Source of the DNA: Vicinamibacterales bacterium
Lineage (GTDB): Bacteria > Acidobacteriota > Vicinamibacteria > Vicinamibacterales > Fen-181
Length of the DNA stretch: 64,000 nt
NCBI GenBank assembly: GCA_036504215.1
Contig: DASXVO010000086.1
Span: 62,001-126,000, forward strand
Reading direction: 5' to 3'
Shown: positions 1 through 64,000 of the stretch, one piece after another
How the letters are laid out: every line of letters starts with the position of its first letter
Numbering within the stretch: the first letter of the stretch is position 1
The notes under the pieces: model-generated
Told to the model about the DNA's origin: nothing
The model's database searches: none
Seen by the model: the letters and a program-made list of their open reading frames with translations, nothing else
Translations under genes and position numbers: made by a program

Positions 1-1920
1 GGTGAAACGATCGAGGACGTGCTCGCGCGCCGCAGCCTGCCACTTCTTGAAGACGAGCCTGATCTCGGCGCCGTCGAGGGCCTCGGGGCCGAACTCCGCG
101 CTGGATGCGGCGATGGTGATCCACAGGCTCTTGCCGTTCGGCAGGATGCGATCGCGCGTGTCGAGCCAGAGCGTGTGCGGCTCGCCCGGTTTCACCGAGA
201 CGCTCACGTCCATCATCGTCCGGAGCGGCCAGATCGGATCGTGCACCTGCACGTGGATGGGAACGTACTGGCCGTGTGTCGGCTTCACGTTGAGCGCCGG
301 CAGATCGATCGCGACACCGTCGAGCCCGGCCTGGATGCTCGTCCAGGTGTAGGAGAAGCCGCGCGGCGCCTGGCTGAGCGTGACGTCCCGGAAGTCGGCG
401 GGGACAAGGACGTGGACGATCGGCAGACCGCGAGGCCCCGGCGCCCGCAGGGTCCGCGGCGCGCCTGCGGGCAGCGCGACGACCGTGCGCTGCTCGTCGG
501 CGGGGAACCGGCCCGAGATGTAGTCCAGCAGCGGCTTCAGGCAGGGCTGGTCCGGCCCAGCCGACGCCTGCACCCGGTAGGTCAGCTTGGCGGTGCCCGC
601 CGGCTCCGCGACATCCGCCACGTAGTAGGCGCCAAGCTCGCCGATCGGCGTCTCCTGCTCGACGTTGGTGAACCGCAGCGTCTGGCCGTGCACCGGCTGC
701 GGCAGCCGGGTGGACGTGCGCTCCTGCCCCTTGGGCCGGTCGAACAGGTCTCTCGGGGCGACCGGCGTTTCCGCTGAATCGGCCGTCACGCTGAAGCGGC
801 CAAACGCGGCGCCCGACACCTCGATCTGGTTCCAGGGCTCGGCCGGCATGACGAACCGAATCGATTTTCCAGACAGCGAATAGCAGTCCCAGTCCGGCAA
901 CTGGAAGTAGTCGTTGCGGCCGGCCAGGCGCGATCGGTTGAAGACGCCCGGCCACGTGGTCTCGCGGATGCCGTCGGTTGCCTTCCACCACCAGCGCCTG
1001 ATGTCGTACACGTCGTGGATCTCGACCTTGCGAATGCTCGCGTGCCTGGTCGTGAGCGGCGCGGGGAACTCGCCCGTGCGATTCCAGCCATAGCGGTACC
1101 ACCATTCGCGCTGCCACTCGGGCGACTGCACATCGCGCTCGAGGGCCGGAATCGCGGTCGGTGCTTCGCCTCGTCCCAGCGACGACACGTTGTCATCCGA
1201 CAACATGCGGTCGTAGATGCGCAGTTCGTCGATGTCACCGCCGCGGACGAAGTTGTAGGCGCTCTGCACCTGCATCGGTCCGATGACGCGCGAGTGCGGT
1301 CCGAACTGGTCGAGGGCCGCGTCGAAGATCGCGACGCCGTCCTGCCGCGCAGCCAGCCGGCCGTCGACGTAGAAGCGGATGCCGCGGGTCTCGTCCCACG
1401 CGAGCGCGAAGTGGGTCCACTGGTCGGGTTTCGGGAACGCGGGCATGGCATAGCTCACGCGCGTGCGGGCCAGGCTCGCGTCCGTGACGAACGCATCGAA
1501 TCCGGGCTTGCCGTTGTAGTCGATCCGCAGGAAGACCATGTCCCAACTGGAGTGATCGGCGTACCCGACGCGGAAGATCGGGAATGGCGTCGGGCCCACC
1601 GGTTCGCGGGAGCGCCAGAAGAACGACACCGTCCCGCGCTGCGCGTAGACGTTGCCCGGCGCCCAGTAGGACAGTAACTGCGTGTGCGCACACCGCAGTC
1701 CCTGACCCTTCGCGCCGTCGTTGATCACGCTCACGCCGGCTTCGTAATTTGGCTCGGGCGTGCCGCCAGCCGAGACGTCGGCGGTCACCGCGTGGTCGCC
1801 CGACAGGTAGAACAGCAGGCCGGGCTCCTTGGTCGACTGCCCTCGAGCTGCCATCGCCAGCGTCAGCGCCAGAACGAAACACCCCAGCAGAAGTCCCCGC
1901 CGCCACGTTGCCGTATTCAT
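1..1920 (-). CDS. Secreted LamG-domain protein (3' end outside window)
   Basis: The reading frame is open from an ATG at 1920 down to base 1, so the C-terminus is missing and at least 640 residues are encoded. An N-terminal hydrophobic signal (RRGLLLGCFVLALTLAMAA) is followed by a concanavalin-A-like/LamG fold: typical segments are APGNVYAQRGTVSFFWRS, QWTHFALAWDE, GIRFYVDGRLAARQDG and DIDELRIYDRML. The remaining ~370 residues are beta-rich and unrecognised. LamG folds bind carbohydrate or protein, and the position just downstream of a pectate-lyase-like gene with a 36-base gap suggests a role in polysaccharide processing outside the cytoplasm. No catalytic motif was identified, so the function is open. 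Confidence 0.8.
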   Translation of the reverse strand, partial: MNTATWRRGLLLGCFVLALTLAMAARGQSTKEPGLLFYLSGDHAVTADVSAGGTPEPNYEAGVSVINDGAKGQGLRCAHTQLLSYWAPGNVYAQRGTVSFFWRSREPVGPTPFPIFRVGYADHSSWDMVFLRIDYNGKPGFDAFVTDASLARTRVSYAMPAFPKPDQWTHFALAWDETRGIRFYVDGRLAARQDGVAIFDAALDQFGPHSRVIGPMQVQSAYNFVRGGDIDELRIYDRMLSDDNVSSLGRGEAPTAIPALERDVQSPEWQREWWYRYGWNRTGEFPAPLTTRHASIRKVEIHDVYDIRRWWWKATDGIRETTWPGVFNRSRLAGRNDYFQLPDWDCYSLSGKSIRFVMPAEPWNQIEVSGAAFGRFSVTADSAETPVAPRDLFDRPKGQERTSTRLPQPVHGQTLRFTNVEQETPIGELGAYYVADVAEPAGTAKLTYRVQASAGPDQPCLKPLLDYISGRFPADEQRTVVALPAGAPRTLRAPGPRGLPIVHVLVPADFRDVTLSQAPRGFSYTWTSIQAGLDGVAIDLPALNVKPTHGQYVPIHVQVHDPIWPLRTMMDVSVSVKPGEPHTLWLDTRDRILPNGKSLWITIAASSAEFGPEALDGAEIRLVFKKWQAAAREHVLDRFT

Positions 1921-1956
1921 CCGATTGCCTCGAGAAACACAGGGAACCGACGCGAG

Positions 1957-3951
1957 CTATCGCGCGCCCGGCACACTCAGCATCCGTTCCGGTGCCAGCG
2001 CTTCGGGGGTCACACGAATCGTGCGGATTCGACCCTTGAACCAGGACACCAGGTTCTGCCGCACACCGATCGACGTGCCCCCGCCGGCCATCGGGCTGAA
2101 CTCCACGGGGCCGGCCAGCTCACGCACACCGTTCACGTAGTGCGCCATCGTCTTGCCGTCATAGACCAGCGAGGCCACCGCCCACTGGCCTGCCGGATGC
2201 GTCATCGCGCGGTCGAGCAGCGTGCGCGACGAGTCGCCTGATTTCAGGAACGTGTCGAGGCTCCAGACGGCACCGGGAAGCAGGCGCGTCTCCATCATCA
2301 GACGATTCTCGGAACCCACCTCGGACAGGTGCAGAAACCGCTGCTCGCCAGGGCCATCCGTCGCCGGCTCGAACAGCACCTCCACGGTGAACCGGCTCAG
2401 GCCGACGATTGGGTTGACGTCGACTTGGAGTCCGTCCGAGGCGCCATTGAACTCGACGGCCGGCCCGATTCCCGTCTGGACCACGTGCGGCGCGCCAACC
2501 ATCCTCACCGGTCGCCCGCCAATCTTCGTGAGGTTGTCGATCTGCCAGACGATCGGTACCGCTGACGATCCGAGGCGAGCGGAGGTGCCGGGCCGGATCA
2601 CCTGCGGCGCCGCACTGGCCGACGGCGGGCGGGCGGCCAACTCGTTCAGGTACACCTCGATGTTCGTGTAGCCGCCGGGGCCGCCTGGCCGCGCGGCATC
2701 GGCGGGGTCCTTCGGATTGAGCCCGTGCGTCTTCTCCCAGCCGTCCGGCATCCCGTCCTGGTCGGTGTCGATCGGCGCCTGTCCGGCACGATACTCCGGC
2801 CAGCCGCCGACCTCCGACTGCGAGTCGATGATCGCGCCGTCACCCTTCTCGACCGACTGCACGATGCGCGCGTCCACCGGATCCCGCCTGGGCAGCGTCG
2901 CTCCGACGAGGCCAACCACGTCCGACAGCGCCCGGCGTGCGGTCGTCGTCTCGACCTCCGGCACGTCGAACGGCGTCTTCACGACCGACACCAGCCGTCT
3001 GCCGTTGAACTCCGTCCGGTCGAACAGCTTCGCGTTGTCGGCGGTCCAGTCGTCATGGCCATCCACGACGTTCCCTTCGACGAAATACGCGGCGTCGGCA
3101 TTGTCGGTGAAGACAATGATCCCGCGCGTGCGGTTGCTGCTCGGCCCCGGCCGGACGTAGTTGTTCACGTAGTTCACGCTCAGCCGATCCCCCGTCATGC
3201 CGCTGGCCATCTCACCGTAGTCGTAGATGACGTTGTTGCGAACATCGAACGTTGGATATGGCGGCCTGGCGTAGTTGTCACCAAGGCGGGGATTGCGCGC
3301 GGCATTGTGCGCCCACAGGTTGTGGTGGAAGGTCACGCCGCCGACCGCGCGCGCCAGCGACCCGTATCCGTGCGCGCCCTTGCTGTGCACGCTGTGATTG
3401 AGCGCCTCTGCGACGAGACACCACTGGACGGTGATGTTCCGGATCCCGCCGCTCGGCGAGAGGTTCTCGTCCACGCTCCATGTCGTCGAGCAGTGATCGA
3501 CGATCACGTCGTGGCTGTCGCCCATGATGTCGAGACTGTCGTCCTCGGCCTTGGCGAGGTCGCCCAGGCGGAACCGCAAGTACCGAACGATGACGTCGTG
3601 GGTCCTGATGCTGACCTGTCGGCCGCGGATGCAGATCCCGTCGCCCGGCGCGCTCTGTCCCGCGACGGTGAGATACGGCTCCGCGATCTCGAGTGGCGAC
3701 TGCAGCGTGATCAGGCCGCCGGTCGCGAACACGACGAGCCGCGGCCCTTTCGCCGTGACCGCGTCCCTGAAGCTGCCCGGCCCGGCATCGTTCACGTTCG
3801 ACACCACGATCACCCGCCCGCCGCGACCACCCGGGGTTTTCGCCCCGAACCCCTCCGCCCCCGGGAACGCGGGGGGCGCCATGGGCGCGGCCCCGTCGAG
3901 ACCGGCGCAGAGACCAGCCGCAATCAGCACGAACACGTTCAGCGCACGCAT
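1957..3951 (-). CDS. Secreted PL1-like pectate lyase with C-terminal LamG domain
   Basis: About 664 residues. The start MRALNVFVLIAAGLCAG is chosen because GGAGG lies 8 bases upstream and a signal peptide follows; a further-upstream start would add 36 unlikely residues. After the signal, the pectate-lyase signature AFPGAEGFGAKTPGGRGG opens a right-handed beta-helix. VIVDHCSTTWSVDE and ARNPRLGD resemble the PL1 vWIDH and RxPR regions, where the catalytic Arg sits. A calcium-binding type-3-like loop (DTDQDGMPDGWEKTHGLNP) comes next, and the last ~190 residues are LamG-like. Family knowledge: such enzymes cleave polygalacturonate by beta-elimination with calcium. Substrate is inferred. It lies in line with the beta-helix gene upstream and the TonB receptor, forming a polysaccharide locus. 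Confidence 0.85.
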   Translation of the reverse strand: MRALNVFVLIAAGLCAGLDGAAPMAPPAFPGAEGFGAKTPGGRGGRVIVVSNVNDAGPGSFRDAVTAKGPRLVVFATGGLITLQSPLEIAEPYLTVAGQSAPGDGICIRGRQVSIRTHDVIVRYLRFRLGDLAKAEDDSLDIMGDSHDVIVDHCSTTWSVDENLSPSGGIRNITVQWCLVAEALNHSVHSKGAHGYGSLARAVGGVTFHHNLWAHNAARNPRLGDNYARPPYPTFDVRNNVIYDYGEMASGMTGDRLSVNYVNNYVRPGPSSNRTRGIIVFTDNADAAYFVEGNVVDGHDDWTADNAKLFDRTEFNGRRLVSVVKTPFDVPEVETTTARRALSDVVGLVGATLPRRDPVDARIVQSVEKGDGAIIDSQSEVGGWPEYRAGQAPIDTDQDGMPDGWEKTHGLNPKDPADAARPGGPGGYTNIEVYLNELAARPPSASAAPQVIRPGTSARLGSSAVPIVWQIDNLTKIGGRPVRMVGAPHVVQTGIGPAVEFNGASDGLQVDVNPIVGLSRFTVEVLFEPATDGPGEQRFLHLSEVGSENRLMMETRLLPGAVWSLDTFLKSGDSSRTLLDRAMTHPAGQWAVASLVYDGKTMAHYVNGVRELAGPVEFSPMAGGGTSIGVRQNLVSWFKGRIRTIRVTPEALAPERMLSVPGAR

Positions 3952-4034
3952 GTTTCGCACCTCCGACACCACCATCGAGAACACCAGGAACAACGAGAGG
4001 GTCACGCGCGATCCTCCCTGGTGTCCTTGGTGGT

Positions 4035-7000
4035 CTACTTCGTCACCAGTCGCAGCCACGCCACCGACGGTCTGCCGGTGGCTGGCGGCACCAATGTCAC
4101 CAGCGCTCCGCCTTGCACGCTACCACCGCCGGTCAGCCTGCCGGTGTCCGAATCGAGCCAGGACACGCTGTAGGGTGCCGCATCTGCCGTCAGGTCCAGT
4201 GCGGTGGCCTCACCATTCATCGAGTAGACCACGTAGCTGGCGCCCGGCTGGGCGAGGCACCAACTCGTTTCCCGTGGTGATCGCACCAGCTCGGTGGGCG
4301 CGGCGGCCGCACGCGCGCTCGCCGGGATCGTGCCCTCGATCACCTTGGTGAGCGCGGGGTACTCGTCGCCGTCGAACAGTATTACGAGGTCCGGATGGCG
4401 GTCGCGGTACTCGCGCCACGTGCGGTAGCGCATCGGTTTCGTGCTCGCCCACAACTGGTCGAACAGCCGCTGGAACTCGGGCCCGTTCAAGAAGTCCTTC
4501 TGATCGAGCAACGAGATTCCGAGCTTCGACTTCAGCGACTCGAGTTCCGCGGCGGACGCTATGTCCGGCCGCTGCTCGCGCGGGGCCCGGTTCAGACCGC
4601 CCCGAATCGCGAACAGCCGGCCGTCCGGGCGATAGATCCAGTGGTGCACGTCGATCGCGGAGACCATCGAACCGCGGACAGGGTCTGAGAGGATGGCGTC
4701 GAGCCAGGCTTTCGGAATCTCGAGCGAGATGAACAGTCGCTTGCCGTGCTCCTGCTCCCACTCGCGAATCGTATCGAGCCAGAACTGCACGAACTCGATC
4801 GGTCCGCTGTACTCGCGGTCGATGCCGTGCACCACGTTCGTGTTGTCCTTCAGCACGTCGAGCGCGTGGCGGATGTACAGCCGATGCAGTTCCCGCCGGA
4901 CCGGGTGGCTGACATCGTAGAAGGTGTTCGCAGCCGGCACCTCGTCCGGCATGTCCGTCGCCTGGATGGCGTTGACAGGACGCCACGGGAAGTCCACGTA
5001 GTGCGCGCGGCTCTCGACGAGCCAGTGTTGAAAGTAGAAGTGGTGGTAGAGCACAAGACCCCGCCGGTCGGCGATGTCGGCAAACGTCCTGATGCGCTCG
5101 AAGAACCAGGGGTTGAAGCGCGTCAGGTCGTACTTGCTCAGACCGTCCCACGCCTTGCCCTGACCGCTGCGGCCCCACGGGAGCTCGATGAACGGCGCCC
5201 ACACGTCACCCGTGCGCTCCTCGGGCGAGCCGTAGTAGTTGTGGTCGACGCGGCGGCGGTCGTACCACAGGCCGTAGTGCTGGTAGAACGCCGCACCAGC
5301 GGGCAGCGCGGCGGCCATCTCCTCGAGGTCGTCGGTCGCTCCGCGGCCGACGATCCCGGGCGCGAATCGTGTAATCGCCGGCCCCGACTTCTCGGCGAGG
5401 CTCCGAGGCATCTGGGCCTGGAACCACGACCAGTTCACCTTCGAGGTCCACACGGGCCGGCCGCCCGCCACGAATCTGGCATGGCTGATCGTCAGCGGAC
5501 GGCCCGCCGTCCTCGGGCCCGCTTCCCGCGCGATGAACGCATCGACCTCCGCATCCGTGATGCGGCGCAGCGCGGCCGACGGCGCGGGCGGACCGGGCGT
5601 GGTGGCCTTCGCCCGCGCGGCGGCGGCTCCAATCCGCTCCTCCAACTGCGTCTGGTACAGGCTGCGCGGCTGGACGGCGGTCCCACGGTAGAAGTCGCGG
5701 TACGGCATCGTTCGCGGGTCGTAGATGATGCCGTCGCCCGTGACGACGCCCTTGCAGCCGTACGCCTGGTTGGTGGCGCCCGGCGGACTCTGCACCTCGA
5801 CATCGGTTGCCGCGCAGTTCCACAACACCGAGTTGGCGGCCGTCCAACCCGCGCCCTGGTCGGCCACCCCTCGGTTCGTCAGCCGGATCGCGTTGCCGCG
5901 GATCGTCACATTGTCGAACAGGACACCGGACGCCCAGCTCTCGATGGTGCCGCTGTAGTCGAGCGAGTCGGCCGACGCGCAGTCGAGGAAGACGTTCGGG
6001 CCGGCGGCGGCGAAGCCGACCGCGAAGTCGCGCCGAGCCCGTTCGCTGCGGCACCGCTCGAAGAGCGTCAACTGGCCGGCGGTGTAGAACGCGCGCCGCC
6101 GGTAACCGCCGATCTCGGAGACGGGCGCCCACGACTCGCAGTCCTCCACCGTGACCCACTTCGTGTCGGCCTGTGCGTTGACAACGGAGCTGACGAAGTG
6201 GACGCCGGCCACACGGCGGACCCAGGCGTTCGCCAGCTTGTCCAGCGTGAGGGCAAACCAGGCGTGGTCCTCGTCGAACGGCCGCGCGTCCTCGAACTCG
6301 GATACGAGGCGGAGATCTTCGACACCCACGTGCTCGATCCGTCCGGCAAACGCATAGACCACGAGCGACCCGCCACCCTGCTCCTGCTCGATCGCCGTCG
6401 TCAGCGGCGCGTCGACGGTCACGCGGTTGCCGTCAACCGCGGTGATCACGCGGTCCCATCGGACATCGCGCGATCCTGGGGGCCAGTTGAGCCGCGTGTC
6501 CGGTCTCCAGCCAGGGAACTGGTTCATGCCGAGACGCCCGATCCAGGCGGCCGTCGAGGGCCGGTGGACGAGAACGGTCGCTCCACGAGCGAGGCCGCGT
6601 GCATCGTCCACAGAGAACGACCGCGCGCCGACGGGCACGTACGGGTCGGTGATGCGACGCCGGTCTCCCTCACGCGAGGTCCGGTCTCCCTGGCCGGCCA
6701 CGACGATCAGCGATCGCCGCGAGGTGCCGGTGGCGACGAGCACGGAACCGTCCTCGCCGCGCCCGGCACCGCGCAGCACGACTCCACTCGTGGCGATACG
6801 AAGGCCGCCGTCGATGAAGTAGGTCCCCTTCTCGAGCAGCACCGCACCGCGAAAACCGTTTCCGTCCGCCGGCATGGAGGAGACCAGGTCGATGGCGGCC
6901 TGGATGCGGGCGCGATCGCCGAGTCGCCCGGACGTCCCGCCCGTCCGAGGCGAGGACAGCGGCGGAACGACGATGCGCGCGGGGACGTCGGGGAGCGGCG

Positions 7001-7211
7001 GGCCTCCCCCGGCGTACCCGGCGTGTGAGAAGTCGATGATACGGTTGCCGGCGGGATCGCTCGTGTACACCAGGCGCCCGTCGCCGCCCTGGGTGACCGA
7101 GATGGCAGGCCGGGTCGCCGGCAGAGGGGACGTTTGCGCGCGTGCGGCGCCTGGGACTCCCGGGCCAGCCGCCAGCAGCGCGAGCATCAGCGAAGACCAT
7201 CCGTGCTTCAT
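4035..7211 (-). CDS. Large secreted beta-helix protein (pectate-lyase superfamily) with TIM-barrel-like C-terminal half
   Basis: About 1058 residues. The start MKHGWSSLMLALLAAGPG is preferred over an ATG four codons upstream because GAGG precedes it and it gives a clean signal peptide ending at AARAQ. Residues ~100-500 look like a Pectate_lyase_3 beta-helix (RARIQAAIDLVSSMPADG, AVLLEKGTYFIDGGLRI, repeated short strands such as NVTIRGNAIRLTNRG). The second half (AFYQHYGLWYDRRR, LVLYHHFYFQHW, VVHGIDREYSGPIEFVQFW, SAIDVHHWIYRPDGR) reads like a glycosidase-type TIM barrel of the DUF6298 kind, with a short beta domain at the end. Family assignment of this half is tentative. Likely acts on the same polysaccharide as the downstream lyase. 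Confidence 0.75.
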   Translation of the reverse strand: MKHGWSSLMLALLAAGPGVPGAARAQTSPLPATRPAISVTQGGDGRLVYTSDPAGNRIIDFSHAGYAGGGPPLPDVPARIVVPPLSSPRTGGTSGRLGDRARIQAAIDLVSSMPADGNGFRGAVLLEKGTYFIDGGLRIATSGVVLRGAGRGEDGSVLVATGTSRRSLIVVAGQGDRTSREGDRRRITDPYVPVGARSFSVDDARGLARGATVLVHRPSTAAWIGRLGMNQFPGWRPDTRLNWPPGSRDVRWDRVITAVDGNRVTVDAPLTTAIEQEQGGGSLVVYAFAGRIEHVGVEDLRLVSEFEDARPFDEDHAWFALTLDKLANAWVRRVAGVHFVSSVVNAQADTKWVTVEDCESWAPVSEIGGYRRRAFYTAGQLTLFERCRSERARRDFAVGFAAAGPNVFLDCASADSLDYSGTIESWASGVLFDNVTIRGNAIRLTNRGVADQGAGWTAANSVLWNCAATDVEVQSPPGATNQAYGCKGVVTGDGIIYDPRTMPYRDFYRGTAVQPRSLYQTQLEERIGAAAARAKATTPGPPAPSAALRRITDAEVDAFIAREAGPRTAGRPLTISHARFVAGGRPVWTSKVNWSWFQAQMPRSLAEKSGPAITRFAPGIVGRGATDDLEEMAAALPAGAAFYQHYGLWYDRRRVDHNYYGSPEERTGDVWAPFIELPWGRSGQGKAWDGLSKYDLTRFNPWFFERIRTFADIADRRGLVLYHHFYFQHWLVESRAHYVDFPWRPVNAIQATDMPDEVPAANTFYDVSHPVRRELHRLYIRHALDVLKDNTNVVHGIDREYSGPIEFVQFWLDTIREWEQEHGKRLFISLEIPKAWLDAILSDPVRGSMVSAIDVHHWIYRPDGRLFAIRGGLNRAPREQRPDIASAAELESLKSKLGISLLDQKDFLNGPEFQRLFDQLWASTKPMRYRTWREYRDRHPDLVILFDGDEYPALTKVIEGTIPASARAAAAPTELVRSPRETSWCLAQPGASYVVYSMNGEATALDLTADAAPYSVSWLDSDTGRLTGGGSVQGGALVTLVPPATGRPSVAWLRLVTK

Positions 7212-7224
7212 CCAACCTCGCATG

Positions 7225-7260
7225 GAAATGGGGTCGGACTCGAGGGCCCGACCCCATTCC
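7225..7260 (-). terminator. Palindromic spacer after the TonB receptor gene
   Basis: The arms AATGGGGTCGG (7228-7238) and CCGACCCCATT (7248-7258) are perfectly complementary around a short loop. It sits 38 bases past the TonB receptor stop codon and just before the next gene in the same direction, so it could attenuate read-through. There is no clear T-run, so it may equally be a dispersed palindromic repeat. A similar GGGTCGGGA/TCCCGACCC pair occurs at 63488-63565. Confidence 0.45.
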
Positions 7261-7297
7261 TCATCCTCCGAACGGCGGGGACCGTGGAGGCCGAAGT

Positions 7298-10200
7298 CTA
7301 GAACACGAACCGCAGCCCGAGCTGAAGTTCGCGACCGAAGTAGGCGGCGTTCTTACGCGTCACCTTGCCGAACGTGGCACTGCCGAGCGTCATGTCCGGT
7401 TCGGCCCACACCAGGTTGTTGAACGCGTTGTAGGCCTCGAGGCGCGCCTCCAGGCGGTACCGCGACTTGATTCGGAACGACTTGGTCAACGTCATGTCGG
7501 CCATCAAGGTGCTCGGCCCGGTCAGGCCGTCGTAGTACCAGGGATTCGAACGCGGAGTGTAGGCGTCGGCCACCTTGAACATGGTGGTATCGAACCACTG
7601 GTCGTTGGTCGGGTTGGACAGCTTCGGGTTTCCGCTCACCGCATACGTGTTGGTGAAGAGCAGCAGGCCGCCAGAGTAGTAGCGCGCCGAGACCGAATAC
7701 TGCCAGCCGCCGATGGCGTAGTCGAGCGCCGTCGGCATCGTCGACAGGAACCTCCGCTCCTTGCCGATCGGGAGTTCGACGCTGGCAGCCATCGTGATGC
7801 GATGCCGCGGCGCCGCAGAACTCGAGCCTGCGACCTGGCTCGGCCGCCACTCGAGCACGGAATTGTCGCCGGTCTGCTGGAACTTGTACTGCGCGAGGTC
7901 GTTGAACCAGGCCTGCGTCACGTCGTAGTTGTAGGCGTACGCCACCAGGTAGCTGATCCCTTTCAAGAACGGCCGCTGCGCGCGGAATTCGAGCGTGTGG
8001 GTCTTCGCCCTGAGCCCGTCGGTGTTGAACTGGTTCAGCGTCTGGTACTGCGGATACGGCACGAGCAAGCTGCCGAGGGACACGGTCTTGGCGTTCCGCA
8101 ATTGACCGGGGAACTTGTCCGGCGTCAGGTAGTTGTAGAACGGGTTCGTGACGCTCGTGTTGAGCAGCGTCTTGTAGTCGTACCTGAATGCCGGGTCCAT
8201 CATGTTGAGGTTCTTCGTGTACGGGATGTGGCGCGCGTAGTTGAAGAAGTAGTTGGCCTCGAAGATCGCCCCCCCCCAAATCTTGCGCTGGAACGAGAAA
8301 TTCAGCCGGTCGTTCACCTGCGGGTTCTGGTTGTACTGGTCGAGCTGCGCCGTGCCACCAAGGTTCGTGTAGCGACCATAGGCCTGGTCGTACGGCTGGA
8401 TGACCGGATTGCTCGTGGCCCCGAAGGGATTCGACAACGTCGCCTGGGGGACACCGGAAACGAGCGGCAGGACGTTGGTCGTCTGGGCGTAGCCCGAGTA
8501 CTGATCGACGTAGGCGCCGAGCGTGTCACGGAGGGCCTGCGTCGGCATGATGTACTTCGCGTAGCCGAACCGAACGACCGAATCGTCGGCAAGGCGGAAG
8601 TTCACGCCGGCGCGCGGCAGGAAGGTCCACGGGTCGACGTGCCACGCGTGCGGACTGCTGGCGCTGGTGAAAATCCACGCACCGTTGTACGTGTAGCCGT
8701 AGCCCTTGCCCGCCATCAGCGACAAGGCCTGCGCCGGCATGACCGGCGGCTTGGCCTGCATGTCTGGAATCGGCTGAGTCAGGTCGATCTGCTGGGACAG
8801 GCGGTTCTCGGCGTCCGTTGGGCCCGGCTGGTACTCCCACCGCAACCCGAGGTTCACGGTGACGCGGTCGCCCAGGCGCCAGTCGTCCTGGAAGTACGCC
8901 GCGTACGCCTTCAGATTCGGATTCTGCAACGGCACGAGGCGGGCCGAGCTGTTGTTGTCGAGGGCACCCAGCATGAAGGTCGCCCACTGGTTGCCCGTGT
9001 TGACGGTGTCGGGGCTGTCCGAGCTGTTGGCGGTCAGGGCCGCCCGGAACTGCAGATTGATCGGCTCGAAGCGCGCCGCATTGCCGTGATAGGCGCGCAC
9101 CTCCGCGCCCCACTTCATGTTGTGGTCCCCCTGGTACTGGTTCATCCGCGCCGAGAGCGTCCAGGCGTCGGGCCGCTGGTACCATTCCCTGCCCTGCCGG
9201 CCGAGACGATCGTTCGACGCCGGAGCGGCCACGCTGACGTCAACGGCGGGGTAGTAGACATACGGGCTGACGTAGAGCGACGAGTACCAGCTATTGTTCG
9301 GCCAGAGCTGGGCCAGGCCGTCCGTGCCCAGGATGACCTGCGGATTGGCGTACTCGTCGGTCATGTTGTAGAAGCTGCCGCGCACGTTCAGGGTCGTCCG
9401 GTTCGACATGATCCAGACGGCGTCACCGGCAGCGCTCATGCCGTACCGGTTGCTGCCCGAGACGGGGAACAGCTTGGCGTCGGTGGGGTTCTGCTGGTAG
9501 ACGTTGGCCTTGAACTGGCCGTAGCGGGCGAACACCTTGAACTTGTCGGAGAAGTTCACGTCCACGCGCTGCGAGAAGTTCCAGTAGTCCACGTGCTCGT
9601 TCACCGTTCCCTGCCAGTTGTCCACGCTGCCCGGGAGGTTCGGGAGCGGCAACTGCTGGAGGAGCCTGAGCGCCGTCGGGTCGAGTCGGCCCGTCTGGAT
9701 GACGTTGCCAGCGAAGGGCGTGCGCGTGACCTTGCCGTTCGAACCCACGACGGAGGTGTACGGGTCGTAGATCGTCCGCACCTTGCCGTTGTAGACGGAC
9801 TGGCTGAAGTTGCCACCGCGCTCCAGTGCGGTCGGCAGCGTGCGCACGACGGTCACCGGCTTGTTGTCGTTCCAGTTCTCGTACGAGGTGAAGGAGAAGA
9901 TCTTGTTCTTCTTGATCGGACCGCCGAGCGTGGCACCCCACATCTTCAGCTTGGTGCCGCGCAGGCTCGTCGTGTCCTGACCGGGCGCGAACTTGACCGT
10001 CGGATCGGAGAGGGCGTTCAGTTTCGGGTCGCGCTGGAAGTAGTAGGCCGACCCCTTGAACATGTTCGTCCCCGACTTCATGTTCAGCGTGATGACGCCG
10101 CCGAGGCTGTTGCCGTTCTCCGCGTCCACGCTGTTCTTCGACACGGTCATCTCCTCGACCGCGTCCATCGACGGCGTGTAGGACGTCTTGTAACCGGAGC

Positions 10201-10810
10201 CGAGCGCGACGCCATCGAGGAGGACATCATTCGCGCGGCGGGTGCCGCCGCCCGCGTCGTACTCGTTCGCGTAGGCGTGGTGGTAGGGACGGTTCTCGTT
10301 GGCGTTCCCCGCCTGCAGCGTCATGGTCGGATCGAGCGTGGAGAGGTTGTACGGGTTGCGGCCCGAGATGGGGACCTGGTCGATCAGTTGGCGCTCGAGC
10401 GTCAGGTTGGAGCTGCTCGTATTGAGCTGAACGGTGACGGCCTCGGCCTGCACGATGACGGTTTCTGCCATGCCGCCGACTTCCATCGTCAGGTTCGCGG
10501 TGACATCGCCGCGCTGCTGGACGCGAATGGCTTTCTGCTCCGCCTTCTTGAAGCCGTCGAGCTCGGCCACAATCATGTACATCCCCGGCTCGACGAAGTC
10601 GAAGATGAAGCGGCCCTCCGGGCCCGTCTGACGAGTCACCGCGACGCCTGTCGCCTCGTTCTTGAGGGTGACGCTGACACCCGGCAGCACAGCCTGGCTG
10701 CTGTCAGCGACGGCACCCTGTACACGCGCACGATAGTCCTGCGCGCTGACGCCCCCCGCGAGGGCCATCAGCCACGCGACGACGCCGAGGATCATGACGA
10801 GTCTTTTCAT
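7298..10810 (-). CDS. TonB-dependent outer-membrane receptor, acidobacterial type
   Basis: About 1170 residues. Start MKRLVMILGVVAWLMALAGGV is supported by GGAGAAAGG upstream and a signal peptide. Residues ~25-110 form a carboxypeptidase-regulatory-like beta-sandwich (VQGAVADSSQAVLPGVSVTLKN, GRFIFDFVEPGMYMI), followed by a plug domain (NPYNLSTLDPTM, NDVLLDGVALGSG, VDAENGNSLGGVITLNMKSG) and a ~900-residue barrel that ends in RFVF, the aromatic C-terminus expected of outer-membrane barrels. Family knowledge: such receptors import oligosaccharides or other large ligands using TonB energy. No SusD-like lipoprotein gene is adjacent. With the downstream lyases it probably imports pectin fragments. 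A promoter-like TTGACA and an operator-like palindrome lie upstream. Confidence 0.9.
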   Translation of the reverse strand: MKRLVMILGVVAWLMALAGGVSAQDYRARVQGAVADSSQAVLPGVSVTLKNEATGVAVTRQTGPEGRFIFDFVEPGMYMIVAELDGFKKAEQKAIRVQQRGDVTANLTMEVGGMAETVIVQAEAVTVQLNTSSSNLTLERQLIDQVPISGRNPYNLSTLDPTMTLQAGNANENRPYHHAYANEYDAGGGTRRANDVLLDGVALGSGYKTSYTPSMDAVEEMTVSKNSVDAENGNSLGGVITLNMKSGTNMFKGSAYYFQRDPKLNALSDPTVKFAPGQDTTSLRGTKLKMWGATLGGPIKKNKIFSFTSYENWNDNKPVTVVRTLPTALERGGNFSQSVYNGKVRTIYDPYTSVVGSNGKVTRTPFAGNVIQTGRLDPTALRLLQQLPLPNLPGSVDNWQGTVNEHVDYWNFSQRVDVNFSDKFKVFARYGQFKANVYQQNPTDAKLFPVSGSNRYGMSAAGDAVWIMSNRTTLNVRGSFYNMTDEYANPQVILGTDGLAQLWPNNSWYSSLYVSPYVYYPAVDVSVAAPASNDRLGRQGREWYQRPDAWTLSARMNQYQGDHNMKWGAEVRAYHGNAARFEPINLQFRAALTANSSDSPDTVNTGNQWATFMLGALDNNSSARLVPLQNPNLKAYAAYFQDDWRLGDRVTVNLGLRWEYQPGPTDAENRLSQQIDLTQPIPDMQAKPPVMPAQALSLMAGKGYGYTYNGAWIFTSASSPHAWHVDPWTFLPRAGVNFRLADDSVVRFGYAKYIMPTQALRDTLGAYVDQYSGYAQTTNVLPLVSGVPQATLSNPFGATSNPVIQPYDQAYGRYTNLGGTAQLDQYNQNPQVNDRLNFSFQRKIWGGAIFEANYFFNYARHIPYTKNLNMMDPAFRYDYKTLLNTSVTNPFYNYLTPDKFPGQLRNAKTVSLGSLLVPYPQYQTLNQFNTDGLRAKTHTLEFRAQRPFLKGISYLVAYAYNYDVTQAWFNDLAQYKFQQTGDNSVLEWRPSQVAGSSSAAPRHRITMAASVELPIGKERRFLSTMPTALDYAIGGWQYSVSARYYSGGLLLFTNTYAVSGNPKLSNPTNDQWFDTTMFKVADAYTPRSNPWYYDGLTGPSTLMADMTLTKSFRIKSRYRLEARLEAYNAFNNLVWAEPDMTLGSATFGKVTRKNAAYFGRELQLGLRFVF

Positions 10811-10901
10811 GGCGCCTTTCTCCTTCGCACTTGCGGCGTCATCCCCACCCAGGTGACCGCGAGTGGAATCCGTCCCGGACATCACACAGAAAACAGGCCA
10901 G

Positions 10902-10912
10902 TGGTAAAACCA
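10902..10912 (-). promoter_or_regulatory. TGGT-N3-ACCA palindrome, candidate GntR-family operator
   Basis: The 11-base palindrome TGGTAAAACCA lies about 92 bases upstream of the TonB receptor start and ~22 bases downstream of the candidate -10 element. TGGT-N3-ACCA is the core recognised by the FadR/UxuR branch of GntR regulators, several of which control uronate use, so repression by a uronate-responsive regulator would fit. No gntR gene is in the window. Confidence 0.45.
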
Positions 10913-10933
10913 GTTCGACAGTGTACGGACACC

Positions 10934-10962
10934 AGAAAAAGCCAGTTCACGATTTATGTCAA
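10934..10962 (-). promoter_or_regulatory. Candidate sigma70-type promoter of the TonB receptor locus
   Basis: On the minus strand a perfect TTGACA (10962-10957) is followed after 17 bases by a weak -10, TTTTCT (10939-10934). The surrounding 200 bases are richer in A+T than the coding DNA on both sides. The -10 element is poor, so this is a modest call. Confidence 0.35.
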
Positions 10963-11156
10963 GCGAAAAGTGGCGCCTCGACCCTTTTAAACCGCCTCAA
11001 ATCGGAAACCACGAGAGCAGGAGACCAGTCGCTTCAACGAAATAGAGGCTTTACCACTGTGATTGTGCCAGGTTTTATGGCGCGACGAACGATGCCGCGC
11101 TGACGACGTTGCGCCGGCGCGCCCGGCTCGACTGGCGGTGCTCGTTCCGACTATGA

Positions 11157-11622
11157 TGGCCCATCCGGATCACAACTGGTCGCGGAAGCGCAGAGAGACA
11201 GCCATGGCACATCCGAGATGAGTTCGGCGGCCGGGTGATGAACCCGATGGACCTGTATCCCAACCAGGTGACGCGCGAGCAGAGACCGTTCTCGCTGCGG
11301 ATGTCCCATCGGTCGTGGGGAATCCTGCTGATCCAGCACAACATCCCGGCGCCGTGCACGTTCCTCGACTTCGACCGCAACGGAGAAGTACCTCCGCGAC
11401 ACCAACCGGCAGGTGCCGGATCGCATCCGCGAGCTTCGGCTCGAGCTCGAACGTGAGTTGGGCCTGCTGTCGCGCGTGGTCAACCACGCGTTCGGCCCGG
11501 TCGCGCTGTGGGCGTCGCGCCGCGAGAACCGGCTGTTCCCGACGGGCCGCCCACTGGAACCGGTGATGTTCGTCGACGGGCGCAACTGGGACGAGCCGGC
11601 GGCGAGCGAGACGTCAGCCTGA
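11157..11622 (+). pseudogene. Frameshifted remnant of an unrecognised gene
   Basis: Two adjacent reading frames look like one protein. From 11157 the frame reads through DEFGGRVMNPMDLYPNQV, REQRPFSLRMSHRSWGI and PCTFLDFDRNGE to about 11390. The sense then continues one frame over as EKYLRDTNRQVPDRIREL, ERELGLLSRVVNHAFGPV and RPLEPVMFVDGRNWDEPA, stopping at 11622. The switch at about 11388-11400 implies a one-base insertion or equivalent. No convincing start codon opens the first part. The family was not recognised. It ends 18 bases before the esterase gene. A sequencing error cannot be excluded. Confidence 0.4.
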
Positions 11623-11639
11623 TCGGAACGAAGACGAAG

Positions 11640-12314
11640 ATGGAAGCGGACCGAAAGACCCTGCGCGTCGAGACGGTGGCCGCCACCACCCACGGCCGAT
11701 TCCTGGTCCGGCCGCCGGACGACGGCGCCGAACCCGCCCTGCTGCTCGTGGGCCTGCACGGCTATGGCGAAAGTGCCGAGCGGCACATGGCGCAGCTGCG
11801 CCGGATCCCGGGACACGACAAGTGGCTGATGGTGGCCGTCCAGGGCTTGCACCGGTTCTACGGCCGCGACGAGGAAGTGGTCGCGAGCTGGATGACCCGC
11901 GAGGACCGCGAGTTGGCCATTGCCGACAACGTCGCGTATGTCGATGCGGTCGTGGCGGCCGTGCGACGCAGGCACGGCGCCGCGACGTTCCCCGTCTTCC
12001 TCGGCTTCTCGCAGGGCGTGGCAATGGCGTTTCGAGCGGCCGTCCTCGGGGCCGCGGGTTCGGCCGGCATCGTGGCGCTCGGCGGCGACATTCCGCCCGA
12101 AGTCCGAGGCCAGCCCGCAGCGTCCTTCGCTCACACGCTCATCGCGCGTGGCGAGCGTGACACCTGGTATACCGCCGAGAAGATGGACGCCGACGAGAAC
12201 TTCCTGCGCTCGATCGCGTGCCCGTTCGAGTCGCTGACCTTCGACGGCGGCCACGAATGGACCGACGACTTCCGACGGGCGGCCGGCCAGTTCCTCGCGG
12301 GGCTTGCGGGCTAG
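11640..12314 (+). CDS. Phospholipase/carboxylesterase-type alpha/beta-hydrolase
   Basis: 224 residues starting MEADRKTLRVETV. The early strand LLLVGLHGYGES gives the oxyanion-hole region (HGYG), FLGFSQGVAMAF carries the nucleophile elbow GFSQG with the catalytic Ser, and FDGGHEWTDDF near the C-terminus supplies the likely catalytic His; the Asp probably lies in ARGERDTWYT. Length and motif order match the cytosolic carboxylesterase/phospholipase family, which hydrolyses short acyl or thioester bonds. No signal peptide is seen. The Shine-Dalgarno site is weak (GGAACGAAG). It follows a broken gene and its stop codon overlaps the stop of a second broken gene on the other strand. Confidence 0.8.
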   Translation: MEADRKTLRVETVAATTHGRFLVRPPDDGAEPALLLVGLHGYGESAERHMAQLRRIPGHDKWLMVAVQGLHRFYGRDEEVVASWMTREDRELAIADNVAYVDAVVAAVRRRHGAATFPVFLGFSQGVAMAFRAAVLGAAGSAGIVALGGDIPPEVRGQPAASFAHTLIARGERDTWYTAEKMDADENFLRSIACPFESLTFDGGHEWTDDFRRAAGQFLAGLAG

Positions 12315-12568
12315 CGCTCCCTGCTCCGATGCAGGCGTGCCTCGGAGTACACCTCGGCGTTCCTGCCGGGCGCAGCCAATTCGAACACCTCCACGAACTC
12401 GTCCGGGCCGATGATCCGACAGGTCTCGCGGGCGCGCCAACCCGGCGCGATGTTCTCGATCGCCTCGCTCGTGAAGACGAATGTGCGCGCGTCGGTGGCA
12501 ACGGCGTCGCTCACATACTGGTTCACGAAGCCCTCGACGTGGAATTGGCGGAAGACGAATCGATGTGT
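12311..12568 (-). pseudogene. 3' fragment of a lipocalin-like beta-barrel gene
   Basis: The frame reads FVFRQFHVEGFVNQYVSD, FTSEAIENIAPGWRARET and IIGPDEFVEVFELA, ending in SEARLHRSRER before a stop at 12311. The alternation of strands and the closing segment resemble the C-terminal part of small DUF1579/heme-binding lipocalin-like proteins. Upstream of about 12568 the frame turns into arginine- and proline-rich sequence and meets a stop near 12641 with no usable start, so the N-terminal half is gone. The only in-frame start is a GTG at 12526 inside the fold. It overlaps the esterase stop by 4 bases. Family placement is tentative. Confidence 0.45.
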
Positions 12569-12870
12569 CGCACTGCCGACATTCCACCCCCGCGGACACC
12601 GGAATCGACGCAGGGCTGCCGTGATGATGGTGGCGGGCGGTCACGTGTCCTCCCGAATACCACGTCTTCGGCGTGCACGGCGTCGACCAAGGGCGGGGGG
12701 TGGCAGGACCGACAGCTGAATTTGGGTGGTGGCGTGCGTCGCTGGACGCAACTTGTGGCCAGTCTCATCCGTCTATATGAGGAGAGCCACCCGGCTCGCC
12801 GGCCGCGGGCGCGCCGCCGGTCTGAACGAAGGACGTCAAACGCAGGGCTAACAACGGAGAAGAAGAGGTC
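12569..12870. other. Intergenic stretch with no supported gene
   Basis: About 300 bases between the broken barrel gene and the small secreted ORF. A 24-codon ATG frame at 12777 (MRRATRLAGR...) lacks a good ribosome-binding site and looks fortuitous. No hairpin or promoter of note was seen. Confidence 0.4.
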
Positions 12871-13038
12871 ATGCCGGGTCGATTGATGCTTGCCGTTCGG
12901 GTCTGGCTGACGTTGCTTCTGGTCGGGCTGTCAGGTGGCCCCATGGCCGCCGCCGGCCGCTCCCTCACACTCGCCCTGACGGACCAGGTTGGTGCTGCGG
13001 CGATCGTCGAGCTCGTGAAGATCACCTGGCGGGTTTGA
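12871..13038 (+). CDS. Small secreted or truncated protein, 55 residues
   Basis: An ATG at 12871 is preceded by GGAGAAGAAGAGG with good spacing. The product opens with a convincing signal sequence: basic MPGRLMLAVR, hydrophobic VWLTLLLVGL and a cleavage-like GGPMAAAG. Only ~26 residues follow (SLTLALTDQVGAAAIVELVK) before a TGA at 13036. It may be a genuine short exported peptide or the surviving N-terminus of a longer exported protein whose remainder was lost; the surrounding gene debris favours the latter. It is not recognised. Confidence 0.4.
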   Translation: MPGRLMLAVRVWLTLLLVGLSGGPMAAAGRSLTLALTDQVGAAAIVELVKITWRV

Positions 13039-13090
13039 CATGCCCCCAAAGCGGAACGGCCCGACGGGGGAACGTCACACGAATTCCTGC

Positions 13091-13114
13091 GCGCCGTTCT
13101 AGGAGAACGGGCGC
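13091..13114. terminator. Hairpin between the small ORF and the transcarboxylase operon
   Basis: GCGCCGTTCT (13091-13100) pairs with AGAACGGGCGC (13104-13114) apart from one bulged G, with a three-base loop. It is 53 bases after the small ORF stop. There is no T-run, so a termination role is only possible. Confidence 0.3.
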
Positions 13115-13261
13115 ACTCCGGGGTAGAATCTCGTCTTGGCGGTGCGTCCCGATCGCCGATTGTCGGGCCGCCGAGAACCTCTCCGATTACCGCAAGGCCG
13201 TCCTTGCTGACACGCTTCCCTCTGGGCGGGACATCGTGTGCGGTCAACAGGCCTTCCCGAT

Positions 13262-13289
13262 TCGACAATCAGCATCAATCCACTATTCA
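13262..13289 (+). promoter_or_regulatory. Candidate promoter of the transcarboxylase/mutase operon
   Basis: TCGACA (13262-13267) is separated by 16 bases from TATTCA (13284-13289), in an A+T-richer patch 38 bases before the first gene. A second -10-like TAGAAT lies at 13124-13129 without a clear -35. No cobalamin riboswitch was recognised in the 13039-13326 leader. Confidence 0.3.
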
Positions 13290-13326
13290 TTGAGGCGGCC
13301 GGCCGAGCCGGCGTGAAGAAACAACT

Positions 13327-14853
13327 ATGTCTACGCCGAAACCCATCGACGTCACCGAGCTGATCCTGCGGGACGCGCACCAGAGCCTGATGGCGACGCG
13401 CATGGCGACGGAGGACATGATCCCGGCCTGCGAGGAACTCGACAACGCCGGATACTGGTCGCTCGAGTGCTGGGGCGGCGCGACATTCGACTCGTGCATC
13501 CGCTTCCTCAACGAAGACCCGTGGGAGCGCCTCCGCACCTTCAAGGCGCTCATGCCGAAGACGCCGCTGCAGATGCTGCTCCGCGGCCAGAACCTCGTCG
13601 GCTACCGCCACTACGAGGACGGCGTCGTCGATCGATTCGTCGAGAAGGCGGCCGCAAACGGCATCGACGTCTTCCGCGTGTTCGACGCGCTCAACGACAT
13701 CCGCAACCTGCAGCGGGCCATTCGTGCCGTGAAGCGCACCGGCAAGCACGCGCAGGGCACGATCTCCTACACGACGAGCCCGGTCCACACCATCGAAGGA
13801 TTCGTGACGCTCGCCAGGGAACTCGTTGAGCTCGGCTCCGACTCGATTTGCATCAAGGACATGGCGGCGCTGCTCAAGCCCCAGCCGGCGTACGACCTGG
13901 TGAAGGCGCTGAAGGAAGCGCTCGGCGCACAGATCCGCGTTCACGTGCACGTGCACGCGACGACCGGGGTCACGCTCGTCAGCCTGATGAAGGCCATCGA
14001 GGCAGGCGCCGACTGCGTGGACACGGCGATCAGCTCCATGAGTCTCGGCCCGGGTCACAACCCCACCGAGTCGCTGGTCGAAATGCTCGAGGGGACACCG
14101 TACATCACCAGGCTCGACAAGCCGCGCCTGGTGCGAATCAAGGAGCACTTCGCGAAGATCAGGCCGCGGTACACCGAGTTCCTCTCGAATATCACCGGCG
14201 TCGAGACGGAGATCTTCCAGTCGCAGATTCCGGGCGGCATGATCTCCAACATGGAGAGCCAGCTGAAACAGCAGGGCGCCGCGGAGCGGATAAAGGAAGT
14301 GCTGCTCGAAGTACCACACGTGCGCCGCGACGCGGGCTATCCGCCGCTCGTCACGCCGTCGAGCCAGATCGTCGGCACGCAGGCGGTCTTCAACGTGATG
14401 ATGGGCCGCTACAAAGTCATGACCGGTGAGTTCGCCGACCTGATGCTCGGCTACTACGGCGATGCGATCGCGCCGCGCGACCCCGACGTCATCGAACTCG
14501 CGCACAAGCACGCGAAGAAGGACCCGATCACGTGCCGGCCGGCCGACCTCCTGAAACCAGAGTGGGACGCCTTGCGGGCGCAGGCGCTGGCACTCGACGG
14601 CTGCAACGGCACCGACGAGGATGTCCTCACCTACGCGATGTTCCCCCAGGTGGCCACGAAGTTCTTCGCGCGTCGCCACGAGGGACCGACCAATGTCGGT
14701 AAGGACGCCGTGACCAAGGCCAAGGACGCGCCGAAGAGGTCAGCAGCCGCCGCGCCGGCTGTGGACGGTGGCCAGGGACCGGTGCGCACGGAAATTACGT
14801 ACGACGTCACGTTCGGCGGCAAGACGCACAAGGTGACGGTCACACCGGCGTAG
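13327..14853 (+). CDS. Transcarboxylase 5S / pyruvate carboxylase subunit B-like carboxyltransferase
   Basis: 508 residues. The start of the barrel, VTELILRDAHQSLMATRM, is the conserved metal-binding RDAHQS motif, and IKDMAALL and VHVHVHATTG carry the His metal ligands of the HMGL-like TIM barrel; the biotin-carbamylation Lys region is CIKDMA. The second domain (SQIPGGMISNMESQLKQQG) is the conserved carboxylase domain. This family moves CO2 between biotin and pyruvate/oxaloacetate. Unlike oxaloacetate decarboxylase alpha chains there is no fused biotin domain. The tail TYDVTFGGKTHKVTVTPA resembles the first strands of one, similar to the start of the separate carrier protein encoded at 17157. 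First gene of the operon. Confidence 0.9.
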   Translation: MSTPKPIDVTELILRDAHQSLMATRMATEDMIPACEELDNAGYWSLECWGGATFDSCIRFLNEDPWERLRTFKALMPKTPLQMLLRGQNLVGYRHYEDGVVDRFVEKAAANGIDVFRVFDALNDIRNLQRAIRAVKRTGKHAQGTISYTTSPVHTIEGFVTLARELVELGSDSICIKDMAALLKPQPAYDLVKALKEALGAQIRVHVHVHATTGVTLVSLMKAIEAGADCVDTAISSMSLGPGHNPTESLVEMLEGTPYITRLDKPRLVRIKEHFAKIRPRYTEFLSNITGVETEIFQSQIPGGMISNMESQLKQQGAAERIKEVLLEVPHVRRDAGYPPLVTPSSQIVGTQAVFNVMMGRYKVMTGEFADLMLGYYGDAIAPRDPDVIELAHKHAKKDPITCRPADLLKPEWDALRAQALALDGCNGTDEDVLTYAMFPQVATKFFARRHEGPTNVGKDAVTKAKDAPKRSAAAAPAVDGGQGPVRTEITYDVTFGGKTHKVTVTPA

Positions 14854-14929
14854 GAAGGCTCTGGGAGCCGGGGTGCAGCCCTGCTCCAACCGACGGTGCT
14901 CGACAGATGGACAGCGGCAAGGAATGACC

Positions 14930-16501
14930 ATGACGACGAAAGCACAGGATTCGGCGAAGACGATGGAGGGCAAGATCAAGGATCTCGAGAAGAGGCGGGA
15001 CGCCTTGATGCTCGGCGGGGGCACGGACCGGATCGAGAAGCAACACAGGGCCGGCAAGCTGAGCGCACGAGAGCGCATCGACGCGCTGGTCGATCCCGGA
15101 AGCTTCCAGGAATCGGGCCTCTTCGCCCGCCACCGCGCCACGTTGTTCGGCATGGCCGACAAGGAGTTCCCGGCCGATGGCGTCGTCACGGGCTCGGCGT
15201 CGATCGGTGGACGGCTGGTCCATCTGGCGAGCCAGGACTTCACCGTCAGCGGCGGGGCCGCGGGTGAGGTCCACTCGACGAAGATCGCCGAGACCATGGA
15301 GATGTCGCTCAAGACCGGGTCGCCCTTCGTGTTCGTCAACGACTCGGGCGGTGCGCGGGTGCAGGAAGGCATCGACAGCCTGTCCGGCTACGGCAAGGTG
15401 TTCTACACGAACACGAAGTTGTCGGGCGCGGTCCCGCAGATCTCGCTCATCTGCGGTCCGTGCGCGGGCGGCGCCGCCTACAGCCCGGCGCTCACCGACT
15501 TCATCGTCCAGACGCGGCAGGCGCAGATGTTCATCACCGGCCCGCAGGTCATCAAGCAGGTGACCGGCGAGGTCGTGACGGCCGACCAGCTCGGCGGCGC
15601 TGACGCGCACATGACGCACTCGGGCGTCGTGCACCTGGTCGCCAACGACGACCACGAGGCGATCTTCCTCTGCAAGAAGCTCCTGAGCTTCATGCCGAAC
15701 AACAACCTGGAGGATCCGCCGGTCCTCCAGTCGGACGGAAACGTCGATCCGAATCCCGAGTTGAACAAGATCGTACCCGCCGAGGGCAAGCAGGCGTACG
15801 ACGTGCGACGCGTCATCACGAGCGTGGTCGACCACGCGGACTTCCTGGAGATCCAGCCCGGCTTCGCGCCGAATATCGTCATCGGCTTCGCACGGGTGAC
15901 CGGCCGGCCGATCGGCGTCGTGGCGAACCAGCCAGCCTACCTGGCCGGGGCGCTCGACATCAACGCGTCGAACAAGGCGTCGCGCTTCATCCGCTTCTGC
16001 AACGCGTTCAACATCCCCCTCGTCACGTTCGTGGACGTCCCGGGGTTCCTGCCGGGCGTGCAGCAGGAGTACGGCGGCATCATCCGCCACGGCGCGAAGA
16101 TGCTCTTTGCGTATTCGGCGACGACGGTGCCGAAGATCACGATCATCCTGCGGAAGGCCTACGGCGGCGCGTATCTGGCGATGTGCGGCAAGGACCTGGG
16201 CGCGGACCGTGTGTACGCCTGGCCCACCGCCGAGGTCGCCGTCATGGGCGCCGAGGGCGCGGCGGAGATCGTGTTCAGGAGCGAAATCGACAAGGCCGAG
16301 GACAAGGTGACGCGGCGCAAGGCGCTCATCGAGGAGTACCGCAGCCACTTTGCGAATCCCTACGTCGCCGCCGGGCGTCGGCTGGTGGACGACATCATCA
16401 ACCCGAGCGAGACACGGAAGTTCCTCGCGCAGTCGCTCGAGTCCCTGCATACGAAGCGGGAACTGCGGCCGCCCAAGAAGCATGGGTTGATACCGCTCTG
16501 A
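14930..16501 (+). CDS. Acyl-CoA carboxyltransferase (propionyl-CoA carboxylase beta / transcarboxylase 12S)
   Basis: 523 residues. ATG at 14930 is preferred because AAGGA then lies 6 bases upstream; the ATG two codons earlier is too close to it. The two crotonase-like halves are clear: GKIKDLEKRRDALMLGGG at the start, VNDSGGARVQEGIDSL and CGPCAGGAAYSPALTDF for the first oxyanion hole, and VDVPGFLPGVQQEYGGII with RKAYGGAYLAMCGKDL for the second. Family knowledge: it transfers CO2 between carboxybiotin and propionyl-CoA, giving (S)-methylmalonyl-CoA. In this operon the partner is the 5S-like protein rather than a biotin carboxylase, so the complex probably runs methylmalonyl-CoA + pyruvate to propionyl-CoA + oxaloacetate, or the reverse. 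Confidence 0.93.
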   Translation: MTTKAQDSAKTMEGKIKDLEKRRDALMLGGGTDRIEKQHRAGKLSARERIDALVDPGSFQESGLFARHRATLFGMADKEFPADGVVTGSASIGGRLVHLASQDFTVSGGAAGEVHSTKIAETMEMSLKTGSPFVFVNDSGGARVQEGIDSLSGYGKVFYTNTKLSGAVPQISLICGPCAGGAAYSPALTDFIVQTRQAQMFITGPQVIKQVTGEVVTADQLGGADAHMTHSGVVHLVANDDHEAIFLCKKLLSFMPNNNLEDPPVLQSDGNVDPNPELNKIVPAEGKQAYDVRRVITSVVDHADFLEIQPGFAPNIVIGFARVTGRPIGVVANQPAYLAGALDINASNKASRFIRFCNAFNIPLVTFVDVPGFLPGVQQEYGGIIRHGAKMLFAYSATTVPKITIILRKAYGGAYLAMCGKDLGADRVYAWPTAEVAVMGAEGAAEIVFRSEIDKAEDKVTRRKALIEEYRSHFANPYVAAGRRLVDDIINPSETRKFLAQSLESLHTKRELRPPKKHGLIPL

Positions 16502-16503
16502 AG

Positions 16504-16570
16504 ATGTGCGACGTGCTGGGTGCGAGGTGCGGAGTGCGGGTGGACCGTGCTTCGTGCCAGTGCTCAGTGC
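16504..16570. repeat. Degenerate GTGC-rich spacer
   Basis: After the carboxyltransferase stop, the spacer is built of near-repeats of a seven-base word: GTGCTGG, GTGCGAG, GTGCGGA, GTGCGGG, GTGCTTC, GTGCCA, GTGCTCA, GTGCCAT. The same style of sequence reappears at 17072-17125, on the other side of the next gene. Confidence 0.6.
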
Positions 16571-16646
16571 CATGCGGCGGATTCGGGTAGAGCGCGGCTT
16601 CGGGCCTGCGGGCGGCTCGCGGCGATGCAGGAGGCGGGTTTCAACC

Positions 16647-17063
16647 ATGGTCGAGAAGAAAGCGGGCACCGGAAGAGCGGCGGGCGCGCGGAGGAAGGCT
16701 GGCGACGTGACGGCGGCGTTGGCGGCGCGGATTGCGGAACTCGAGGAGCGGATTGCCAGGCTCGAGTCGGCTCGGGATGCGGCGGTGGCGAACCTCGTGG
16801 CGCCCGCACCTGCGCACATGGCCCCCCCTCGCCTGGCGCCAACACCCGTCGCCGCACCGGAATCCGAGCCGCTCGCCGACGCGGTGACGGTTGCGCACGA
16901 GGAGGTCACCGAGGAGGTCCTGCTGGTGATCTCGGCGGCAGTGGCGGCGTTCCTCGGCGAACGCGCCCATGTCCGACAGGTGCGACTCGTCACGTCCGAG
17001 GCCTGGGCCCAGCAGGGACGAGTCTCGGTGATGGCGTCGCACAGGTGGGCGGTGCACAGGTAG
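16647..17063 (+). CDS. Small OadG-like subunit of the carboxyltransferase complex
   Basis: 138 residues starting MVEKKAGTGRAAGARRKAG, with AGGAGG 12 bases upstream. The N-terminal ~50 residues are basic and include a short coiled coil (LAARIAELEERIARLESA). A low-complexity Ala-Pro linker follows, and the C-terminal block EEVTEEVLLVISAAVAAF ... WAQQGRVSVMASHRW is conserved in proteins encoded between carboxyltransferase and biotin-carrier genes in decarboxylase and transcarboxylase operons. The membrane helix of true OadG/MmdD chains is absent, so it is probably a soluble assembly or tethering subunit. Its function is inferred from position and the C-terminal block only. Confidence 0.6.
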   Translation: MVEKKAGTGRAAGARRKAGDVTAALAARIAELEERIARLESARDAAVANLVAPAPAHMAPPRLAPTPVAAPESEPLADAVTVAHEEVTEEVLLVISAAVAAFLGERAHVRQVRLVTSEAWAQQGRVSVMASHRWAVHR

Positions 17064-17071
17064 ACACGGGT

Positions 17072-17125
17072 GTGAAGTGCCATGTGCCCGGTGCTAGGTG
17101 CTGAGTGCGCGGGAAGGTGCTGGCT
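17072..17125. repeat. Second degenerate GTGC-rich spacer
   Basis: Near-repeats GTGCCAT, GTGCCCG, GTGCTAG, GTGCTGA and GTGC follow one another in the 93-base gap before the biotin-carrier gene, matching the style of the spacer at 16504-16570. Confidence 0.55.
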
Positions 17126-17156
17126 GCGAAGTGCGGCGGCCTGAGGGAGAGATTGC

Positions 17157-17561
17157 GTGAAACTCAAGATCACTGTTGACGGCAAGACGTACGAGGTCGA
17201 TGTGGAAGTGGCGCAGCCGGAGCACCCGATCTACGGCGTCGGCGGGTACTTCCCGATGTCCCCTGCGCGGGTGCCGGCTCCGGCGCCGGCCGTCGCGGCG
17301 CCGCCGCCGCTCGCCGCCGGCGAGGCTCCGTCCGCGCCGGTCAACGAGGAAAAAGTCTGCCGCAGCCCGATCTCTGGCATCGTCGTCCGGATCACCGCGA
17401 AGCCGGGTCAGCAGATCCAGATCGGCGATGGCGTGCTCGTCCTCGAGGCGATGAAGATGGAGACGGACATCACCGCGCCGGTCGCCGGCACGATCAGCAC
17501 AATCAACGTGAACGTCGGTGACAGCGTCAAGGGAGGACAGGTCCTTGCCGAGTTCGAATGA
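17157..17561 (+). CDS. Biotin carboxyl carrier protein (transcarboxylase 1.3S-like)
   Basis: 134 residues from a GTG at 17157 preceded by GAGGGAGA. The N-terminal strand MKLKITVDGKTYEVDVEVA, an Ala-Pro linker (PARVPAPAPAVAAPPPLAAG) and the biotinyl domain follow in the usual order. LVLEAMKMETDITAPVAG contains the biotinylated Lys in EAMKME, and VNVGDSVKGGQVLAEFE closes the domain. It shuttles carboxyl groups between the 12S-like and 5S-like subunits encoded upstream. The absence of a biotin carboxylase gene next to it supports transcarboxylase use, although a carboxylase encoded elsewhere could also charge it. Confidence 0.93.
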   Translation: MKLKITVDGKTYEVDVEVAQPEHPIYGVGGYFPMSPARVPAPAPAVAAPPPLAAGEAPSAPVNEEKVCRSPISGIVVRITAKPGQQIQIGDGVLVLEAMKMETDITAPVAGTISTINVNVGDSVKGGQVLAEFE

Positions 17562-17572
17562 CACGCCCCACG

Positions 17573-17596
17573 GGGGCAAGGCGGAAGCCTTGCCCC
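17573..17596. repeat. Perfect palindromic element between carrier and epimerase genes
   Basis: GGGGCAAGGC (17573-17582) and GCCTTGCCCC (17587-17596) form a perfect 10-bp stem closed by GGAA. It lies 11 bases after the carrier stop and 11 bases before the epimerase start, so it would fold in the polycistronic RNA. The core GGC-nGAA-GCC is shared with a shorter hairpin inside the mutase small-subunit gene (19231-19246). Confidence 0.7.
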
Positions 17597-17607
17597 ACAC
17601 GGACGGA

Positions 17608-18054
17608 ATGACGGATATCGCGGGCTTCCTCTGCGTCGATCACGTCGCGATCGCGGTCAAGACGGGTGACCTGGAACCGCAGGTCGACGCCTACAAGCTG
17701 CTCGGCTTCACCGAGATCCACCGCGAAGAGGTCCACGGCGGCGACCAGGTGCGCGAGGTGCTCTTGCGCGTCGGCCGCGGCCCGAACCTCATCCAGTTGC
17801 TCGAACCCCTCGGCGCCAACTCGCCGGTCCAGAAGCTGATTGACCGGAACGGCGGACGCGGCGGTTTCGCACATGTGGCGTTTCGCGTGAGCGACATCCA
17901 GAAAGCCTTCGCCGACATGAAGGCGAAGGGGTTCAATATCATCGACAAGGCCCCGCGGAAAGGTTCGCGGGGGACGACGGTGTTCTTCGTGCACCCGAAG
18001 TCGCGCGAGGATGCCCCCTTCGGGTTCCTCGTCGAGGTCGTGCAGGAAGGCTAG
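17608..18054 (+). CDS. mce: Methylmalonyl-CoA epimerase
   Basis: 148 residues. Two glyoxalase-fold modules are visible: LCVDHVAIAVKTGDLEPQVD with the metal-binding His at the start, and GGFAHVAFRVSDIQKAFADM with the second His; VHGGDQVREVLLRVG and GFLVEVVQE supply the remaining ligands. The family interconverts (S)- and (R)-methylmalonyl-CoA, joining the carboxyltransferase to the mutase encoded just downstream. A longer frame starting at 17518 would overlap the carrier gene by 44 bases and run through the palindromic spacer, so the ATG at 17608 behind GGACGGA was chosen. Confidence 0.92.
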   Translation: MTDIAGFLCVDHVAIAVKTGDLEPQVDAYKLLGFTEIHREEVHGGDQVREVLLRVGRGPNLIQLLEPLGANSPVQKLIDRNGGRGGFAHVAFRVSDIQKAFADMKAKGFNIIDKAPRKGSRGTTVFFVHPKSREDAPFGFLVEVVQEG

Positions 18055-18118
18055 GCGGAGAGGCAGGCAAGCGGGCGGCCAGGCGGACGCGCGGCCGTCC
18101 GGATGGACGGTAATCGAT

Positions 18119-19501
18119 ATGTCAGATTCGCACGAGAGCATCGACCGGATCTTCCCACCCGTGGCGACCGCGGACTGGGAAGCGCAGATACGGAAGGACT
18201 TGAAGGGCGCCGACTACGACAAGAAGCTCGTCTGGAAGACAGACGAGGGGATCGCGGTCAGGCCCTACTACCGATCCGAACACGCGACGAGGCGCGAGCC
18301 GATCGTGGCCGGACCTCGGTCGTGGGTGATGGCGCCGCCTGGAGACGAGCCGCCCCTGAGCGTCAGCGTCGTCGAGTACCACGACCAGGGTGCGACGGCG
18401 GTGCAGGAACTGGCGTTCGCGCTCGCACAGGGCGCCGACCTGCTGGCCGCCGGCACACCGGTCACCACCGTCGGCGTCGGCATCGGATCGAACTACTTCA
18501 TCGAGATCGCCAAGCTGCGCGCGCTGCGACTCGTTTGGGCGCAGGTCGCGGAAGCCTTCGGCGCGCCTGCCGGGATCCGCATCCACGCGCGCACGGGCGG
18601 CGAGGACAAGACCCTCTACGATCCGTACGTCAACATGCTGCGCGTGACGACGGAGGCGATCTCGGCGATCGCCGGGAACTGCGATTCGCTGACGATCACA
18701 CCGTGCCTCTTCGACGCGCACCTCGCGGAGAACGTGCACCACATCCTGCGCGAGGAGAGCCAACTGGACAAGGTGGCCGACCCGGGAGCTGGCTCCTACT
18801 CGATCGAGGCGCTGACCGACGCCGTCGCGGCCGACGCATGGACGCTGTTCCAGGCCATCGAGGCGGCGGACGGTTGGTCGACGTACCGGGCGTCCGGTGC
18901 CGCCGACTCGGCGGTCGCAACGTCGCGCCAGGCGCGCGACGAGGCCGTCGCCTCGCGACGTCGCGTCCTGGTCGGCACGAACAACTACCCGAACCTCCAG
19001 GAACGCGAGCTCGACGCGGCGGATCAGATGCCGGGCGGCTGGCGCCTGGCGTCGATGTTCGAGTCCATCCGCCTGCGTACGGAGCGGCACGCGAAGAAGG
19101 CCGGGCGCACGCCCCGCGTGCTGCTGCTCGAGCGAGGCGACCTCAGCATGCGCAAGGCGCGCGCGGCGTTCTGTCAGAATTTCTTCGGCTGCGCGGGTTT
19201 TGAGATCGTCCAACGCGACACGCTCGGCGTCGAGGCTGAAGCCTCGCCCGACTCGCGGCTTCCTGACCCCGCCAGGGACGAGCCGTACGACCTGGTCGTG
19301 ATCTGCAGTTCGGACGCAGAGTACCTGGCCCTGGCGCATGAGATCTGCCCGAAGGCCGCGGTGCCGGTCATCGTCGCCGGGAACCCGAAGGACCAGATCG
19401 ACGCGCTGAAGGCGGCGGGCATCGCCGACTTCGTCCACGTGTTGTCGAACGCGGTGGACACGCTGCGATTCTGGCAGGACAGACTCGGCATTGGACACTG
19501 A
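18119..19501 (+). CDS. mutA: Methylmalonyl-CoA mutase small (beta) subunit
   Basis: 460 residues, starting [20 protein letters not shown]. It has the family's substrate-barrel-like domain ([53 protein letters not shown]) and a C-terminal flavodoxin-like domain ([35 protein letters not shown]). The DxHxxG cobalamin motif is missing, as in other small subunits, so it is structural rather than catalytic. At 19231-19246 the coding sequence contains a CGAGGC-tgaa-GCCTCG palindrome translated as part of [18 protein letters not shown], an unusual loop before the last domain. It is followed 17 bases later by the catalytic subunit gene. Confidence 0.92.
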
Positions 19502-19518
19502 CAGGACGAGAGGCACCG

Positions 19519-21690
<2,172 letters not shown>

Positions 21691-21713
21691 AATTGGGCCA
21701 GCAACGGGCCGAG

Positions 21714-21795
21714 CGCCCGCTCACGCGGAGAGCGCAGAGATCGCACAGGAACCATGGTTGTTCCACGCGGTCTCTGTGTTCTTCGTGTGGAAATG
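21714..21795. repeat. Spacer with CGCGGAGAGCGCAGAG / CTCTGTGTTCTTCGTG words
   Basis: The 112-base gap before the MeaB gene contains CACGCGGAGAGCGCAGAGA and, 35 bases on, CGGTCTCTGTGTTCTTCGTG, which are loosely inverted versions of one another (AGAGCGCAGAG against CTCTGTGTTCT). It looks like a degenerate repeat rather than a gene. Confidence 0.4.
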
Positions 21796-21802
21796 ACATC
21801 AC

Positions 21803-22855
21803 GTGAACCGACCCCGCACCAGCGTTCGCCGGCGGCGGCTGACGGCCGCCGAGTACATCGACGGGATCCATCGGGCGGATCGCGGTGTGCTGGCGCGTGC
21901 CATCACGCTCGTCGAAAGCGAACTCCCTTCGGACGTGGATCTGGCCTCCGAGGTCATCGAAGCCTGCCTGCCCCGCACCGGCCGGGCGCGCCGCATCGGC
22001 ATCACCGGCGTACCGGGCGTCGGCAAGAGCAGCTTCATCGAGGCGCTCGGCACCTCCCTCACGCGGGAGCGCGCCGAGACGGTCGCGGTCCTCTCCATCG
22101 ATCCGTCGAGCCCCCTCTCGGGTGGCAGCATCCTCGGCGACAAGACGCGCATGGAGCGGCTCGCCACCGACGACCGCGCGTTCATCCGTCCGTCGCCGTC
22201 GCGAGGACACCTCGGCGGTGTGGCGCGGCGCACGCGCGAAGCGATGCTCTTGTGCGAGGCGGCGGGCTATCAGAACGTCTTCATCGAGACGGTCGGCGTC
22301 GGTCAGTCCGAGACAACGGTCCGATCGATGGTGGACTTCTTCCTGCTGCTGATGCTGGCGGGCGCTGGCGACGAACTGCAGGGGATGAAACGCGGAATCC
22401 TCGAGATGACGGATCTCATCGCCATCAACAAGGCCGATGGCGACAATCGCAAGCGGGCAGACCGCGCGCGCCACGACTACGAGAGCGCGTTACACCTCTT
22501 CCCCATGGCCGCTGATGGCTGGAACCCGCGCGTCGTCACCTGCTCGGCGTTCACCCGCGAGGGTGTGCCGGAGGTGTGGCAGATCGTGCTCGAGCACGAG
22601 GCGTTGATGCGACAGAACGGCTGGATGGCACGCCATCGTCAGGACCAGGCGCTGGAGTGGATGAAGGACGCGCTCCTCTACGGTCTCGAACAGGAAATCC
22701 GGCGCGACGATGCGATTAACGACCGGTTGGGCGCGATGGAGCAGGATGTGCTGCAGGGCAAGGTGAGCCCGTTCCGCGCCGCCCGCGACCTTCTGTCGCT
22801 CTTCCGACGCCACCGAGGCCACGCCGACACTCCCACAGCGCCATTCCGGGAGTGA
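21803..22855 (+). CDS. meaB: Methylmalonyl-CoA mutase-associated GTPase MeaB (ArgK family)
   Basis: 350 residues from a GTG at 21803. The G3E P-loop GITGVPGVGKSSFIEALG, the switch and base-3 regions (SIDPSSPLSGGSILGDKTRM, VFIETVGVGQSE) and the guanine-binding AINKADGDN are all present. MeaB guards and reloads the B12 mutase, blocking binding of damaged cofactor and helping its replacement in a GTP-dependent manner. Position directly downstream of the mutase subunits agrees. The helical C-terminus (QALEWMKDALLYGLEQEI) corresponds to the dimerisation arm. This is the last gene of the propionate operon. Confidence 0.95.
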   Translation: MNRPRTSVRRRRLTAAEYIDGIHRADRGVLARAITLVESELPSDVDLASEVIEACLPRTGRARRIGITGVPGVGKSSFIEALGTSLTRERAETVAVLSIDPSSPLSGGSILGDKTRMERLATDDRAFIRPSPSRGHLGGVARRTREAMLLCEAAGYQNVFIETVGVGQSETTVRSMVDFFLLLMLAGAGDELQGMKRGILEMTDLIAINKADGDNRKRADRARHDYESALHLFPMAADGWNPRVVTCSAFTREGVPEVWQIVLEHEALMRQNGWMARHRQDQALEWMKDALLYGLEQEIRRDDAINDRLGAMEQDVLQGKVSPFRAARDLLSLFRRHRGHADTPTAPFRE

Positions 22856-22950
22856 CTTCCCTGGTGGCGTTGTCGAGAGCGTACCTCATCCGGACCGCGG
22901 ATCCGGCGGACCGGACTTGGCGCGGGGCAGGTGTCCGCGGCCTTTAGCCG

Positions 22951-22979
22951 TTGCCGCAAGACCGACAAACCGCTACACT
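22951..22979 (+). promoter_or_regulatory. Promoter of the CBS-msrB pair
   Basis: TTGCCG (22951-22956), a 17-base spacer and TACACT (22974-22979) match a sigma70-type promoter. It stands ~94 bases before the CBS gene in an A+T-richer stretch. Confidence 0.55.
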
Positions 22980-23072
22980 TTTATTCTTCACCGACAATCG
23001 AGCGGCGGCGTGGTCCGGACGGCGCGAGGGCATACGTCCTTGGCGCCGGGTTTCCCACATGGAGGACGCACC

Positions 23073-23516
23073 ATGAGGACGGTTCGGGACCTGTTGAAGG
23101 ACAAGGGCGGCGACGTCTGGACCATCGGGCCGGAGGCATCGGTGTTCGAGGCACTCCAACTCATGGCCGATCGCAACGTCGGAGCGGTGCTGGTGGTCGA
23201 AGGCAACGGCGCGCTCGTCGGCATCCTGTCGGAACGCGACTATGCGCGCAAGGTGATTTTGAAGGGCCAGACGTCACGAGACACGCCCGTGTCAGCCATC
23301 ATGACGGAAGACGTCGTGTGTATCCCACCGGACACGACGATCGAGGCATGCATGGGCCTGATGACGACCAGACGCATTCGCCACCTCCCGGTGACCGAGC
23401 ACGAGCGGCCAGTCGGCATTGTCTCGATCGGAGACGTGGGCAAGGCCATGATCCAAAACCAGGGATTCTTGATTGCGCAGCTCGAGCAGTACATCTGCGG
23501 GAGCGCGCGGACGTGA
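23073..23516 (+). CDS. CBS-domain pair protein
   Basis: 147 residues; GGAGG lies 7 bases before the ATG at 23073. The protein is two tandem CBS motifs: VWTIGPEASVFEALQLMADR with GALVGILSERDYARKVI, then DVVCIPPDTTIEACMGLMTT with RPVGIVSIGDVGKAMI. A short tail follows (QGFLIAQLEQYICG). CBS pairs bind adenosyl nucleotides and usually regulate partner proteins; stand-alone forms like this are common but poorly understood. The stop codon TGA overlaps the ATG of msrB by one base, implying coupled translation and perhaps a stress-related role. Confidence 0.88.
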   Translation: MRTVRDLLKDKGGDVWTIGPEASVFEALQLMADRNVGAVLVVEGNGALVGILSERDYARKVILKGQTSRDTPVSAIMTEDVVCIPPDTTIEACMGLMTTRRIRHLPVTEHERPVGIVSIGDVGKAMIQNQGFLIAQLEQYICGSART

Positions 23517-23950
23517 TGGCACAAAACACGACTCGGAAGCAGACGCTCGTGCGGACAGACGAGGATTGGCGGACAGCGCTGACGGCGGACCAATACCGCG
23601 TCCTGCGGCAGCAGGCGACCGAGGCTCCCTGGTCGCACCCGCTCAACCGGGAACACCGCGCCGGCACGTTCGTGTGCGCCGGCTGCGGCGCCCCGCTCTT
23701 CGAGTCCGACTCCAAGTTCGACAGCGGCTGCGGATGGCCCAGCTACTTCCAGCCGCTCGACTCGGCGGTCGAGACGGCCGAGGACGCCAGCCATCTCATG
23801 GCGCGGACCGAGGTGCACTGCCAGCACTGCGGCGGACACCTCGGCCACGTGTTCGACGACGGCCCGCCGCCCACCGGCCTTCGGTATTGCATCAACGGGA
23901 CATCTCTGAAATTCACGCCCAAGCCCAAGCTCGAGCCGCCCACGCGCTGA
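23516..23950 (+). CDS. msrB: Peptide-methionine (R)-S-oxide reductase MsrB
   Basis: 144 residues. The domain reads TALTADQYRVLRQQATEAPW, then zinc ligands in FVCAGCGAPLF and VHCQHCGGHLGHVF, the conserved SGCGWPSYFQ and the catalytic Cys in GLRYCINGTSLKF. All four zinc Cys residues and the active-site Cys are kept. It repairs methionine-R-sulfoxide in proteins using thioredoxin. No signal peptide is present, so it is cytoplasmic. The ATG overlaps the CBS stop codon. Confidence 0.95.
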   Translation: MAQNTTRKQTLVRTDEDWRTALTADQYRVLRQQATEAPWSHPLNREHRAGTFVCAGCGAPLFESDSKFDSGCGWPSYFQPLDSAVETAEDASHLMARTEVHCQHCGGHLGHVFDDGPPPTGLRYCINGTSLKFTPKPKLEPPTR

Positions 23951-24010
23951 GCGTCGGGCGGAAGTACAGTAGACTCATCAGGTGCTTGGCGCACACGGAG
24001 GTACTCCGAG

Positions 24011-24247
24011 ATGAAGCCAGCGATTGGTGTGTGGACGCGTGTACACGACGATACTGTCACGATGGGAGTGATGCAGCTGCCGACCGGCTTCTTCCAGGTG
24101 GTGATCCAGGACGGCGCGCTCACGACGTCGATCGAGGACGGCCAACGGCGCACGATGGTGGACGCCTACACGCGGGCCGACGCCTACCTGAGGATGCAGG
24201 GACATCTGTGTTCGGGCGGGTGCGGCCCCTGGAGACGCAAGCTCTGA
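24011..24247 (+). CDS. Small protein of unknown function, 78 residues
   Basis: A GGAGG site nine bases upstream and an unbiased codon pattern support it. The product reads as a compact alpha/beta protein: MKPAIGVWTRVHDDTVTMGV and LPTGFFQVVIQDGALTTSIEDG suggest a beta-sheet, VDAYTRADAYLRMQGHLC a helix, and the C-terminus carries CSGGCGPW, a CxxxC pair that could bind metal or form a disulfide. A weak promoter (CTGAGC-N17-TAGACT, -10 at 23970-23975) precedes it. No family was recognised. Confidence 0.6.
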   Translation: MKPAIGVWTRVHDDTVTMGVMQLPTGFFQVVIQDGALTTSIEDGQRRTMVDAYTRADAYLRMQGHLCSGGCGPWRRKL

Positions 24248-24343
24248 AGTCGCAAGAGAGGTTGGCCAGATGGCCGAGGACAACCTGGATGCACGCCTGC
24301 GCGCCGGAGATCGAGGCGATCCGAAGGGGCCAGCTCCGCCCCA

Positions 24344-26332
24344 TCATGCCGTGACCCGGCCCAGGCCGGCGGCGACGAACTGGCGGAACTGGTAGACGCT
24401 GCTGTAGGGCATCACGCGGATCAGCTCTTCGAGGTTCGTCCGGCCGGCGGTCAGTCGATCCATCACGTCATGCGCCATCGACACGGTGCTGCGCGCCGCG
24501 CTGGCGCGCACCCGGTCGAACGGCGCGTTCTTGCTGATCAGGATCACATCCTCTTCGTCCGGCACCCACAGTTCGGCGATGCTCGTCCGTCCCCGGTAGC
24601 CGGTAAAGTTGCAGGCTCGGCAACCGGCGCCGCGGTAGAAGACCAATCCTCCCGGCTCGCTCGGGAAGAACTCCTTGATGAGGTCGGGGGACGGCTGGTA
24701 CTCCTGTCGACACTCCGAGCACACCTGTCGCACGAGGCGCTGCGCGAGCACTCCCAGCAGCGACGAGGCGAGCAGGTTCGGATCCACCTTGAGATCGAGC
24801 AGCCGCGTCACCGACGAGATCGCGTCGTTGGTGTGCAGCGTGCTGAGCAACAGATGCCCGGTTTGCGCCGCGCGGAACGCCATTTCGGCGGTCTCCTCGT
24901 CGCGAATCTCGCCGATCATGATCACTTCCGGGTCGTGCCGCAGAAAAGCCCGCAGATAACGGGCGAACGTGTTGCCGATCCGCTCGTTCACCTCCGACTG
25001 GCTGAATTGCTCGTAGACATATTCGATCGGATCCTCAGCGGTCAGCACCCGGATCTCGGGCCGGTAGGTCGTCATCAGTGAGGCGTAGAGCGTCGTGCTC
25101 TTCCCCGAACCGGTCGGCCCGGTCACCAGCAAGATGCCGGACGGCCGCTTCAGCAGTTGATGCAACGTGGTGATGATGGCTGGTGAGAACCCGAGCTTGT
25201 CGATCGACGTCGGCGCGTTCTTCTTGTCGAGAATCCGCAGGACGCAGCTCTCGCCGTAGTAGCCGGGCAGGATCGAGACGCGGAAGTCGATGTTGAGCTG
25301 CTCACCCTTGCGCTCGATCCGCACGCGGAATGCGCCGTCCTGCGGCCGCCGGCGCTCGGCGATATCGAGCTTGGCGAGCACCTTGATGCGCGAGATGATC
25401 TCGCGCGCCCCGCGATCGCAGGTCTCCTGCAGCGGGCCGAGGTCCAAGGCCTGCAGGATGCCGTCGAGCCTGAAACGGACGTGCATCCGGCCGGCCAGCA
25501 TCTCCAGGTGGATGTCGCTGCAACCGCGGTCGAGGGCAATCGTGAGCAACTGCCGGACGGCCCCGTCCGCTCGCTTGTCCTGGATGTACTCCTCGACGTA
25601 CTTGCTCTTGATCGCGCCCGTGCCCGTGCCCTGGTCGGGCTCGTCTTCGCCCGCCACGTCCAGCGTTTCGACGTGGTCCGTCGTCTGTGCCGGGGCCACG
25701 AGCGGAGGTGTGTCGATCGGCTGCACGTAGAGCCGCTTGAATGCCCGTTTGATTGCCTCCTGCGAGGCGGTGACGACATTGACCACGAAGCCGGTGGAGG
25801 CGGCCAGTTCATCGGTCACCGACACGTTGGTCGGGTCGTCCATGCAGACTGTGAGCATCTGCCCGATTTGCGCGACGGGTACGAGCACGTGGCGGCGCGC
25901 GTAGTGGGTGTTGATGATCCGCGCGAGGCTGCGATCGGCGTCGATCCGGTCGAGGTCGATGAACGGGATGTTCAACTGCAGGCCGAGCGCCTGGCGCATC
26001 ACTTCGTCCGTCACGAGGCCCAGCTTGACCAGCACTTCACCGAGCGGACGCTGCAGCCGCTGCTGCTGGACGAGCGCCTGCTGGAGGCGTTCCTCGGAGA
26101 TCGCCCCGCTGCGAACCAGCACCTCGCCGAGCCGGAGGCGTTTCTCGCTCCGCTCGAGCACGAGCGAGAGCTGCCGCTGGGTGACGAGCTTCCGCTCGAC
26201 CAGGATCCGGCCCAGTGGCACGTAGTCGGGCGATCCCGCCTGCGCCGATAGTGCCGAGTCCAACTGCTCCTCGGTGATCAAGCCCTCCTTGATCAGCAGC
26301 CTCCCGAGTCGAGCCTCCGACGGCGTCCTCAT
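24344..26332 (-). CDS. PilB/GspE-type secretion ATPase with four N-terminal MshEN-like repeats
   Basis: 662 residues. The N-terminus has four ~30-residue helical repeats: LGRLLIKEGLITEEQLDSAL, LGRILVERKLVTQRQLSLVL, LGEVLVRSGAISEERLQQAL and LGEVLVKLGLVTDEVMRQAL. An N2 domain and the ATPase core follow: VTGPTGSGKSTTLYASL is Walker A, IMIGEIRDEETAEMAFRAAQ the Walker B region, and the zinc-binding pairs CSECRQEY and CRACNFTGYRGR are intact. These hexameric motors drive type IV pilus extension or type II secretion; MshEN repeats bind cyclic-di-GMP in some members. No other pilus genes are adjacent, so the partner machinery is elsewhere. The gene lies 19 bases downstream of ettA. Confidence 0.92.
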   Translation of the reverse strand: MRTPSEARLGRLLIKEGLITEEQLDSALSAQAGSPDYVPLGRILVERKLVTQRQLSLVLERSEKRLRLGEVLVRSGAISEERLQQALVQQQRLQRPLGEVLVKLGLVTDEVMRQALGLQLNIPFIDLDRIDADRSLARIINTHYARRHVLVPVAQIGQMLTVCMDDPTNVSVTDELAASTGFVVNVVTASQEAIKRAFKRLYVQPIDTPPLVAPAQTTDHVETLDVAGEDEPDQGTGTGAIKSKYVEEYIQDKRADGAVRQLLTIALDRGCSDIHLEMLAGRMHVRFRLDGILQALDLGPLQETCDRGAREIISRIKVLAKLDIAERRRPQDGAFRVRIERKGEQLNIDFRVSILPGYYGESCVLRILDKKNAPTSIDKLGFSPAIITTLHQLLKRPSGILLVTGPTGSGKSTTLYASLMTTYRPEIRVLTAEDPIEYVYEQFSQSEVNERIGNTFARYLRAFLRHDPEVIMIGEIRDEETAEMAFRAAQTGHLLLSTLHTNDAISSVTRLLDLKVDPNLLASSLLGVLAQRLVRQVCSECRQEYQPSPDLIKEFFPSEPGGLVFYRGAGCRACNFTGYRGRTSIAELWVPDEEDVILISKNAPFDRVRASAARSTVSMAHDVMDRLTAGRTNLEELIRVMPYSSVYQFRQFVAAGLGRVTA

Positions 26333-26351
26333 TGCCAGCCTCCCTCGCCCG

Positions 26352-28034
26352 TCACTGCCGCACGAGCTTCCGGTACTTGATCCGATGCGGCCGGTCCGAA
26401 TCGGCGCCCAGCCGGCGGTGGCGATCGGCTTCGTAGTCCTGGTAGTTCCCTTGGTACCACACTACGTCGCTGTTCCCTTCGAACGCGATGATGTGCGTTG
26501 CGATGCGATCGAGGAACCAGCGGTCGTGGCTGACGACGAGCGCGCAGCCGGCAAACTCCAGCAGCGCGTCCTCGAGCGACCGCAGCGTGTCCACGTCGAG
26601 ATCGTTCGTCGGCTCGTCGAGCAGCAGCAGATTGCAGCCGCCTTTGAGCAGTTTTGCCAGGTGCACGCGGTTGCGTTCCCCGCCCGACAGCGTCCCGACC
26701 GGCCGCTGCTGGTCGCGCCCCTTGAAGTTGAACCACGACGCGTAGGCGCGCGACGGCACGGCCCGCTTGCCGATCTGGATCTCGTCCAGGCCGCCGGAGA
26801 TCTCGTCCCACACGCTCTTCGCGGGATCGAGGGCGTCGCGACTCTGGTCGACGTAGCCGATCTTCACCGTCTCGCCCACTCGGAGCGACCCGGCGTCCGG
26901 GGGTTCCTGTCCCGTGATCAGTCGAAACAGCGTCGTCTTTCCCGCACCGTTGGGCCCGATGATTCCCACGATGCCCCCTCGGGGCAGCTGGAAACTGAGG
27001 CCGTCGATCAGCAGGTTGTCGCCGTAGCCCTTCCGCAGCCCCTCGGCCTCGACGACGATGTCGCCGAGGCGCGGGCCGGGCGTGATGTAGATCTCGCCCC
27101 GCTCGATACGCTGCACGGCGTCCTGCGCGAGCAGGTCCTCATAGGCATTCAGTCGTGCCTTGCCCTTGGCCTGCCGGGCGCGCGGGGACATGCGAATCCA
27201 CTCCAACTCGCGTGCCAGCGTGCGCTGGCGCCGCGCCTCCTGCTTCTCCTCGTGCTCGAGACGCTGCTGCTTCTGCTCCAGCCATGACGAGTAGTTCCCC
27301 TGCCACGGGATGCCCTGTCCCCGGTCCAACTCGAGGATCCACCCGGCCACGTTGTCGAGGAAGTACCGGTCGTGCGTGACGGCAACCACCGTCCCGGGGT
27401 AGTCGTGGAGAAAGCGCTCGAGCCAGGCGACCGATTCGGCGTCGAGGTGGTTCGTGGGCTCGTCGAGCAACAGCAGGTCGGGCGACCGGAGCAGCAAACG
27501 GCACAGCGCGACACGTCGGCGCTCGCCGCCGGACAGCGTCTCGACGTTGGCGTCAGCCGTCGGCACGCGCAACGCATCCATCGCGAGTTCGACCCGCGAG
27601 TCGAGGTCCCAGGCCGACGCCGCGTCGATCCTGTCCTGGAGCGCACCCTGCTGGTCGAGGACCTTCTCCATTTCTTCGGGTGACAGATCTTCGCCCAGCC
27701 GCTCGGTCAGGCGCTCGTAGTCGGCCAGCAGCGCACGGGTCTCCGCCACGCCCTCTTCGATGTTGCCCAGAACGGTCTTGTTCGGATCGAGCTGGGGCTC
27801 CTGCGACAGGAGGCCGACCGACACCCCGTCGGCGGCAAACGCCTCGCCAGCGAAATCACGGTCGAGGCCCGCCATAATCCTCAGCAGCGTGCTCTTGCCG
27901 GCCCCGTTCGCGCCGAGCACGCCGATCTTGGCGCCGGGCAGGAACGCCAGCCAGATGTCCTTCAAGACAGTCTTGTCGGGGGGATGGACCTTCGTGAGGC
28001 CCTGCATCGTGAAGATGTACTGGTACGCGGCCAC
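26352..28034 (-). CDS. ettA: ABC-F translation factor EttA
   Basis: 560 residues from a GTG at 28034 behind AGGAG. Two ABC domains are complete: Walker [17 protein letters not shown] and [16 protein letters not shown], signatures [12 protein letters not shown] and [12 protein letters not shown], Walker B with [15 protein letters not shown] and [15 protein letters not shown]. Between them is the P-site tRNA-interaction linker ([20 protein letters not shown]), and the first domain holds the EttA arm. The length (~555) and opening [16 protein letters not shown] are diagnostic. It gates the first translocation step on the ribosome according to the ATP/ADP ratio. Confidence 0.96.
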
Positions 28035-28327
28035 GGCAGCTCCTGGAATGACCAGTCGGCGGATGTCCGCCTATTCTTGCACGGTCGGGGGCGTCACGGG
28101 GGGCGGCATTCGCAGGAGTTCCCGGACCTTGGTCGGAAACCTCCGACGGACCACTGCGTCAGCGAGTCTCGAGGCAGAGCTGGTTCGGCGTCGCGGCCCC
28201 CAAACGTGCACTGGGCGCCCGGCGGTTGTAGAATAACAAGCTACCCGCCGTTTGGAAGGTCCCAGACAGAGGTGCGTTTTCGGCGGGAGGTGGGACCGCG
28301 GACACAACGAGGCCCGGAGGCCGAGCC

Positions 28328-30184
28328 ATGACGTTCGGTCGGATGCAGGATTCACCCCTCGAAGCCCCAGGCGAGCCCGTCGGCGCCGGGGACCGGGGGT
28401 CGGCTGCCGTCGAGGCGGAGGTCGCCCGCAGGCTGCAAGAGGCGCGTACGCGTCTCGAGCACCGGGCCCGCCTGGACACGCAGCCTATCGAGCACTATCG
28501 GCGCGAGAAGGAACGGCCATTCACCGCGGAAGAGCGAGACCGCGTCACGATTCTGATCGGTGGGCTGACCGCCCGCCACGAGCAGCTCATCACGGCGATC
28601 CTCGAGGCGTGCGGCCATCATTGCCAGCCGCTCCCACAGCCGGACCTCACCGCCTGCCTGGTCGGGAAGCAGTACGGCAACAACGGCCTGTGCAATCCGG
28701 CATATTTCACCGTCGGCGCGCTCGTCAACTATCTGCAGGCGCTCGAAGCGGGCGGCATGTCCCGAAAGGACATCGTCGATCGGTACGTCTTCTTCACGGC
28801 GGGGGGCTGCGGGCCGTGCCGCTTCGGGATGTACGAGGCCGAGTTCCGCCTCGCGCTCCGCAACTCCGGCTTCGAAGGCTTCCGCATCCTCACCTTCCAG
28901 CAGGACGAAGGTGTGAAGGCGAAGACCGGGGAGTCGGGCTTGCACCTGTCGATGCTGCTCGGCCTTGGAGCCCTCAATGCGTTCCAGGCGGCCGACGTCT
29001 TCAACGACATCTCGTACACGCTGCGGCCGTACGAGGTCGTCCCCGGGAGCACGAACCGCCTCCTGGCCGAGGCGATGGAACTGCTGGCTGAGGATTTCCG
29101 CACACGGAAACACATCTATCCGGAAGCGAAACTGCCGGGTTGGCTCGCCAGGCAGATTGCCAAGAAGAGAGCGACCCGACTGACGACCGAGATCATCATC
29201 AACGTCTACGCGCACCTCTACGGCAAGCCGATGACCGACGTCATGCGACGGTGCCGGGAGAAACTGCGCGGCATCGAGGTCGATCGGCTGCGCGTCAAGC
29301 CGGTCGTGAAGGTGACGGGCGAGTTCTGGGCGCAGTCGACCGAAGGCGACGGCAACTTCCGCATGTTCGAATTCCTCGAGCGCGAGGGTGCCCACGTCAT
29401 CGTCGATCCGCTCAGCACGTGGTTGATGTATCTGCTCCGTCAGGAGCACGCGCGCCTGCTGGACCGGCGGGGTCTGGACGTGCCGCGCGGCGGGCCGCTG
29501 GGCGCACGGCTTCGGGCGAAGATGGCGGACGAACTCAAGACGCTGAAGAAGCGGCTCGCGTTCTCGCTCGGGAACGCCATCTACCGCCACCGGTATCATC
29601 GGCTGTGCCGGGCGCTGGCCGACGTGCCGCACCACCTGATCGATCAGGAGGTCATCGCGAAGACGGCGCACCCGTTCTACCACAGCCTGTCGAGGGGCGG
29701 TGAAGGCCACCTCGAGGTGGGCAAGACCATCTACTACTCCACCAAGCTCGGCGCCCACATGGTGCTGAGCCTGAAGCCGTTCGGCTGCATGCCCTCCACC
29801 CAGTCCGACGGCGTGCAATCGATGGTCGCCGCGAAGATGAAGAACATCCTCTTCATCCCGATCGAGACGGCGGCCGAGGGCGAACTCCACGCCCACAGCC
29901 GCGTGCAGATGGTGCTCGTCGAGGCCCGCGAGCGGGCCGAGGCGGAGTTCGACCGCGCGCTGGCCGACACCGGGAAGAAACTAAGCGACATTCGACGCTA
30001 CGTCGAGGATCACCCTGAGCTGCGCGACCCGTTCCATCATGTCCCGCACCGACCGGGGGTGGCCGGCATGGCTGCCAACTTCGTACTGTACGTCAGCCAC
30101 CTGATGGACCGTGACGGCACCCGGCACCGCGGACGTGTCGCGGCGCCCGATCTGACAACCTCAGCGAACCAGCAGACACCATGA
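28328..30184 (+). CDS. 2-Hydroxyacyl-CoA dehydratase D-component-like / double-cubane protein subunit
   Basis: 618 residues. Cys residues cluster at 95, 99, 110, 122, 161 and 164, in ACGHHCQPLPQ, ACLVGKQYGNNGLCNPAYF and TAGGCGPCRFGMYEAEFR, and a late KPFGCMPSTQSDGVQSMVA adds another. These are the hallmarks of the HgdB/DUF2229-type iron-sulfur subunits. The family accepts ATP-driven low-potential electrons from HgdC-type ATPases; characterised members dehydrate 2-hydroxyacyl-CoA, reduce benzoyl-CoA or carry an [8Fe-9S] double cubane of unknown purpose. The overlapping next gene encodes the activase. A -10-like TAGAAT is at 28229-28234. The true substrate is unknown. Confidence 0.8.
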   Translation: MTFGRMQDSPLEAPGEPVGAGDRGSAAVEAEVARRLQEARTRLEHRARLDTQPIEHYRREKERPFTAEERDRVTILIGGLTARHEQLITAILEACGHHCQPLPQPDLTACLVGKQYGNNGLCNPAYFTVGALVNYLQALEAGGMSRKDIVDRYVFFTAGGCGPCRFGMYEAEFRLALRNSGFEGFRILTFQQDEGVKAKTGESGLHLSMLLGLGALNAFQAADVFNDISYTLRPYEVVPGSTNRLLAEAMELLAEDFRTRKHIYPEAKLPGWLARQIAKKRATRLTTEIIINVYAHLYGKPMTDVMRRCREKLRGIEVDRLRVKPVVKVTGEFWAQSTEGDGNFRMFEFLEREGAHVIVDPLSTWLMYLLRQEHARLLDRRGLDVPRGGPLGARLRAKMADELKTLKKRLAFSLGNAIYRHRYHRLCRALADVPHHLIDQEVIAKTAHPFYHSLSRGGEGHLEVGKTIYYSTKLGAHMVLSLKPFGCMPSTQSDGVQSMVAAKMKNILFIPIETAAEGELHAHSRVQMVLVEARERAEAEFDRALADTGKKLSDIRRYVEDHPELRDPFHHVPHRPGVAGMAANFVLYVSHLMDRDGTRHRGRVAAPDLTTSANQQTP

Positions 30185-33100
30185 CCGTTGCCGAACCGCG
30201 TTTCCTCCTCGGCCTCGACGTCGGGTCAACCACCGTCAAGGCCGTGGCGATAGATGCACGTACCGACGAACTCGTCTGGCGGGACTATCAGCGGCACGAG
30301 AGCCGTCCCGCCGAGAAGCTGCTCGAACTGCTCACGCGTCTGGAAGATGAAGCGGGCGTGGAGCGCGGCAGCGCGCGAGCGTTCATTACCGGGTCCTCCG
30401 GGGCGGCGTTTGCCGACCTCGTCGGAGCCCACTACGTCCAGGAAGTCGCCGCCGTCGCCCTGGCCGTCGAGCAGAAGCACCCGGACGCCCGGACGGTCAT
30501 CGAACTCGGCGGCCAGGACGCGAAGATCATCATCTTCGAGGCCGAGGACGAGGGGCGATCGCGCAAGACGGTGTCGATGAATGACAAGTGCGCCGGCGGC
30601 ACCGGCGTGGTCATCGACAAGATCTCCGCGAAGCTGAAGATCTCGTCCGAGGCGCTCGGCACGCAACCGTACGTCGGGCTGAAGATCTACCCGATCGCAG
30701 GCAAGTGCGGCGTGTTCGCCGAAACCGACATCAACGGTCTGCAGAAGCGCGGCGTGGCTGCCGAGGAGTTGCTGGCGTCGCTCTTCGACGCGATCGTCGT
30801 CCAGAACCTGACCGTGCTGTCGCGCGGCCATGCGCTGCCGCCCCACGTGCTGCTGCTCGGCGGCCCGCACGCGTTCATCCGCGGGTTGCGGGAGGCGTGG
30901 CAGACGCACGTGCCCGGGCGTTGGCGCGAGCGCGGGGTCGAACTGCCCGAAGGGACCTCTCCGGAGGATCTGATCGTGACGCCGCCGATGGCCGAGTACT
31001 ACGGCGCCTTCGGCGCAATCGAGTTCGCCCGGCGCGATCGAGAGGCCACGACCGACTACCTCGGGCCGTCGCGCCTTGCCGCGTCCGTGGCCCGCGGCCA
31101 CGAGGGCGTGCGTCGCGGTGCGACCGGCGTGGGCTTCTCGGGGATGGATCTCGCCGAGTTCCGGAAACAGTACGAGCGCCCAGCCTGGACGCCGCCGCCG
31201 CTCGAGCCCGGGCAGTTCATCCGCAGTTTCATCGGTCTCGATGCCGGTTCGACCTCCACCAAAGCCGTCATGCTGGACGAGGACGGACGCGTGCTGGCGA
31301 AGGCGTACCAGCTCTCGCGCGGCAATCCGATCGAGGACGCGATCGAGATGTTCGGCTCATTGCGCCGGCAGATCGAATCGCAGGGCGCGCGCACCGAGGT
31401 GTCGGGCGTGGTCACGACCGGCTACGCGAAGGACATCCTGAAGGACGTCTTCGCCGCCGATGCGGCGCTCGTCGAAACGGTCGCGCACGCACAGTCGGCG
31501 CTCCATTTCTACAAGGACCCGCACGTCATCGTGGACGTGGGCGGCCAGGACATCAAGATCATCGTCATGCACGGCGGCCGCGTGAAGGACTTCCGTTTGA
31601 ACACGCAGTGTTCGGCGGGCAACGGGTACTTCCTCCAGGCCATCGCGCAGAGCTTCGGCCGTCCGGTCGAGGAGTTCGCAGAAGCGGCGTTCACCGCGCG
31701 CGAGATGCCGGTGTTCGGCCAGGGTTGCGTGCTCTTCCTCCAGTCCGAGATCTCCAACGTGCAACGGCACGGCTGGAAGCCGGAGGAGGTTCTCGCGGGC
31801 CTTGCCGCGGTGTTGCCGAGAAACGTGTTCCTGTACGTGGCGAAGGCGCCGAACCTGTCGCGCTTCGGGTGGCGGTTCGTCCTCCAGGGCGGAACCCAGC
31901 GCAACCTGGCGGCGGTCAAGGCGCAGGTGGACTTCATCCGCGACAACTTCAAGGGGCAGGAGCGCCAGCCGGACATCGTGCTCCACGAGCACTGCGGCGA
32001 AGCGGGCGCCATCGGCGCCGGCCTCGAAGCGGTCCGGTTGTGGAAGCACGGCAATCAGACGCGCTTCATCGGCCTCGAAGCCGCCGAGCGGATCGCCTTC
32101 GAGACCCGCTGCGACGATGAGACGCGGTGCCATTTCTGCAAGAACGAGTGCGTGCGGACGTTCATCGACGTGACCGTCGCCGGCCCCGCGGCGACGCTCG
32201 CGGCCGAGACGCCGGCGGAGGTCGCGGCCGAAACGGCGGCGGCAGTCGAGCGAGTTGCCCATCGACGGTTTGTCGTCGCCGGCTGCGAGAAGGGCTCCGC
32301 CGAAGACCTCGCCCACATGCGCGACATCAAAGCCGCTGAGGACGCGGTGAAGGCGAGGACGCCGAACCTCGTCACCTTCGCGTCGCGGGAAGTGTGGAAA
32401 CTGCGGAACCCGGCGAATGTTGCCGATCCGCTGCCCCCCAAGGGGTGGACCGCCGCCGCCAAGCGCCGCCGCGAGCTGTACGAGAACCGCCACAAGGTGC
32501 GGATCGGGCTGCCGCGCGTGTTCAACATGTACGCGCTGGCCCCGTTCTTCACCGGCTACCTGCAGAGCGTCGGCGTGGACGGCAAGAACATCGTGTTCTC
32601 CGACTACACCAGCATGGAGATGTACCGGACGGGCGCGACGCGTGGCGCGATCGATCCCTGTTTTCCGTCGAAGGTGTCGCTCGCGCACGTCCACAATCTG
32701 CTCTTCGTGAAGCACAAGCGCACGCCGCTCGACTGCATCTTCTTCCCGATGATCGAGGTGCTGCCACCGCGTCTGCACGGCGTCCGGGCGAGCAACGCGT
32801 GCCCGACGGTGTCTCTGACACCCCAGACGGTGCGCGCCGCGTTCACCAAGGACGAAGACCTGTTCGCGCAACAGGGTGTCCAGTACCTGGCCGGCATCCT
32901 GGACATGGAGGACGAACCGCTCTTCCGGCGCCAGATGCTGGAGATGTGGGAGCCGCTACTCGGCCTCTCGTGGGAGGAGAACCAACGGGCCATCGCGGCG
33001 GGCCACCAGGCGCTGGCCGACTACGAAACGGCGGTGCGGACGGCAGCCCGGAAAGCGCTCGACGATCTCGAACGGGACAACCGGCTCGGCATCGTGCTGC

Positions 33101-33669
33101 TCGGGCGGCCGTATCATCACGACCCGGGCCTCAACCACGGCATCCCCGAGGAACTGCAGAAACTCGGCTACCCCGTGTTCTCCCAGCATACGCTGCCGCT
33201 CGACGAGGATCTGCTGGACCGGCTGTTCGGCGACGACGTGCGGAACGGCCTCATCAGGCACCCGCTCGACATCTCGGACGTCTGGAAGAACTCGCTCGCG
33301 GCCAGCAGCAACTTCAAGGTGTGGGCGGCGAAGTTCGCGGCCAGGCATCCCAATCTCGTCGCGGTCGAACTCTCCAACTTCAAGTGCGGCCACGACGCAC
33401 CGATCTTCGCGACGGTGGAAGACATCATCGAGAAGTCGGGAACGCCGTACTTCGGCTTCAAGGAAATCGACGAGAACAAGCCAACCGGCGCGATCAAGCT
33501 CCGGCTGGAGACGATTGACTACTCGTTGAAACGCGCCCGCGAAGAACTGCTCGATCGCGGCCGCCGCACCGATCGGATGGAACGCTGGCTTGCCGCCTAC
33601 GAACGGAGGCTGCGAAGACAACTCGCGCCGCCCGACGAATCGGAGAGTGGCGAGGCGGTCACCATGTAG
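30181..33669 (+). CDS. Fused double HgdC-like activase ATPase with DUF2229 domain
   Basis: 1162 residues, joined to the preceding gene by an ATGA overlap. Residues ~8-270 form a first ASKHA ATPase (LLGLDVGSTTVKAVAID, ELGGQDAKIIIF, NDKCAGGTGVVID, KCGVFAETDIN) with Cys137 and Cys176, the residues expected to hold the dimer-bridging [4Fe-4S]. A second ASKHA unit at ~350-620 repeats this (IGLDAGSTSTKAVMLDE, NTQCSAGNGYFLQA, GQGCVLFLQSEI). A Cys-rich knuckle (CHFCKNECVRTF) and a DUF2229 domain (IDPCFPSKVSLAHVHN, ASNACPTVSLTPQTV, FKCGHDAPIFATVED) complete it. It should use ATP to push electrons to very low potential for the partner subunit. Confidence 0.85.
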   Translation: MTVAEPRFLLGLDVGSTTVKAVAIDARTDELVWRDYQRHESRPAEKLLELLTRLEDEAGVERGSARAFITGSSGAAFADLVGAHYVQEVAAVALAVEQKHPDARTVIELGGQDAKIIIFEAEDEGRSRKTVSMNDKCAGGTGVVIDKISAKLKISSEALGTQPYVGLKIYPIAGKCGVFAETDINGLQKRGVAAEELLASLFDAIVVQNLTVLSRGHALPPHVLLLGGPHAFIRGLREAWQTHVPGRWRERGVELPEGTSPEDLIVTPPMAEYYGAFGAIEFARRDREATTDYLGPSRLAASVARGHEGVRRGATGVGFSGMDLAEFRKQYERPAWTPPPLEPGQFIRSFIGLDAGSTSTKAVMLDEDGRVLAKAYQLSRGNPIEDAIEMFGSLRRQIESQGARTEVSGVVTTGYAKDILKDVFAADAALVETVAHAQSALHFYKDPHVIVDVGGQDIKIIVMHGGRVKDFRLNTQCSAGNGYFLQAIAQSFGRPVEEFAEAAFTAREMPVFGQGCVLFLQSEISNVQRHGWKPEEVLAGLAAVLPRNVFLYVAKAPNLSRFGWRFVLQGGTQRNLAAVKAQVDFIRDNFKGQERQPDIVLHEHCGEAGAIGAGLEAVRLWKHGNQTRFIGLEAAERIAFETRCDDETRCHFCKNECVRTFIDVTVAGPAATLAAETPAEVAAETAAAVERVAHRRFVVAGCEKGSAEDLAHMRDIKAAEDAVKARTPNLVTFASREVWKLRNPANVADPLPPKGWTAAAKRRRELYENRHKVRIGLPRVFNMYALAPFFTGYLQSVGVDGKNIVFSDYTSMEMYRTGATRGAIDPCFPSKVSLAHVHNLLFVKHKRTPLDCIFFPMIEVLPPRLHGVRASNACPTVSLTPQTVRAAFTKDEDLFAQQGVQYLAGILDMEDEPLFRRQMLEMWEPLLGLSWEENQRAIAAGHQALADYETAVRTAARKALDDLERDNRLGIVLLGRPYHHDPGLNHGIPEELQKLGYPVFSQHTLPLDEDLLDRLFGDDVRNGLIRHPLDISDVWKNSLAASSNFKVWAAKFAARHPNLVAVELSNFKCGHDAPIFATVEDIIEKSGTPYFGFKEIDENKPTGAIKLRLETIDYSLKRAREELLDRGRRTDRMERWLAAYERRLRRQLAPPDESESGEAVTM

Positions 33670-33687
33670 GCCGTGGAGCAAGGCCTC

Positions 33688-34581
33688 GTGAACCCTTGGC
33701 TGCCGACGCTGCTGCTCGCGTTGCTGCTGAACGGGGCCGCCCCGGCCACGCCTGGAACCTCGCGTCCTTCACCGGCCGTCGTCGGGTCGTCCGACGGCCC
33801 CGCCGGCATTTCTGCCGGCTACGAGGTTCGCGTCGACCGCTTCGACTACCGGTTTGAAAACCCCTCGAATTTCGACACGTCGTACTTGGTCCCGCACTTC
33901 TTCGAACAGACGTATCGGGCCGATCATCAGTGGCTCGTCGTGCGCGCCCGCTACCGGGTCGCCAACCGCATGTGGGTCACGGAGGTCGGATTCGCCCCGG
34001 AACAGGAAGGCCACGGCAGCGATGCCGATACCTTCTCCAACCCCGACGGCAATGTCATCGTCGACGCCACCGAGACGCCGGTGGCCCTGCTGTCCTGGCG
34101 TGTCCGTCACCGCGTGGCGCTTGCACGCGTCGGCGGGTTCGACACATCGGTCGGCTACAGTTATCGACGCGATCGCTCGGTCTTCCCGGACAGCACCACC
34201 ACCATCACCCAGACGAAGCCGCCATCGTTCGTGTCGTTCTGGGACACGGGCCGAGAGCGCACGATCTCAGAGGTCCACCAGATCCGGCTCGCCGCCCACC
34301 GACAAGTGCCGCTGTCGGCACGATGGACGCTCCGTGTCGGGCTCGATGTGTCGCCCATCGACCTCGCCCGCCTGACAACGTTGCTGCCCGACAAGTACCC
34401 GGACCGCCCGATCATTTTCACCGCCAAGGGCACGATGATCGAGCCGCGGGTTGACCTGAACGGCCGTCTGGGCCGCTGGTCGATCAACGTCGCCGCTGAC
34501 TACACCCATCATTGGAGCTACAAGCAGGACAGCCAGTTCGGCTGGAATGGCGCGGGTCTGTCTGTGAGCGTTGGCCGTTGA
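33688..34581 (+). CDS. Exported beta-rich protein, possibly a small outer-membrane barrel
   Basis: 297 residues. A GTG at 33688 behind GGAGCAAGG is preferred; a GTG five codons earlier is also in frame. The signal peptide NPWLPTLLLALLLNGAAPA is clear. The mature part has alternating aromatic/polar strands (RVDRFDYRFENPSNF, HQWLVVRARYRVANRMWVTE, WTLRVGLDVSPIDL, WSINVAADYTHHWSYK) ending in GLSVSVGR, a barrel-like pattern although no terminal Phe is present. It starts 18 bases after the activase gene, so it is probably cotranscribed with the low-potential reductase genes. No family was recognised. Confidence 0.65.
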   Translation: MNPWLPTLLLALLLNGAAPATPGTSRPSPAVVGSSDGPAGISAGYEVRVDRFDYRFENPSNFDTSYLVPHFFEQTYRADHQWLVVRARYRVANRMWVTEVGFAPEQEGHGSDADTFSNPDGNVIVDATETPVALLSWRVRHRVALARVGGFDTSVGYSYRRDRSVFPDSTTTITQTKPPSFVSFWDTGRERTISEVHQIRLAAHRQVPLSARWTLRVGLDVSPIDLARLTTLLPDKYPDRPIIFTAKGTMIEPRVDLNGRLGRWSINVAADYTHHWSYKQDSQFGWNGAGLSVSVGR

Positions 34582-34586
34582 GCGCG

Positions 34587-34841
34587 CTAGGCGCGGGCGG
34601 TCCACCAGCGGTACATCAGTCCGCCGACGTACTGGCCGGTGACGAACGCGCCGATGAGAATCGGGAATGTGGCGAGGCGCCAGCCAAGCCCGGACGCGAA
34701 GCGCAAGGCGACGACGATCGGCACCGGTACGTGCACGGCCAGCACCCAGCCCAGCGAGAACCGACGGACTGTCGCCCGCCAGAACCCGAACGGGAGGTTC
34801 ACCACGAGAACCAGCGCCGCCACGACCAGCAGCCTGACCAT
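34587..34841 (-). CDS. Small integral membrane protein, 84 residues
   Basis: Starts MVRLLVVAALVLVVNLPFGF. Three hydrophobic segments are visible (residues ~2-22, ~33-50, ~60-78), and the chain ends YRWWTARA, a basic, aromatic tail typical of a cytoplasmic end. It is convergent with the preceding exported-protein gene with only five bases between the stop codons. No recognised family; probably a DUF-type membrane protein. Confidence 0.65.
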   Translation of the reverse strand: MVRLLVVAALVLVVNLPFGFWRATVRRFSLGWVLAVHVPVPIVVALRFASGLGWRLATFPILIGAFVTGQYVGGLMYRWWTARA

Positions 34842-35031
34842 GGACCATTGTGGCACAAGGCTGCCCGGGACGTCGCACATTCGACACACGACTCGTTGCA
34901 CGGTTTCTGCACGAGACTCGTCGCGGGCACCCCCGTCTGGCGTTGGTGTTGCTGTCCTGCCACCCGTCGGCCTCGACTGAGGAACGAACTGTCCATGGTC
35001 GAGTACGTGTCACTTGCTGCCAGGAGCATCC

Positions 35032-35301
35032 ATGCGCATCCTGCGGGTCGTGGGCAGCCGGCTGTTGCCGTGCGGGTGTTTTGTTGGTGCGTACGAGACG
35101 TACGACGGGCGGACTGTGGAAGTCGTTGACCAGGCGGGAATTGCCTGCAGTGTCCCGTCGCATGTCCGGGGAGCCACGCTCCCGCCGGACCCTGGACGGA
35201 TTCCGGCGCATGCGGTGCGGCCGCCCACGAGGGCTGTGCCCCCGCAAGGTGACAGCGCAGCCCCTGGCGCCGACGGCTCCAGGGGCCGATCTGTATCATA
35301 G
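35032..35301 (+). CDS. Small protein of unknown function, 89 residues
   Basis: ATG at 35032 follows AGGAG at a six-base spacing. The N-terminal half (MRILRVVGSRLLPCGCFVG, YETYDGRTVEVVDQAG) reads like a small compact beta domain with a CxC pair, while the second half is Pro/Arg-rich and probably disordered. An in-frame ATG at 35014 is less well placed. Codon use in the first half is convincing, less so in the second. Not recognised. Confidence 0.5.
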   Translation: MRILRVVGSRLLPCGCFVGAYETYDGRTVEVVDQAGIACSVPSHVRGATLPPDPGRIPAHAVRPPTRAVPPQGDSAAPGADGSRGRSVS

Positions 35302-35352
35302 GCGCACCGCGGTCTCCGCGTGCTCTGTATCGACCCGCGATCGCACAAACAA

Positions 35353-35386
35353 AACGGGCGCGAAGGGAATCCCCCTCGCGCCCGTT
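35353..35386 (-). terminator. Intrinsic terminator of the minus-strand gene ending at 35412
   Basis: AACGGGCGCGA pairs with TCGCGCCCGTT in a GC-rich stem around AGGGAATCCCCC. On the minus strand the stem is followed by TTTTGTTTGTG, a proper T-rich tail, about 25 bases past the stop codon. It is also positioned to stop plus-strand transcription from 35032-35301. Confidence 0.85.
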
Positions 35387-35411
35387 GTCGTACCCGCAGT
35401 CCGGAGACGCG

Positions 35412-36932
35412 CTACCGGAAGATGTAGCGGAAGCCGCCCCAGAACTGGTAGTTGTTCGAGATGTCGTCCATCTTGTTGAGGAACAGGCGGCCGGTCACCA
35501 CGAAGTGCAACTCGTTCTGGTTGGCTCCGGAGGCCTTCCACAGGCGGCGGCCACCCTGGAGCAGCCACACCGGGGCGACGGTATCGCTGTGGGTGAAATC
35601 CCACACGCCGATGCCCGTGCCGAAGAAGCCATTGCGATCGAACCAGCGGTTGATCTCGACCTCGGCAAACGCGCTCGAATTGCCGCTCTTGTTGAAGTTG
35701 ATCGCCACGCCAGCCGACGGCGCGACGCGCCAGTCCTCGGCAACCAGAAGGTCCACGCCAGCCTTCACGCCGAACAGCGGCGCGCAGTAGCCGTACTCGA
35801 AGCCAGCCTTGGCGCCGGCCGGCAGCGGATCGGCCACGCGGACGCGGCGCTCCTTGCCGAACGCGCCTTCGAAGAAGAAGTCCATCTTGTCTTCGGCGAT
35901 CACGGTGAAGGTCGCCTGGCAGGAGGACTTGTCAGCCTTCGGATTCGCCGCGGTGGAATTCGCCTTGACCGTGTAGGTGCCGGGAAGCGGTTTCCGGATG
36001 AGCACGCTGGCCTGGAACGGCGCGGCGAGCGTCAGTTCGGTAGCCGGCTTGCCCTGGTACTCGACGCTGACCGGAGCGCCCGTCGGACCGAGAACCTGCA
36101 CCACCATCGAGGTCGCAGGCGACCCACCGGACTGCGACTGCGAGCCGTCGATTGTCACCGACCAGCCGCCCTTGGCCTTGATGGCGGTGGCGGTCAGGCC
36201 GCACGACGCGGGCGCGGGCGGCGGTGGCGGAGGCGGCGGAACGACCTTGCGGGCTGCCTCTTCTTCGACCCTCTTGCGTGCTTCTTCAGCGAGGCGCGCT
36301 TCCTCGGCCTTGCGCGCGGCTTCGGCGGCGATCGCCTTCGGGCTCCGTTCGCTGGATGCCAACGCGAGGTTGCCGCAAGGCTTCGGGAGTGCGAAGTGAT
36401 ACAGGGTCTCGCCGTCGTCGATGTCGAACGTCCAGGCGGGGAACGGCTTCTTCCCGCCCCACCGGATGTTGCGCAAGACCGCAGCCTTGCCTGCGTTCCG
36501 CAGGCCCATCCAGACCATCGTCTTGCCGACCTCGAAGGGTTCGTCCTTCAGCGTGGCCGAATCCGCCGCGGTAAGGGTCCCGAGGATCTGATCCTTGAGC
36601 GAGGTCAAGCCCGCCTCGGTAATGACCGCGTCGACGTTCTTCTTGACCCGGGGCCTGGCCATGTCGCGCTTGAGCTGCTTCAGGTCCTTGATCGACCCAA
36701 TCAAGCTGCGTGGGCCGCCCAACCGAGTGGCCGTCCGGAACCCGTCATCCGGGACAACGGGCTTCGCGACCGCGCGTTTCGCGGGCTTGACCGCTTTGGG
36801 AGCAGCCACCTGTTCTTTGGCGGCCTTTGGTGCCGGCGTCTGACCGGCGGCATCGGCGATGCCGATGTTCACGAGGACCGCGAGCGCGGCAATCCCCGCC
36901 AGCCGTGCTGCGGCACACACAGTCTTGGACAT
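35412..36932 (-). CDS. Exported protein with Ala/Glu-rich helix, Ig-like domain and C-terminal beta-barrel
   Basis: 506 residues. Start MSKTVCAAARLAGIAALAVL has GGAG nine bases upstream and a signal peptide. After an Ala/Lys/Pro-rich stretch comes an unrecognised domain (~65-190), then a helical AAEAARKAEEARLAEEARKR segment and an eight-proline run. An Ig/PKD-like domain follows (GWSVTIDGSQSQSGGSPATS, PLPGTYTVKANSTAANP), and the last ~160 residues look like an eight-strand barrel ending FWGGFRYIFR. It may tether the outer membrane to peptidoglycan or act as a surface protein; the function is unknown. A strong terminator follows it. Confidence 0.75.
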   Translation of the reverse strand: MSKTVCAAARLAGIAALAVLVNIGIADAAGQTPAPKAAKEQVAAPKAVKPAKRAVAKPVVPDDGFRTATRLGGPRSLIGSIKDLKQLKRDMARPRVKKNVDAVITEAGLTSLKDQILGTLTAADSATLKDEPFEVGKTMVWMGLRNAGKAAVLRNIRWGGKKPFPAWTFDIDDGETLYHFALPKPCGNLALASSERSPKAIAAEAARKAEEARLAEEARKRVEEEAARKVVPPPPPPPPAPASCGLTATAIKAKGGWSVTIDGSQSQSGGSPATSMVVQVLGPTGAPVSVEYQGKPATELTLAAPFQASVLIRKPLPGTYTVKANSTAANPKADKSSCQATFTVIAEDKMDFFFEGAFGKERRVRVADPLPAGAKAGFEYGYCAPLFGVKAGVDLLVAEDWRVAPSAGVAINFNKSGNSSAFAEVEINRWFDRNGFFGTGIGVWDFTHSDTVAPVWLLQGGRRLWKASGANQNELHFVVTGRLFLNKMDDISNNYQFWGGFRYIFR

Positions 36933-37090
36933 GGTAATCGCTCCAGAGATGGATTGGATGACACTGACGACCGCGGATTTCGGCTCCGAACAGAGCTTCA
37001 GTACGGCGGCTCCGCATATGATAGCCCAACTGGTCCGGGGCGGAGGCGAATAATGCACATAAAGACTCGCCTGCGTATCGGAATCGTTTC

Positions 37091-39004
37091 CTACCGCACG
37101 TAGCCCAGGCTCCGAAGCCGATCAAGCATTTCCTGGTCCAGGGGGGTTGCCGTCGACGGGCGTGGGCCGAGGGTGCGGTGGCCGTAGGTGTCGACGATGC
37201 GTAGCGGGATGCGGGCGGTAAAGGCCGAGTCGAGCAGGTCGAGCCGGGGGTGGCCGCTCAGTTCGCGGCTCGTCGGCAGTCCGAGGATGTACAACAGCGT
37301 GGGCCCGACGTCTGCCCCGGTGCCAACCACACGCGCGCCGGTCTGGACGCCGGATCCGCTCAGCGCCAGAACCCCGGACTCCCGCGACGCGGCGCGACCC
37401 GGATCGGCCACGAGCGCCACCAGAGAGCTCGACGGCAGACCGTCCACCAGCGGCGCCAGCAACTGATCGAGAAACTGGTAGTACCGCTCGAGCGCGTCCA
37501 CCCGGGACGCCATCGCGGAGGCCGGCAAACCGGCCCCGCCGCCGCCCAGCAACTCGTGCTGGGCGATATCCAGCCCCGGCAAATACAGCGCACAGAGGTC
37601 GGCAGTCGACGTGAAGACACGCGACGCAAGCGCGACCTGCACGGCGTCCTGCTCCGCCGCTCGCCGCAGCACCGCCGCCTCGGCACCACCGCCGGCCGGG
37701 AACCCATGGAGTACACTGCGCCGGACCGAGTCGCGCATCTCCGGCCACGCCTCGCGAAGTGGCCGATAGAGGCCGGCCGGCCCCAGTTCTCCGTCCAGAT
37801 CCCCGCCCCGATCGAGCCGCAGCGTCGCCCTATCGCTCAGTACGATCCCGGGAGCCGCAGGGACCGGCCAGGTGGCCCACCAGTTCACGACCACGGTGCG
37901 CAGGCGGTTCTCGGCGGCCACCTCCCAGAACGTCTTCGAGCGGCGCTGCAACCCCGTCGTCAACGCGGGCCGCGTCAGACGCACCAGGTCGGTGGCCATC
38001 CCAATCGACGCGGCGAGCCCGGACTCGCCCGCCGGCACGGTCCCTTCGATTCCCGCCACGCGCCGTGTCTCGATCCCGCTCACGCCGTGCACGTCGGCCG
38101 GCTGTCCCGTCGCCAGCGATGTCCAGGTGCGTGCCGGATCCGGCGCTTCCGACGCGGGCATCTGCATCCGGGCGCCCGCGAGCAGCCGGGCCAACCGCGG
38201 CGTGCGTCCCGTCGACTGGAGTCGCTCGAGGAAACGAAGATCGAGACCGTCGATGGCCACGACGGTCAGGTGGATTCCCGTTGGTATCACCGCAATCGCC
38301 GGGGCCGCCGTACCCGGCGTGCGCTCCTCGCCGCGAGTGGCCACGAACAGAAGCAGGGACGCCACCGCAAATGCCATCACGCCGAGCACCAGCGTCACCA
38401 CCCAGGAACGTGGCTCGAGCCGGTGCGGCGGCAGCGGTGTCGCTGCACCCTGCGCCGCCAGCGCGAGCGTCGTCATCCTCACGGCGTGACCGAGCAGGAG
38501 ACTGATCGCCGAGGCGGCCGCAAGTGCGGGGATCGTCCATGCGCCACTGCGCCATACGGTCCCGGCCGGGTTGACCGTCCGCCACCACAGCACCAGATAA
38601 ACGAGGCATGCCGCAGCGACGCCCGCGCCGGCCATTCGCGCGAGCGATGACGCGCGGGTGTTGAGGCGGGAGTGGACACCGGCGCCCAGCAGGCTCGTCG
38701 CGACGAAGGCGATGCCGGCCACGCCGGCGCCGAACAGGACGCCGAGATAGACGGCGAGCACGACCGTGTCGCGTGCGCCGGTGGCCAGGCCTGGAAGGCG
38801 GACACCCAAGGCGATCGCCGCGGAGGGGCCGAGCAGTATTCCGGCGAGCAGACCGATGCGCACGCTCGATCGCCAGGCCGCGCTCAGCACGCCGCGACTG
38901 CCGCGAACGGGGCCCAGGACGAACCGGTCCATGCCGGCATCGAGGTACCCCAGTTCGCGAAGTCGCACGCGCAGTTCGTCAACCGACGGCTTGGTCTCCG
39001 ACAT
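37091..39004 (-). CDS. Membrane-anchored alkaline-phosphatase-superfamily protein, degenerate metal site
   Basis: 637 residues behind AGGAG. Five or six N-terminal hydrophobic segments occupy ~45-230. The soluble domain resembles type I phosphodiesterases: TVVAIDGLDLRFLERL gives the first Asp, PARTWTSLATGQPADVHG the Thr nucleophile, and LDIAQHE the D-x3-H pair. The expected SDHG metal motif reads VALVADPGR, so the His is replaced by Pro, and no clear C-terminal His ligand is seen. It may work with a single metal or be non-catalytic. It begins nine bases after the prenyl-synthase stop and closes the long dsr-containing run. Confidence 0.75.
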   Translation of the reverse strand: MSETKPSVDELRVRLRELGYLDAGMDRFVLGPVRGSRGVLSAAWRSSVRIGLLAGILLGPSAAIALGVRLPGLATGARDTVVLAVYLGVLFGAGVAGIAFVATSLLGAGVHSRLNTRASSLARMAGAGVAAACLVYLVLWWRTVNPAGTVWRSGAWTIPALAAASAISLLLGHAVRMTTLALAAQGAATPLPPHRLEPRSWVVTLVLGVMAFAVASLLLFVATRGEERTPGTAAPAIAVIPTGIHLTVVAIDGLDLRFLERLQSTGRTPRLARLLAGARMQMPASEAPDPARTWTSLATGQPADVHGVSGIETRRVAGIEGTVPAGESGLAASIGMATDLVRLTRPALTTGLQRRSKTFWEVAAENRLRTVVVNWWATWPVPAAPGIVLSDRATLRLDRGGDLDGELGPAGLYRPLREAWPEMRDSVRRSVLHGFPAGGGAEAAVLRRAAEQDAVQVALASRVFTSTADLCALYLPGLDIAQHELLGGGGAGLPASAMASRVDALERYYQFLDQLLAPLVDGLPSSSLVALVADPGRAASRESGVLALSGSGVQTGARVVGTGADVGPTLLYILGLPTSRELSGHPRLDLLDSAFTARIPLRIVDTYGHRTLGPRPSTATPLDQEMLDRLRSLGYVR

Positions 39005-39013
39005 GGAACGCTC

Positions 39014-39880
39014 CTAGACGTTGCGCTGCGCCACGAACTGCGCCAGGTCGCGCAATCGATCGGCGCGTGGCCCGAACTGGCCGAGCGCCGTCGTGGCCGT
39101 CTGACACAACTCGCGAGCCAGCTCGCGCGCTCCCTCGACACCACTGAACGAGACGAACGTCGTCTTGCGCGCGTCAGCCAGGCGCGGCTTCCCCGTTTCC
39201 GCCGGATCGCCCTCGACGTCGAGCAGGTCGTCGATGATCTGGAATGCGAGACCGAGGTTCTTGGCATACGCCGCGAGCGCCGCGATCTGGCTCTCGCGGG
39301 CGCCCGCCGTCAGCGCGCCGGCCGTGGCCGCCGCCACGAAGAGCGCGCCCGTCTTCAAGCGATGAATCAGTTCCAGCGCCTCGAACGACAGCACCGAATC
39401 GGTGGCGAGCAGGTCTTCGACTTCCCCGCCGATCAGCCCATCGGATCCGACCGACGCCGCCATGAGCGCTGTCAGCTGCCGCGCCAGCGGAGGCTCGTAC
39501 GCCCGGGCGATCGTGGCGAACGCGATGTTGAAGAGGTTGAACGCCGCCATCAGCGCCATCGCCTCGCCGTGTGCCACGTGGTTCGACGGCCGGCCCCGAC
39601 GAAGATCCGCGTTGTCGAGGGCAGGCAGGTCGTCGAGAATCAACGACGAGGCGTGCACCAACTCGATGGCCGCGGCCGCCGGCAGCGCACGATCCGCGGA
39701 CCCGGCCACCTCGGCGGCCAGCAGCGTGAGCACGGCCCGCACGCGTTTGGACGGCGCAAACAGCGTGTACCGCATCGCCCGGTGCAGCACCTGCGGCCGA
39801 TCGGTCTCGGGCGGCGTCACGCGATTGAGTTCACGCTCGATAGAGGCGATGTGCTCGGCGATGAAGGGCGGGAGCTTCAT
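39014..39880 (-). CDS. Polyprenyl (farnesyl/geranylgeranyl-type) diphosphate synthase, divergent
   Basis: 288 residues. Both Asp-rich motifs of trans-prenyltransferases are present: LILDDLPALDNADLRRGRP (DDxxxxD) and FQIIDDLLDVEGDPAETGK (DDxxD). Other normally invariant residues differ: the IPP-binding GGKRLRP region reads APSKRVRAVL, PTxH reads PSNH, and GGQ reads GGEVEDL. The length fits short-chain synthases, and the product would be a C15-C20 isoprenoid. It lies 82 bases after cysG at the end of the dsr run, which may reflect quinone or heme-side-chain supply for the membrane complex, or simple chance. Confidence 0.8.
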   Translation of the reverse strand: MKLPPFIAEHIASIERELNRVTPPETDRPQVLHRAMRYTLFAPSKRVRAVLTLLAAEVAGSADRALPAAAAIELVHASSLILDDLPALDNADLRRGRPSNHVAHGEAMALMAAFNLFNIAFATIARAYEPPLARQLTALMAASVGSDGLIGGEVEDLLATDSVLSFEALELIHRLKTGALFVAAATAGALTAGARESQIAALAAYAKNLGLAFQIIDDLLDVEGDPAETGKPRLADARKTTFVSFSGVEGARELARELCQTATTALGQFGPRADRLRDLAQFVAQRNV

Positions 39881-39962
39881 GGTTCAATCGGCAACCACCC
39901 CATCTTACATTGGAAGAAGGGCGGCGTATGTCGGAGGATGGGCGCGTCATCCCGCCGATTCG

Positions 39963-41363
39963 CTATCCGTCCATCGGCCGGTCTGGCGGCGTCGGGGCGA
40001 CGAACCAATCCAGCTTCTCGCGCAGGCTGACGACCCCGCCGACAACGATGATCGCCGGCGGCGCGAGCCCGGCACGGCCGGCCTGGTCCGCAATGCTGGC
40101 CAACGGGGCGACGACCGTTCGCTGCGCCGCCGTCGTCCCGTTCTCGATGACTGCCACCGGGCACTGCGGATCGCGACCGTGGTCGAGCAGCTCCTTCGCG
40201 ATGGCCGCCAGATTGTGCAGGCCCATGAAGATGACGAGTGAGGCCGACGATTTCGCGTGACGCGCCCAGTCCACGGGCACCGGGGCGGTGCCGCATGCAT
40301 GCCCGGTCACGAAGACCAGTTCAGACGTGAAGTCCCGGTGTGTGAGCGGAATGCCGGCGTAGGCGGGCACCGCCACGCCCGCGCTCACGCCCGGCACGAC
40401 CTCGTACGCGATGCCGGCCTGCCGAAGCGCCTCGGCCTCCTCGCCGCCGCGTCCGAAGATGAACGGATCGCCGCCCTTGAGCCGGACCACCGTTCGTCCC
40501 GCCTGCGCCTGTTCGATGAGGAGGCTGTTGATCTCGGACTGCGGTCGCGTGTGGTGCCTGTCTCGCTTGCCCACGTAGATCCGGCTGGCACCAGGCTTGG
40601 ATAGATCGAGCAACGACGGATCCACCAACGCGTCGTAGACGATTGTGTCGGCAGCCTGGAGAAGACGACGGCCCTTGACCGTCAGCAGCTCGGGATCGCC
40701 GGGACCGGCGCCGACGAGAAAGACCTTTCCGTTCGACGACCTCGCGGGGGCCGGTTCACGCCTCGCGCGCGCGCCACCAAGTTCCGTGAGAATCGCGTCC
40801 ATCTGCGCCCGCTCCTCGGACGGCGAGCGCCCTTCGGCCTTGCAGCGGTCGCGCAGTTCACCGAGCCGCGCCGCCGCGTCCGCGTAGGCCGGTCCGAACC
40901 GCGCCTCGATCTCTTCCCGGATGTAGCGCGCGAGTGCCGGGCTGCGTCCGTTGGTGGAGATGGCGATGGTCAGATCGCCGCGACGGACAACGGCCGGGCT
41001 GATGAAGTCGCAGAGTTCAGGGTCGTCCACCGCGTTGAACCAGATACCCAGCTCGCGCGCTTCGGCTTGCACGGCACGATTCACCTGGGGATCCGACGCG
41101 GTCGCGTAGGCAAGACGGGCGCCGTGCAGGTCTCCGTTCCGGTAGCCGCGGCGCTCGAGCGTCAACTGCCCTGCGGCGCTCCATCGGTCGACGCGGTCCG
41201 TCACCTCCGGGCTCACGACGGTTACGCGGGCGCCCGCGCCGATCAACGACTCGACCTTGCGTTCCGCGATCGTGCCGCCGCCGATGACCACGACCGGCTG
41301 GCCGCTCAGATCGATGAAGATCGGATGGACCCACGTGGTTCGCCGTTCAGCCCCGACAGTCAT
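39963..41363 (-). CDS. cysG: Siroheme synthase (precorrin-2 dehydrogenase/ferrochelatase fused to uroporphyrinogen-III methyltransferase)
   Basis: 466 residues. N-terminal half: HPIFIDLSGQPVVVIGGGTI is the NAD-binding start of the CysG-A module, with NAVDDPELCDFISPAVVRRG and TNGRSPALARYIREEIE. C-terminal half: VFLVGAGPGDPELLTVKG, VRLKGGDPFIFGRGGEEAEAL and VPGVSAGVAVPAYAGIPLTHR are SUMT signatures. It makes siroheme from uroporphyrinogen III. Position right behind dsrN shows it supplies the DsrAB cofactor. It lies 30 bases downstream of dsrN. Confidence 0.95.
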   Translation of the reverse strand: MTVGAERRTTWVHPIFIDLSGQPVVVIGGGTIAERKVESLIGAGARVTVVSPEVTDRVDRWSAAGQLTLERRGYRNGDLHGARLAYATASDPQVNRAVQAEARELGIWFNAVDDPELCDFISPAVVRRGDLTIAISTNGRSPALARYIREEIEARFGPAYADAAARLGELRDRCKAEGRSPSEERAQMDAILTELGGARARREPAPARSSNGKVFLVGAGPGDPELLTVKGRRLLQAADTIVYDALVDPSLLDLSKPGASRIYVGKRDRHHTRPQSEINSLLIEQAQAGRTVVRLKGGDPFIFGRGGEEAEALRQAGIAYEVVPGVSAGVAVPAYAGIPLTHRDFTSELVFVTGHACGTAPVPVDWARHAKSSASLVIFMGLHNLAAIAKELLDHGRDPQCPVAVIENGTTAAQRTVVAPLASIADQAGRAGLAPPAIIVVGGVVSLREKLDWFVAPTPPDRPMDG

Positions 41364-41393
41364 TTCACCATCCCGATTCCGCCCCGCACCGCC

Positions 41394-42848
41394 TCATCGA
41401 CCGGCCGCCTTCGTCGCGGCGGCCACCAGCCCGTCCGCCCATGCTGGCGCGCCGAGTGCGTGCAGATGCGTGTAGCTCGCCCACACGTTGCCAACCACGA
41501 TCCCGTCCCGGCCTCCACCGCAGCCCGTGCCGCGCTCGATCGCGCAGGCCGTAGGAAGGTCGCCTGGAACGCGGTCTCCGGCGCCGACGATGCGCGAGTA
41601 GTGGAACTCGTGCCCTCTCAGTTCCTGGCCGCCTCCGAAGAACGGGTTGTCGCGGTCCACGCGAAGCCTGACGTACCCGTGGCCCTGCGGGCGGGAACCG
41701 ACTTCCACGTCGATCGGCAGCACGTCCGCCATGTCGTGACGGCGGCCCTGCCAGATGACGCTCCGGGCCAGGAGCATCAACCCGCCGCACTCCGCGTAGA
41801 TTGGCAGCCCGGCTTTCGCGCCGGCCCGGATCGACGTTCTGAGCGACACGTTGGCGGAGAGGGCGTTCGCATGCGTCTCCGGGAAGCCGCCGCCGATGTA
41901 CAGCGCATCGAGGTGACCAGGCAACGGCTCGCCCGACAGCGACGAGATGGGGACGAGCGTCGCGCCGCGCGCCGCCAGGGCCTCGAGATTTTCGGGATAG
42001 TAGAAGCTGAACGCGGAATCGCAGACGTACCCGATCGTCGGACCGGCACCGACGTCGCGGAACGCGTTCTTCCTGGACGAGTCGTTCGCGCGCCACATCG
42101 CCTGCGGAGGGCATTCCGCTGGTCCGGCTGCGCGGGCTGCCTCAATCAGCGCGCCCACGTTCACGTGTTGTCGGACCGCGTCGAGAGCGACGCGGCCGGC
42201 CTCCTCGATGGCTGGGTGCTCGGCTGGAGTGATGAGCCCCAAGTGCCGCCCCGGTAACCGCGCATCGTCCAGCCGGGGAATCGCACCCAGCACGGGAATG
42301 CCGCACTCGCGCTCGATCGCCTGCCGTACAACCGATTCGTGGCGCTCGCCCGCCACCTGGTTCAGGATGACGCCCGCCAGCGCGAGATCCGGGTCGAGCG
42401 CCTGGCAGCCGCGCACGCACGCGGCCGCGGTCCGCGTCATCTTCCGGACATTCAGGACGAGCACGACAGGCGCGGCGAGCGCTTTCGCCAGCACGGCGGT
42501 ACTGTCCGTGCCAGCGACGTCGGCCCCGTCGAACAGGCCCCGGTTGCCTTCGATGAGGTTCAGCGCCTCGTCGCGCGCTGCAGAGGCGGACCGTCCGTCG
42601 AGCGCGTGGCGGAAGAACGACGCGACCGCGCCCGCCGTCCCCATCAGGAACGTGTCGAGATTGCGAACCACGTCGTCGGACGCCCATCGCAACCAGGCGG
42701 CGTCGATGTAATCCGGTCCCTTCTTGAAGGCGCGAACACGGCAACCGGCTGCCCGCGCAGCCAGTGCCACGCCAATCGACACGAAGGTCTTGCCGGCATC
42801 CCCAGAGAGGCCCGCAATCACGAGACGGGGAAAGGCTTCGCCGTTCAT
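41394..42848 (-). CDS. dsrN: Siroheme amidase DsrN (cobyrinate a,c-diamide synthase family)
   Basis: 484 residues. The start at 42848 is chosen because it forms an ATGA overlap with the dsrP stop. The N-terminal dethiobiotin-synthetase-like ATPase has the P-loop VIAGLSGDAGKTFVSIGVAL and Mg site KKGPDYIDAAWL, VEGNRGLFDGAD-type sequence follows (IEGNRGLFDGADVAG), and the glutaminase half has YAECGGLMLLA with the catalytic Cys and HGYVRLRVDRDNPFF with GHEFHYSRI. The family amidates corrin carboxylates; in dsr operons the homologue DsrN is understood to amidate siroheme for DsrAB. The location between dsrP and cysG decides for DsrN over CobB, although a cobalamin role is possible. Confidence 0.85.
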   Translation of the reverse strand: MNGEAFPRLVIAGLSGDAGKTFVSIGVALAARAAGCRVRAFKKGPDYIDAAWLRWASDDVVRNLDTFLMGTAGAVASFFRHALDGRSASAARDEALNLIEGNRGLFDGADVAGTDSTAVLAKALAAPVVLVLNVRKMTRTAAACVRGCQALDPDLALAGVILNQVAGERHESVVRQAIERECGIPVLGAIPRLDDARLPGRHLGLITPAEHPAIEEAGRVALDAVRQHVNVGALIEAARAAGPAECPPQAMWRANDSSRKNAFRDVGAGPTIGYVCDSAFSFYYPENLEALAARGATLVPISSLSGEPLPGHLDALYIGGGFPETHANALSANVSLRTSIRAGAKAGLPIYAECGGLMLLARSVIWQGRRHDMADVLPIDVEVGSRPQGHGYVRLRVDRDNPFFGGGQELRGHEFHYSRIVGAGDRVPGDLPTACAIERGTGCGGGRDGIVVGNVWASYTHLHALGAPAWADGLVAAATKAAGR

Positions 42849-44038
42849 GATCTGCCCGGGCACTCCTCGCTCCTGGCCCCCGACTCCTGGCTCCTGACTC
42901 CCGAGGTAATCCTCAAGAACGCCGTCACCATCAATGCGCCGAGCGCCCAGATGCCGATGGTAATCGTCAGTTCAGGGAACGTTGGCGAGTAGTCGAACAC
43001 GGCTCCAAGCGCCGAAGGCACGAGGCCGCCGACGATCAGGCCGAGCCCCTTGTCGATCCACAGACCGACAAACGTCGCCAGGCACGCGACAACCAGCGTC
43101 CCCTCCCTGGCCCGCGTTCGCGGCGCCAGCAGCAGCCCGAGCGCGAGCGCCAAGAGCCCGGCGGAGCTCCACATCCAGGGCACCAGGGCGGCGTGGCCCG
43201 CGAGGCCCGCATAGAGATACCGGAAGTGCGCCACGTGCTCCGGAACCTGGCTGTAGAAGACCGTGAACACCTCGACCAGGACGAGGAATACGTGAACGGT
43301 CACCGCGTACGCGACAAGCACGGCCAGTTTCTGGAGCGCCTCCCGGCCGACATCGACGAGCCTCAGTCGACGGGCCACGAGGCACAACAGGATCAGCAGC
43401 GCCGGACCGGCTGCGAACGCCGATGCGAGGAAACGCGGCGCGAGGATGGCGGTCAGCCAGAATGACCGTCCGGGCAGGCCGCTGTAGAGGAACGCGGTGA
43501 CGGTATGGATGCTGATCGCCCAGGGGATCGACACGATGATCACGGGCCGGATCCACCGAGGTGGTGCGATGTCGTTCCTCTCGGCTTCGAGCGTCACGCG
43601 GGTGATCAGCACATTGAGCAGCAGATAGCCGGCCAGCGCCGCCATGTCCCAGAACATCATCGATCCGGGCGTGGGATGGAGCAGCACGTTGAGCACGCGC
43701 GAGGGCCGCCCCATGTCGACCACGATGAACAGGACGCACATCGTCACGGCCGCTATGGCGAGGAACTCGCCGAGAATCGTGACGCGGCCGAACACACGGA
43801 AGTCGTGAAGGTAGTAGGGCAGCACGACCATGACGGCAGACGCAGCCACGCCCACGAGGAACGTGAACTGGGCGATGTAGAGGCCCCAGACGATGTCGCG
43901 GCTCAGCCCGGTGATGCCCAGGCCGGCCTGCAGCTGCAGCCAGTAGCACCACGCGCCCACGCACACGACGGCCAGCAGCGCGCCGGTCCACGCCCAGTAT
44001 CCTCGTCCGCCGCGCAGCGCTTTCTCGAGCATGAACAT
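42845..44038 (-). CDS. dsrP: DsrP, NrfD-type quinone-interacting membrane subunit
   Basis: 397 residues, AGGA site upstream. About ten hydrophobic helices (for example YWAWTGALLAVVCVGAWCYW, TILGEFLAIAAVTMCVLFIV, WIRPVIIVSIPWAISIHTVT) match the NrfD/PsrC family. DsrP anchors the DsrMKJOP complex and exchanges electrons with the quinone pool together with DsrO and DsrJ. The C-terminal RSQESGARSEECPGRS is an added low-complexity tail encoded by a repeat. It follows dsrO after 66 bases and overlaps dsrN by ATGA. Confidence 0.93.
   Translation of the reverse strand: MFMLEKALRGGRGYWAWTGALLAVVCVGAWCYWLQLQAGLGITGLSRDIVWGLYIAQFTFLVGVAASAVMVVLPYYLHDFRVFGRVTILGEFLAIAAVTMCVLFIVVDMGRPSRVLNVLLHPTPGSMMFWDMAALAGYLLLNVLITRVTLEAERNDIAPPRWIRPVIIVSIPWAISIHTVTAFLYSGLPGRSFWLTAILAPRFLASAFAAGPALLILLCLVARRLRLVDVGREALQKLAVLVAYAVTVHVFLVLVEVFTVFYSQVPEHVAHFRYLYAGLAGHAALVPWMWSSAGLLALALGLLLAPRTRAREGTLVVACLATFVGLWIDKGLGLIVGGLVPSALGAVFDYSPTFPELTITIGIWALGALMVTAFLRITSGVRSQESGARSEECPGRS
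42862..42905. repeat. Tandem CTCCTGGC-like words at the end of dsrP
   Basis: ACTCCTCGCTCCTGGCCCCC is followed by ACTCCTGGCTCCTGACTCCC. These near-repeats are translated as the polar tail RSQESGARSEE of DsrP, which looks like extra sequence added after the last membrane helix. Confidence 0.55.
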
Positions 44039-44104
44039 CGATAATCCTGGCTTGCGGCGTCCGGCCTGCGGTCATCGCCACGCCGCCTCGAGCCCAGGCC
44101 AGCC

Positions 44105-44842
44105 CTAGATGAGGTAGTACACCTGCGGCCTGGTCCCCAACTCCGGTTTGCGGCGCATCGTGTAGCGTGAACCTGTCAATTGTCGAATCGGCGACGCCGG
44201 ATCACGGAGGTCGCCGAAAACGATCGCCCGTTCGGGGCAGGCCTCGACGCACAACGGCTGTTCGCCGCGCGCCAGCCTCTCGTCGCAGAACGTGCACTTC
44301 TCGACGACGCCCTTGGTCCGCGTGGGATACCCGGGGTCCAGCGTGGTGACGTGCGGGCGCGGGTCGACCCAGTTGAAGGAGCGTGAGCCATACGGACACG
44401 CCGCCATACAGTAGCGGCAGCCGATACACCGATGCTCGTCCATCATCACCACGCCGTCCTCACGTTTCCACGTCGCCCTGGTCGGGCAGACGCGAACGCA
44501 GGGAGGGTTCTCACAATGGTTGCAGAGCACGAGCACGGGGCGTCCACCTAGCGGCGCCATGCCCTCCCCACCATCCTCGCTGGCGAAGGCGTCCTCGGCC
44601 CGCTCCTTCCAGATCCACTTCACCTCGTGCTCGCGGTCCGGGATCGGCGGTACATTGTGCGCCCGATGACACGCGTCGATGCAGGCACGGCAACCGTCCT
44701 TTTGCAGACATTTGCCCGGATCGATGGCCATCGCCAATCGACGCCCGCCCGTACCAGCGGTTGCGCAGCCCATGATGGTGCCGGCCGCCGCCCCGAGGGT
44801 CGAGAGACTTGCCAGACGGAGGAAGCATCGGCGCGTGGTCAT
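44105..44842 (-). CDS. dsrO: DsrO, periplasmic four-cluster ferredoxin with Tat signal
   Basis: 245 residues. The start overlaps the dsrJ stop as ATGA. TTRRCFLRLASLSTLGAAAG is a twin-arginine signal. Cys groups follow for four [4Fe-4S] clusters: CLQKDGCRACIDACH, CNHCENPPCVRVCP, CIGCRYCMAACPYG and CTFCDERLARGEQPLCVEACP. DsrO passes electrons between DsrJ and DsrP on the outer face of the membrane. Size and motif spacing match known DsrO. Confidence 0.95.
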   Translation of the reverse strand: MTTRRCFLRLASLSTLGAAAGTIMGCATAGTGGRRLAMAIDPGKCLQKDGCRACIDACHRAHNVPPIPDREHEVKWIWKERAEDAFASEDGGEGMAPLGGRPVLVLCNHCENPPCVRVCPTRATWKREDGVVMMDEHRCIGCRYCMAACPYGSRSFNWVDPRPHVTTLDPGYPTRTKGVVEKCTFCDERLARGEQPLCVEACPERAIVFGDLRDPASPIRQLTGSRYTMRRKPELGTRPQVYYLI

Positions 44843-45219
44843 CGTGATTCCTTGCCGGCCACGTGGCACTCCCAGCACGCGGGTTTCACGCTGACGTACG
44901 CGTGGCAGCGGTCGCAGAAACCGGCCTTCTGGTGACAGCCCAGGCACGTGCCGGTCAGGCTCATCCGAAACTGCCGACCATCGTTCGTCGTCATCATCCG
45001 GACACCCGTACGCACGACCGAGTCGCGCCAGTCGGCCAGCAACCGCATGTGCGTGCGTCGCATGACGTCGGTCGGCGCCACGCACTTCGTCTCGCCCACG
45101 GGACGAACCAGAACGGGCCCGTCTGACACCGGATGGCTGGCCCGCGCGCTCCAGGCGGGCCAGGTGACCGCCGCCAGGAACCCCACGAGGCCGGCGAGAA
45201 TCAGCGCCCGCTCACGCAC
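44839..45219 (-). CDS. dsrJ: DsrJ, triheme cytochrome c
   Basis: 126 residues. An N-terminal helix (ALILAGLVGFLAAVTWPAW) is a signal or membrane anchor. Three heme-c sites are visible near the C-terminus: CLGCH, CDRCH and CWECH, the hallmark of DsrJ. ETKCVAPTDVMRRTHMRLLA holds the conserved Cys thought to be an unusual heme ligand. The gene overlaps dsrK by eight bases and dsrO by four. Confidence 0.95.
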   Translation of the reverse strand: MRERALILAGLVGFLAAVTWPAWSARASHPVSDGPVLVRPVGETKCVAPTDVMRRTHMRLLADWRDSVVRTGVRMMTTNDGRQFRMSLTGTCLGCHQKAGFCDRCHAYVSVKPACWECHVAGKESR

Positions 45220-46831
45220 GGTCCGCCCCTTCGACGTGCGCGAGCGGGTCCCCGCGCAGATCCGTCGTCCTGGTCCTCTCGCCCTTCATGACGAGGGCGT
45301 TGCCCACCAACTCGTGTACACCGGCCACCTCGACGCCCGGCACCCAATACTCCAGTAGCGGCGGCAGCGTCGCCTTGTCCACGGCGCAGATACAGGCCAG
45401 CAAGTTCGTGCCGAACCGGTCGCGCACGTATTTCACGGCACTGGCGCGCGGCAACCCACCGCGCATCCGCATCTCGAAATTCTCGTCGGTGCCGAGCCCC
45501 GCGCCGCTGCCGCAGCAGAAGGTCTGCTCGCGGATCGTGTTCTCAGGCATCTCGTGGAAGGCGTTGAGCACGTGGCGCAGGATGAACCGCGGTTCCTCGT
45601 ACAATCCCATGGCCCGTGCCGGGTTGCACGAGTCGTGAAACGTCGCGTTCCAGTGGTCGTTGCGCGACGGATCGAGCGACAGCTTCCCGTGCTCGATCAG
45701 GTCTGCCGTGAACTCGCAGATGTGCAGCATCCTGGTCGATGCCGCGTGCTCGAACCGGGTCCCCGTGGCCGGCGAGACGGGCACCTCGAGGAAGTCCGCC
45801 GGCCCGTTCATCGTGTCCATGTATTGATGGACGACGCGCCACATGTGTCCGCACTCGCCACCGAGAATCCACTTCACGCCAAGACGCTTCGCCTCCGCGT
45901 ACAGCTTGGCGTTGAGGCGCTTGACCATCTCGTGGGATGAGAAGAGGCCGAAGTTGCCGCCCTCGGAGGCGTACGCGCTGAAGGTGTAGTCGACGCCCGC
46001 CTCGTGCAGCACCATCAGGTAGCCGAGCAGCGTGAAGTAGTGCGGCGACCCGAAGTAGTCGGCCGACGGAACGACGAGCAGGACCTCCGCGCCTTTCCGG
46101 TTGATCGGCGCGTCGACCCGGATGCCCGTCAACTCCTCCAGTTCGTCCACGGCGAAGTCGAGGCTGTCCTTGAAGCCGTGCGGCTGGATGCCGAGATGGT
46201 TGCCCACACGGTCGCAGTTGGCCGCCGGCTCGATGACCCAGTTGATGTTGCAGCCGACGAGGTTCAGCAACTCGCGGCCGATCATCGTGATCTCGGCCGT
46301 ATCGATGCCATAGGGGCAGAAGACCGAGCAGCGGCGGCATTCGGTGCACTGATAGAAGTAGTAGAACCACTCCTTCACGACGTCCTCGGTCAGGTCCCGC
46401 GCGCCAGCCAGCGGTCCGAGAAGACGCCCCGCGACGGTGAAGTAGCGTCGATAGACCGACCGGATCAACTCGGCCCTGAGGACGGGGGTGTTCTTGGGAT
46501 CGCCCGAGCCGAGGTAGAAGTGGCACTTGTCCGCGCAGGCGCCACAACGAACGCAGATGTCCATGAACAGCCGGAAGGACCGGTAGCGATCGAGCCGCTC
46601 CTTCATGCCGTCGAGGATGATCTGCTGCCAGCCGGCCGGAAGCTTCCAGTCGGCGTCGGTCGGCTGCCATTGCCGGGGGTTCGGCAGGCCGAGGTATTCG
46701 AGGCTTCGAGCGTGCGCCGCGTGGTTGAACGTGCCCTTGCGGAACTCGACGAACGGATCGCGCCAGGCGCGGCGTGGAAGCGCCTGCTCAACGGCGGCGA
46801 GGTGTGCGGGATTCGGCTTGTCTAGGGACAT
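45212..46831 (-). CDS. dsrK: DsrK, HdrD-like catalytic iron-sulfur subunit
   Basis: 539 residues, start MSLDKPNPAHLAAVEQALPR overlapping dsrM by ten bases. Two ferredoxin-type sites (CVRCGACADKCHFYLG and CTECRRCSVFCPYGID) are followed by the CCG domain: FHDSCNPARAMGLYE, FCCGSGAGLGTDENFEMRM and LLACICAVDKATL, which should hold the special [4Fe-4S] cluster of HdrD-like enzymes. DsrK is thought to reduce the DsrC trisulfide or disulfide in the cytoplasm with electrons from DsrM. Length and order match the family. Confidence 0.95.
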   Translation of the reverse strand: MSLDKPNPAHLAAVEQALPRRAWRDPFVEFRKGTFNHAAHARSLEYLGLPNPRQWQPTDADWKLPAGWQQIILDGMKERLDRYRSFRLFMDICVRCGACADKCHFYLGSGDPKNTPVLRAELIRSVYRRYFTVAGRLLGPLAGARDLTEDVVKEWFYYFYQCTECRRCSVFCPYGIDTAEITMIGRELLNLVGCNINWVIEPAANCDRVGNHLGIQPHGFKDSLDFAVDELEELTGIRVDAPINRKGAEVLLVVPSADYFGSPHYFTLLGYLMVLHEAGVDYTFSAYASEGGNFGLFSSHEMVKRLNAKLYAEAKRLGVKWILGGECGHMWRVVHQYMDTMNGPADFLEVPVSPATGTRFEHAASTRMLHICEFTADLIEHGKLSLDPSRNDHWNATFHDSCNPARAMGLYEEPRFILRHVLNAFHEMPENTIREQTFCCGSGAGLGTDENFEMRMRGGLPRASAVKYVRDRFGTNLLACICAVDKATLPPLLEYWVPGVEVAGVHELVGNALVMKGERTRTTDLRGDPLAHVEGADRA

Positions 46832-47766
46832 GCGTCGGGATCCCTCTCGAGCGGCAGGCCCGCCGTTCGCATCTTCTCTCTGAACTCGTCCTCCCACTCC
46901 TGATAGGTGTGAACCTTGACAGGGGCGTTCCACGGGTTCACGTGGCGGCGACGCCGGCTGTCATTGGCCTGGTTGCGCGTGGGGCTGAGCCACACACCCG
47001 CCGCGTGCATCAGCTTGGTGAACGGGAACATTCCCACACACAACGACACCGACAGCAGGTGCAGGACGAACCAGGTGCCCGGCGCGGCCGGCGCGGTCGG
47101 CCGCAACGCGGCCAGGCTCAACGTGAATTGCTCGATTGCCGCCAGGTCCGGCCGCACGACGTAGCGCATCACGACACCCGTGCCCGCGCTCGCCAGGAGC
47201 AGCAGCAAGACGACGTAGTCGATTGGGAGCGACAGATAGCGCAGCAGCGGATTCCAGAGCCGGCGGACGAGCAGGTAGGTCAACGCACCGAGGACGACGA
47301 CATCCGAGACATACCAGACCGGTGATCCGACCTCCAGAAACCCGTCGACCGACGCCAGCACTGTGGCCACGACGGGCGCCGGTTCCACGAACAGCCGCAG
47401 GTGCCTGAGGACGATCACCAGCAGCGCCCAATGAAACGCCATCGCCCCGAGCCAGAGCGCCTTCCGCTCGATGAACGCCAGTCGCCCGACCGGGCCGCCG
47501 GCAGGCTGCAGCCGCCGGACGCGCGTATCCCTGAACAACGAGCGGAAGAGCAGCACCTCGAGCAACATCCGGCCCGCGACGCCCAGCCAGCCCCGGGGGC
47601 TCTCCAGCCGGCCCGGCGCAATCCAGGTCAACGATGCCTGCTGACCGCTCGTCGTGGGAATCCGGAACGGCACGGGCGTCGCTGCCCAGCGCCACACACG
47701 CCACGCCACGCCGCCGAGAAACAGCGCGGCGGCGGCATACGGCAACACGATGAGCAGCACGGTCAT
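46822..47766 (-). CDS. dsrM: DsrM, membrane cytochrome b subunit
   Basis: 314 residues. Six or so hydrophobic helices with His residues suited to heme b (AFHWALLVIVLRHLRLFV, TWFVLHLLSVSLCVGMFPF) and the signature loop LSPTRNQANDSRRRRHVNPWN near the end, which is typical of DsrM/NarI-like subunits. It passes quinol electrons to DsrK. It starts four bases inside the dsrT-like gene and overlaps dsrK. Confidence 0.95.
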   Translation of the reverse strand: MTVLLIVLPYAAAALFLGGVAWRVWRWAATPVPFRIPTTSGQQASLTWIAPGRLESPRGWLGVAGRMLLEVLLFRSLFRDTRVRRLQPAGGPVGRLAFIERKALWLGAMAFHWALLVIVLRHLRLFVEPAPVVATVLASVDGFLEVGSPVWYVSDVVVLGALTYLLVRRLWNPLLRYLSLPIDYVVLLLLLASAGTGVVMRYVVRPDLAAIEQFTLSLAALRPTAPAAPGTWFVLHLLSVSLCVGMFPFTKLMHAAGVWLSPTRNQANDSRRRRHVNPWNAPVKVHTYQEWEDEFREKMRTAGLPLERDPDACP

Positions 47767-48143
47767 TTCACCAGTCGTTCCATGAGGCGACGCGCGACGT
47801 AGGTGCGGCGCGAGGCCTCGTGTTCGCGAATCGCACGGATGCGGTCGCGGTGCGCCTCGAACAACCGCTCAGCGACGTCGCGCATGGTTGCGAGACGCGA
47901 CCGCACCAGCGCCGCGTCGCCCGCGGCGGCACGCTCCCGGGCGGCGCACTCCACGGAGGCCAGGACGTCCACGGCCTCGGCGGAAGTCGATACCTGGACG
48001 GCGCGCAGGCGCGCGACCGGATCGAGCGCCCGCCAGACGATCGCCTCGTCCATGGGACCGAGCACCTGCTCGAGGAGGACCGGCAGGTGCTCGCGCAAGA
48101 TGGCATCGACCGGGTTGTGAAACGGATCGTGAATCTCCGCCAT
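47763..48143 (-). CDS. dsrT: DsrT-like protein (RsbRD N-terminal domain type)
   Basis: 126 residues from an ATG at 48143. The core DPFHNPVDAILREHLPVLLE and LDPVARLRAVQVSTSAEAVDVL matches the RsbRD-type helical domain, whose usual wording is F.NPvg and iRIRAVQ.fspSqAv. Genes of this kind sit directly before dsrM in many sulfur-metabolising organisms and are called dsrT; their role is not known. The N-terminal helix usually found before the NPV motif is missing here. A start at 48251 would add 36 arginine-rich residues and was judged less likely. Overlaps dsrM by four bases. Confidence 0.65.
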   Translation of the reverse strand: MAEIHDPFHNPVDAILREHLPVLLEQVLGPMDEAIVWRALDPVARLRAVQVSTSAEAVDVLASVECAARERAAAGDAALVRSRLATMRDVAERLFEAHRDRIRAIREHEASRRTYVARRLMERLVK

Positions 48144-48287
48144 CCGGTGCCCCGCACGCCGCCGGTCGCTCGACCGAGTCGCCGGCATTCGATCTCCCAT
48201 TGGCAGGCCTGAAGGCACCCGCGGCATCTCCCGGCGGGTTGCCCGTGCCATCGACCCGACGCCGTTACGCGCGGTGGTGACCGGCCG

Positions 48288-48536
48288 CTACTCCGCGATT
48301 TCGCGTTGGGGCAGCTCGATGTAACTGCCTCCGAAGTACGTGTAGATGCAGCGACCCGAATCGACCAGCTGGCGGATCGCCTCCTTGCACGTCTCCTTGC
48401 TGCAGCGATCGGCGCCGAACTGCTCGATCACCGCCTTCGTCACGTCAGTCGGCTTCAGCTTGCGGACGCCGGCTGCGTCACTGATCATCCGGAACATCGC
48501 GTCGGCCACTTGCTCGACGGTCACTGGAGTGGACAC
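48288..48536 (-). CDS. dsrD: DsrD, small winged-helix activator of DsrAB
   Basis: 82 residues, three bases after the dsrB stop. The fold reads helix (VEQVADAMFRMISDAAG), helix (KLKPTDVTKAVIEQFGAD), recognition-like helix (CSKETCKEAIRQLVDSG) and a wing (CIYTYFGGSYIELP). DsrD is reported to stimulate sulfite reduction by DsrAB and is found mainly in reductive-type dsr clusters. Sequence similarity to the sulfate-reducer form is modest by eye; position and length settle the call. Confidence 0.8.
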   Translation of the reverse strand: MSTPVTVEQVADAMFRMISDAAGVRKLKPTDVTKAVIEQFGADRCSKETCKEAIRQLVDSGRCIYTYFGGSYIELPQREIAE

Positions 48537-48539
48537 GGT

Positions 48540-49604
48540 TCATCCTTTCAGGTGCACCGAGCGCTTGAATGTCGTCTCCGCGTGACGGAAGTCGTCGATG
48601 TGCTGCTTGGTGAACTCGATGCCCGTCATGCGGAAGAATCGAGGCCATCCAATGCGCTCGATCCACTCGCCCATCCGCTCGTAGTGGCGCGCATTCGCCG
48701 CCCACACGTCCACCAGCCTGGTCACCGCCTCCACGACCTCCGGCCAGCGGGGGGGATTGTTCGGGAGGAACGGGATGGCGAGCTTGGAAAAGGCCGGTTC
48801 GGAACGTGCGTTGCTCACCTTCCCGCCGACCCAGATGGAGACGCCGTCGTTCAGCGCGTCGTTGAGCGGCATCGCCGGACAGACGGTGAAGCAGTTGCCG
48901 CAGAACATGCAGAGTTCCTCGGCCACTTCGACGCTGTCGTGACCGTCCTTTCGGGTCGGCCTGATGGCCGCCGTCGGGCAGGAAGCGACCACGGTGGGCA
49001 GCTCGCACACCTTCGGCAGCCGCTCCTGGTTGATCTTCGGCGGCCGCCGATGGATGCCGAGGATGGCGATATCCGAGCAGTGCACCGCGCCGCACATGTT
49101 CACGCAGCACGCCAGCGCCACGCGCAGCTTGCCCGGCAGCGCCATCGTCGTGAAGTGGCCGACCAGTTCGTCCATCAACGCCTTCACGATACCCGACGCA
49201 TCGGTAGCCGCCGAGTGACAGTGGATCCAGCCCTGCGTGTGCACGATGTTCGAGATCGAGTGACCCGTTCCGCCGACCGGAAACCCCCTCGCGGCGAGGT
49301 CCGCGACGAGTGGCTCGATCTTCGCGGGATCGGTCAACAGGAACTCGATGTTGTGGCGGCTGGTGAACCGGAGATACCCGTCGCAGTACGTGTCGGCCAG
49401 GTCGCAGATCTCGCGAATCGTCTGCACACTCAGCAGCCGCGGCGATCCGGCGCGGACGGTGTAGAGCCGATCGCCCGATTCGGCGACGTGCACCAGGACT
49501 CCGGGCCGGGGGATCTCGTGGTACCGCCATTTCCCGTAGTTCGCCTGGATGACGGGCGGCAGGAACTGACCGTAGTGGGGCGGGCCGATGTCGGTCTTGC
49601 GCAT
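48540..49604 (-). CDS. dsrB: Dissimilatory sulfite reductase beta subunit
   Basis: 354 residues. The siroheme/[4Fe-4S] region reads [20 protein letters not shown] and [20 protein letters not shown], then a ferredoxin module with [16 protein letters not shown] and [28 protein letters not shown] and [15 protein letters not shown] are conserved substrate-pocket segments. It pairs with DsrA in an alpha2-beta2 enzyme that reduces sulfite, or works in reverse, using DsrC as sulfur carrier. It follows dsrA after 29 bases. Confidence 0.97.
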
Positions 49605-49633
49605 ATGAATGACTCTCGACTGTCGAATGTCGG

Positions 49634-50824
49634 TTACTTGGGTTCTTCCTCGAAGTACTCCTCGTAGAACACGTACGGGTTCTCGCGAGGATGCTTCACC
49701 ATTTCGGGCCGCGGCTCGAGGCCAATCGCCTCGAGGAAACTCCCCAAGCCGACCCGCTGGATGAACTCGCCGACGCGTTCGCGGTTCTTACCTTCGTCGG
49801 CCCAGAGTTCGAGGATCTTGCCGATGAGTTCCTTCAACTCGGTGTAGGGCGGCTCGATCTTCATGAACGGCACGAGCACGGACGACAGCATGGCGCCCGA
49901 CACAATCGGCGCCTTGCCTCCGATCAGCAGGCAGGCGCCCCGCTCCCGGCCGGGTCGTAGCGCCTTCGGCAGAACGTTGATGCAGTGCATGCACCGCGCG
50001 CACGCGGCGTTGTCGATCGTCAGCGTCTTGTCGTCCCAGGTCAGGCACCTCGACGGGCACAGGTCGCACACGTCGCGGCGGACATCCACCCCGGCCCGGA
50101 CGTAGTCGGCGAGCGCCGCTTCGTCCACCTCGATCGCATCGCGCCACGTGCCGATGACGCTCAGGTCGGCGCGCGCGATGGCCGCCACGCAATCGTTCGG
50201 ACACCCCGACGCCTTGATCTTGAACTTGTAGGGCAGCGAGGGACGGTGGATCTCGTCCTGGAAGTGCCTGGTCAGATCGTAGGTCAGCGCCAGCGTGTCG
50301 AAGCACGCCCACTCGCATCGGGCCGGTCCGACACAGCAGCTCGGCGTTCGGATGACGGATCCCGACCCGCCGAGGTCGAACCCGTTCTCGGTCAACTCTT
50401 CGAACGCCGGCTCGAGCTCTTCGGTCTTCGTGCCGAGCAGGATGACGTCGCCGGTCGCACCGTGCAGGTTGGTGAGTCCCGAACCGTGCCTCTCCCAGAT
50501 GTCGCAGATCTTCCTGAGCGCGTCGGTCTTGTAGAACCAGCCAGCCGGGTGATTGACGCGCATCGTGTGGAACTGCGCGACGTCCGGGAACTGCTCGGGT
50601 ACATCCGAGTAGCGCCCTATGACGCCGGCGCCGTAGCCTCTCACGCCAACGACCCCGCCGTGCTTCCAGTGGCCCACGCGGTCTTCGTATGACAACTCGA
50701 CGACGCCGAGCAGACCTTCAGCCATGGGGCTGGTTTCCGCGGCGCGCTTCATCTCGCGAACGAAACTGGGCCACGGACCGGTCTCGAGCTCGTCGAGCTT
50801 CGGAGTGGGTTTCTTGTCGGACAT
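49634..50824 (-). CDS. dsrA: Dissimilatory sulfite reductase alpha subunit
   Basis: 396 residues. The start [20 protein letters not shown] is supported by GAGGAA and by sitting 17 bases after the upstream stop. [20 protein letters not shown] and [20 protein letters not shown] provide the Cx5C and Cx3C ligands of the siroheme-[4Fe-4S] centre. [20 protein letters not shown] with [16 protein letters not shown] is the inserted ferredoxin domain. Typical DsrA length and ending ([12 protein letters not shown]-like). Together with dsrB it forms the catalytic core of the cluster. Confidence 0.97.
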
Positions 50825-50841
50825 GTTCGGTTCCTCGTTCT

Positions 50842-51897
50842 CTATCTCATCTCGATGAATCCCGTCGGGCACTGTTCCGCACACTTGCTGCAGCCCCGGC
50901 AGAACTCGAGCCTGAAGCGATACGGCTGCCCCTTCTCGACCGGCTTGATGACCGCCTGATCGGGGCAGTACTTCCAGCAGTTGTCGCACTCGGCGCACGC
51001 GCCGCAACTCAGGCATCGCCTGGCTTCGGCCACGGCCTGTTCAGGCGAGAGTGCTCCCTCACCACGCGGTTGGCGCGCGTTGTGCTCGAACTGGATCTGC
51101 GCCGTCGTGGACGGCGGCCGCGGCGGCGGCGGTTCGACGGCCACGCCCCTGATGTCGGCGTCGAGCAACTCGGCCGCGCGCCGCCCGAAGTGGATTGCCG
51201 CGGGGATGCCCGCAGGTGAGGTCTTGTGGCCGTCCTCGTAGATCCTGGTCGCAATGACCCGACCATCCTCGGGCCGGGAACCGTGCCCGACAAATGTCAC
51301 GCCCAGCGCGAGGATGCGGCCGATCTCCGCGTCGAGCACGTGGCGCGGCAGGCACGCCGCATCCGGCCCGTACCGAAGCTCGCCACCCGGTTCCTCGTGC
51401 GGATCCACCATCCTGACGGCGTAGCCACGACGCGCCAGCTGGTAGGCGGCCGACAATCCGCCCGCGCCGGCGCCAACCACCGTCACAGGTTCGGGCCGGG
51501 GTTCGCCGACGCAGCGGGACAGCGACCAGCCTCTCGACACGGCCGTCTCGCCAATCGCCCGCTCGACGCCGTTCACGGCCACGGCGCCGTCGTATCCGTC
51601 GCGATGGCACCGGCTCTCGCAGTGATGCGGGCAGAGATACCCGCAGACCGCAGGCAGCGGGTTGCGTTCGGCAATGACGAGGAAGGCCTCGTGAAGCGCC
51701 TCGTCCACACTCAGCCCGCGGCCTTCCGACCGGGCGAGCACGGCGAGAAAACCCCGCACGTCGGTGTCGTTGGGGCACGCGTGCTCGCAGGGCGGCTGCC
51801 TGGCGACCAACTGCGGGCGCAACGACGTGCCCTCGCGAGCCGCCGCCCCAAGGCCGCTTCGCGCGCCGAGCTTCCTGACCTTCTTCACGATCGGCAT
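50842..51897 (-). CDS. dsrL: DsrL-like iron-sulfur flavoprotein lacking the NAD(P)H-binding domain
   Basis: 351 residues, roughly half the usual DsrL length. N-terminal GltD-type cluster domain: [16 protein letters not shown] and [23 protein letters not shown]-binding fold: [20 protein letters not shown] and [20 protein letters not shown]. The chain then goes from [10 protein letters not shown] almost directly to [19 protein letters not shown], so the central pyridine-nucleotide domain (~200 residues) is absent. The C-terminal ferredoxin is intact: [20 protein letters not shown] and [18 protein letters not shown]. DsrL normally links NAD(P)H to DsrAB. This form should still carry FAD and clusters but take electrons from another donor. 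Confidence 0.75.
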
Positions 51898-51904
51898 GAC
51901 GACC

Positions 51905-52792
51905 CTACTTGCCCCACTGCCCGTCCTTGACGCGGTCGATCGGCCCCGCTCCGCGCGGCGACGGCCGCGTGGCCTGCCGGGTCTTGAGACTGAACCGGTC
52001 TCCCGACGTCAGGAAGTAGAACTTGCCGGCGGGCGGGATCTGGCGCTGCCGGTCGTAGATGGCCACGTACGATCGGCCCAGCACCTGGAACTCGTCGCCC
52101 TGGACGACAATCGCGGTGTCCTCGTCGAGGCCTATGCCGAGCAGGTCCGGACGCGCCTCGATGAGGGCGACCAGATCGAACTGCCGGTTGCGCTTCAGCA
52201 GGTGCTGATCAATCGCCACCTTCTTCACGAACGCGAGCCCCTGCTGGTGGTCGCCCATCATGATCTCGGCGCCCTTGGTGTCGCCGCGCGCGAGGAAGTC
52301 GCCCTGAATCGTGGCGCCAGCCGAGGACCCGCCGATCACGCCACCCCGATCGAGCAGCGCGAACAGTTCCTTGTGCGTCAGCGTGTCGAGGTACGCGTCG
52401 GCCAGACGCCACTGCCGGCCGCCCTCGAAGAACACGCCGCGCGCCTGGCGGATCGGCTCGACGAACGCCGGCGAGTCGGCCACCATCCGGTCGCGCGTGT
52501 GCAGCACGGTCAACTTCGTCGCCCCTGCGTCCCGGAAGGCCTTCAGGCCCGGAAACGTCTGGTCGTACTTGTCGGCCTCGCCGGCCGTCGGGATCACGAC
52601 GATGGGCTGATCGGGACCGCCGGCAAGCTCGAGGAACCGCTTCAGAATGGCCGGGTCCTTCATCGCGCCGCCGACGATGACCAGCGAACCCTTCGAGGGG
52701 CCGAAGTCGGCGCCCCGAACCGTTGGCACACCAGCCAGCAGCAGCACCGTGAACGCCGCCAGCACACTCACCGCTCTCACGCCCTTGTTCAT
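51905..52792 (-). CDS. Secreted cyanophycinase-like serine peptidase (S51 family)
   Basis: 295 residues with the signal peptide GVRAVSVLAAFTVLLLAGVP. SLVIVGGAMKDPAILKRFLE opens the family fold; GGVIGGSSAGATIQGDFLAR has the nucleophile Ser, IDQHLLKRNRQFDLVALIE the catalytic His, and GIGLDEDTAIVV the acidic residue. Cyanophycinases split multi-L-arginyl-poly-aspartate into beta-Asp-Arg dipeptides; the exported form would act on external polymer. The start overlaps the regulator stop by four bases and the stop is seven bases before the dsrL-like gene, so it is embedded between regulator and dsr genes. Confidence 0.88.
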   Translation of the reverse strand: MNKGVRAVSVLAAFTVLLLAGVPTVRGADFGPSKGSLVIVGGAMKDPAILKRFLELAGGPDQPIVVIPTAGEADKYDQTFPGLKAFRDAGATKLTVLHTRDRMVADSPAFVEPIRQARGVFFEGGRQWRLADAYLDTLTHKELFALLDRGGVIGGSSAGATIQGDFLARGDTKGAEIMMGDHQQGLAFVKKVAIDQHLLKRNRQFDLVALIEARPDLLGIGLDEDTAIVVQGDEFQVLGRSYVAIYDRQRQIPPAGKFYFLTSGDRFSLKTRQATRPSPRGAGPIDRVKDGQWGK

Positions 52793-53700
52793 GGTTCCGC
52801 CTTCATCCTTCCGCCTTCATCCTTGACCCTTCCGCCTTCACCCTTGCCCCTGGCAACCGTCATCCTGGTTCTGGAGCACACCCACACGAGCACGGCTGTG
52901 TCAGTGGGCGAGGGATTCACCCAGCGGTGCCCGCGGGTGCTCTCGAACCAGCAACTGTCCCCGGCGCGCAGGTCCAGGTGCTCGTGCTCGCCCAGCCACA
53001 TCTCAATCGAACCTGCCAGCACGTAGAGTAGTTCCTCGCCGTCGTGCACATACGGGCCGGCGCTGCCCGAACCCGGTGCCGCGCGAAACAACATCGACTC
53101 GAGCTGGCTCGACGTGGGCGACAGCAGTTCCATGTCCACACCGGGGTGCGCCTGGAGCACCTGTCGATCGCCAGCCGACAACCGGTGGCTGGACTGGCCC
53201 GGCAGATCGAACAGTTCCAGCACCGACGTGTTGTAGACCGTGGCGAGGCGTTGAATCGTCGCAACCGACGCGGTGGCCTGCGACCGTTCCACGGCACTGA
53301 GAAATCCCGCCGAGATCCCGGCGCCGCGGGCCGCGGCGGCAATCCGCAACCCTCGCTGCCGGCGCAGGCCGCGCAAGGTACGTCCCAGCGTCGCCAACGC
53401 GTAGCTGGCCGGATTGGACGGCTCGTCACGCGTCCCGAGCGCTTCCTTGATGGCCGGCACGTTGAGTTGACGCACGTCGCGCAGGTGCTTGATCCGCTTG
53501 AGCACCGACAGGGAATCCTGCGTGTAGAGGCGGTAGCCGCCGCGGTTCCGGACGGTGGTCACCAGACCGGCGCGCTCCCAGAGGCGCAACGTGGACGGGC
53601 TGACGCCCACAATCCTGGCGGCCCGACCGACGGTCAGCGGCGAGCGGCGGGGATGGTGGGGGTCGATCCGGGCGGTCCGTTCGTAGGGCGCAACTGGCAC
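52789..53700 (-). CDS. Transcriptional regulator: MerR-type HTH, XRE-type HTH and cupin domain
   Basis: About 303 residues from a GTG at 53700; an in-frame TTG at 53730 is an alternative. LTVGRAARIVGVSPSTLRLW and GGYRLYTQDSLSVLKRI are a MerR-type winged helix. LGRTLRGLRRQRGLRIAAAA with AGISAGFLSAVERSQATASV is a second, XRE-type HTH. HDGEELLYVLAGSIEMWLGE and LRAGDSCWFEST form the cupin sensor. This triple arrangement is known among regulators of amino-acid or polyamine use. The ATGA overlap with the cyanophycinase gene suggests it controls that gene, and read-through would link it to dsr. The tail is repeat-derived. Confidence 0.85.
   Translation of the reverse strand: MPVAPYERTARIDPHHPRRSPLTVGRAARIVGVSPSTLRLWERAGLVTTVRNRGGYRLYTQDSLSVLKRIKHLRDVRQLNVPAIKEALGTRDEPSNPASYALATLGRTLRGLRRQRGLRIAAAARGAGISAGFLSAVERSQATASVATIQRLATVYNTSVLELFDLPGQSSHRLSAGDRQVLQAHPGVDMELLSPTSSQLESMLFRAAPGSGSAGPYVHDGEELLYVLAGSIEMWLGEHEHLDLRAGDSCWFESTRGHRWVNPSPTDTAVLVWVCSRTRMTVARGKGEGGRVKDEGGRMKAEP
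52796..52853. repeat. Tandem TTCCGCCTTCATCC words at the end of the regulator gene
   Basis: TTCCGCCTTCATCC occurs twice, then TTCCGCCTTCACCC, with short spacers. It is translated as the basic/acidic tail GKGEGGRVKDEGGRMKAEP of the regulator, beyond its cupin domain. Confidence 0.6.
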
Positions 53701-53710
53701 GGCGGCCCGA

Positions 53711-53740
53711 ACCTTACCACAAAAGTGCAAGGTTTCACAA
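53711..53740 (-). promoter_or_regulatory. Candidate promoter of the regulator-cyanophycinase-dsr run
   Basis: On the minus strand TTGTGA (53740-53735), 18 bases, then TAAGGT (53716-53711). The predicted start point (~53704) is only a few bases before the GTG at 53700, which would make the message nearly leaderless. Confidence 0.35.
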
Positions 53741-53808
53741 TGTCATCAGTCCACGTGCCTCCGCCGAGATGTAGACTGACACTTCCCACCTCGCCCCCTG
53801 GAGGAGCC

Positions 53809-54747
53809 GTGAACAGAACACTGTCCGTTGTCCTCGCGATTCCCGCGTGCATCGTCCTCGTCGCCGCCGCCTCCGCGCAGACCGCGGCACCGGCTCGCCC
53901 ACTCTCCCTCCAGAAGCTGGACGCCTCGATCGCGAGGGTCACGGCGAGCGTCAACGCCAGTTGGGGCATCTACGTGAAGTCGCTGGAGACCGGCGAGGAA
54001 CTGACCATCGACGCCGACAAGCAGATGGACACGATGAGCGTCATCAAGATTCCGCTCATGGCCGAGGTCTTCCAGCAGATCAAAGACGGGCGGCTCAGCC
54101 TGGCGGACAAGTACACGCTGGCCAAAGACGACATGTTGCCTGGCACCGGCGTGATGCGCAGCCTCGACGCGGGCGACACGTTCACGATCAGGGATCTGCT
54201 CACGCTGATGATTATCGTGTCGGACAACACGGCCACCGACGTGCTGTACCGACTGGTCGGGGGGCCGGAAGCCGTCAATACGCGGATGCGGGCGCTCGGG
54301 CTGAAACAGACCGTGGCGCCGGCCAACGCGCGGACGTGGTTCGACGCACTCGCCGCCATGCGGAATGCCGAACGGTTCCACCGGGAGGCCAGGCACCCGT
54401 ACGGCCTCTCGACGCCCCGCGAGATCGGGCAACTGCTCGAGATGATGGAGCGGGGCACGCTCGTGGACAAGGCGTCGTCCGACCTGATGCTCGAGATGAT
54501 GCGCGGACAGCTCTACCGGACGCGGATCCCCCGCTACCTGAGCGGGTACCGGATTCCCCACAAGACTGGCGACTTCCTGCCCTACATCGGCAACGATGTC
54601 GGCGTGCTCGAAGCGCCAGGGGCTCCGGGCCAGCGCATCGTCATCAGCATCTTCACCGCGAACCACTTCGGAGCGGGCGAACGGCTCGAGGAGGCGATCG
54701 GCCGGGTGGCCGAACAGGTTGGCGCGTACTTCGCGTACAGACAGTAG
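53809..54747 (+). CDS. Class-A-beta-lactamase-like secreted serine hydrolase
   Basis: 312 residues from a GTG behind GGAGGAG. Signal peptide TLSVVLAIPACIVLVAAASA. The SxxK motif is in DTMSVIKIPLMAEVF, SDN in LMIIVSDNTATDVLYRL and KTG in YRIPHKTGDFLPYI, in the class A order and spacing. The omega-loop ExxLN motif with the deacylating Glu is not visible; the region reads RHPYGLSTPREIGQLLEMM. It may therefore be a slow acyl-enzyme former, a peptidase or an esterase of the fold rather than a true resistance enzyme. It is divergent from the regulator gene. Confidence 0.8.
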   Translation: MNRTLSVVLAIPACIVLVAAASAQTAAPARPLSLQKLDASIARVTASVNASWGIYVKSLETGEELTIDADKQMDTMSVIKIPLMAEVFQQIKDGRLSLADKYTLAKDDMLPGTGVMRSLDAGDTFTIRDLLTLMIIVSDNTATDVLYRLVGGPEAVNTRMRALGLKQTVAPANARTWFDALAAMRNAERFHREARHPYGLSTPREIGQLLEMMERGTLVDKASSDLMLEMMRGQLYRTRIPRYLSGYRIPHKTGDFLPYIGNDVGVLEAPGAPGQRIVISIFTANHFGAGERLEEAIGRVAEQVGAYFAYRQ

Positions 54748-54825
54748 CCGCGTGCCGACGCCGCCGCGCGGCGCGTCTCGACGCTCCGCGCCTCGGTCAC
54801 CCGGGGCAGCGAGGGCACCGGGGCC

Positions 54826-56088
54826 TCACATCATCACGAGCGGCCACAGGCCGCACAACGCGAGAACGACGAGCGCAATCAGACTCTCGACGCCCGTCCG
54901 CCGGTCGGCGAACGTGAACGCATAGAGCCCCTTGACGACGTTGTTGCTCGTCACGGTGATGAGAATGGCGACCGCCGCGACGTACAGCGGCGTGGCGTTG
55001 CCGCCAGACTGCGTCATCCCCATGATGAAGGGATCGACATCGGTCACGCCCATGATGGCCGCGAGGCCGTATACGCCCGCGTGCCCCAGGTACGCGACGG
55101 CCAACTGGGTGGCAATCAGCATGACGACGAAGATCAGCGCGAACATGAGCGCGGCACCCAGTTCCAGGGGATTCTTCGGCACGTATTCGCGCTTGATGCT
55201 GCCGTCGTGCCCGTCGGCCACCCGCGACAGGACGAAGCCGCCAGCCATGGCGACGGCGGCCAGTACCGCGAACGACGGGCCGAGCAATCGCGCCAGCGCG
55301 CCGTTGAACAGCGCGAGCAACGCAATCAGCCGGAGGTACATCATGCCCGACGCCATGAGAATGCCGCCCGCGAACAGATGCGCCCGACGCTCGCGCTTCG
55401 CCCGTCGCGCCAGCACGACGGTCGTCACCGTCGACGAGTAGGCACCGCCGAGTATGGCCGCCAGCGTCACGCCGCCCCGGCCCTTGGTGGCTTTCTGCAG
55501 GACGTAACTGCCGTACGACACGGCGCTGACGGCCACGACGACCAGCCAGATCCTGAACGGGTTGAGCAGGAAGGGCCCGACGGTCTTGTCCGGCAGCACG
55601 GGCAGGACGACGGCCGTGAGGAACAGGAACTTCCCGAACGTGAGGATCTCGCCGGGCGCCGTCCGGAGCGCCAGGTTCTCGAGCGCCGTCTTCAACTCGA
55701 GCAGGAGCAGGCTCACCACGGCAATCGTCGTCGCAATCCAGAAGTGGTCGTAGTAGACCAGCGCCCCGAGCAGGTACGTCGTGAGGCCGGTCATCTCGGA
55801 CGTCGCGCCGGCAGACGATGCCTGGAGCTTGTGGAGATACGACGCAACCAGGAACGCCCCGACAACGGCCAGGCCGACGGCGACCACGATGTACTGCGTG
55901 CCGGCCACGAGCGCGGTCGAGTAGCCCACGAGGCCGATCAGCGGGAACGTGCGCACGCCGCCGAAGAAGTAACGCTCCTTCGCGCCCTTGTGCTCCTCGC
56001 GTTCGAGGCCGACCAGGAATGACAGGAAGAGCACGAGCACGATCTTGACGCCGTCGGGCGGCAGCGACTGCATGAGGTCGTTCAGCAC
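54826..56088 (-). CDS. MgtC/SapB-type membrane protein with DUF4010
   Basis: 420 residues from a GTG behind AAGGAGG. The N-terminal MgtC-like unit (KIVLVLFLSFLVGLEREEHK, GVRTFPLIGLVGYSTALVAG) and the DUF4010 part (GILMASGMMYLRLIALLALF, AIMGVTDVDPFIMGMTQSGG) give eleven to twelve hydrophobic helices. The LEREE motif is typical of the family. Such proteins are of unknown transport function. The gene starts 24 bases after the AOR stop, so the two are probably cotranscribed. Confidence 0.88.
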   Translation of the reverse strand: MLNDLMQSLPPDGVKIVLVLFLSFLVGLEREEHKGAKERYFFGGVRTFPLIGLVGYSTALVAGTQYIVVAVGLAVVGAFLVASYLHKLQASSAGATSEMTGLTTYLLGALVYYDHFWIATTIAVVSLLLLELKTALENLALRTAPGEILTFGKFLFLTAVVLPVLPDKTVGPFLLNPFRIWLVVVAVSAVSYGSYVLQKATKGRGGVTLAAILGGAYSSTVTTVVLARRAKRERRAHLFAGGILMASGMMYLRLIALLALFNGALARLLGPSFAVLAAVAMAGGFVLSRVADGHDGSIKREYVPKNPLELGAALMFALIFVVMLIATQLAVAYLGHAGVYGLAAIMGVTDVDPFIMGMTQSGGNATPLYVAAVAILITVTSNNVVKGLYAFTFADRRTGVESLIALVVLALCGLWPLVMM

Positions 56089-56112
56089 GAGGCCTCCTTG
56101 GGCCAGCCGATT

Positions 56113-57984
56113 TCAGAACTCCAGCAACGACTCGTGCGTCCCTTTGTGCATCTCGTACCAGAAATCGAGTGCCGCTTCACGCCGGTCCTTCTCGAAGCGG
56201 CTCAACCAGTCCGCCAGTTCTGGCCGCTCGACGTGCCCAACGTCGCGGCGCCGCCTGAGGAACTCGTACACGAGGTCCGCATTGCGGCCCGCCTCCCAGA
56301 ACACCGAGGCGTTGCGGCTGTTGATGCGGCCCGCGGTCAGCTTCACCTTCTCGACGAACTCCTTGCCAAGGCCGTACAGCGCCTGCACGATCTCCTCCCC
56401 CATCTCCTCGGCCCACCCACGGTGGAAGCGGCAGATCCCGAGGTTGTCCATCAGCAGCTCCTGCACGAGCCGTTCGGCATTCATCCGTCCGAGTTGCCGG
56501 GGAGGGAGGAAGTCCGGCCCGTAGTACATGTAGTACTTGCCCATGATCGGCATCGGCGCGAGGGCGCCTGGCGTCCAGTACTGGTTCGGGACCATCCAGC
56601 CCTTCCGGGCGAACGCGGCGTGCACGAACAGATCGAGGACCTGCCGCCCCTTCACGCGTGCGAGCCGCCGCGCGCGGCGCCGCGGTCCCTGGAGCAGATC
56701 GACATGGCGCGACACGATCGCGTCGAGCATGGCGACGCCCAGATCCGCGTTGTGCGCGGAGTCCTCGACCACGCGGAAGCCATCCGGGGTGAAGACCGGC
56801 TTCTCGGTCGCGCCAACGTCGTCCGGCGTCAGCACGCCCTCGTGCACGCACTCGAACAGCCACGAGAGCACGCCGCCCGCAGCAATCGCGTCGAAGCCCA
56901 GGGTGTCCGCGCGGTGCGCGAGCCGCTCCGCCGCCCGCTGGTCGAAGATGCCGCACTGCGGGCCCATCGTCTCGTAGGGCTCGTAGTCCTTCTTGAACTC
57001 GCCGCGCATCTTCTTGCACACCGCGGAACAGGGTTCGCCGCACGTGTGCTGCTGTCTGGCGTCGATGGTCTCCTCGTTGAACTGCTTGAGGTAGTGCTCC
57101 AGGACGAGCGTCCGGTGGAGGTCGACGCGCTCGCTCTCGCTCATGTAGATGCTGCGGTAGTTGAACGACAGCATGGCACCGCCCAGCGTGGCGAAGTTCG
57201 CGCCGAGCGTCCCGCCCGTCGAGAGTCTCGGATCGAAGCGGTACTTCGTCGTCGCTTCGAAGTCCTTGGCCGCGAGCCGCTTCTGGAAGCGCACCTGGAA
57301 CCACTCGTCGGCCACCTTGCGGTCCCGGAAATCCTCGTCCACCACCGTGCCGCCGTAGATCACCGCCGCGATGTTGTGCTCGTGGAGCATCCGCGAGCCG
57401 AACCCACCACGCCCCGCCCACGTGTCAACGTCGGTGAGCTTGCCGTTCCCGTCGATCGGCACCGACACGATGGCGCCGAAGTCGGTCGCCTCGGCGGCGG
57501 GCCCCACGGCGAGAATCCGAGGCGCCTGCGCATAACGTGCGGTGAACCGCTCGTGGACGTGATCGAGCACGGCATAGACACCCAGGCGGCCCGACGCCCA
57601 GACGCGCGTGAGGTCCACCGGCTCGAGTGAAACGTCGATCTCCTCGCCGTTCTGACGGTTGAGGATCAGCACCGACGGCCTCGCGGCACAGCCGACCAGC
57701 GAGAGCATGTTGATCCCCAGGTTGTCGAACACCAGCCCGGCACCGCCCATCGACGACACGTAGAACCCGCCCCAACAGGGGGAGAATCCGGTGACGATCA
57801 GCCGGTTCGATCCCGGCAGAATCGAGCCGGCCAGCAGGCCCACTCCAATGTTCAGGCTGTTGAACCGGCCGGTGAGATGCAGCCCGAGGTCCACGGGACC
57901 GAAGAAATCGCCGACGGGGTACTTCGCCACGCGGTAGTAACCGGTGCCGGCGTCGACGAAGAGGACTTTCTGCTGGACGTCCAT
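56113..57984 (-). CDS. Tungsten-containing aldehyde:ferredoxin oxidoreductase (AOR family)
   Basis: 623 residues; start MDVQQKVLFVDAGTGYYRV has GGAGAG upstream, and longer frames run into the hairpin leader. NRLIVTGFSPCWGGFYVSSM and YGGTVVDEDFRDRK-type segments belong to the N-terminal pterin domain. The [4Fe-4S] ligands are in TCGEPCSAVCKKMRGEF and the late LLMDNLGICRFHRG, matching the CxxCxxxC and DxxGLC motifs. The family oxidises aldehydes to acids with ferredoxin, using a tungsto-bispterin, or reduces acids in reverse. Homologues vary in substrate, which is not predictable here. Confidence 0.9.
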   Translation of the reverse strand: MDVQQKVLFVDAGTGYYRVAKYPVGDFFGPVDLGLHLTGRFNSLNIGVGLLAGSILPGSNRLIVTGFSPCWGGFYVSSMGGAGLVFDNLGINMLSLVGCAARPSVLILNRQNGEEIDVSLEPVDLTRVWASGRLGVYAVLDHVHERFTARYAQAPRILAVGPAAEATDFGAIVSVPIDGNGKLTDVDTWAGRGGFGSRMLHEHNIAAVIYGGTVVDEDFRDRKVADEWFQVRFQKRLAAKDFEATTKYRFDPRLSTGGTLGANFATLGGAMLSFNYRSIYMSESERVDLHRTLVLEHYLKQFNEETIDARQQHTCGEPCSAVCKKMRGEFKKDYEPYETMGPQCGIFDQRAAERLAHRADTLGFDAIAAGGVLSWLFECVHEGVLTPDDVGATEKPVFTPDGFRVVEDSAHNADLGVAMLDAIVSRHVDLLQGPRRRARRLARVKGRQVLDLFVHAAFARKGWMVPNQYWTPGALAPMPIMGKYYMYYGPDFLPPRQLGRMNAERLVQELLMDNLGICRFHRGWAEEMGEEIVQALYGLGKEFVEKVKLTAGRINSRNASVFWEAGRNADLVYEFLRRRRDVGHVERPELADWLSRFEKDRREAALDFWYEMHKGTHESLLEF

Positions 57985-58036
57985 GCTGCTTACTCTCCGT
58001 GCCTGCGGGCAGACACGCCCACAGCCACTGCGAATC

Positions 58037-58065
58037 CCGATCGGCGGCGGGCCTCCGCCGATCGG
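58037..58065. repeat. 11-bp hairpin in the divergent leader
   Basis: CCGATCGGCGG (58037-58047) and CCGCCGATCGG (58055-58065) are perfectly complementary around a seven-base loop. It lies 52 bases upstream of the AOR start and 125 bases before the amidohydrolase start, and may be an operator or a dispersed palindrome. Confidence 0.6.
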
Positions 58066-58190
58066 CTCGGGCAGCGCGAGGCGTATCCCCCTGCTCGGCG
58101 GCGGCGCGGGCCGGACCCGCGACAGAGTACCACGCTTTCCCTTGACCCGCGCGGCGTGGGAAGGCAGCATACCCGCGGAGGAACGGCACC

Positions 58191-59774
58191 ATGTCTGCTG
58201 CGCTCACCCGCCCACGGGCGATAGGTTTCGGCCTGCTCGTCGTCTCCGCGTTGCTCGGCGTTCCGGTGCGCTCGGCGGTGCAGCCTGCGCCCGCCGTCAA
58301 GGCGCCTGCCCACGGGAAGTCAGTCACGCGCCTGCTGATTCGAAACGCCATGGTGATCTACGGCAACGCGAAGCCGGCGTTCGGCCCCGTGGACATCCTC
58401 GTGCAGGATGGCCTCATCGCGCGGGTCGGCCCCCCTTCGAAGAAGGACCCGCCGCCGGATGCGGTCATCGACGCCACCGGCAAATACGTGATGCCGGGAA
58501 TCGTCAACGCCCATATGCACCTGCAGGACGAGCGCGGGGGCAAGGCGCAACCGTTCCAGTACGAGGCCAACCTGCTGCTCGCGTGCGGCGTCACGACCGT
58601 GCGCGATGTCGGATCCGAGTTCGAGAGGGCGAAGAAGTGGCGGACGGACAGCGCCGCGCACACGCTCGTGGCGCCGCGCATCTTCATCTACACGCCGAGC
58701 TGGCGCGGGCGGACGGGCAGCGCACCCGAGACGCCGCAGACCGTCCGTGCGGGTGTGCAGTGGGCCAAGCAGAACGGCGCCGACGGGGTTAAGATCTTCG
58801 GGATCGACCGTGATCTCCTCGAGGCCGTCCTGGACGAGGCACACAAGCAGAACCTCCGGAGCGCGACGCACATCGCCGTCGAGGAGACGACCGCGAAGGA
58901 CTTCGCCGAACTCGGCGTGACCTCGATCGAACATTTCTACGGCATTGCCGATTCCGCGCTCGACGGGATCCAGGATTTTCCGGCGGATCACAACGCCAGC
59001 AACGAGATCCATCGCTTCGGCCGGGCCGGCGAGCTGTACATCCAGAAGAACCTGAACCCCGAAAAGCTTTCGGGCGTGCTGGATCTGATGGTCCGGCAGA
59101 AGGTCGCCTGGGTACCGACGCTGTCAATCTACGTCGCCGGCCGCGATCTGATCCGTGCGCAGAATCTGCCCTGGTACAAGGAGTATCTCCATCCGACCAT
59201 GGAGGAGTACTGGAAGCCCGATCTGGAGCACCACGGCTCGTTCTTCCTGGGGTGGACGAGCACGCAGGAAACGCGGTGGAAGCAGGACTACCAGGTCTGG
59301 ATGGCGGCGCTGCGCGAGTTCGGCCTCAAGGGCGGCCTGATCGCGACGGGGGACGATGCCGGGTTCATCTATTCACTCTACGGCTTCGGCCTGATCCACG
59401 AGCTGGAGTTGATGGAAGAAGCCGGGTTCCACCCGCTCGAAGTGATCAAGCATGCGACGGTCAACGGCGCGAAGTTGCTCGGCGTGGACGACCGACTGGG
59501 CCGCGTGCGCCAGGGCTACGTGGCCGATCTCCTCGTCGTCAATGGCAACCCGCTCGAGAACCTGCACCTCCTGAATCCGTACGGAACCGACGTCCTCACG
59601 GTGAACGGCAGGGCCGTGTCGAACTACTCGGCGATCACGCCCGGCGACAAGAGCGTGAAGATCGAGCACGGTGGCGGCATCGAATGGACCATCAAGGACG
59701 GGGTGCCGTACCACGTGCCGACACTGATGAAGGAAACGCGGGAAATGGTGGCGGCGGCGCGCGTGAAGCGGTAG
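58191..59774 (+). CDS. Secreted metal-dependent amidohydrolase
   Basis: 527 residues. Signal-like start AIGFGLLVVSALLGVPVRSA. Metal ligands of the amidohydrolase barrel appear in order: GIVNAHMHLQDE (HxH), GADGVKIFGID (the Lys that becomes carbamylated), RSATHIAVEETT (His), TSIEHFYGIAD (His) and GLIATGDDAGFIYSLYG (Asp). The flanking beta-sandwich ends with GRVRQGYVADLLVVNGNPLE. The family hydrolyses amide or ester bonds in peptides, cyclic imides or ureas; here the substrate is unknown. The following gene begins 53 bases later. Confidence 0.9.
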   Translation: MSAALTRPRAIGFGLLVVSALLGVPVRSAVQPAPAVKAPAHGKSVTRLLIRNAMVIYGNAKPAFGPVDILVQDGLIARVGPPSKKDPPPDAVIDATGKYVMPGIVNAHMHLQDERGGKAQPFQYEANLLLACGVTTVRDVGSEFERAKKWRTDSAAHTLVAPRIFIYTPSWRGRTGSAPETPQTVRAGVQWAKQNGADGVKIFGIDRDLLEAVLDEAHKQNLRSATHIAVEETTAKDFAELGVTSIEHFYGIADSALDGIQDFPADHNASNEIHRFGRAGELYIQKNLNPEKLSGVLDLMVRQKVAWVPTLSIYVAGRDLIRAQNLPWYKEYLHPTMEEYWKPDLEHHGSFFLGWTSTQETRWKQDYQVWMAALREFGLKGGLIATGDDAGFIYSLYGFGLIHELELMEEAGFHPLEVIKHATVNGAKLLGVDDRLGRVRQGYVADLLVVNGNPLENLHLLNPYGTDVLTVNGRAVSNYSAITPGDKSVKIEHGGGIEWTIKDGVPYHVPTLMKETREMVAAARVKR

Positions 59775-59827
59775 GTGGGCGAACGGCGGCAGCACCTCAC
59801 AGCGTTCCTTTCTCCAGGAGTACCGAT

Positions 59828-61195
59828 ATGCGTGGATTCGATCGGCGGCGGTTCCTGCGGGCTGGCGCGGTGGCAAGTGTCGGCGCGGCCCTGCGCGGCG
59901 CGGACGTCGGTGCGACCGAGGGCATGGCGCAGGCCCAGGCGCGTGCCATCAGTACGTCCCCCCTGCTCGAGTTCCGCGTCCCGCCCATCGATCCGGTCCG
60001 TATCGGCTACGTGGGTGTGGGCGGGATGGGATCGGCGCACGTTCGCAACCTCCTCACGATCGAGGGCGTGCAGATCCGCGCCGTCTGCGACATCGTCCCC
60101 GAGAAGGTCGAACGCGCGCAGAAGTCGGTGGTGGACGCGGGGCAGCCCAGACCCGAGGGCTACACGAAGGGACCGGAGGATTTCCGGCGCCTCTGCCAGC
60201 GCGAGGACATCGACCTGGTCTACAACGCCACGCCGTGGGAGTGGCACGTGCCAGTCTGCGTGGCGGCGATGGAGGCCGGCAAGCACGCGGCGACCGAGGT
60301 GCCGGCTGCGATGACGATCGAGCAGTGCTGGCAGCTGGTGGAAACCTCCGAGCGGACGAAGCGGCACTGCGTGATGATGGAGAACTGCTGCTACGACCGG
60401 CCCGAGATGCTGTGCCTCAACATGGTGAAGAAGGGGCTGCTCGGCGAGATCATCCACGCGGAGGCGGGCTACCTGCACGATCTGCGTGCGATCAAGTTCA
60501 GCACCGAGGGCGAGGGCCTGTGGCGCCTGGCGCATGCGGTGAAGCGCGATGCGAATCTCTACCCGACGCACGGCCTCGGTCCGGTCGCGCAGTGCCTGGA
60601 CATCAACCGCGGTGACCGCTTCGAGTACCTCGTGTCGATGAGCACCGCGTCACGCGGTCTGAATCTCTACGCGGCGAAGGCGTTCGGGGCCAACGATCCG
60701 CGTGCGACGCGGAAGTACGCGCTGGGCGACGTCAATATCAGCCTCATCCACACGGCGCTCGGCAAGGTCATCACGCTCTACCACGACACCGACTCGCCGC
60801 GCCCCTACAGCCGGATCCACAAGGTTCAGGGGACCGCGGGGATCTTCGAGAAGTACCCGGAGCGGGTGTACGTCGAGGGCCGCAGCACCAGGGGAGATCA
60901 GTGGGACACGCTCGACACCTTCCGCGAGTACGACCATCCCTTGTGGACGTCACAGGCCGACAAGGCGCGCGGTGCGGGGCACGGCGGCATGGACTACATC
61001 GAGGACTACCGCCTGATTGACGCGCTGCGGCAGGGCCGCCCGCTCGACGTCGACGTCTACGACGCCGCGGCGTGGAGCGTGGTGACGGAACTGAGCGAGC
61101 TGTCGGTGGCGGGACGGGGCAAGCCCGTGGAGTTCCCCGACTTCACGCGAGGAGGGTGGAAGACACCCCGAGCGCTGCACGTGCAGGAGATCTGA
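59828..61195 (+). CDS. GH109-like Gfo/Idh/MocA-fold protein with Tat signal
   Basis: 455 residues; AGGAG precedes the ATG. DRRRFLRAGAVASVGAALRG is a twin-arginine signal. The Rossmann start VRIGYVGVGGMGSAHVRNLL is followed by AVCDIVPEKVERAQ, LVYNATPWEWHVPVCVAAME, GKHAATEVPAAMTIEQCWQL and MMENCCYDRPEMLCLNMVKK, a word order typical of GH109 proteins, which use NAD as a catalytic cofactor to cleave alpha-N-acetylgalactosamine. Assignment to the glycosidase family is by these blocks; a simple oxidoreductase role is an alternative. Confidence 0.85.
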   Translation: MRGFDRRRFLRAGAVASVGAALRGADVGATEGMAQAQARAISTSPLLEFRVPPIDPVRIGYVGVGGMGSAHVRNLLTIEGVQIRAVCDIVPEKVERAQKSVVDAGQPRPEGYTKGPEDFRRLCQREDIDLVYNATPWEWHVPVCVAAMEAGKHAATEVPAAMTIEQCWQLVETSERTKRHCVMMENCCYDRPEMLCLNMVKKGLLGEIIHAEAGYLHDLRAIKFSTEGEGLWRLAHAVKRDANLYPTHGLGPVAQCLDINRGDRFEYLVSMSTASRGLNLYAAKAFGANDPRATRKYALGDVNISLIHTALGKVITLYHDTDSPRPYSRIHKVQGTAGIFEKYPERVYVEGRSTRGDQWDTLDTFREYDHPLWTSQADKARGAGHGGMDYIEDYRLIDALRQGRPLDVDVYDAAAWSVVTELSELSVAGRGKPVEFPDFTRGGWKTPRALHVQEI

Positions 61196-61405
61196 CCCTC
61201 ACGGCGCCTTGCCTCCAGCACCTCTCCGTTGTATCGTTGTGCCTTGGGCGTATCCCATCAACAATCCTGATCGCCGCTGCGGACACGGGCGGGCCCTGGA
61301 ACTGGCGCCGGCCTGCGCGGGTGGGCGGAACTTACGGCATTCCGCTGGACCTGGACGTGTCGGGTGGACGATCCCGTGAGCGCTCCATCAGATGCGGAGG
61401 GTGAT

Positions 61406-63376
61406 GTGACGAAAGCTCGGCTGTCGAGGATGTTCGTATCGTGTGTCATCGCCGTCGCGTTCGCACTGCTCGCCCTGCCGGCCAGCACCGGCGTCGGACG
61501 GCAGCTGAGGACCGCGGCCCACAACGGCTACGACGTGGCGGCAGGAGAGGCGCTGGTGAAACTGCGCACGACCGCCGCACTCCCCGAGATCGAGAACGAG
61601 AGCGACGCCGACAGTTTCGAGGAAATCGGCGGCACCGGTGTACGGCGTGTTCACTCGCGCAGCCTGGGCACCGACGCGCTGATTGCGACGCTCGCCGCGC
61701 ATCCCGACGTCGAGTACGTCGAGCCGAACTACATCCTGCACGCGGTGGCGACGCCGAACGATCCCGGCTTTCCCAACCTGTATGGTTTGCTGAACACGGG
61801 CCAGGCGATCCAGGGCGTGGCGGGCACGCCCGGCGCGGACATCGGCGCGACGAGCGCCTGGGACCTCTCGACCGGCTCACGTGGCACGGTCGTCGCCGTG
61901 GTCGACACCGGCGTGGACTACAACCACCCGGACTTGGCGGCGAACGTCTGGTCCGCTCCCTCGTCGTTCACCGTGGTCATAGGGGGGAGCACCATCACGT
62001 GCGCTGGGGGAACGCACGGCTTCAACGCGATCGCGAAGACGTGCAATCCGATGGACGACAACGACCACGGCTCGCACGTGTCGGGAACGATTGGCGCCGT
62101 CGGGAACAACGGCGTCGGCGTCGTCGGTGTGAACTGGACGGCGAGCATCATGGGTGCGAAATTCCTGGATTCAACCGGCAGCGGCACGCTGGCCGATGCC
62201 ATCAATGCGATCGAGTTCGCGGTCCAGGCCAAGCAGGTGTTCGGCACCGGCGCCAACGTGCGCGTGCTGTCGAACAGCTGGGGCGGTGGCGGGTTCTCGC
62301 AGTCGCTGCTCGACGAAATCAACAGGGCGGACACCAACGACATGCTGTTCGTCGCCGCGGCGGGCAACAACGGCCGGAACAACGACACGACCGCGAACTA
62401 TCCTTCCAACTACGCCGCCCCGAACGTGGTGGCGGTCGCGGCCACCGACAACCGGGACCAGCTCGCGTCGTTCTCCAACTTCGGGCGCGGCACCGTGCAC
62501 CTCGGCGCGCCGGGCGTGAACATCCTGTCAACCGTCCGGAACGGCGCGTACGCGTACTTCAGCGGCACGTCGATGGCCACACCGCACGTGTCTGGCGCCG
62601 CCGCGCTCGTGCTCTCGAAGTGCACGCTCGACACGGCGGGACTGAAGGCCACGCTGCTGAACGCGGTGGATCCGATCGCGTCGCTCGCGACGGTGACGAT
62701 CACCGGGGGACGGCTGAACGTCTTTCGCGCGATCAGCAACTGCGCGGCGCCGCCGACGCCCGATTTCACCCTGACCGCCAGCCCCGCGTCGCGTTCGGTG
62801 GCGCCTGGCGCCAGCGCCACCTACACCGTGACGACGGCTGCGCTGAACGGCTTCACCGGAACGATCACGTTCGGGGCGGCCGGCCTGCCGGCGGGAGCAA
62901 CCGCCACGTTCTCGCCAGCGGCGGCAGCCGCAGGTGCGGCGTCCACACTGACCGTCGCTACGAGTTCGACGACACCGCCCGGATCGTATTCGATCGGCAT
63001 CACGGCGATCAGTGGCGGCGTCTCCCACTCGACCGGTGTCACGCTGGTCGTCGCGAACGCCGACTTCACGCTGTCGGTCAGCCCGTCGTCGCTCAGTGTA
63101 CGGCACGGTTCGAGCGGCTCCTTCACCGTCACCGTCACCTCGGCGAACGGATTCGCGGGAACGGTGAACCTGTCAGCCTCTGGCCTGCCGCAGCCCACGC
63201 AAGTGACGGCAACCTGGAGCGCCACGAGCGTGACCGTGCCCGCAGGCGGATCTGCCCAGGCGCGCCTCACGCTCGCGCCGGCCAGCAACGCGACACGGAC
63301 CACCTATGGTCTGAGGTTCACCGGGACGTCTGGATCGCTGTCGCATTCGGCGTCGGCCTCGTTCCGCGTCCGTTGA
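61406..63376 (+). CDS. Secreted subtilisin-like serine protease with two Ig-like repeats
   Basis: 656 residues from a GTG at 61406 behind GGAGG. Signal peptide FVSCVIAVAFALLALPASTG, an inhibitor-type propeptide (EALVKLRTTAALPEIENESD, ALIATLAAHPDVEYVEPNY), then the S8 domain with the full triad: VAVVDTGVDYNHPDLA (Asp), MDDNDHGSHVSGTIGAVG (His), NSWGGGG (oxyanion Asn) and YFSGTSMATPHVSGAAALVL (Ser). After ~residue 455 two ~95-residue Ig-like repeats follow, opening DFTLTASPASRSVAPGASAT and DFTLSVSPSSLSVRHGSSGS. A likely extracellular degradative enzyme. Confidence 0.95.
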   Translation: MTKARLSRMFVSCVIAVAFALLALPASTGVGRQLRTAAHNGYDVAAGEALVKLRTTAALPEIENESDADSFEEIGGTGVRRVHSRSLGTDALIATLAAHPDVEYVEPNYILHAVATPNDPGFPNLYGLLNTGQAIQGVAGTPGADIGATSAWDLSTGSRGTVVAVVDTGVDYNHPDLAANVWSAPSSFTVVIGGSTITCAGGTHGFNAIAKTCNPMDDNDHGSHVSGTIGAVGNNGVGVVGVNWTASIMGAKFLDSTGSGTLADAINAIEFAVQAKQVFGTGANVRVLSNSWGGGGFSQSLLDEINRADTNDMLFVAAAGNNGRNNDTTANYPSNYAAPNVVAVAATDNRDQLASFSNFGRGTVHLGAPGVNILSTVRNGAYAYFSGTSMATPHVSGAAALVLSKCTLDTAGLKATLLNAVDPIASLATVTITGGRLNVFRAISNCAAPPTPDFTLTASPASRSVAPGASATYTVTTAALNGFTGTITFGAAGLPAGATATFSPAAAAAGAASTLTVATSSTTPPGSYSIGITAISGGVSHSTGVTLVVANADFTLSVSPSSLSVRHGSSGSFTVTVTSANGFAGTVNLSASGLPQPTQVTATWSATSVTVPAGGSAQARLTLAPASNATRTTYGLRFTGTSGSLSHSASASFRVR

Positions 63377-63390
63377 ACCCTGAGCTTACT

Positions 63391-63463
63391 TGTGTTGACC
63401 AGGCTGCGCGCCCTGCGCACCCCATGAAGCGGGCGTTCCCTGCGGGAGGCGTTGGTCAACACA
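63391..63463 (+). terminator. Inverted repeat after the protease gene
   Basis: TGTGTTGACCA (63391-63401) and TGGTCAACACA (63453-63463) are perfect 11-base inverted copies with a GC-rich 51-base interval. It starts 14 bases after the protease stop. The large loop and lack of a T-run make ordinary termination uncertain. Confidence 0.4.
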
Positions 63464-63824
63464 TCTGAGTCGAAGGGTAGGCGATCGGGGTCGGGACAAT
63501 TCTCCTGGAATGGCGACATCATCGTCGGTGGTCGCCGCTCTCGACCGGGAATCCACTCCCGACCCTTTTCTCCGGCCCCACGCGCCGGCCCTGCGCCTGG
63601 CTGGCGTCGAAGTCCTCGCCGGTCGTCACGCGCCACTCGACACCGGCCGCGCGGGCAACCCGCCGCCCCTGAAGCCCGGAACCGAGGCGCGCGTCGCGGG
63701 TGCGACCGCCCCGGGGACGACAGCCGGCAGTTGCCCGATCCGGGCGCTCGCGATATCGTTACAGGATCATCGTTGGCCGGCGCGGATGGCGCGGGCACAA
63801 TCCGGCCCATGCTGGAGGGAAGCA
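63464..63824 (+). promoter_or_regulatory. Non-coding interval with inverted repeat and candidate promoter
   Basis: No gene is supported here. GGGTCGGGA (63488-63496) is inverted as TCCCGACCC (63557-63565), followed by TTTTC, which could end transcription from the protease gene. A promoter-like TTGCCC (63731-63736), 17-base spacer and TATCGT (63754-63759) lies ~65 bases before the pentapeptide gene. Confidence 0.4.
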
Positions 63825-64000
63825 ATGGCAGACCTGTCGCGGTCGGACGTCATCAAGATCCTCGCAGTGGCCGAGAACGCTCGTCTGGCGGGCGTGGACC
63901 TCTCGGGGCTCGATCTGCACGGCCTCAATTTCAGCGGCGCCGATCTCATCCGCGCAGATCTCGCCGGCGCCAACCTGTCAGGCGCCTACATGCGCGGGGC
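63825..64000 (+). CDS. Pentapeptide-repeat protein (5' part only)
   Basis: ATG at 63825 behind GGAGGGA; the frame runs off the window after 58 codons. After MADLSRSDVIKILAVAENAR, the sequence falls into five-residue units with Leu or Phe in the centre and small residues around it: LAGVD, LSGLD, LHGLN, FSGAD, LIRAD, LAGAN, LSGAY. These form a right-handed quadrilateral beta-helix. No role can be given from this part. Confidence 0.85.
   Translation, partial: MADLSRSDVIKILAVAENARLAGVDLSGLDLHGLNFSGADLIRADLAGANLSGAYMRG

Follow-up and report, generated by a model that had tools for sequence, protein, structure and literature searches.

PlsA/PlsR and Ger are described as sharing a layout of two activation domains and two reductase domains (Act1, Act2, Red1, and Red2) and as converting lipids with ester linkages, by reduction, into vinyl-ether or alkyl-ether lipids (PMC12838417, PMC13274423). 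One of these papers links the layout with two activation domains (BB) to alkyl ethers, and according to it the nature of the product, a vinyl ether for PlsA versus an alkyl ether for Ger, is not readable from sequence alone (PMC13274423). The mechanism proposed for PlsA comprises sequential electron reductions, protonation, and dehydration (PMC8788747). Plasmalogen synthase is encoded by two genes in C. perfringens and by a single gene in Enterococcus, Lactococcus, and Bifidobacterium; Ger is found, e.g., in Thermotoga maritima and Desulfatibacillum alkenivorans. The activity of both PlsA and Ger was reportedly examined by anaerobic expression in E. coli.

Here, we analyse a two-gene locus in a window, i.e., the whole stretch of 64,000 nucleotides, from a Vicinamibacterales bacterium of the phylum Acidobacteriota. 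The first-pass annotation had recognized two ATGA-coupled genes on the plus strand, and their coordinates are confirmed. The features of the locus, with the evidence for each, are as follows.

28316-28320, plus strand: GGAGG ahead of the P1 ATG (upstream bases)
28328..30184, plus strand: P1, Red2-type reductase subunit, PlsR-like, 618 aa (ORF, 36 homologues)
28541..29968, plus strand: Red2 domain of P1, residues 72-547 (Cys conservation, profile match, AF2 model)
30181..30184, plus strand: ATGA, overlap of the P1 stop and the P2 start (ORFs)
30181..33669, plus strand: P2, Act1-Act2-linker-Red1 protein, 1162 aa (ORF, two PF01869 and one PF09989 match)
30193..31050, plus strand: Act1 ATPase unit, P2 residues 5-290, with C137 and C176 (Pfam, Cys, tree, structure match)
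31216..32070, plus strand: Act2 ATPase unit, P2 residues 346-630, with C477 and C516 (Pfam, Cys, tree, structure match)
32128..32286, plus strand: four-Cys linker, C650-x2-C653-x3-C657 ... C702 (invariance across rows)
32458..33570, plus strand: Red1 domain, P2 residues 760-1130, PF09989, with C827, C874, and C1069 (Pfam, Cys)

P2 has two matches to PF01869 (BcrAD_BadFG; E 5.3e-64) and one to PF09989/DUF2229 (E 2.6e-44). P1, which presumably deserves a COG3581-like label, has no match among the Pfam and NCBIfam models, and a PDB profile search with it returned only 16 weak unrelated rows; its kinship becomes visible by profile comparison and by fold. The two HgdC-like ATPase units with bridging Cys pairs that had been proposed initially thus correspond to the two PF01869 matches, and the two Cys-rich D-component domains to the DUF2229 part of P2 and to P1. 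The general view of a reductase powered by ATP and built from two activase units plus two domains of the D type is supported.

Conservation of Cys residues was assessed in 37 P1 rows and 30 P2 rows, five shorter P2 rows having been dropped. Both ATPase pairs, C137/C176 and C477/C516, as well as the three Red1 residues C827, C874, and C1069, are present in all 30 P2 rows. In P1, C122, C164, and C487 are invariant (37/37), and C161 is nearly so (35/37). All invariant Cys of P2 and likewise C122, C164, and C487 of P1 are retained in six of six PlsA-type reference proteins (see below); C161 is present in only one of the six. Published work on BzdNO assigns six Cys to an [8Fe-9S] cluster and three to a [4Fe-4S]-OH2 cluster (PMC11971306). 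By analogy, the three invariant Cys in Red1 and in P1 would fit a site of the [4Fe-4S]-OH2 type.

The linker residues C650, C653, C657, and C702 are invariant in 30/30 rows of the pair clade, 6/6 PlsA-type rows, and 12/12 other acidobacterial rows, and may form an additional Fe-S site. This linker was absent from the initial description of P2.

In the AlphaFold2 model of P2 (27 rows; pLDDT 82.7), Act2 aligns to 4ehu_B by VIA-align with Z 31.1 (rmsd 1.9, 257 residues), and Act1 to the DCCP reductase 7yyl_E with Z 24.4. For the P1 model (32 of 37 rows as input; pLDDT 83.6), the first Foldseek matches are DCCP, BzdNO, and HAD subunits, the best being DCCP 7yyl_A (E 1.2e-3, probability 1.00; none below 1e-3). 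VIA-align gives Z 10.3 for 7yyl_A (rmsd 5.0, 261 residues) and Z 8.8 for 3o3n_B, a 2-hydroxyisocaproyl-CoA dehydratase subunit (276 residues); ranked between these two are cobalamin-domain proteins, which reach a similar Z across about 110 residues. On these matches, the P1 model resembles DCCP, Bzd, and HAD subunits alike. The fold of the ATPase units, and probably that of P1, is related to those of DCCP/DCCP-R (YjiM/YjiL), HgdABC/HadBCI, and BzdNOPQ/MbdNOPQ; these systems differ from P1-P2 in having separate small subunits, in belonging to the PF06050 family, and in the position of their single-unit activases elsewhere in the tree.

The first match to DCCP could suggest a double-cubane protein of the DCCP/YjiM type, with an [8Fe-9S] cluster as the site of small-molecule reduction, and such a protein had been considered in the first-pass annotation. 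However, each reductase domain contains three invariant Cys (in P1, also the near-invariant fourth), not the six found in DCCP and BzdN; hence the double-cubane reading is unsupported, and we rejected it on the Cys counts. Comparison of P1 with a profile set including YjiM gave no convincing match, PF06050 is absent, and HAD and Bzd proteins fit the P1 fold similarly, which leaves this reading scarcely credible.

A canonical 2-hydroxyacyl-CoA dehydratase or class I benzoyl-CoA reductase, with which the locus shares the fold and the type of activase, is also very improbable. PF06050 (HGD-D) has no match in P1, in P2, or in the whole genome of this bacterium (G000), whereas controls were matched in E. 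coli, T. maritima, and M. jannaschii. The profile of P1 gave no convincing hhalign match to 2-hydroxyacyl-CoA dehydratases, nor did Red1 to HGD-D (probability 12%) or to P1 (0.5%). Membership in HGD-D was rejected on the absent PF06050 and the lack of a convincing profile match. Benzoyl-CoA reductase was rejected on the scores against the NCBIfam equivalogs BcrA, BcrD, and BzdQ, which are far under the cut-offs (134.2 of 578, 85.6 of 312.85, and 91 of 380.2 bits, respectively), and on the ATPase trees, where single-unit activases fall outside the groups formed by the pair and PlsA. The initial label of a 2-hydroxyacyl-CoA-dehydratase-type reductase thus holds at the level of superfamily and fold but fails at that of PF06050 and of the ATPases. 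The first-pass annotation had named, as evidence against its own reading, a position within a known dehydratase group whose pathway genes lie elsewhere in the genome; this outcome did not arise.

The closest kinship is with PlsA-type proteins. Six references were taken from plasmid records of Listeria, Fusobacterium animalis, Collinsella, Acetoanaerobium, Subdoligranulum, and Haliovirga; they are PlsA-type by annotation, layout, and kinship, with the Ger and C. perfringens PlsAR sequences outside the set. The Listeria reference is a fused protein of 1475 aa, and in Fusobacterium animalis two proteins of 975 and 404 aa are encoded with the Act-Red1 gene first. In Listeria, plsA orthologues are reported along with plasmalogens (PMC9702350).

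In a quick tree of 66 rows, a branch with SH-aLRT 100 places the pair clade (30 rows; support 100) together with the references (six rows; support 98), versus fused acidobacterial relatives and proteins of the kind encoded by a second pair in the same genome (contig C76, locus L004; hereafter, C76-type). The pair clade is a sister of the PlsA references, outside rather than nested within them, and its stem is long, 2.13 changes per column, the program warning of long branches meeting. A careful tree was then built from 66 rows, each a single ATPase unit, with 12 of the 30 pair rows chosen; it joins Act1 of the pair with Act1 of the references (100/100) and Act2 with Act2 (100/99); six single-unit activases are positioned elsewhere, including E. 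coli YjiL and dehydratase activases of Azoarcus, Sphingopyxis, and Rhodococcus. Many further P2 residues recur in the references while being absent or rare in the 12 other acidobacterial rows, examples being H39, Q87, G139, G177, S200, Y415, T433, S478, and T660, and the P1 profile matches the reference Red2 profile over 404 columns (hhalign, E 9.4e-36).

BLAST scores are less discriminating. P2 scores 310-442 bits against the references and 370 against a fused acidobacterial relative (L109). P1 scores approximately 79-84 bits against Red2 of four references and 59 against that of Subdoligranulum, with nothing at 1e-4 for Fusobacterium Red2; its scores against C76-type Red2 proteins, approximately 67-96 bits, overlap those of the references. 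Since raw BLAST scores separate the families poorly, the kinship call is based on trees, residues, and profiles. On these comparisons, we assign P1-P2 to the PlsA/PlsR-Ger superfamily as a separate long-branched clade: it has two BcrAD_BadFG units with two Cys each, a DUF2229 Red1 with three Cys, Red2 homology, and the respective grouping in trees.

Within the superfamily, the pair resembles PlsA/PlsR in the Act1-Act2-Red1-Red2 layout, cluster-type Cys, residue signatures, and the Red2 profile match. It differs from PlsA/PlsR proper, where the Act-Red1 gene comes first or a single fused gene is present: here the Red2 gene leads, in contrast to the plsA-plsR order of the Fusobacterium type, and P1 exceeds the Red2 protein of Fusobacterium by about 200 residues. 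With Ger, compared by description alone, the pair has in common the two activation domains (BB), and differs from it in being encoded by two genes. The C76-type pair likewise consists of two ATPase units plus Red1, followed by a Red2 gene, but its gene order is different, its identity to P2 is about 27% across matched parts, and it belongs to a different branch of the tree.

We consider it somewhat probable that P1 and P2 together constitute a single iron-sulphur reductase, driven by ATP and belonging to the PlsA/PlsR-Ger superfamily, an enzyme that would reduce an ester of a membrane glycerolipid to an ether. The first-pass annotation named no substrate; the resemblance to PlsA and Ger, missed at that stage, points to ester-linked glycerolipids as candidates. 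As P1-P2 represents a separate branch of ester-to-ether lipid enzymes, its substrate may be a membrane lipid. On the other hand, it is a long-branched sister clade, and hence lipid ester reduction is its preferred but putative function.

The two-gene form is a trait of the clade. Among 36 loci (L036-L071), a P1 homologue is present in 36 and a P2 homologue in 34. Both genes thus occur in 34/36 loci, always on the same strand, with P1 first in 33/34; the single locus with P2 first (L070) comes from Chloroflexi. This pairing is conserved far beyond chance. The split, initially perceived as an oddity, is old and regular, and constitutes the rule within its clade. The accompanying remark that elsewhere such parts form one long protein or small subunits is borne out by the fused protein of Listeria (L080) and the small subunits of Monoglobus (L150), respectively.

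The pair was found in at least seven phyla. By record, its carriers are Acidobacteria, Planctomycetota, Myxococcota, Gemmatimonadota, a Thioalkalivibrio MAG, Hydrogenedentota, Chloroflexi, Bacteroidetes, and a Candidatus Eisenbacteria fragment, though individual placements may be wrong, as the records are MAGs. Within Acidobacteriota the distribution is patchy: P1 matches at 1e-10 are present in 28 of 297 genomes, including a weak match inside a long fused frame (G203), and a different query and threshold yield matches in 39 of 396 genomes.

No conserved operon partner emerged over the 36 loci. The radical SAM gene discussed below, a ferredoxin-like gene (3/36 loci), a gene for a small protein (5/36), and the TetR regulator and lgt genes, each directly upstream in 2/36, are lineage-specific. 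A TetR regulator is also reported at the pls gene of E. faecalis (PMC9702350), and TetR genes occur before the Collinsella and near the Acetoanaerobium PlsA-type genes. The TetR, lgt, and radical SAM neighbors are consistent with a membrane-lipid theme, each in few loci. The neighbors in the window itself are common only to the two closest relatives (L056 and L057), plus weaker ABC-F matches in five other loci. The initial statement that no acyl-CoA genes adjoin the pair holds for the three neighbors tested; a methylmalonyl-CoA gene set is nevertheless located at 13327-22852, separated from the pair by two opposite-strand genes.

The same machine might act on another substrate, i.e., be a reductase or radical dehydratase for a small molecule or CoA-ester, its resemblance to PlsA reflecting common descent only. 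The long stem of the pair clade, the enlarged P1 and reversed gene order, the lack of a constant lipid-gene neighbor across the 36 loci, and the several superfamily branches represented by C76-type and fused relatives would all agree with this explanation. We regard it as a distinct possibility, albeit not the expected outcome, given that the agreement with PlsA references extends to many sites beyond the clusters and that the loci examined showed no conserved gene for a CoA-transferase, a dehydratase, or another pathway enzyme beside the pair.

The radical SAM gene (approximately 400-480 aa) lies beside the pair in 6/36 loci, in two of which (L044 and L065) it is inserted between P1 and P2. 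Moreover, the pair is present in 10 of the 24 genomes that carry this gene among 297, a hand count ignoring kinship. These observations would fit a two-step modification system composed of the pair and the radical SAM enzyme, acting, e.g., on membrane-spanning lipids, with the partner lost or moved in the lineage of the window. We find such a system improbable: the gene is not nearby in 30/36 loci, the genome studied here has no match at E 1e-60, and its top match in the PDB is to cytosylglucuronate decarboxylase, with the tetraether synthase 7tol in fourth place (E 7.8e-6) through the common core.

Elsewhere in the genome, six PF01869 places, one of them below the cut-off, are distributed over four contigs: two in P2, two in the C76 relative, and the others on contigs C28 and C16. 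We also considered whether the C76 relative is linked to its aromatic-lyase/MMPL neighborhood and rejected this idea, since that neighborhood is observed in 0/10 other C76-type loci. The window also contains a dissimilatory sulphite reductase locus; hence, the organism may well live without oxygen, a way of life that would suit an oxygen-sensitive enzyme.

For the favored glycerolipid ester reductase, a mechanism can be outlined. By analogy with HgdC, Act1 and Act2 would pair within the P2 chain as the two subunits of an HgdC-type dimer do, and C137, C176, C477, and C516 would jointly hold a single [4Fe-4S] cluster bridging them. Low-potential electrons may enter through the four-Cys linker, and ATP hydrolysis would drive them to P1 and to the Red1 domain of P2, both of which have a putative three-Cys [4Fe-4S] site. 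Judging by kinship, electrons would pass from the reduced site to an ester carbonyl in a membrane glycerolipid, and subsequent protonation and dehydration would give a vinyl ether or an alkyl ether, in line with the reactions published for PlsA and Ger.

Bacterial branched tetraethers serve as temperature and pH proxies. The formation of ether bonds in Acidobacteriota is described as unclear in one report (PMC11868695), and another already proposes PlsAR homologues for brGDGT synthesis in Solibacter usitatus (PMC10087280). The reversed two-gene clade has no description that we could find in the literature searched, a scope outside which the original PlsA and Ger papers lie. As a speculation that we hold to be rather unlikely as a whole, the pair clade could supply the so far missing conversion of esters to ethers by which many Acidobacteriota, and members of some other phyla, make ether lipids and perhaps branched tetraethers. 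It would then be a cousin of PlsA and Ger that evolved independently, has a larger Red2 encoded by its own gene, and perhaps tolerates oxygen better.

A two-gene clade with a clear signature, which sets the pair apart from the other relatives, of two kinds, that acidobacterial genomes contain, supplies concrete candidates for the PlsAR proposal in Acidobacteriota, and through P1-P2 the question of acidobacterial ether bonds becomes directly testable. If the pair is not a lipid enzyme, it would represent an unexplored clade of ATP-driven reductases spread over at least seven phyla.

A radical SAM gene adjoins the pair in 6 of the 36 loci that carry a homologue of P1, the Red2-type subunit, and lies inside the pair in two of these six. 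Among pair loci, such genes include:

8748–10193, minus strand, radical SAM gene of L044
9715–11004, plus strand, radical SAM gene of L065
5906–7156, plus strand, radical SAM gene of L061

Among the matches listed for the radical SAM protein, no NCBIfam model scored above its cut-off.

A small protein of about 100–130 aa is encoded downstream of P2, the Act1-Act2-linker-Red1 subunit, in five loci (L039, L040, L041, L043, and L049). Its gene is followed by a ferredoxin-like gene in L039, L040, and L043, and touches or overlaps the end of P2 in L041 and L049:

6180–6503, minus strand, small-protein gene of L041
3662–3958, minus strand, small-protein gene of L049

The P2 homologues of L062 and L069 start with Cys-rich N-terminal tails, e.g., SSCSSGSCSSGGSCGSG; unlike them, P2 of the window has no such tail.

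Two further loci lie elsewhere in the genome of the window (G000):

C76:14000–30000 (L004), distant second two-gene relative
C28:29754–30521 (L076), minus strand, further PF01869 protein, above the cut-off, within an 848-aa open frame

The L004 relative adjoins genes for an aromatic amino acid lyase, AMP-ligase, DegT aminotransferase, lipid A acyltransferase, GT2, and MMPL proteins, a neighbourhood found at none of 10 other C76-type loci.

The window also holds two metabolic gene sets:

39966–51897, minus strand, dissimilatory sulphite reductase locus (NCBIfam)
13327–22852, plus strand, methylmalonyl-CoA gene set

DsrA, DsrB, DsrM, DsrK, DsrO, and DsrP passed the NCBIfam cut-offs, and the former locus also includes siroheme synthase CysG and a CobB-type amidase, which we take to be DsrN-like. 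The latter set comprises carboxylase/transcarboxylase parts, two mutase subunits, and MeaB, as well as a glyoxalase-type protein that is a candidate for the epimerase.

Follow-up and report, generated by a model that had tools for sequence, protein, structure and literature searches.

Repeated loss of the NADPH-binding module and retention of the iron–sulfur domains in DsrL proteins of soil and peat Acidobacteria

The question raised by this locus is what a DsrL protein does once the domain that binds its electron donor is gone. DsrL has been defined by a list of domains that includes an NAD(P) domain; their order is an N-terminal two-cluster domain, an FAD domain with the NAD(P) domain embedded in it, a linker of about 100 aa and a C-terminal two-cluster ferredoxin. 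Full-length DsrL-2 uses NADPH only, and this use has been related to the YRR motif (Loeffler et al. 2020, PMC7596348). In the window analysed here (a stretch of 64,000 nucleotides from the genome of a Vicinamibacterales bacterium), positions 50842–51897 of the minus strand encode a DsrL-derived protein of 351 aa, with an ATG start and zero internal stops. The original prediction was that this protein had lost its NAD(P)H-binding domain with the reading frame preserved.

Profile matches are confined to residues 25–203 and to the C-terminal ferredoxin (residues 300–350), and no profile matched an embedded NAD(P)-binding domain anywhere in the protein. The NF009410/PRK12771 model (NAD(P)-binding protein) scores 251.2 bits, below its curated cut-off of 516, and its match spans only profile positions 38–205 of 566. 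Alignment with full-length acidobacterial DsrL (553–576 aa) puts the loss at about 200 residues, the low end of the 200–300 first proposed. The missing stretch is the entire NAD(P)H domain (GGGDTAID, YRR) together with the second FAD segment, “VFAGGD”. As predicted, the third FAD strand (ALGVTFVG, residue ~205) is followed by the closing helix (GRRAAELLD, residues 238–246).

The remaining parts, all on the minus strand, can be followed in order. The N-terminal two-[4Fe-4S] domain (residues 24–112; 51562–51828) is identified by a Fer4_20 match and by alignment. Its ligands were assigned by aligning the protein with the NfnB ligands given in PMC7596348, and every position is retained: T24/R27, C37 and C97 belong to the distal cluster, and C41, C89, C93 and E112 to the proximal one. 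The first FAD (Rossmann) half (residues 136–205; 51283–51492), recognized by profile match, alignment and model, keeps GAGAGG, the acid closing strand 2 (D165) and GGELRYG. The deletion junction (51208–51282) marks where the chain lacks the NAD(P)H domain and the FAD “GGD” strand; a short strand (RVIA) takes their place. The closing helix of the FAD domain (residues 231–250; 51148–51207; alignment and model) is followed by a weakly constrained linker (residues 251–290; 51028–51147) and the C-terminal two-[4Fe-4S] ferredoxin (residues 291–351; 50845–51027), which matches its profile and retains every cysteine. The cluster domain and the ferredoxin are thus as intact as had been claimed; of the FAD motif, also described as intact, the GxGxxG half stands and the GGD half is lost in the genus.

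Structure modelling gives a similar picture. The AF2 model has a mean pLDDT of 65, with about 84–95 across most of residues 131–200; the cluster loops are poorly modelled, and the input alignment included full-length relatives, which can bias it towards the fold of the parent protein. It contains a small Rossmann core made of strands 137–141, 160–164, 201–204 and 213–216 and helix 231–250. On residues 49–472 of P. furiosus NfnI, 209 residues of the model align (Z 18.8); a full-length DsrL used as control aligns over 394 (Z 31.2). The short protein thus has the full-length framework minus one module. Fold matches to NfnB/NfnL, NfnA of NfnABC and the GltD family (glutamate synthase small subunit) reach Z 15.5–23.7, with NfnABC and StnABC the best. 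NfnB/NfnL, NfnA and GltD share the Fe-S domain and the FAD Rossmann half with short DsrL; unlike it, they carry an embedded NAD(P)H domain and are not linked to DsrAB.

The short gene opens a dsr cluster on the minus strand, in the order dsrL(short)-A-B-D-x-M-K-J-O-P-N-cysG, with a complete dsrMKJOP set and dsrL co-directional with dsrAB. It lies 17 bp before dsrA (49634–50824; TIGR02064, 566.5 bits, cut-off 392.85), which is followed by dsrB (48540–49604; TIGR02066, 519.9 bits, cut-off 341.5). Between dsrB and dsrM, a dsrD-like gene (48288–48536; PF07106) encodes a small winged-helix protein that has homologues in the dsr loci of relatives; its name rests on position and similarity, and it matched no DsrD model. 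The next gene (47763–48251) encodes a small conserved protein with no Pfam match and no assigned function, whose counterpart precedes dsrM in most acidobacterial dsr clusters. Then come dsrM (46822–47766; NF038037, 394 bits), dsrK (45212–46831; NF045796, 711 bits), a dsrJ-like multiheme cytochrome gene (44839–45219; three heme motifs, read from the reading frame), dsrO (44105–44843; NF045797; the ORF call extends to 45085, with the true start near 44843) and dsrP (42845–44038; NF045798). Profile matches identify dsrN (cobyrinate a,c-diamide synthase-like, 41394–42863) and a CysG-like siroheme synthase gene (39963–41363).

In the window genome, dsrC is found on a separate contig (G000:C37:84916-85215, L096); its product ends in KGACKVAGLPKPTGCV, with both C-terminal cysteines present. 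Its neighbours there read like class V aminotransferases or cysteine desulfurases. G002, a relative of the same genus, differs in having dsrC within the dsr cluster. A search of the window genome for aprA found none, so the acceptor would be sulfite, not sulfate, and the organism looks like a sulfite reducer rather than a sulfate reducer. A search of the same genome for a further, full-length DsrL returned only other GltD-like proteins.

Upstream of the cluster, a peptidase S51/cyanophycinase-like gene (51905–52792, minus strand) stops a few bp before short dsrL, and an S51 peptidase gene likewise lies just upstream of short dsrL in G002 (L030 11828–13996). The peptidase gene and the dsr cluster may share a transcript; a promoter and terminator scan around the start of short dsrL found nothing. 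Between the cluster and a beta-lactamase-like gene, 52789–53730 (minus strand) reads as a fusion of a MerR-like helix-turn-helix, a second helix-turn-helix and a cupin. Further away, 30181–33669 (plus strand) encodes a 1162-aa protein with two regions resembling acyl-CoA dehydratase activase/benzoyl-CoA reductase activase.

Since the window comes from a draft genome, a collapsed assembly or a decaying full-length dsrL might produce such a gene. This explanation is almost certainly wrong. The same short form is present in two other MAGs of the genus, as the original prediction had proposed to check: a 359-aa protein in G002 (Chersky.3_23, JADGOB010000037), 64% identical to the window protein, and a 362-aa protein in G001 (fen_299, PMKG01000230), 62% identical. 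Pairwise pN/pS within the genus is 0.41–0.52 for the whole gene, 0.28–0.35 in the FAD half and 0.25–0.28 in the C-terminal ferredoxin; the linker reaches about 0.65–1.14. Conserved short forms also occur in 17 genomes of another family, f26. Recurrence in other genomes together with purifying selection leads to rejection of the artefact and pseudogene reading: short dsrL is under purifying selection and is neither a collapsed repeat nor a pseudogene, and the in-frame loss is a conserved trait of three MAGs of the genus. In the same comparison, dsrA is more constrained (pN/pS 0.11–0.16), and short dsrL evolves several times faster (pN 0.17–0.26 vs 0.05–0.08 for dsrA).

A survey of about 1,250 genomes, covering the family, class and phylum of the window organism and two orders, with DsrL length read from the open frame, found short DsrL in three settings. 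The first is the window genus (G000, G001 and G002). The second is G005, a single genome from another genus of the same family, where a 427-aa DsrL in the usual place lacks the NAD(P)H domain and retains the strand FVFVATG and FAGGD. The third is f26, a family of another acidobacterial order, where 17 genomes of four genera have a short DsrL of 395–402 aa without the NAD(P)H domain and GGD and with the strand AVFFAxG retained. Seven other f26 genomes have a full-length DsrL (548–554 aa), and full-length and short genes occupy the same syntenic slot, A-B-L-C-x-M-K-J-O-P (in nearly all full-length genomes). All short forms retain the Fe-S ligand cysteines while the NADP motifs are gone. In the f26 short forms, constraint on the first FAD half matches that in full-length DsrL (pN/pS 0.17–0.28 vs 0.10–0.28) and is strongest on the ferredoxin (0.04–0.14). 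A dsrM2K2 pair was considered as a marker of the short form; it occurs at many short-form loci but also at two full-length ones, and is not diagnostic. Among 82 genomes of the phylum of L069, no short DsrL was found.

Three of the seven full-length f26 proteins (G780, G730 and G865; L122, L121 and L124) retain the domain but have a decayed NADP site, in which GAGGTACD replaces GGGDTAID and the YRR stretch has been deleted. Their NADP domain is 58–61% identical to that of the intact G727 protein, compared with about 81–89% for the N- and C-terminal parts. Its pN/pS is 0.30–0.44 vs 0.24–0.26 in intact proteins of the window's order and 0.32–0.35 in intact f26 proteins, a modest relaxation of constraint, with the NADP domain evolving faster than the rest. 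These three proteins look like a stage on the way to losing the module, or else like a loss that arose independently in place.

The number of losses was assessed with DsrL trees built on shared columns only. The window genus, G005 and f26 fall in three places, and the AU test rejects holding all short forms together (p 2.8e-4), and with it a single origin. Joining the window genus with G005 (7e-7) or with f26 (1.1e-5) is rejected as well; joining G005 with f26 is not (p 0.16), so the data force two losses only. At least two independent losses are therefore required. Three are likely, because the breakpoints differ among the window genus, G005 and f26, and because the DsrAB tree, from a short search only, places G005 beside G004/G090 (support 91) and away from f26. 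The window group itself lies within the acidobacterial DsrL-2 clade (support 100/99 and 100/98) on a long stem, its exact place within DsrL-2 being unsure.

G004, another member of the window's genus, encodes a DsrL of full length (553 aa) at the usual position downstream of dsrABD (L031), and its DsrA is only 67% identical to that of the window. Since the window DsrAB stands apart from that of G004 and dsrL has moved ahead of dsrA, the whole dsr cluster of the window lineage may have been acquired laterally or replaced.

The short protein is not a DsrL by the published definition; it is a new, recurrent variant derived from DsrL-2. It is encoded by a complete gene in an organism with dsrAB, it is unlinked to subunits of pyruvate/ketoisovalerate:ferredoxin oxidoreductase (its neighbours are dsr genes and the S51 peptidase gene), and it branches with DsrL-2, not with other GltD-like proteins. 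With DsrL-2 of Desulfurella amilsii and Acidobacteriota, the NADPH:acceptor oxidoreductase that partners DsrAB, it shares the N-terminal Fe-S domain, first FAD half, closing helix, ferredoxin and dsrAB neighbourhood. It differs from DsrL-2 in lacking the NAD(P)H domain, the YRR motif for NADP(H) and the second FAD segment with its GGD strand, in its length (351 vs about 553 aa) and shorter linker (about 40 aa), and in gene position (upstream of dsrA, vs downstream of dsrB/dsrD). The f26 and G005 forms resemble it in the missing NAD(P)H domain and retained Fe-S parts, and differ from it in breakpoints and tree places.

No description of a truncated or NAD(P)-domain-less DsrL was found in the open-licence literature; since the published definition demands an NAD(P) domain, short proteins would have been discarded. 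Hausmann et al. 2018 describe peat Acidobacteria with dsrM2K2, dsrDN pairs and dsrL-dsrC, an arrangement like that of f26. They also call acidobacterial DsrL “shorter” than that of A. vinosum, with “the same functional domains”. Short forms of the f26 kind may be present unnoticed in those data. As an analogue only, PMC12796991 describes a thioredoxin-reductase flavoprotein that uses ferredoxin instead of NADPH; it differs from short DsrL in having no Fe-S domains and in acting on thioredoxin.

With the NAD(P)H domain absent, NADPH could not be bound in the manner of DsrL-2, and use of NADPH by the short protein appears very unlikely, in line with the original prediction. FAD binding is doubtful in the window genus, because the FAD GGD strand is lost; judged from its motifs, it is more likely in G005, the sole short-form genome that retains GGD. 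A separate NAD(P)H-binding flavoprotein might instead dock on short DsrL and supply the module in trans, an idea favoured by the multi-subunit relatives of the fold (NfnABC and StnABC, the best fold matches). A gene of this kind, split off within the operon, was seen neither in the dsr cluster of the window nor in those of the f26 short-form genomes, which leaves the idea a slim chance.

The best explanation, to which we give an even chance, is that the NADPH-binding module was deleted in frame from a DsrL-2 ancestor and that the descendant delivers electrons from another donor to DsrAB for sulfite reduction. What is left would carry up to four [4Fe-4S] clusters, two N-terminal and two in the ferredoxin, around a shrunken Rossmann domain. 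The short protein would dock to the DsrAB encoded just downstream and act as its electron-delivery subunit, with sulfite as the probable acceptor. A low-potential one-electron carrier, ferredoxin or flavodoxin, would replace NADPH. An electron-transfer partner of DsrAB is the most likely role, because the Fe-S ligands and the ferredoxin are under the strongest constraint, in f26 especially. The position beside dsrAB, in a cluster that has the full dsrMKJOP set and a dsrD-like gene, and the recurrence of the loss in three genomes of the window genus, in G005 and in 17 f26 genomes, are also in favour. Against it stand the modest confidence of the AF2 model and the faster evolution of short dsrL than of dsrA, which is expected under relaxed function too.

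Regarding the donor, the earlier suggestion of electrons from ferredoxin or another donor is plausible and is strengthened by the repeated losses; it is still an inference. Across genomes, no gene for a ferredoxin or for a ferredoxin-reducing enzyme goes with the short form, and no new oxidoreductase gene lies beside dsrL at the f26 short-form loci. Within the window, reduced ferredoxin might come from the aldehyde:ferredoxin oxidoreductase-like protein (GAPOR/AOR family) encoded at 56113–58170 (minus strand), 4 kb from the dsr cluster; such a gene was not seen near short dsrL of G001 or G002.

The role of the clusters is also where a structural alternative enters. In Allochromatium vinosum, DsrL-1A transfers electrons from NADH to sulfite without needing its Fe-S clusters, whose role has been called “enigmatic” (PMC7596348); as these clusters are dispensable, a cluster-only route to DsrAB is without an experimental precedent that we found. 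The short protein might then carry no electrons to DsrAB and persist in a structural, assembly or regulatory role beside it, which would also fit its faster evolution relative to dsrA and the loss of the FAD GGD strand in the window genus and f26. A mere scaffold would not need the Fe-S cysteines, yet all short forms retain them, and the ferredoxin remains the most constrained region both in f26 and in the window genus; we consider this alternative unlikely.

Electron flow might also run the other way, from DsrAB during sulfane-sulfur oxidation or disproportionation to a non-pyridine acceptor; in which direction acidobacterial Dsr pathways run is a matter of debate (PMC6018796). A dsrD-like gene lies beside dsrAB, and dsrD is a marker of the reductive direction (PMC10591310). 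The Fe-S clusters of A. vinosum DsrL have low potentials, from -330 to -390 mV (Loeffler et al. 2020, PMC7596348), which suit donation better than acceptance. No DsrEFH gene came up among the annotated genes of the window. The oxidative reading accordingly has a small chance, and donor-driven sulfite reduction is preferred.

Soil and peat Acidobacteria have repeatedly dropped the NADPH part of DsrL and kept its iron–sulfur parts, a pattern that implies another electron source or another job. Tentatively, and at somewhat less than even chances, the NADPH module may be an optional input, and DsrL of reductive Acidobacteriota may at its core be an Fe-S relay that ferredoxin can drive. The module would have been excised at least two and probably three times and be decaying in place in a further lineage, leaving a ferredoxin:DsrAB oxidoreductase that drives sulfite reduction. 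The repeated losses form a natural deletion series that separates NADPH and Fe-S functions, in proteins that can be expressed and assayed. For annotation, NADPH-driven sulfite reduction should not be read from the presence of dsrL in an acidobacterium, and published curation that requires an NAD(P) domain leaves these short DsrL proteins out.
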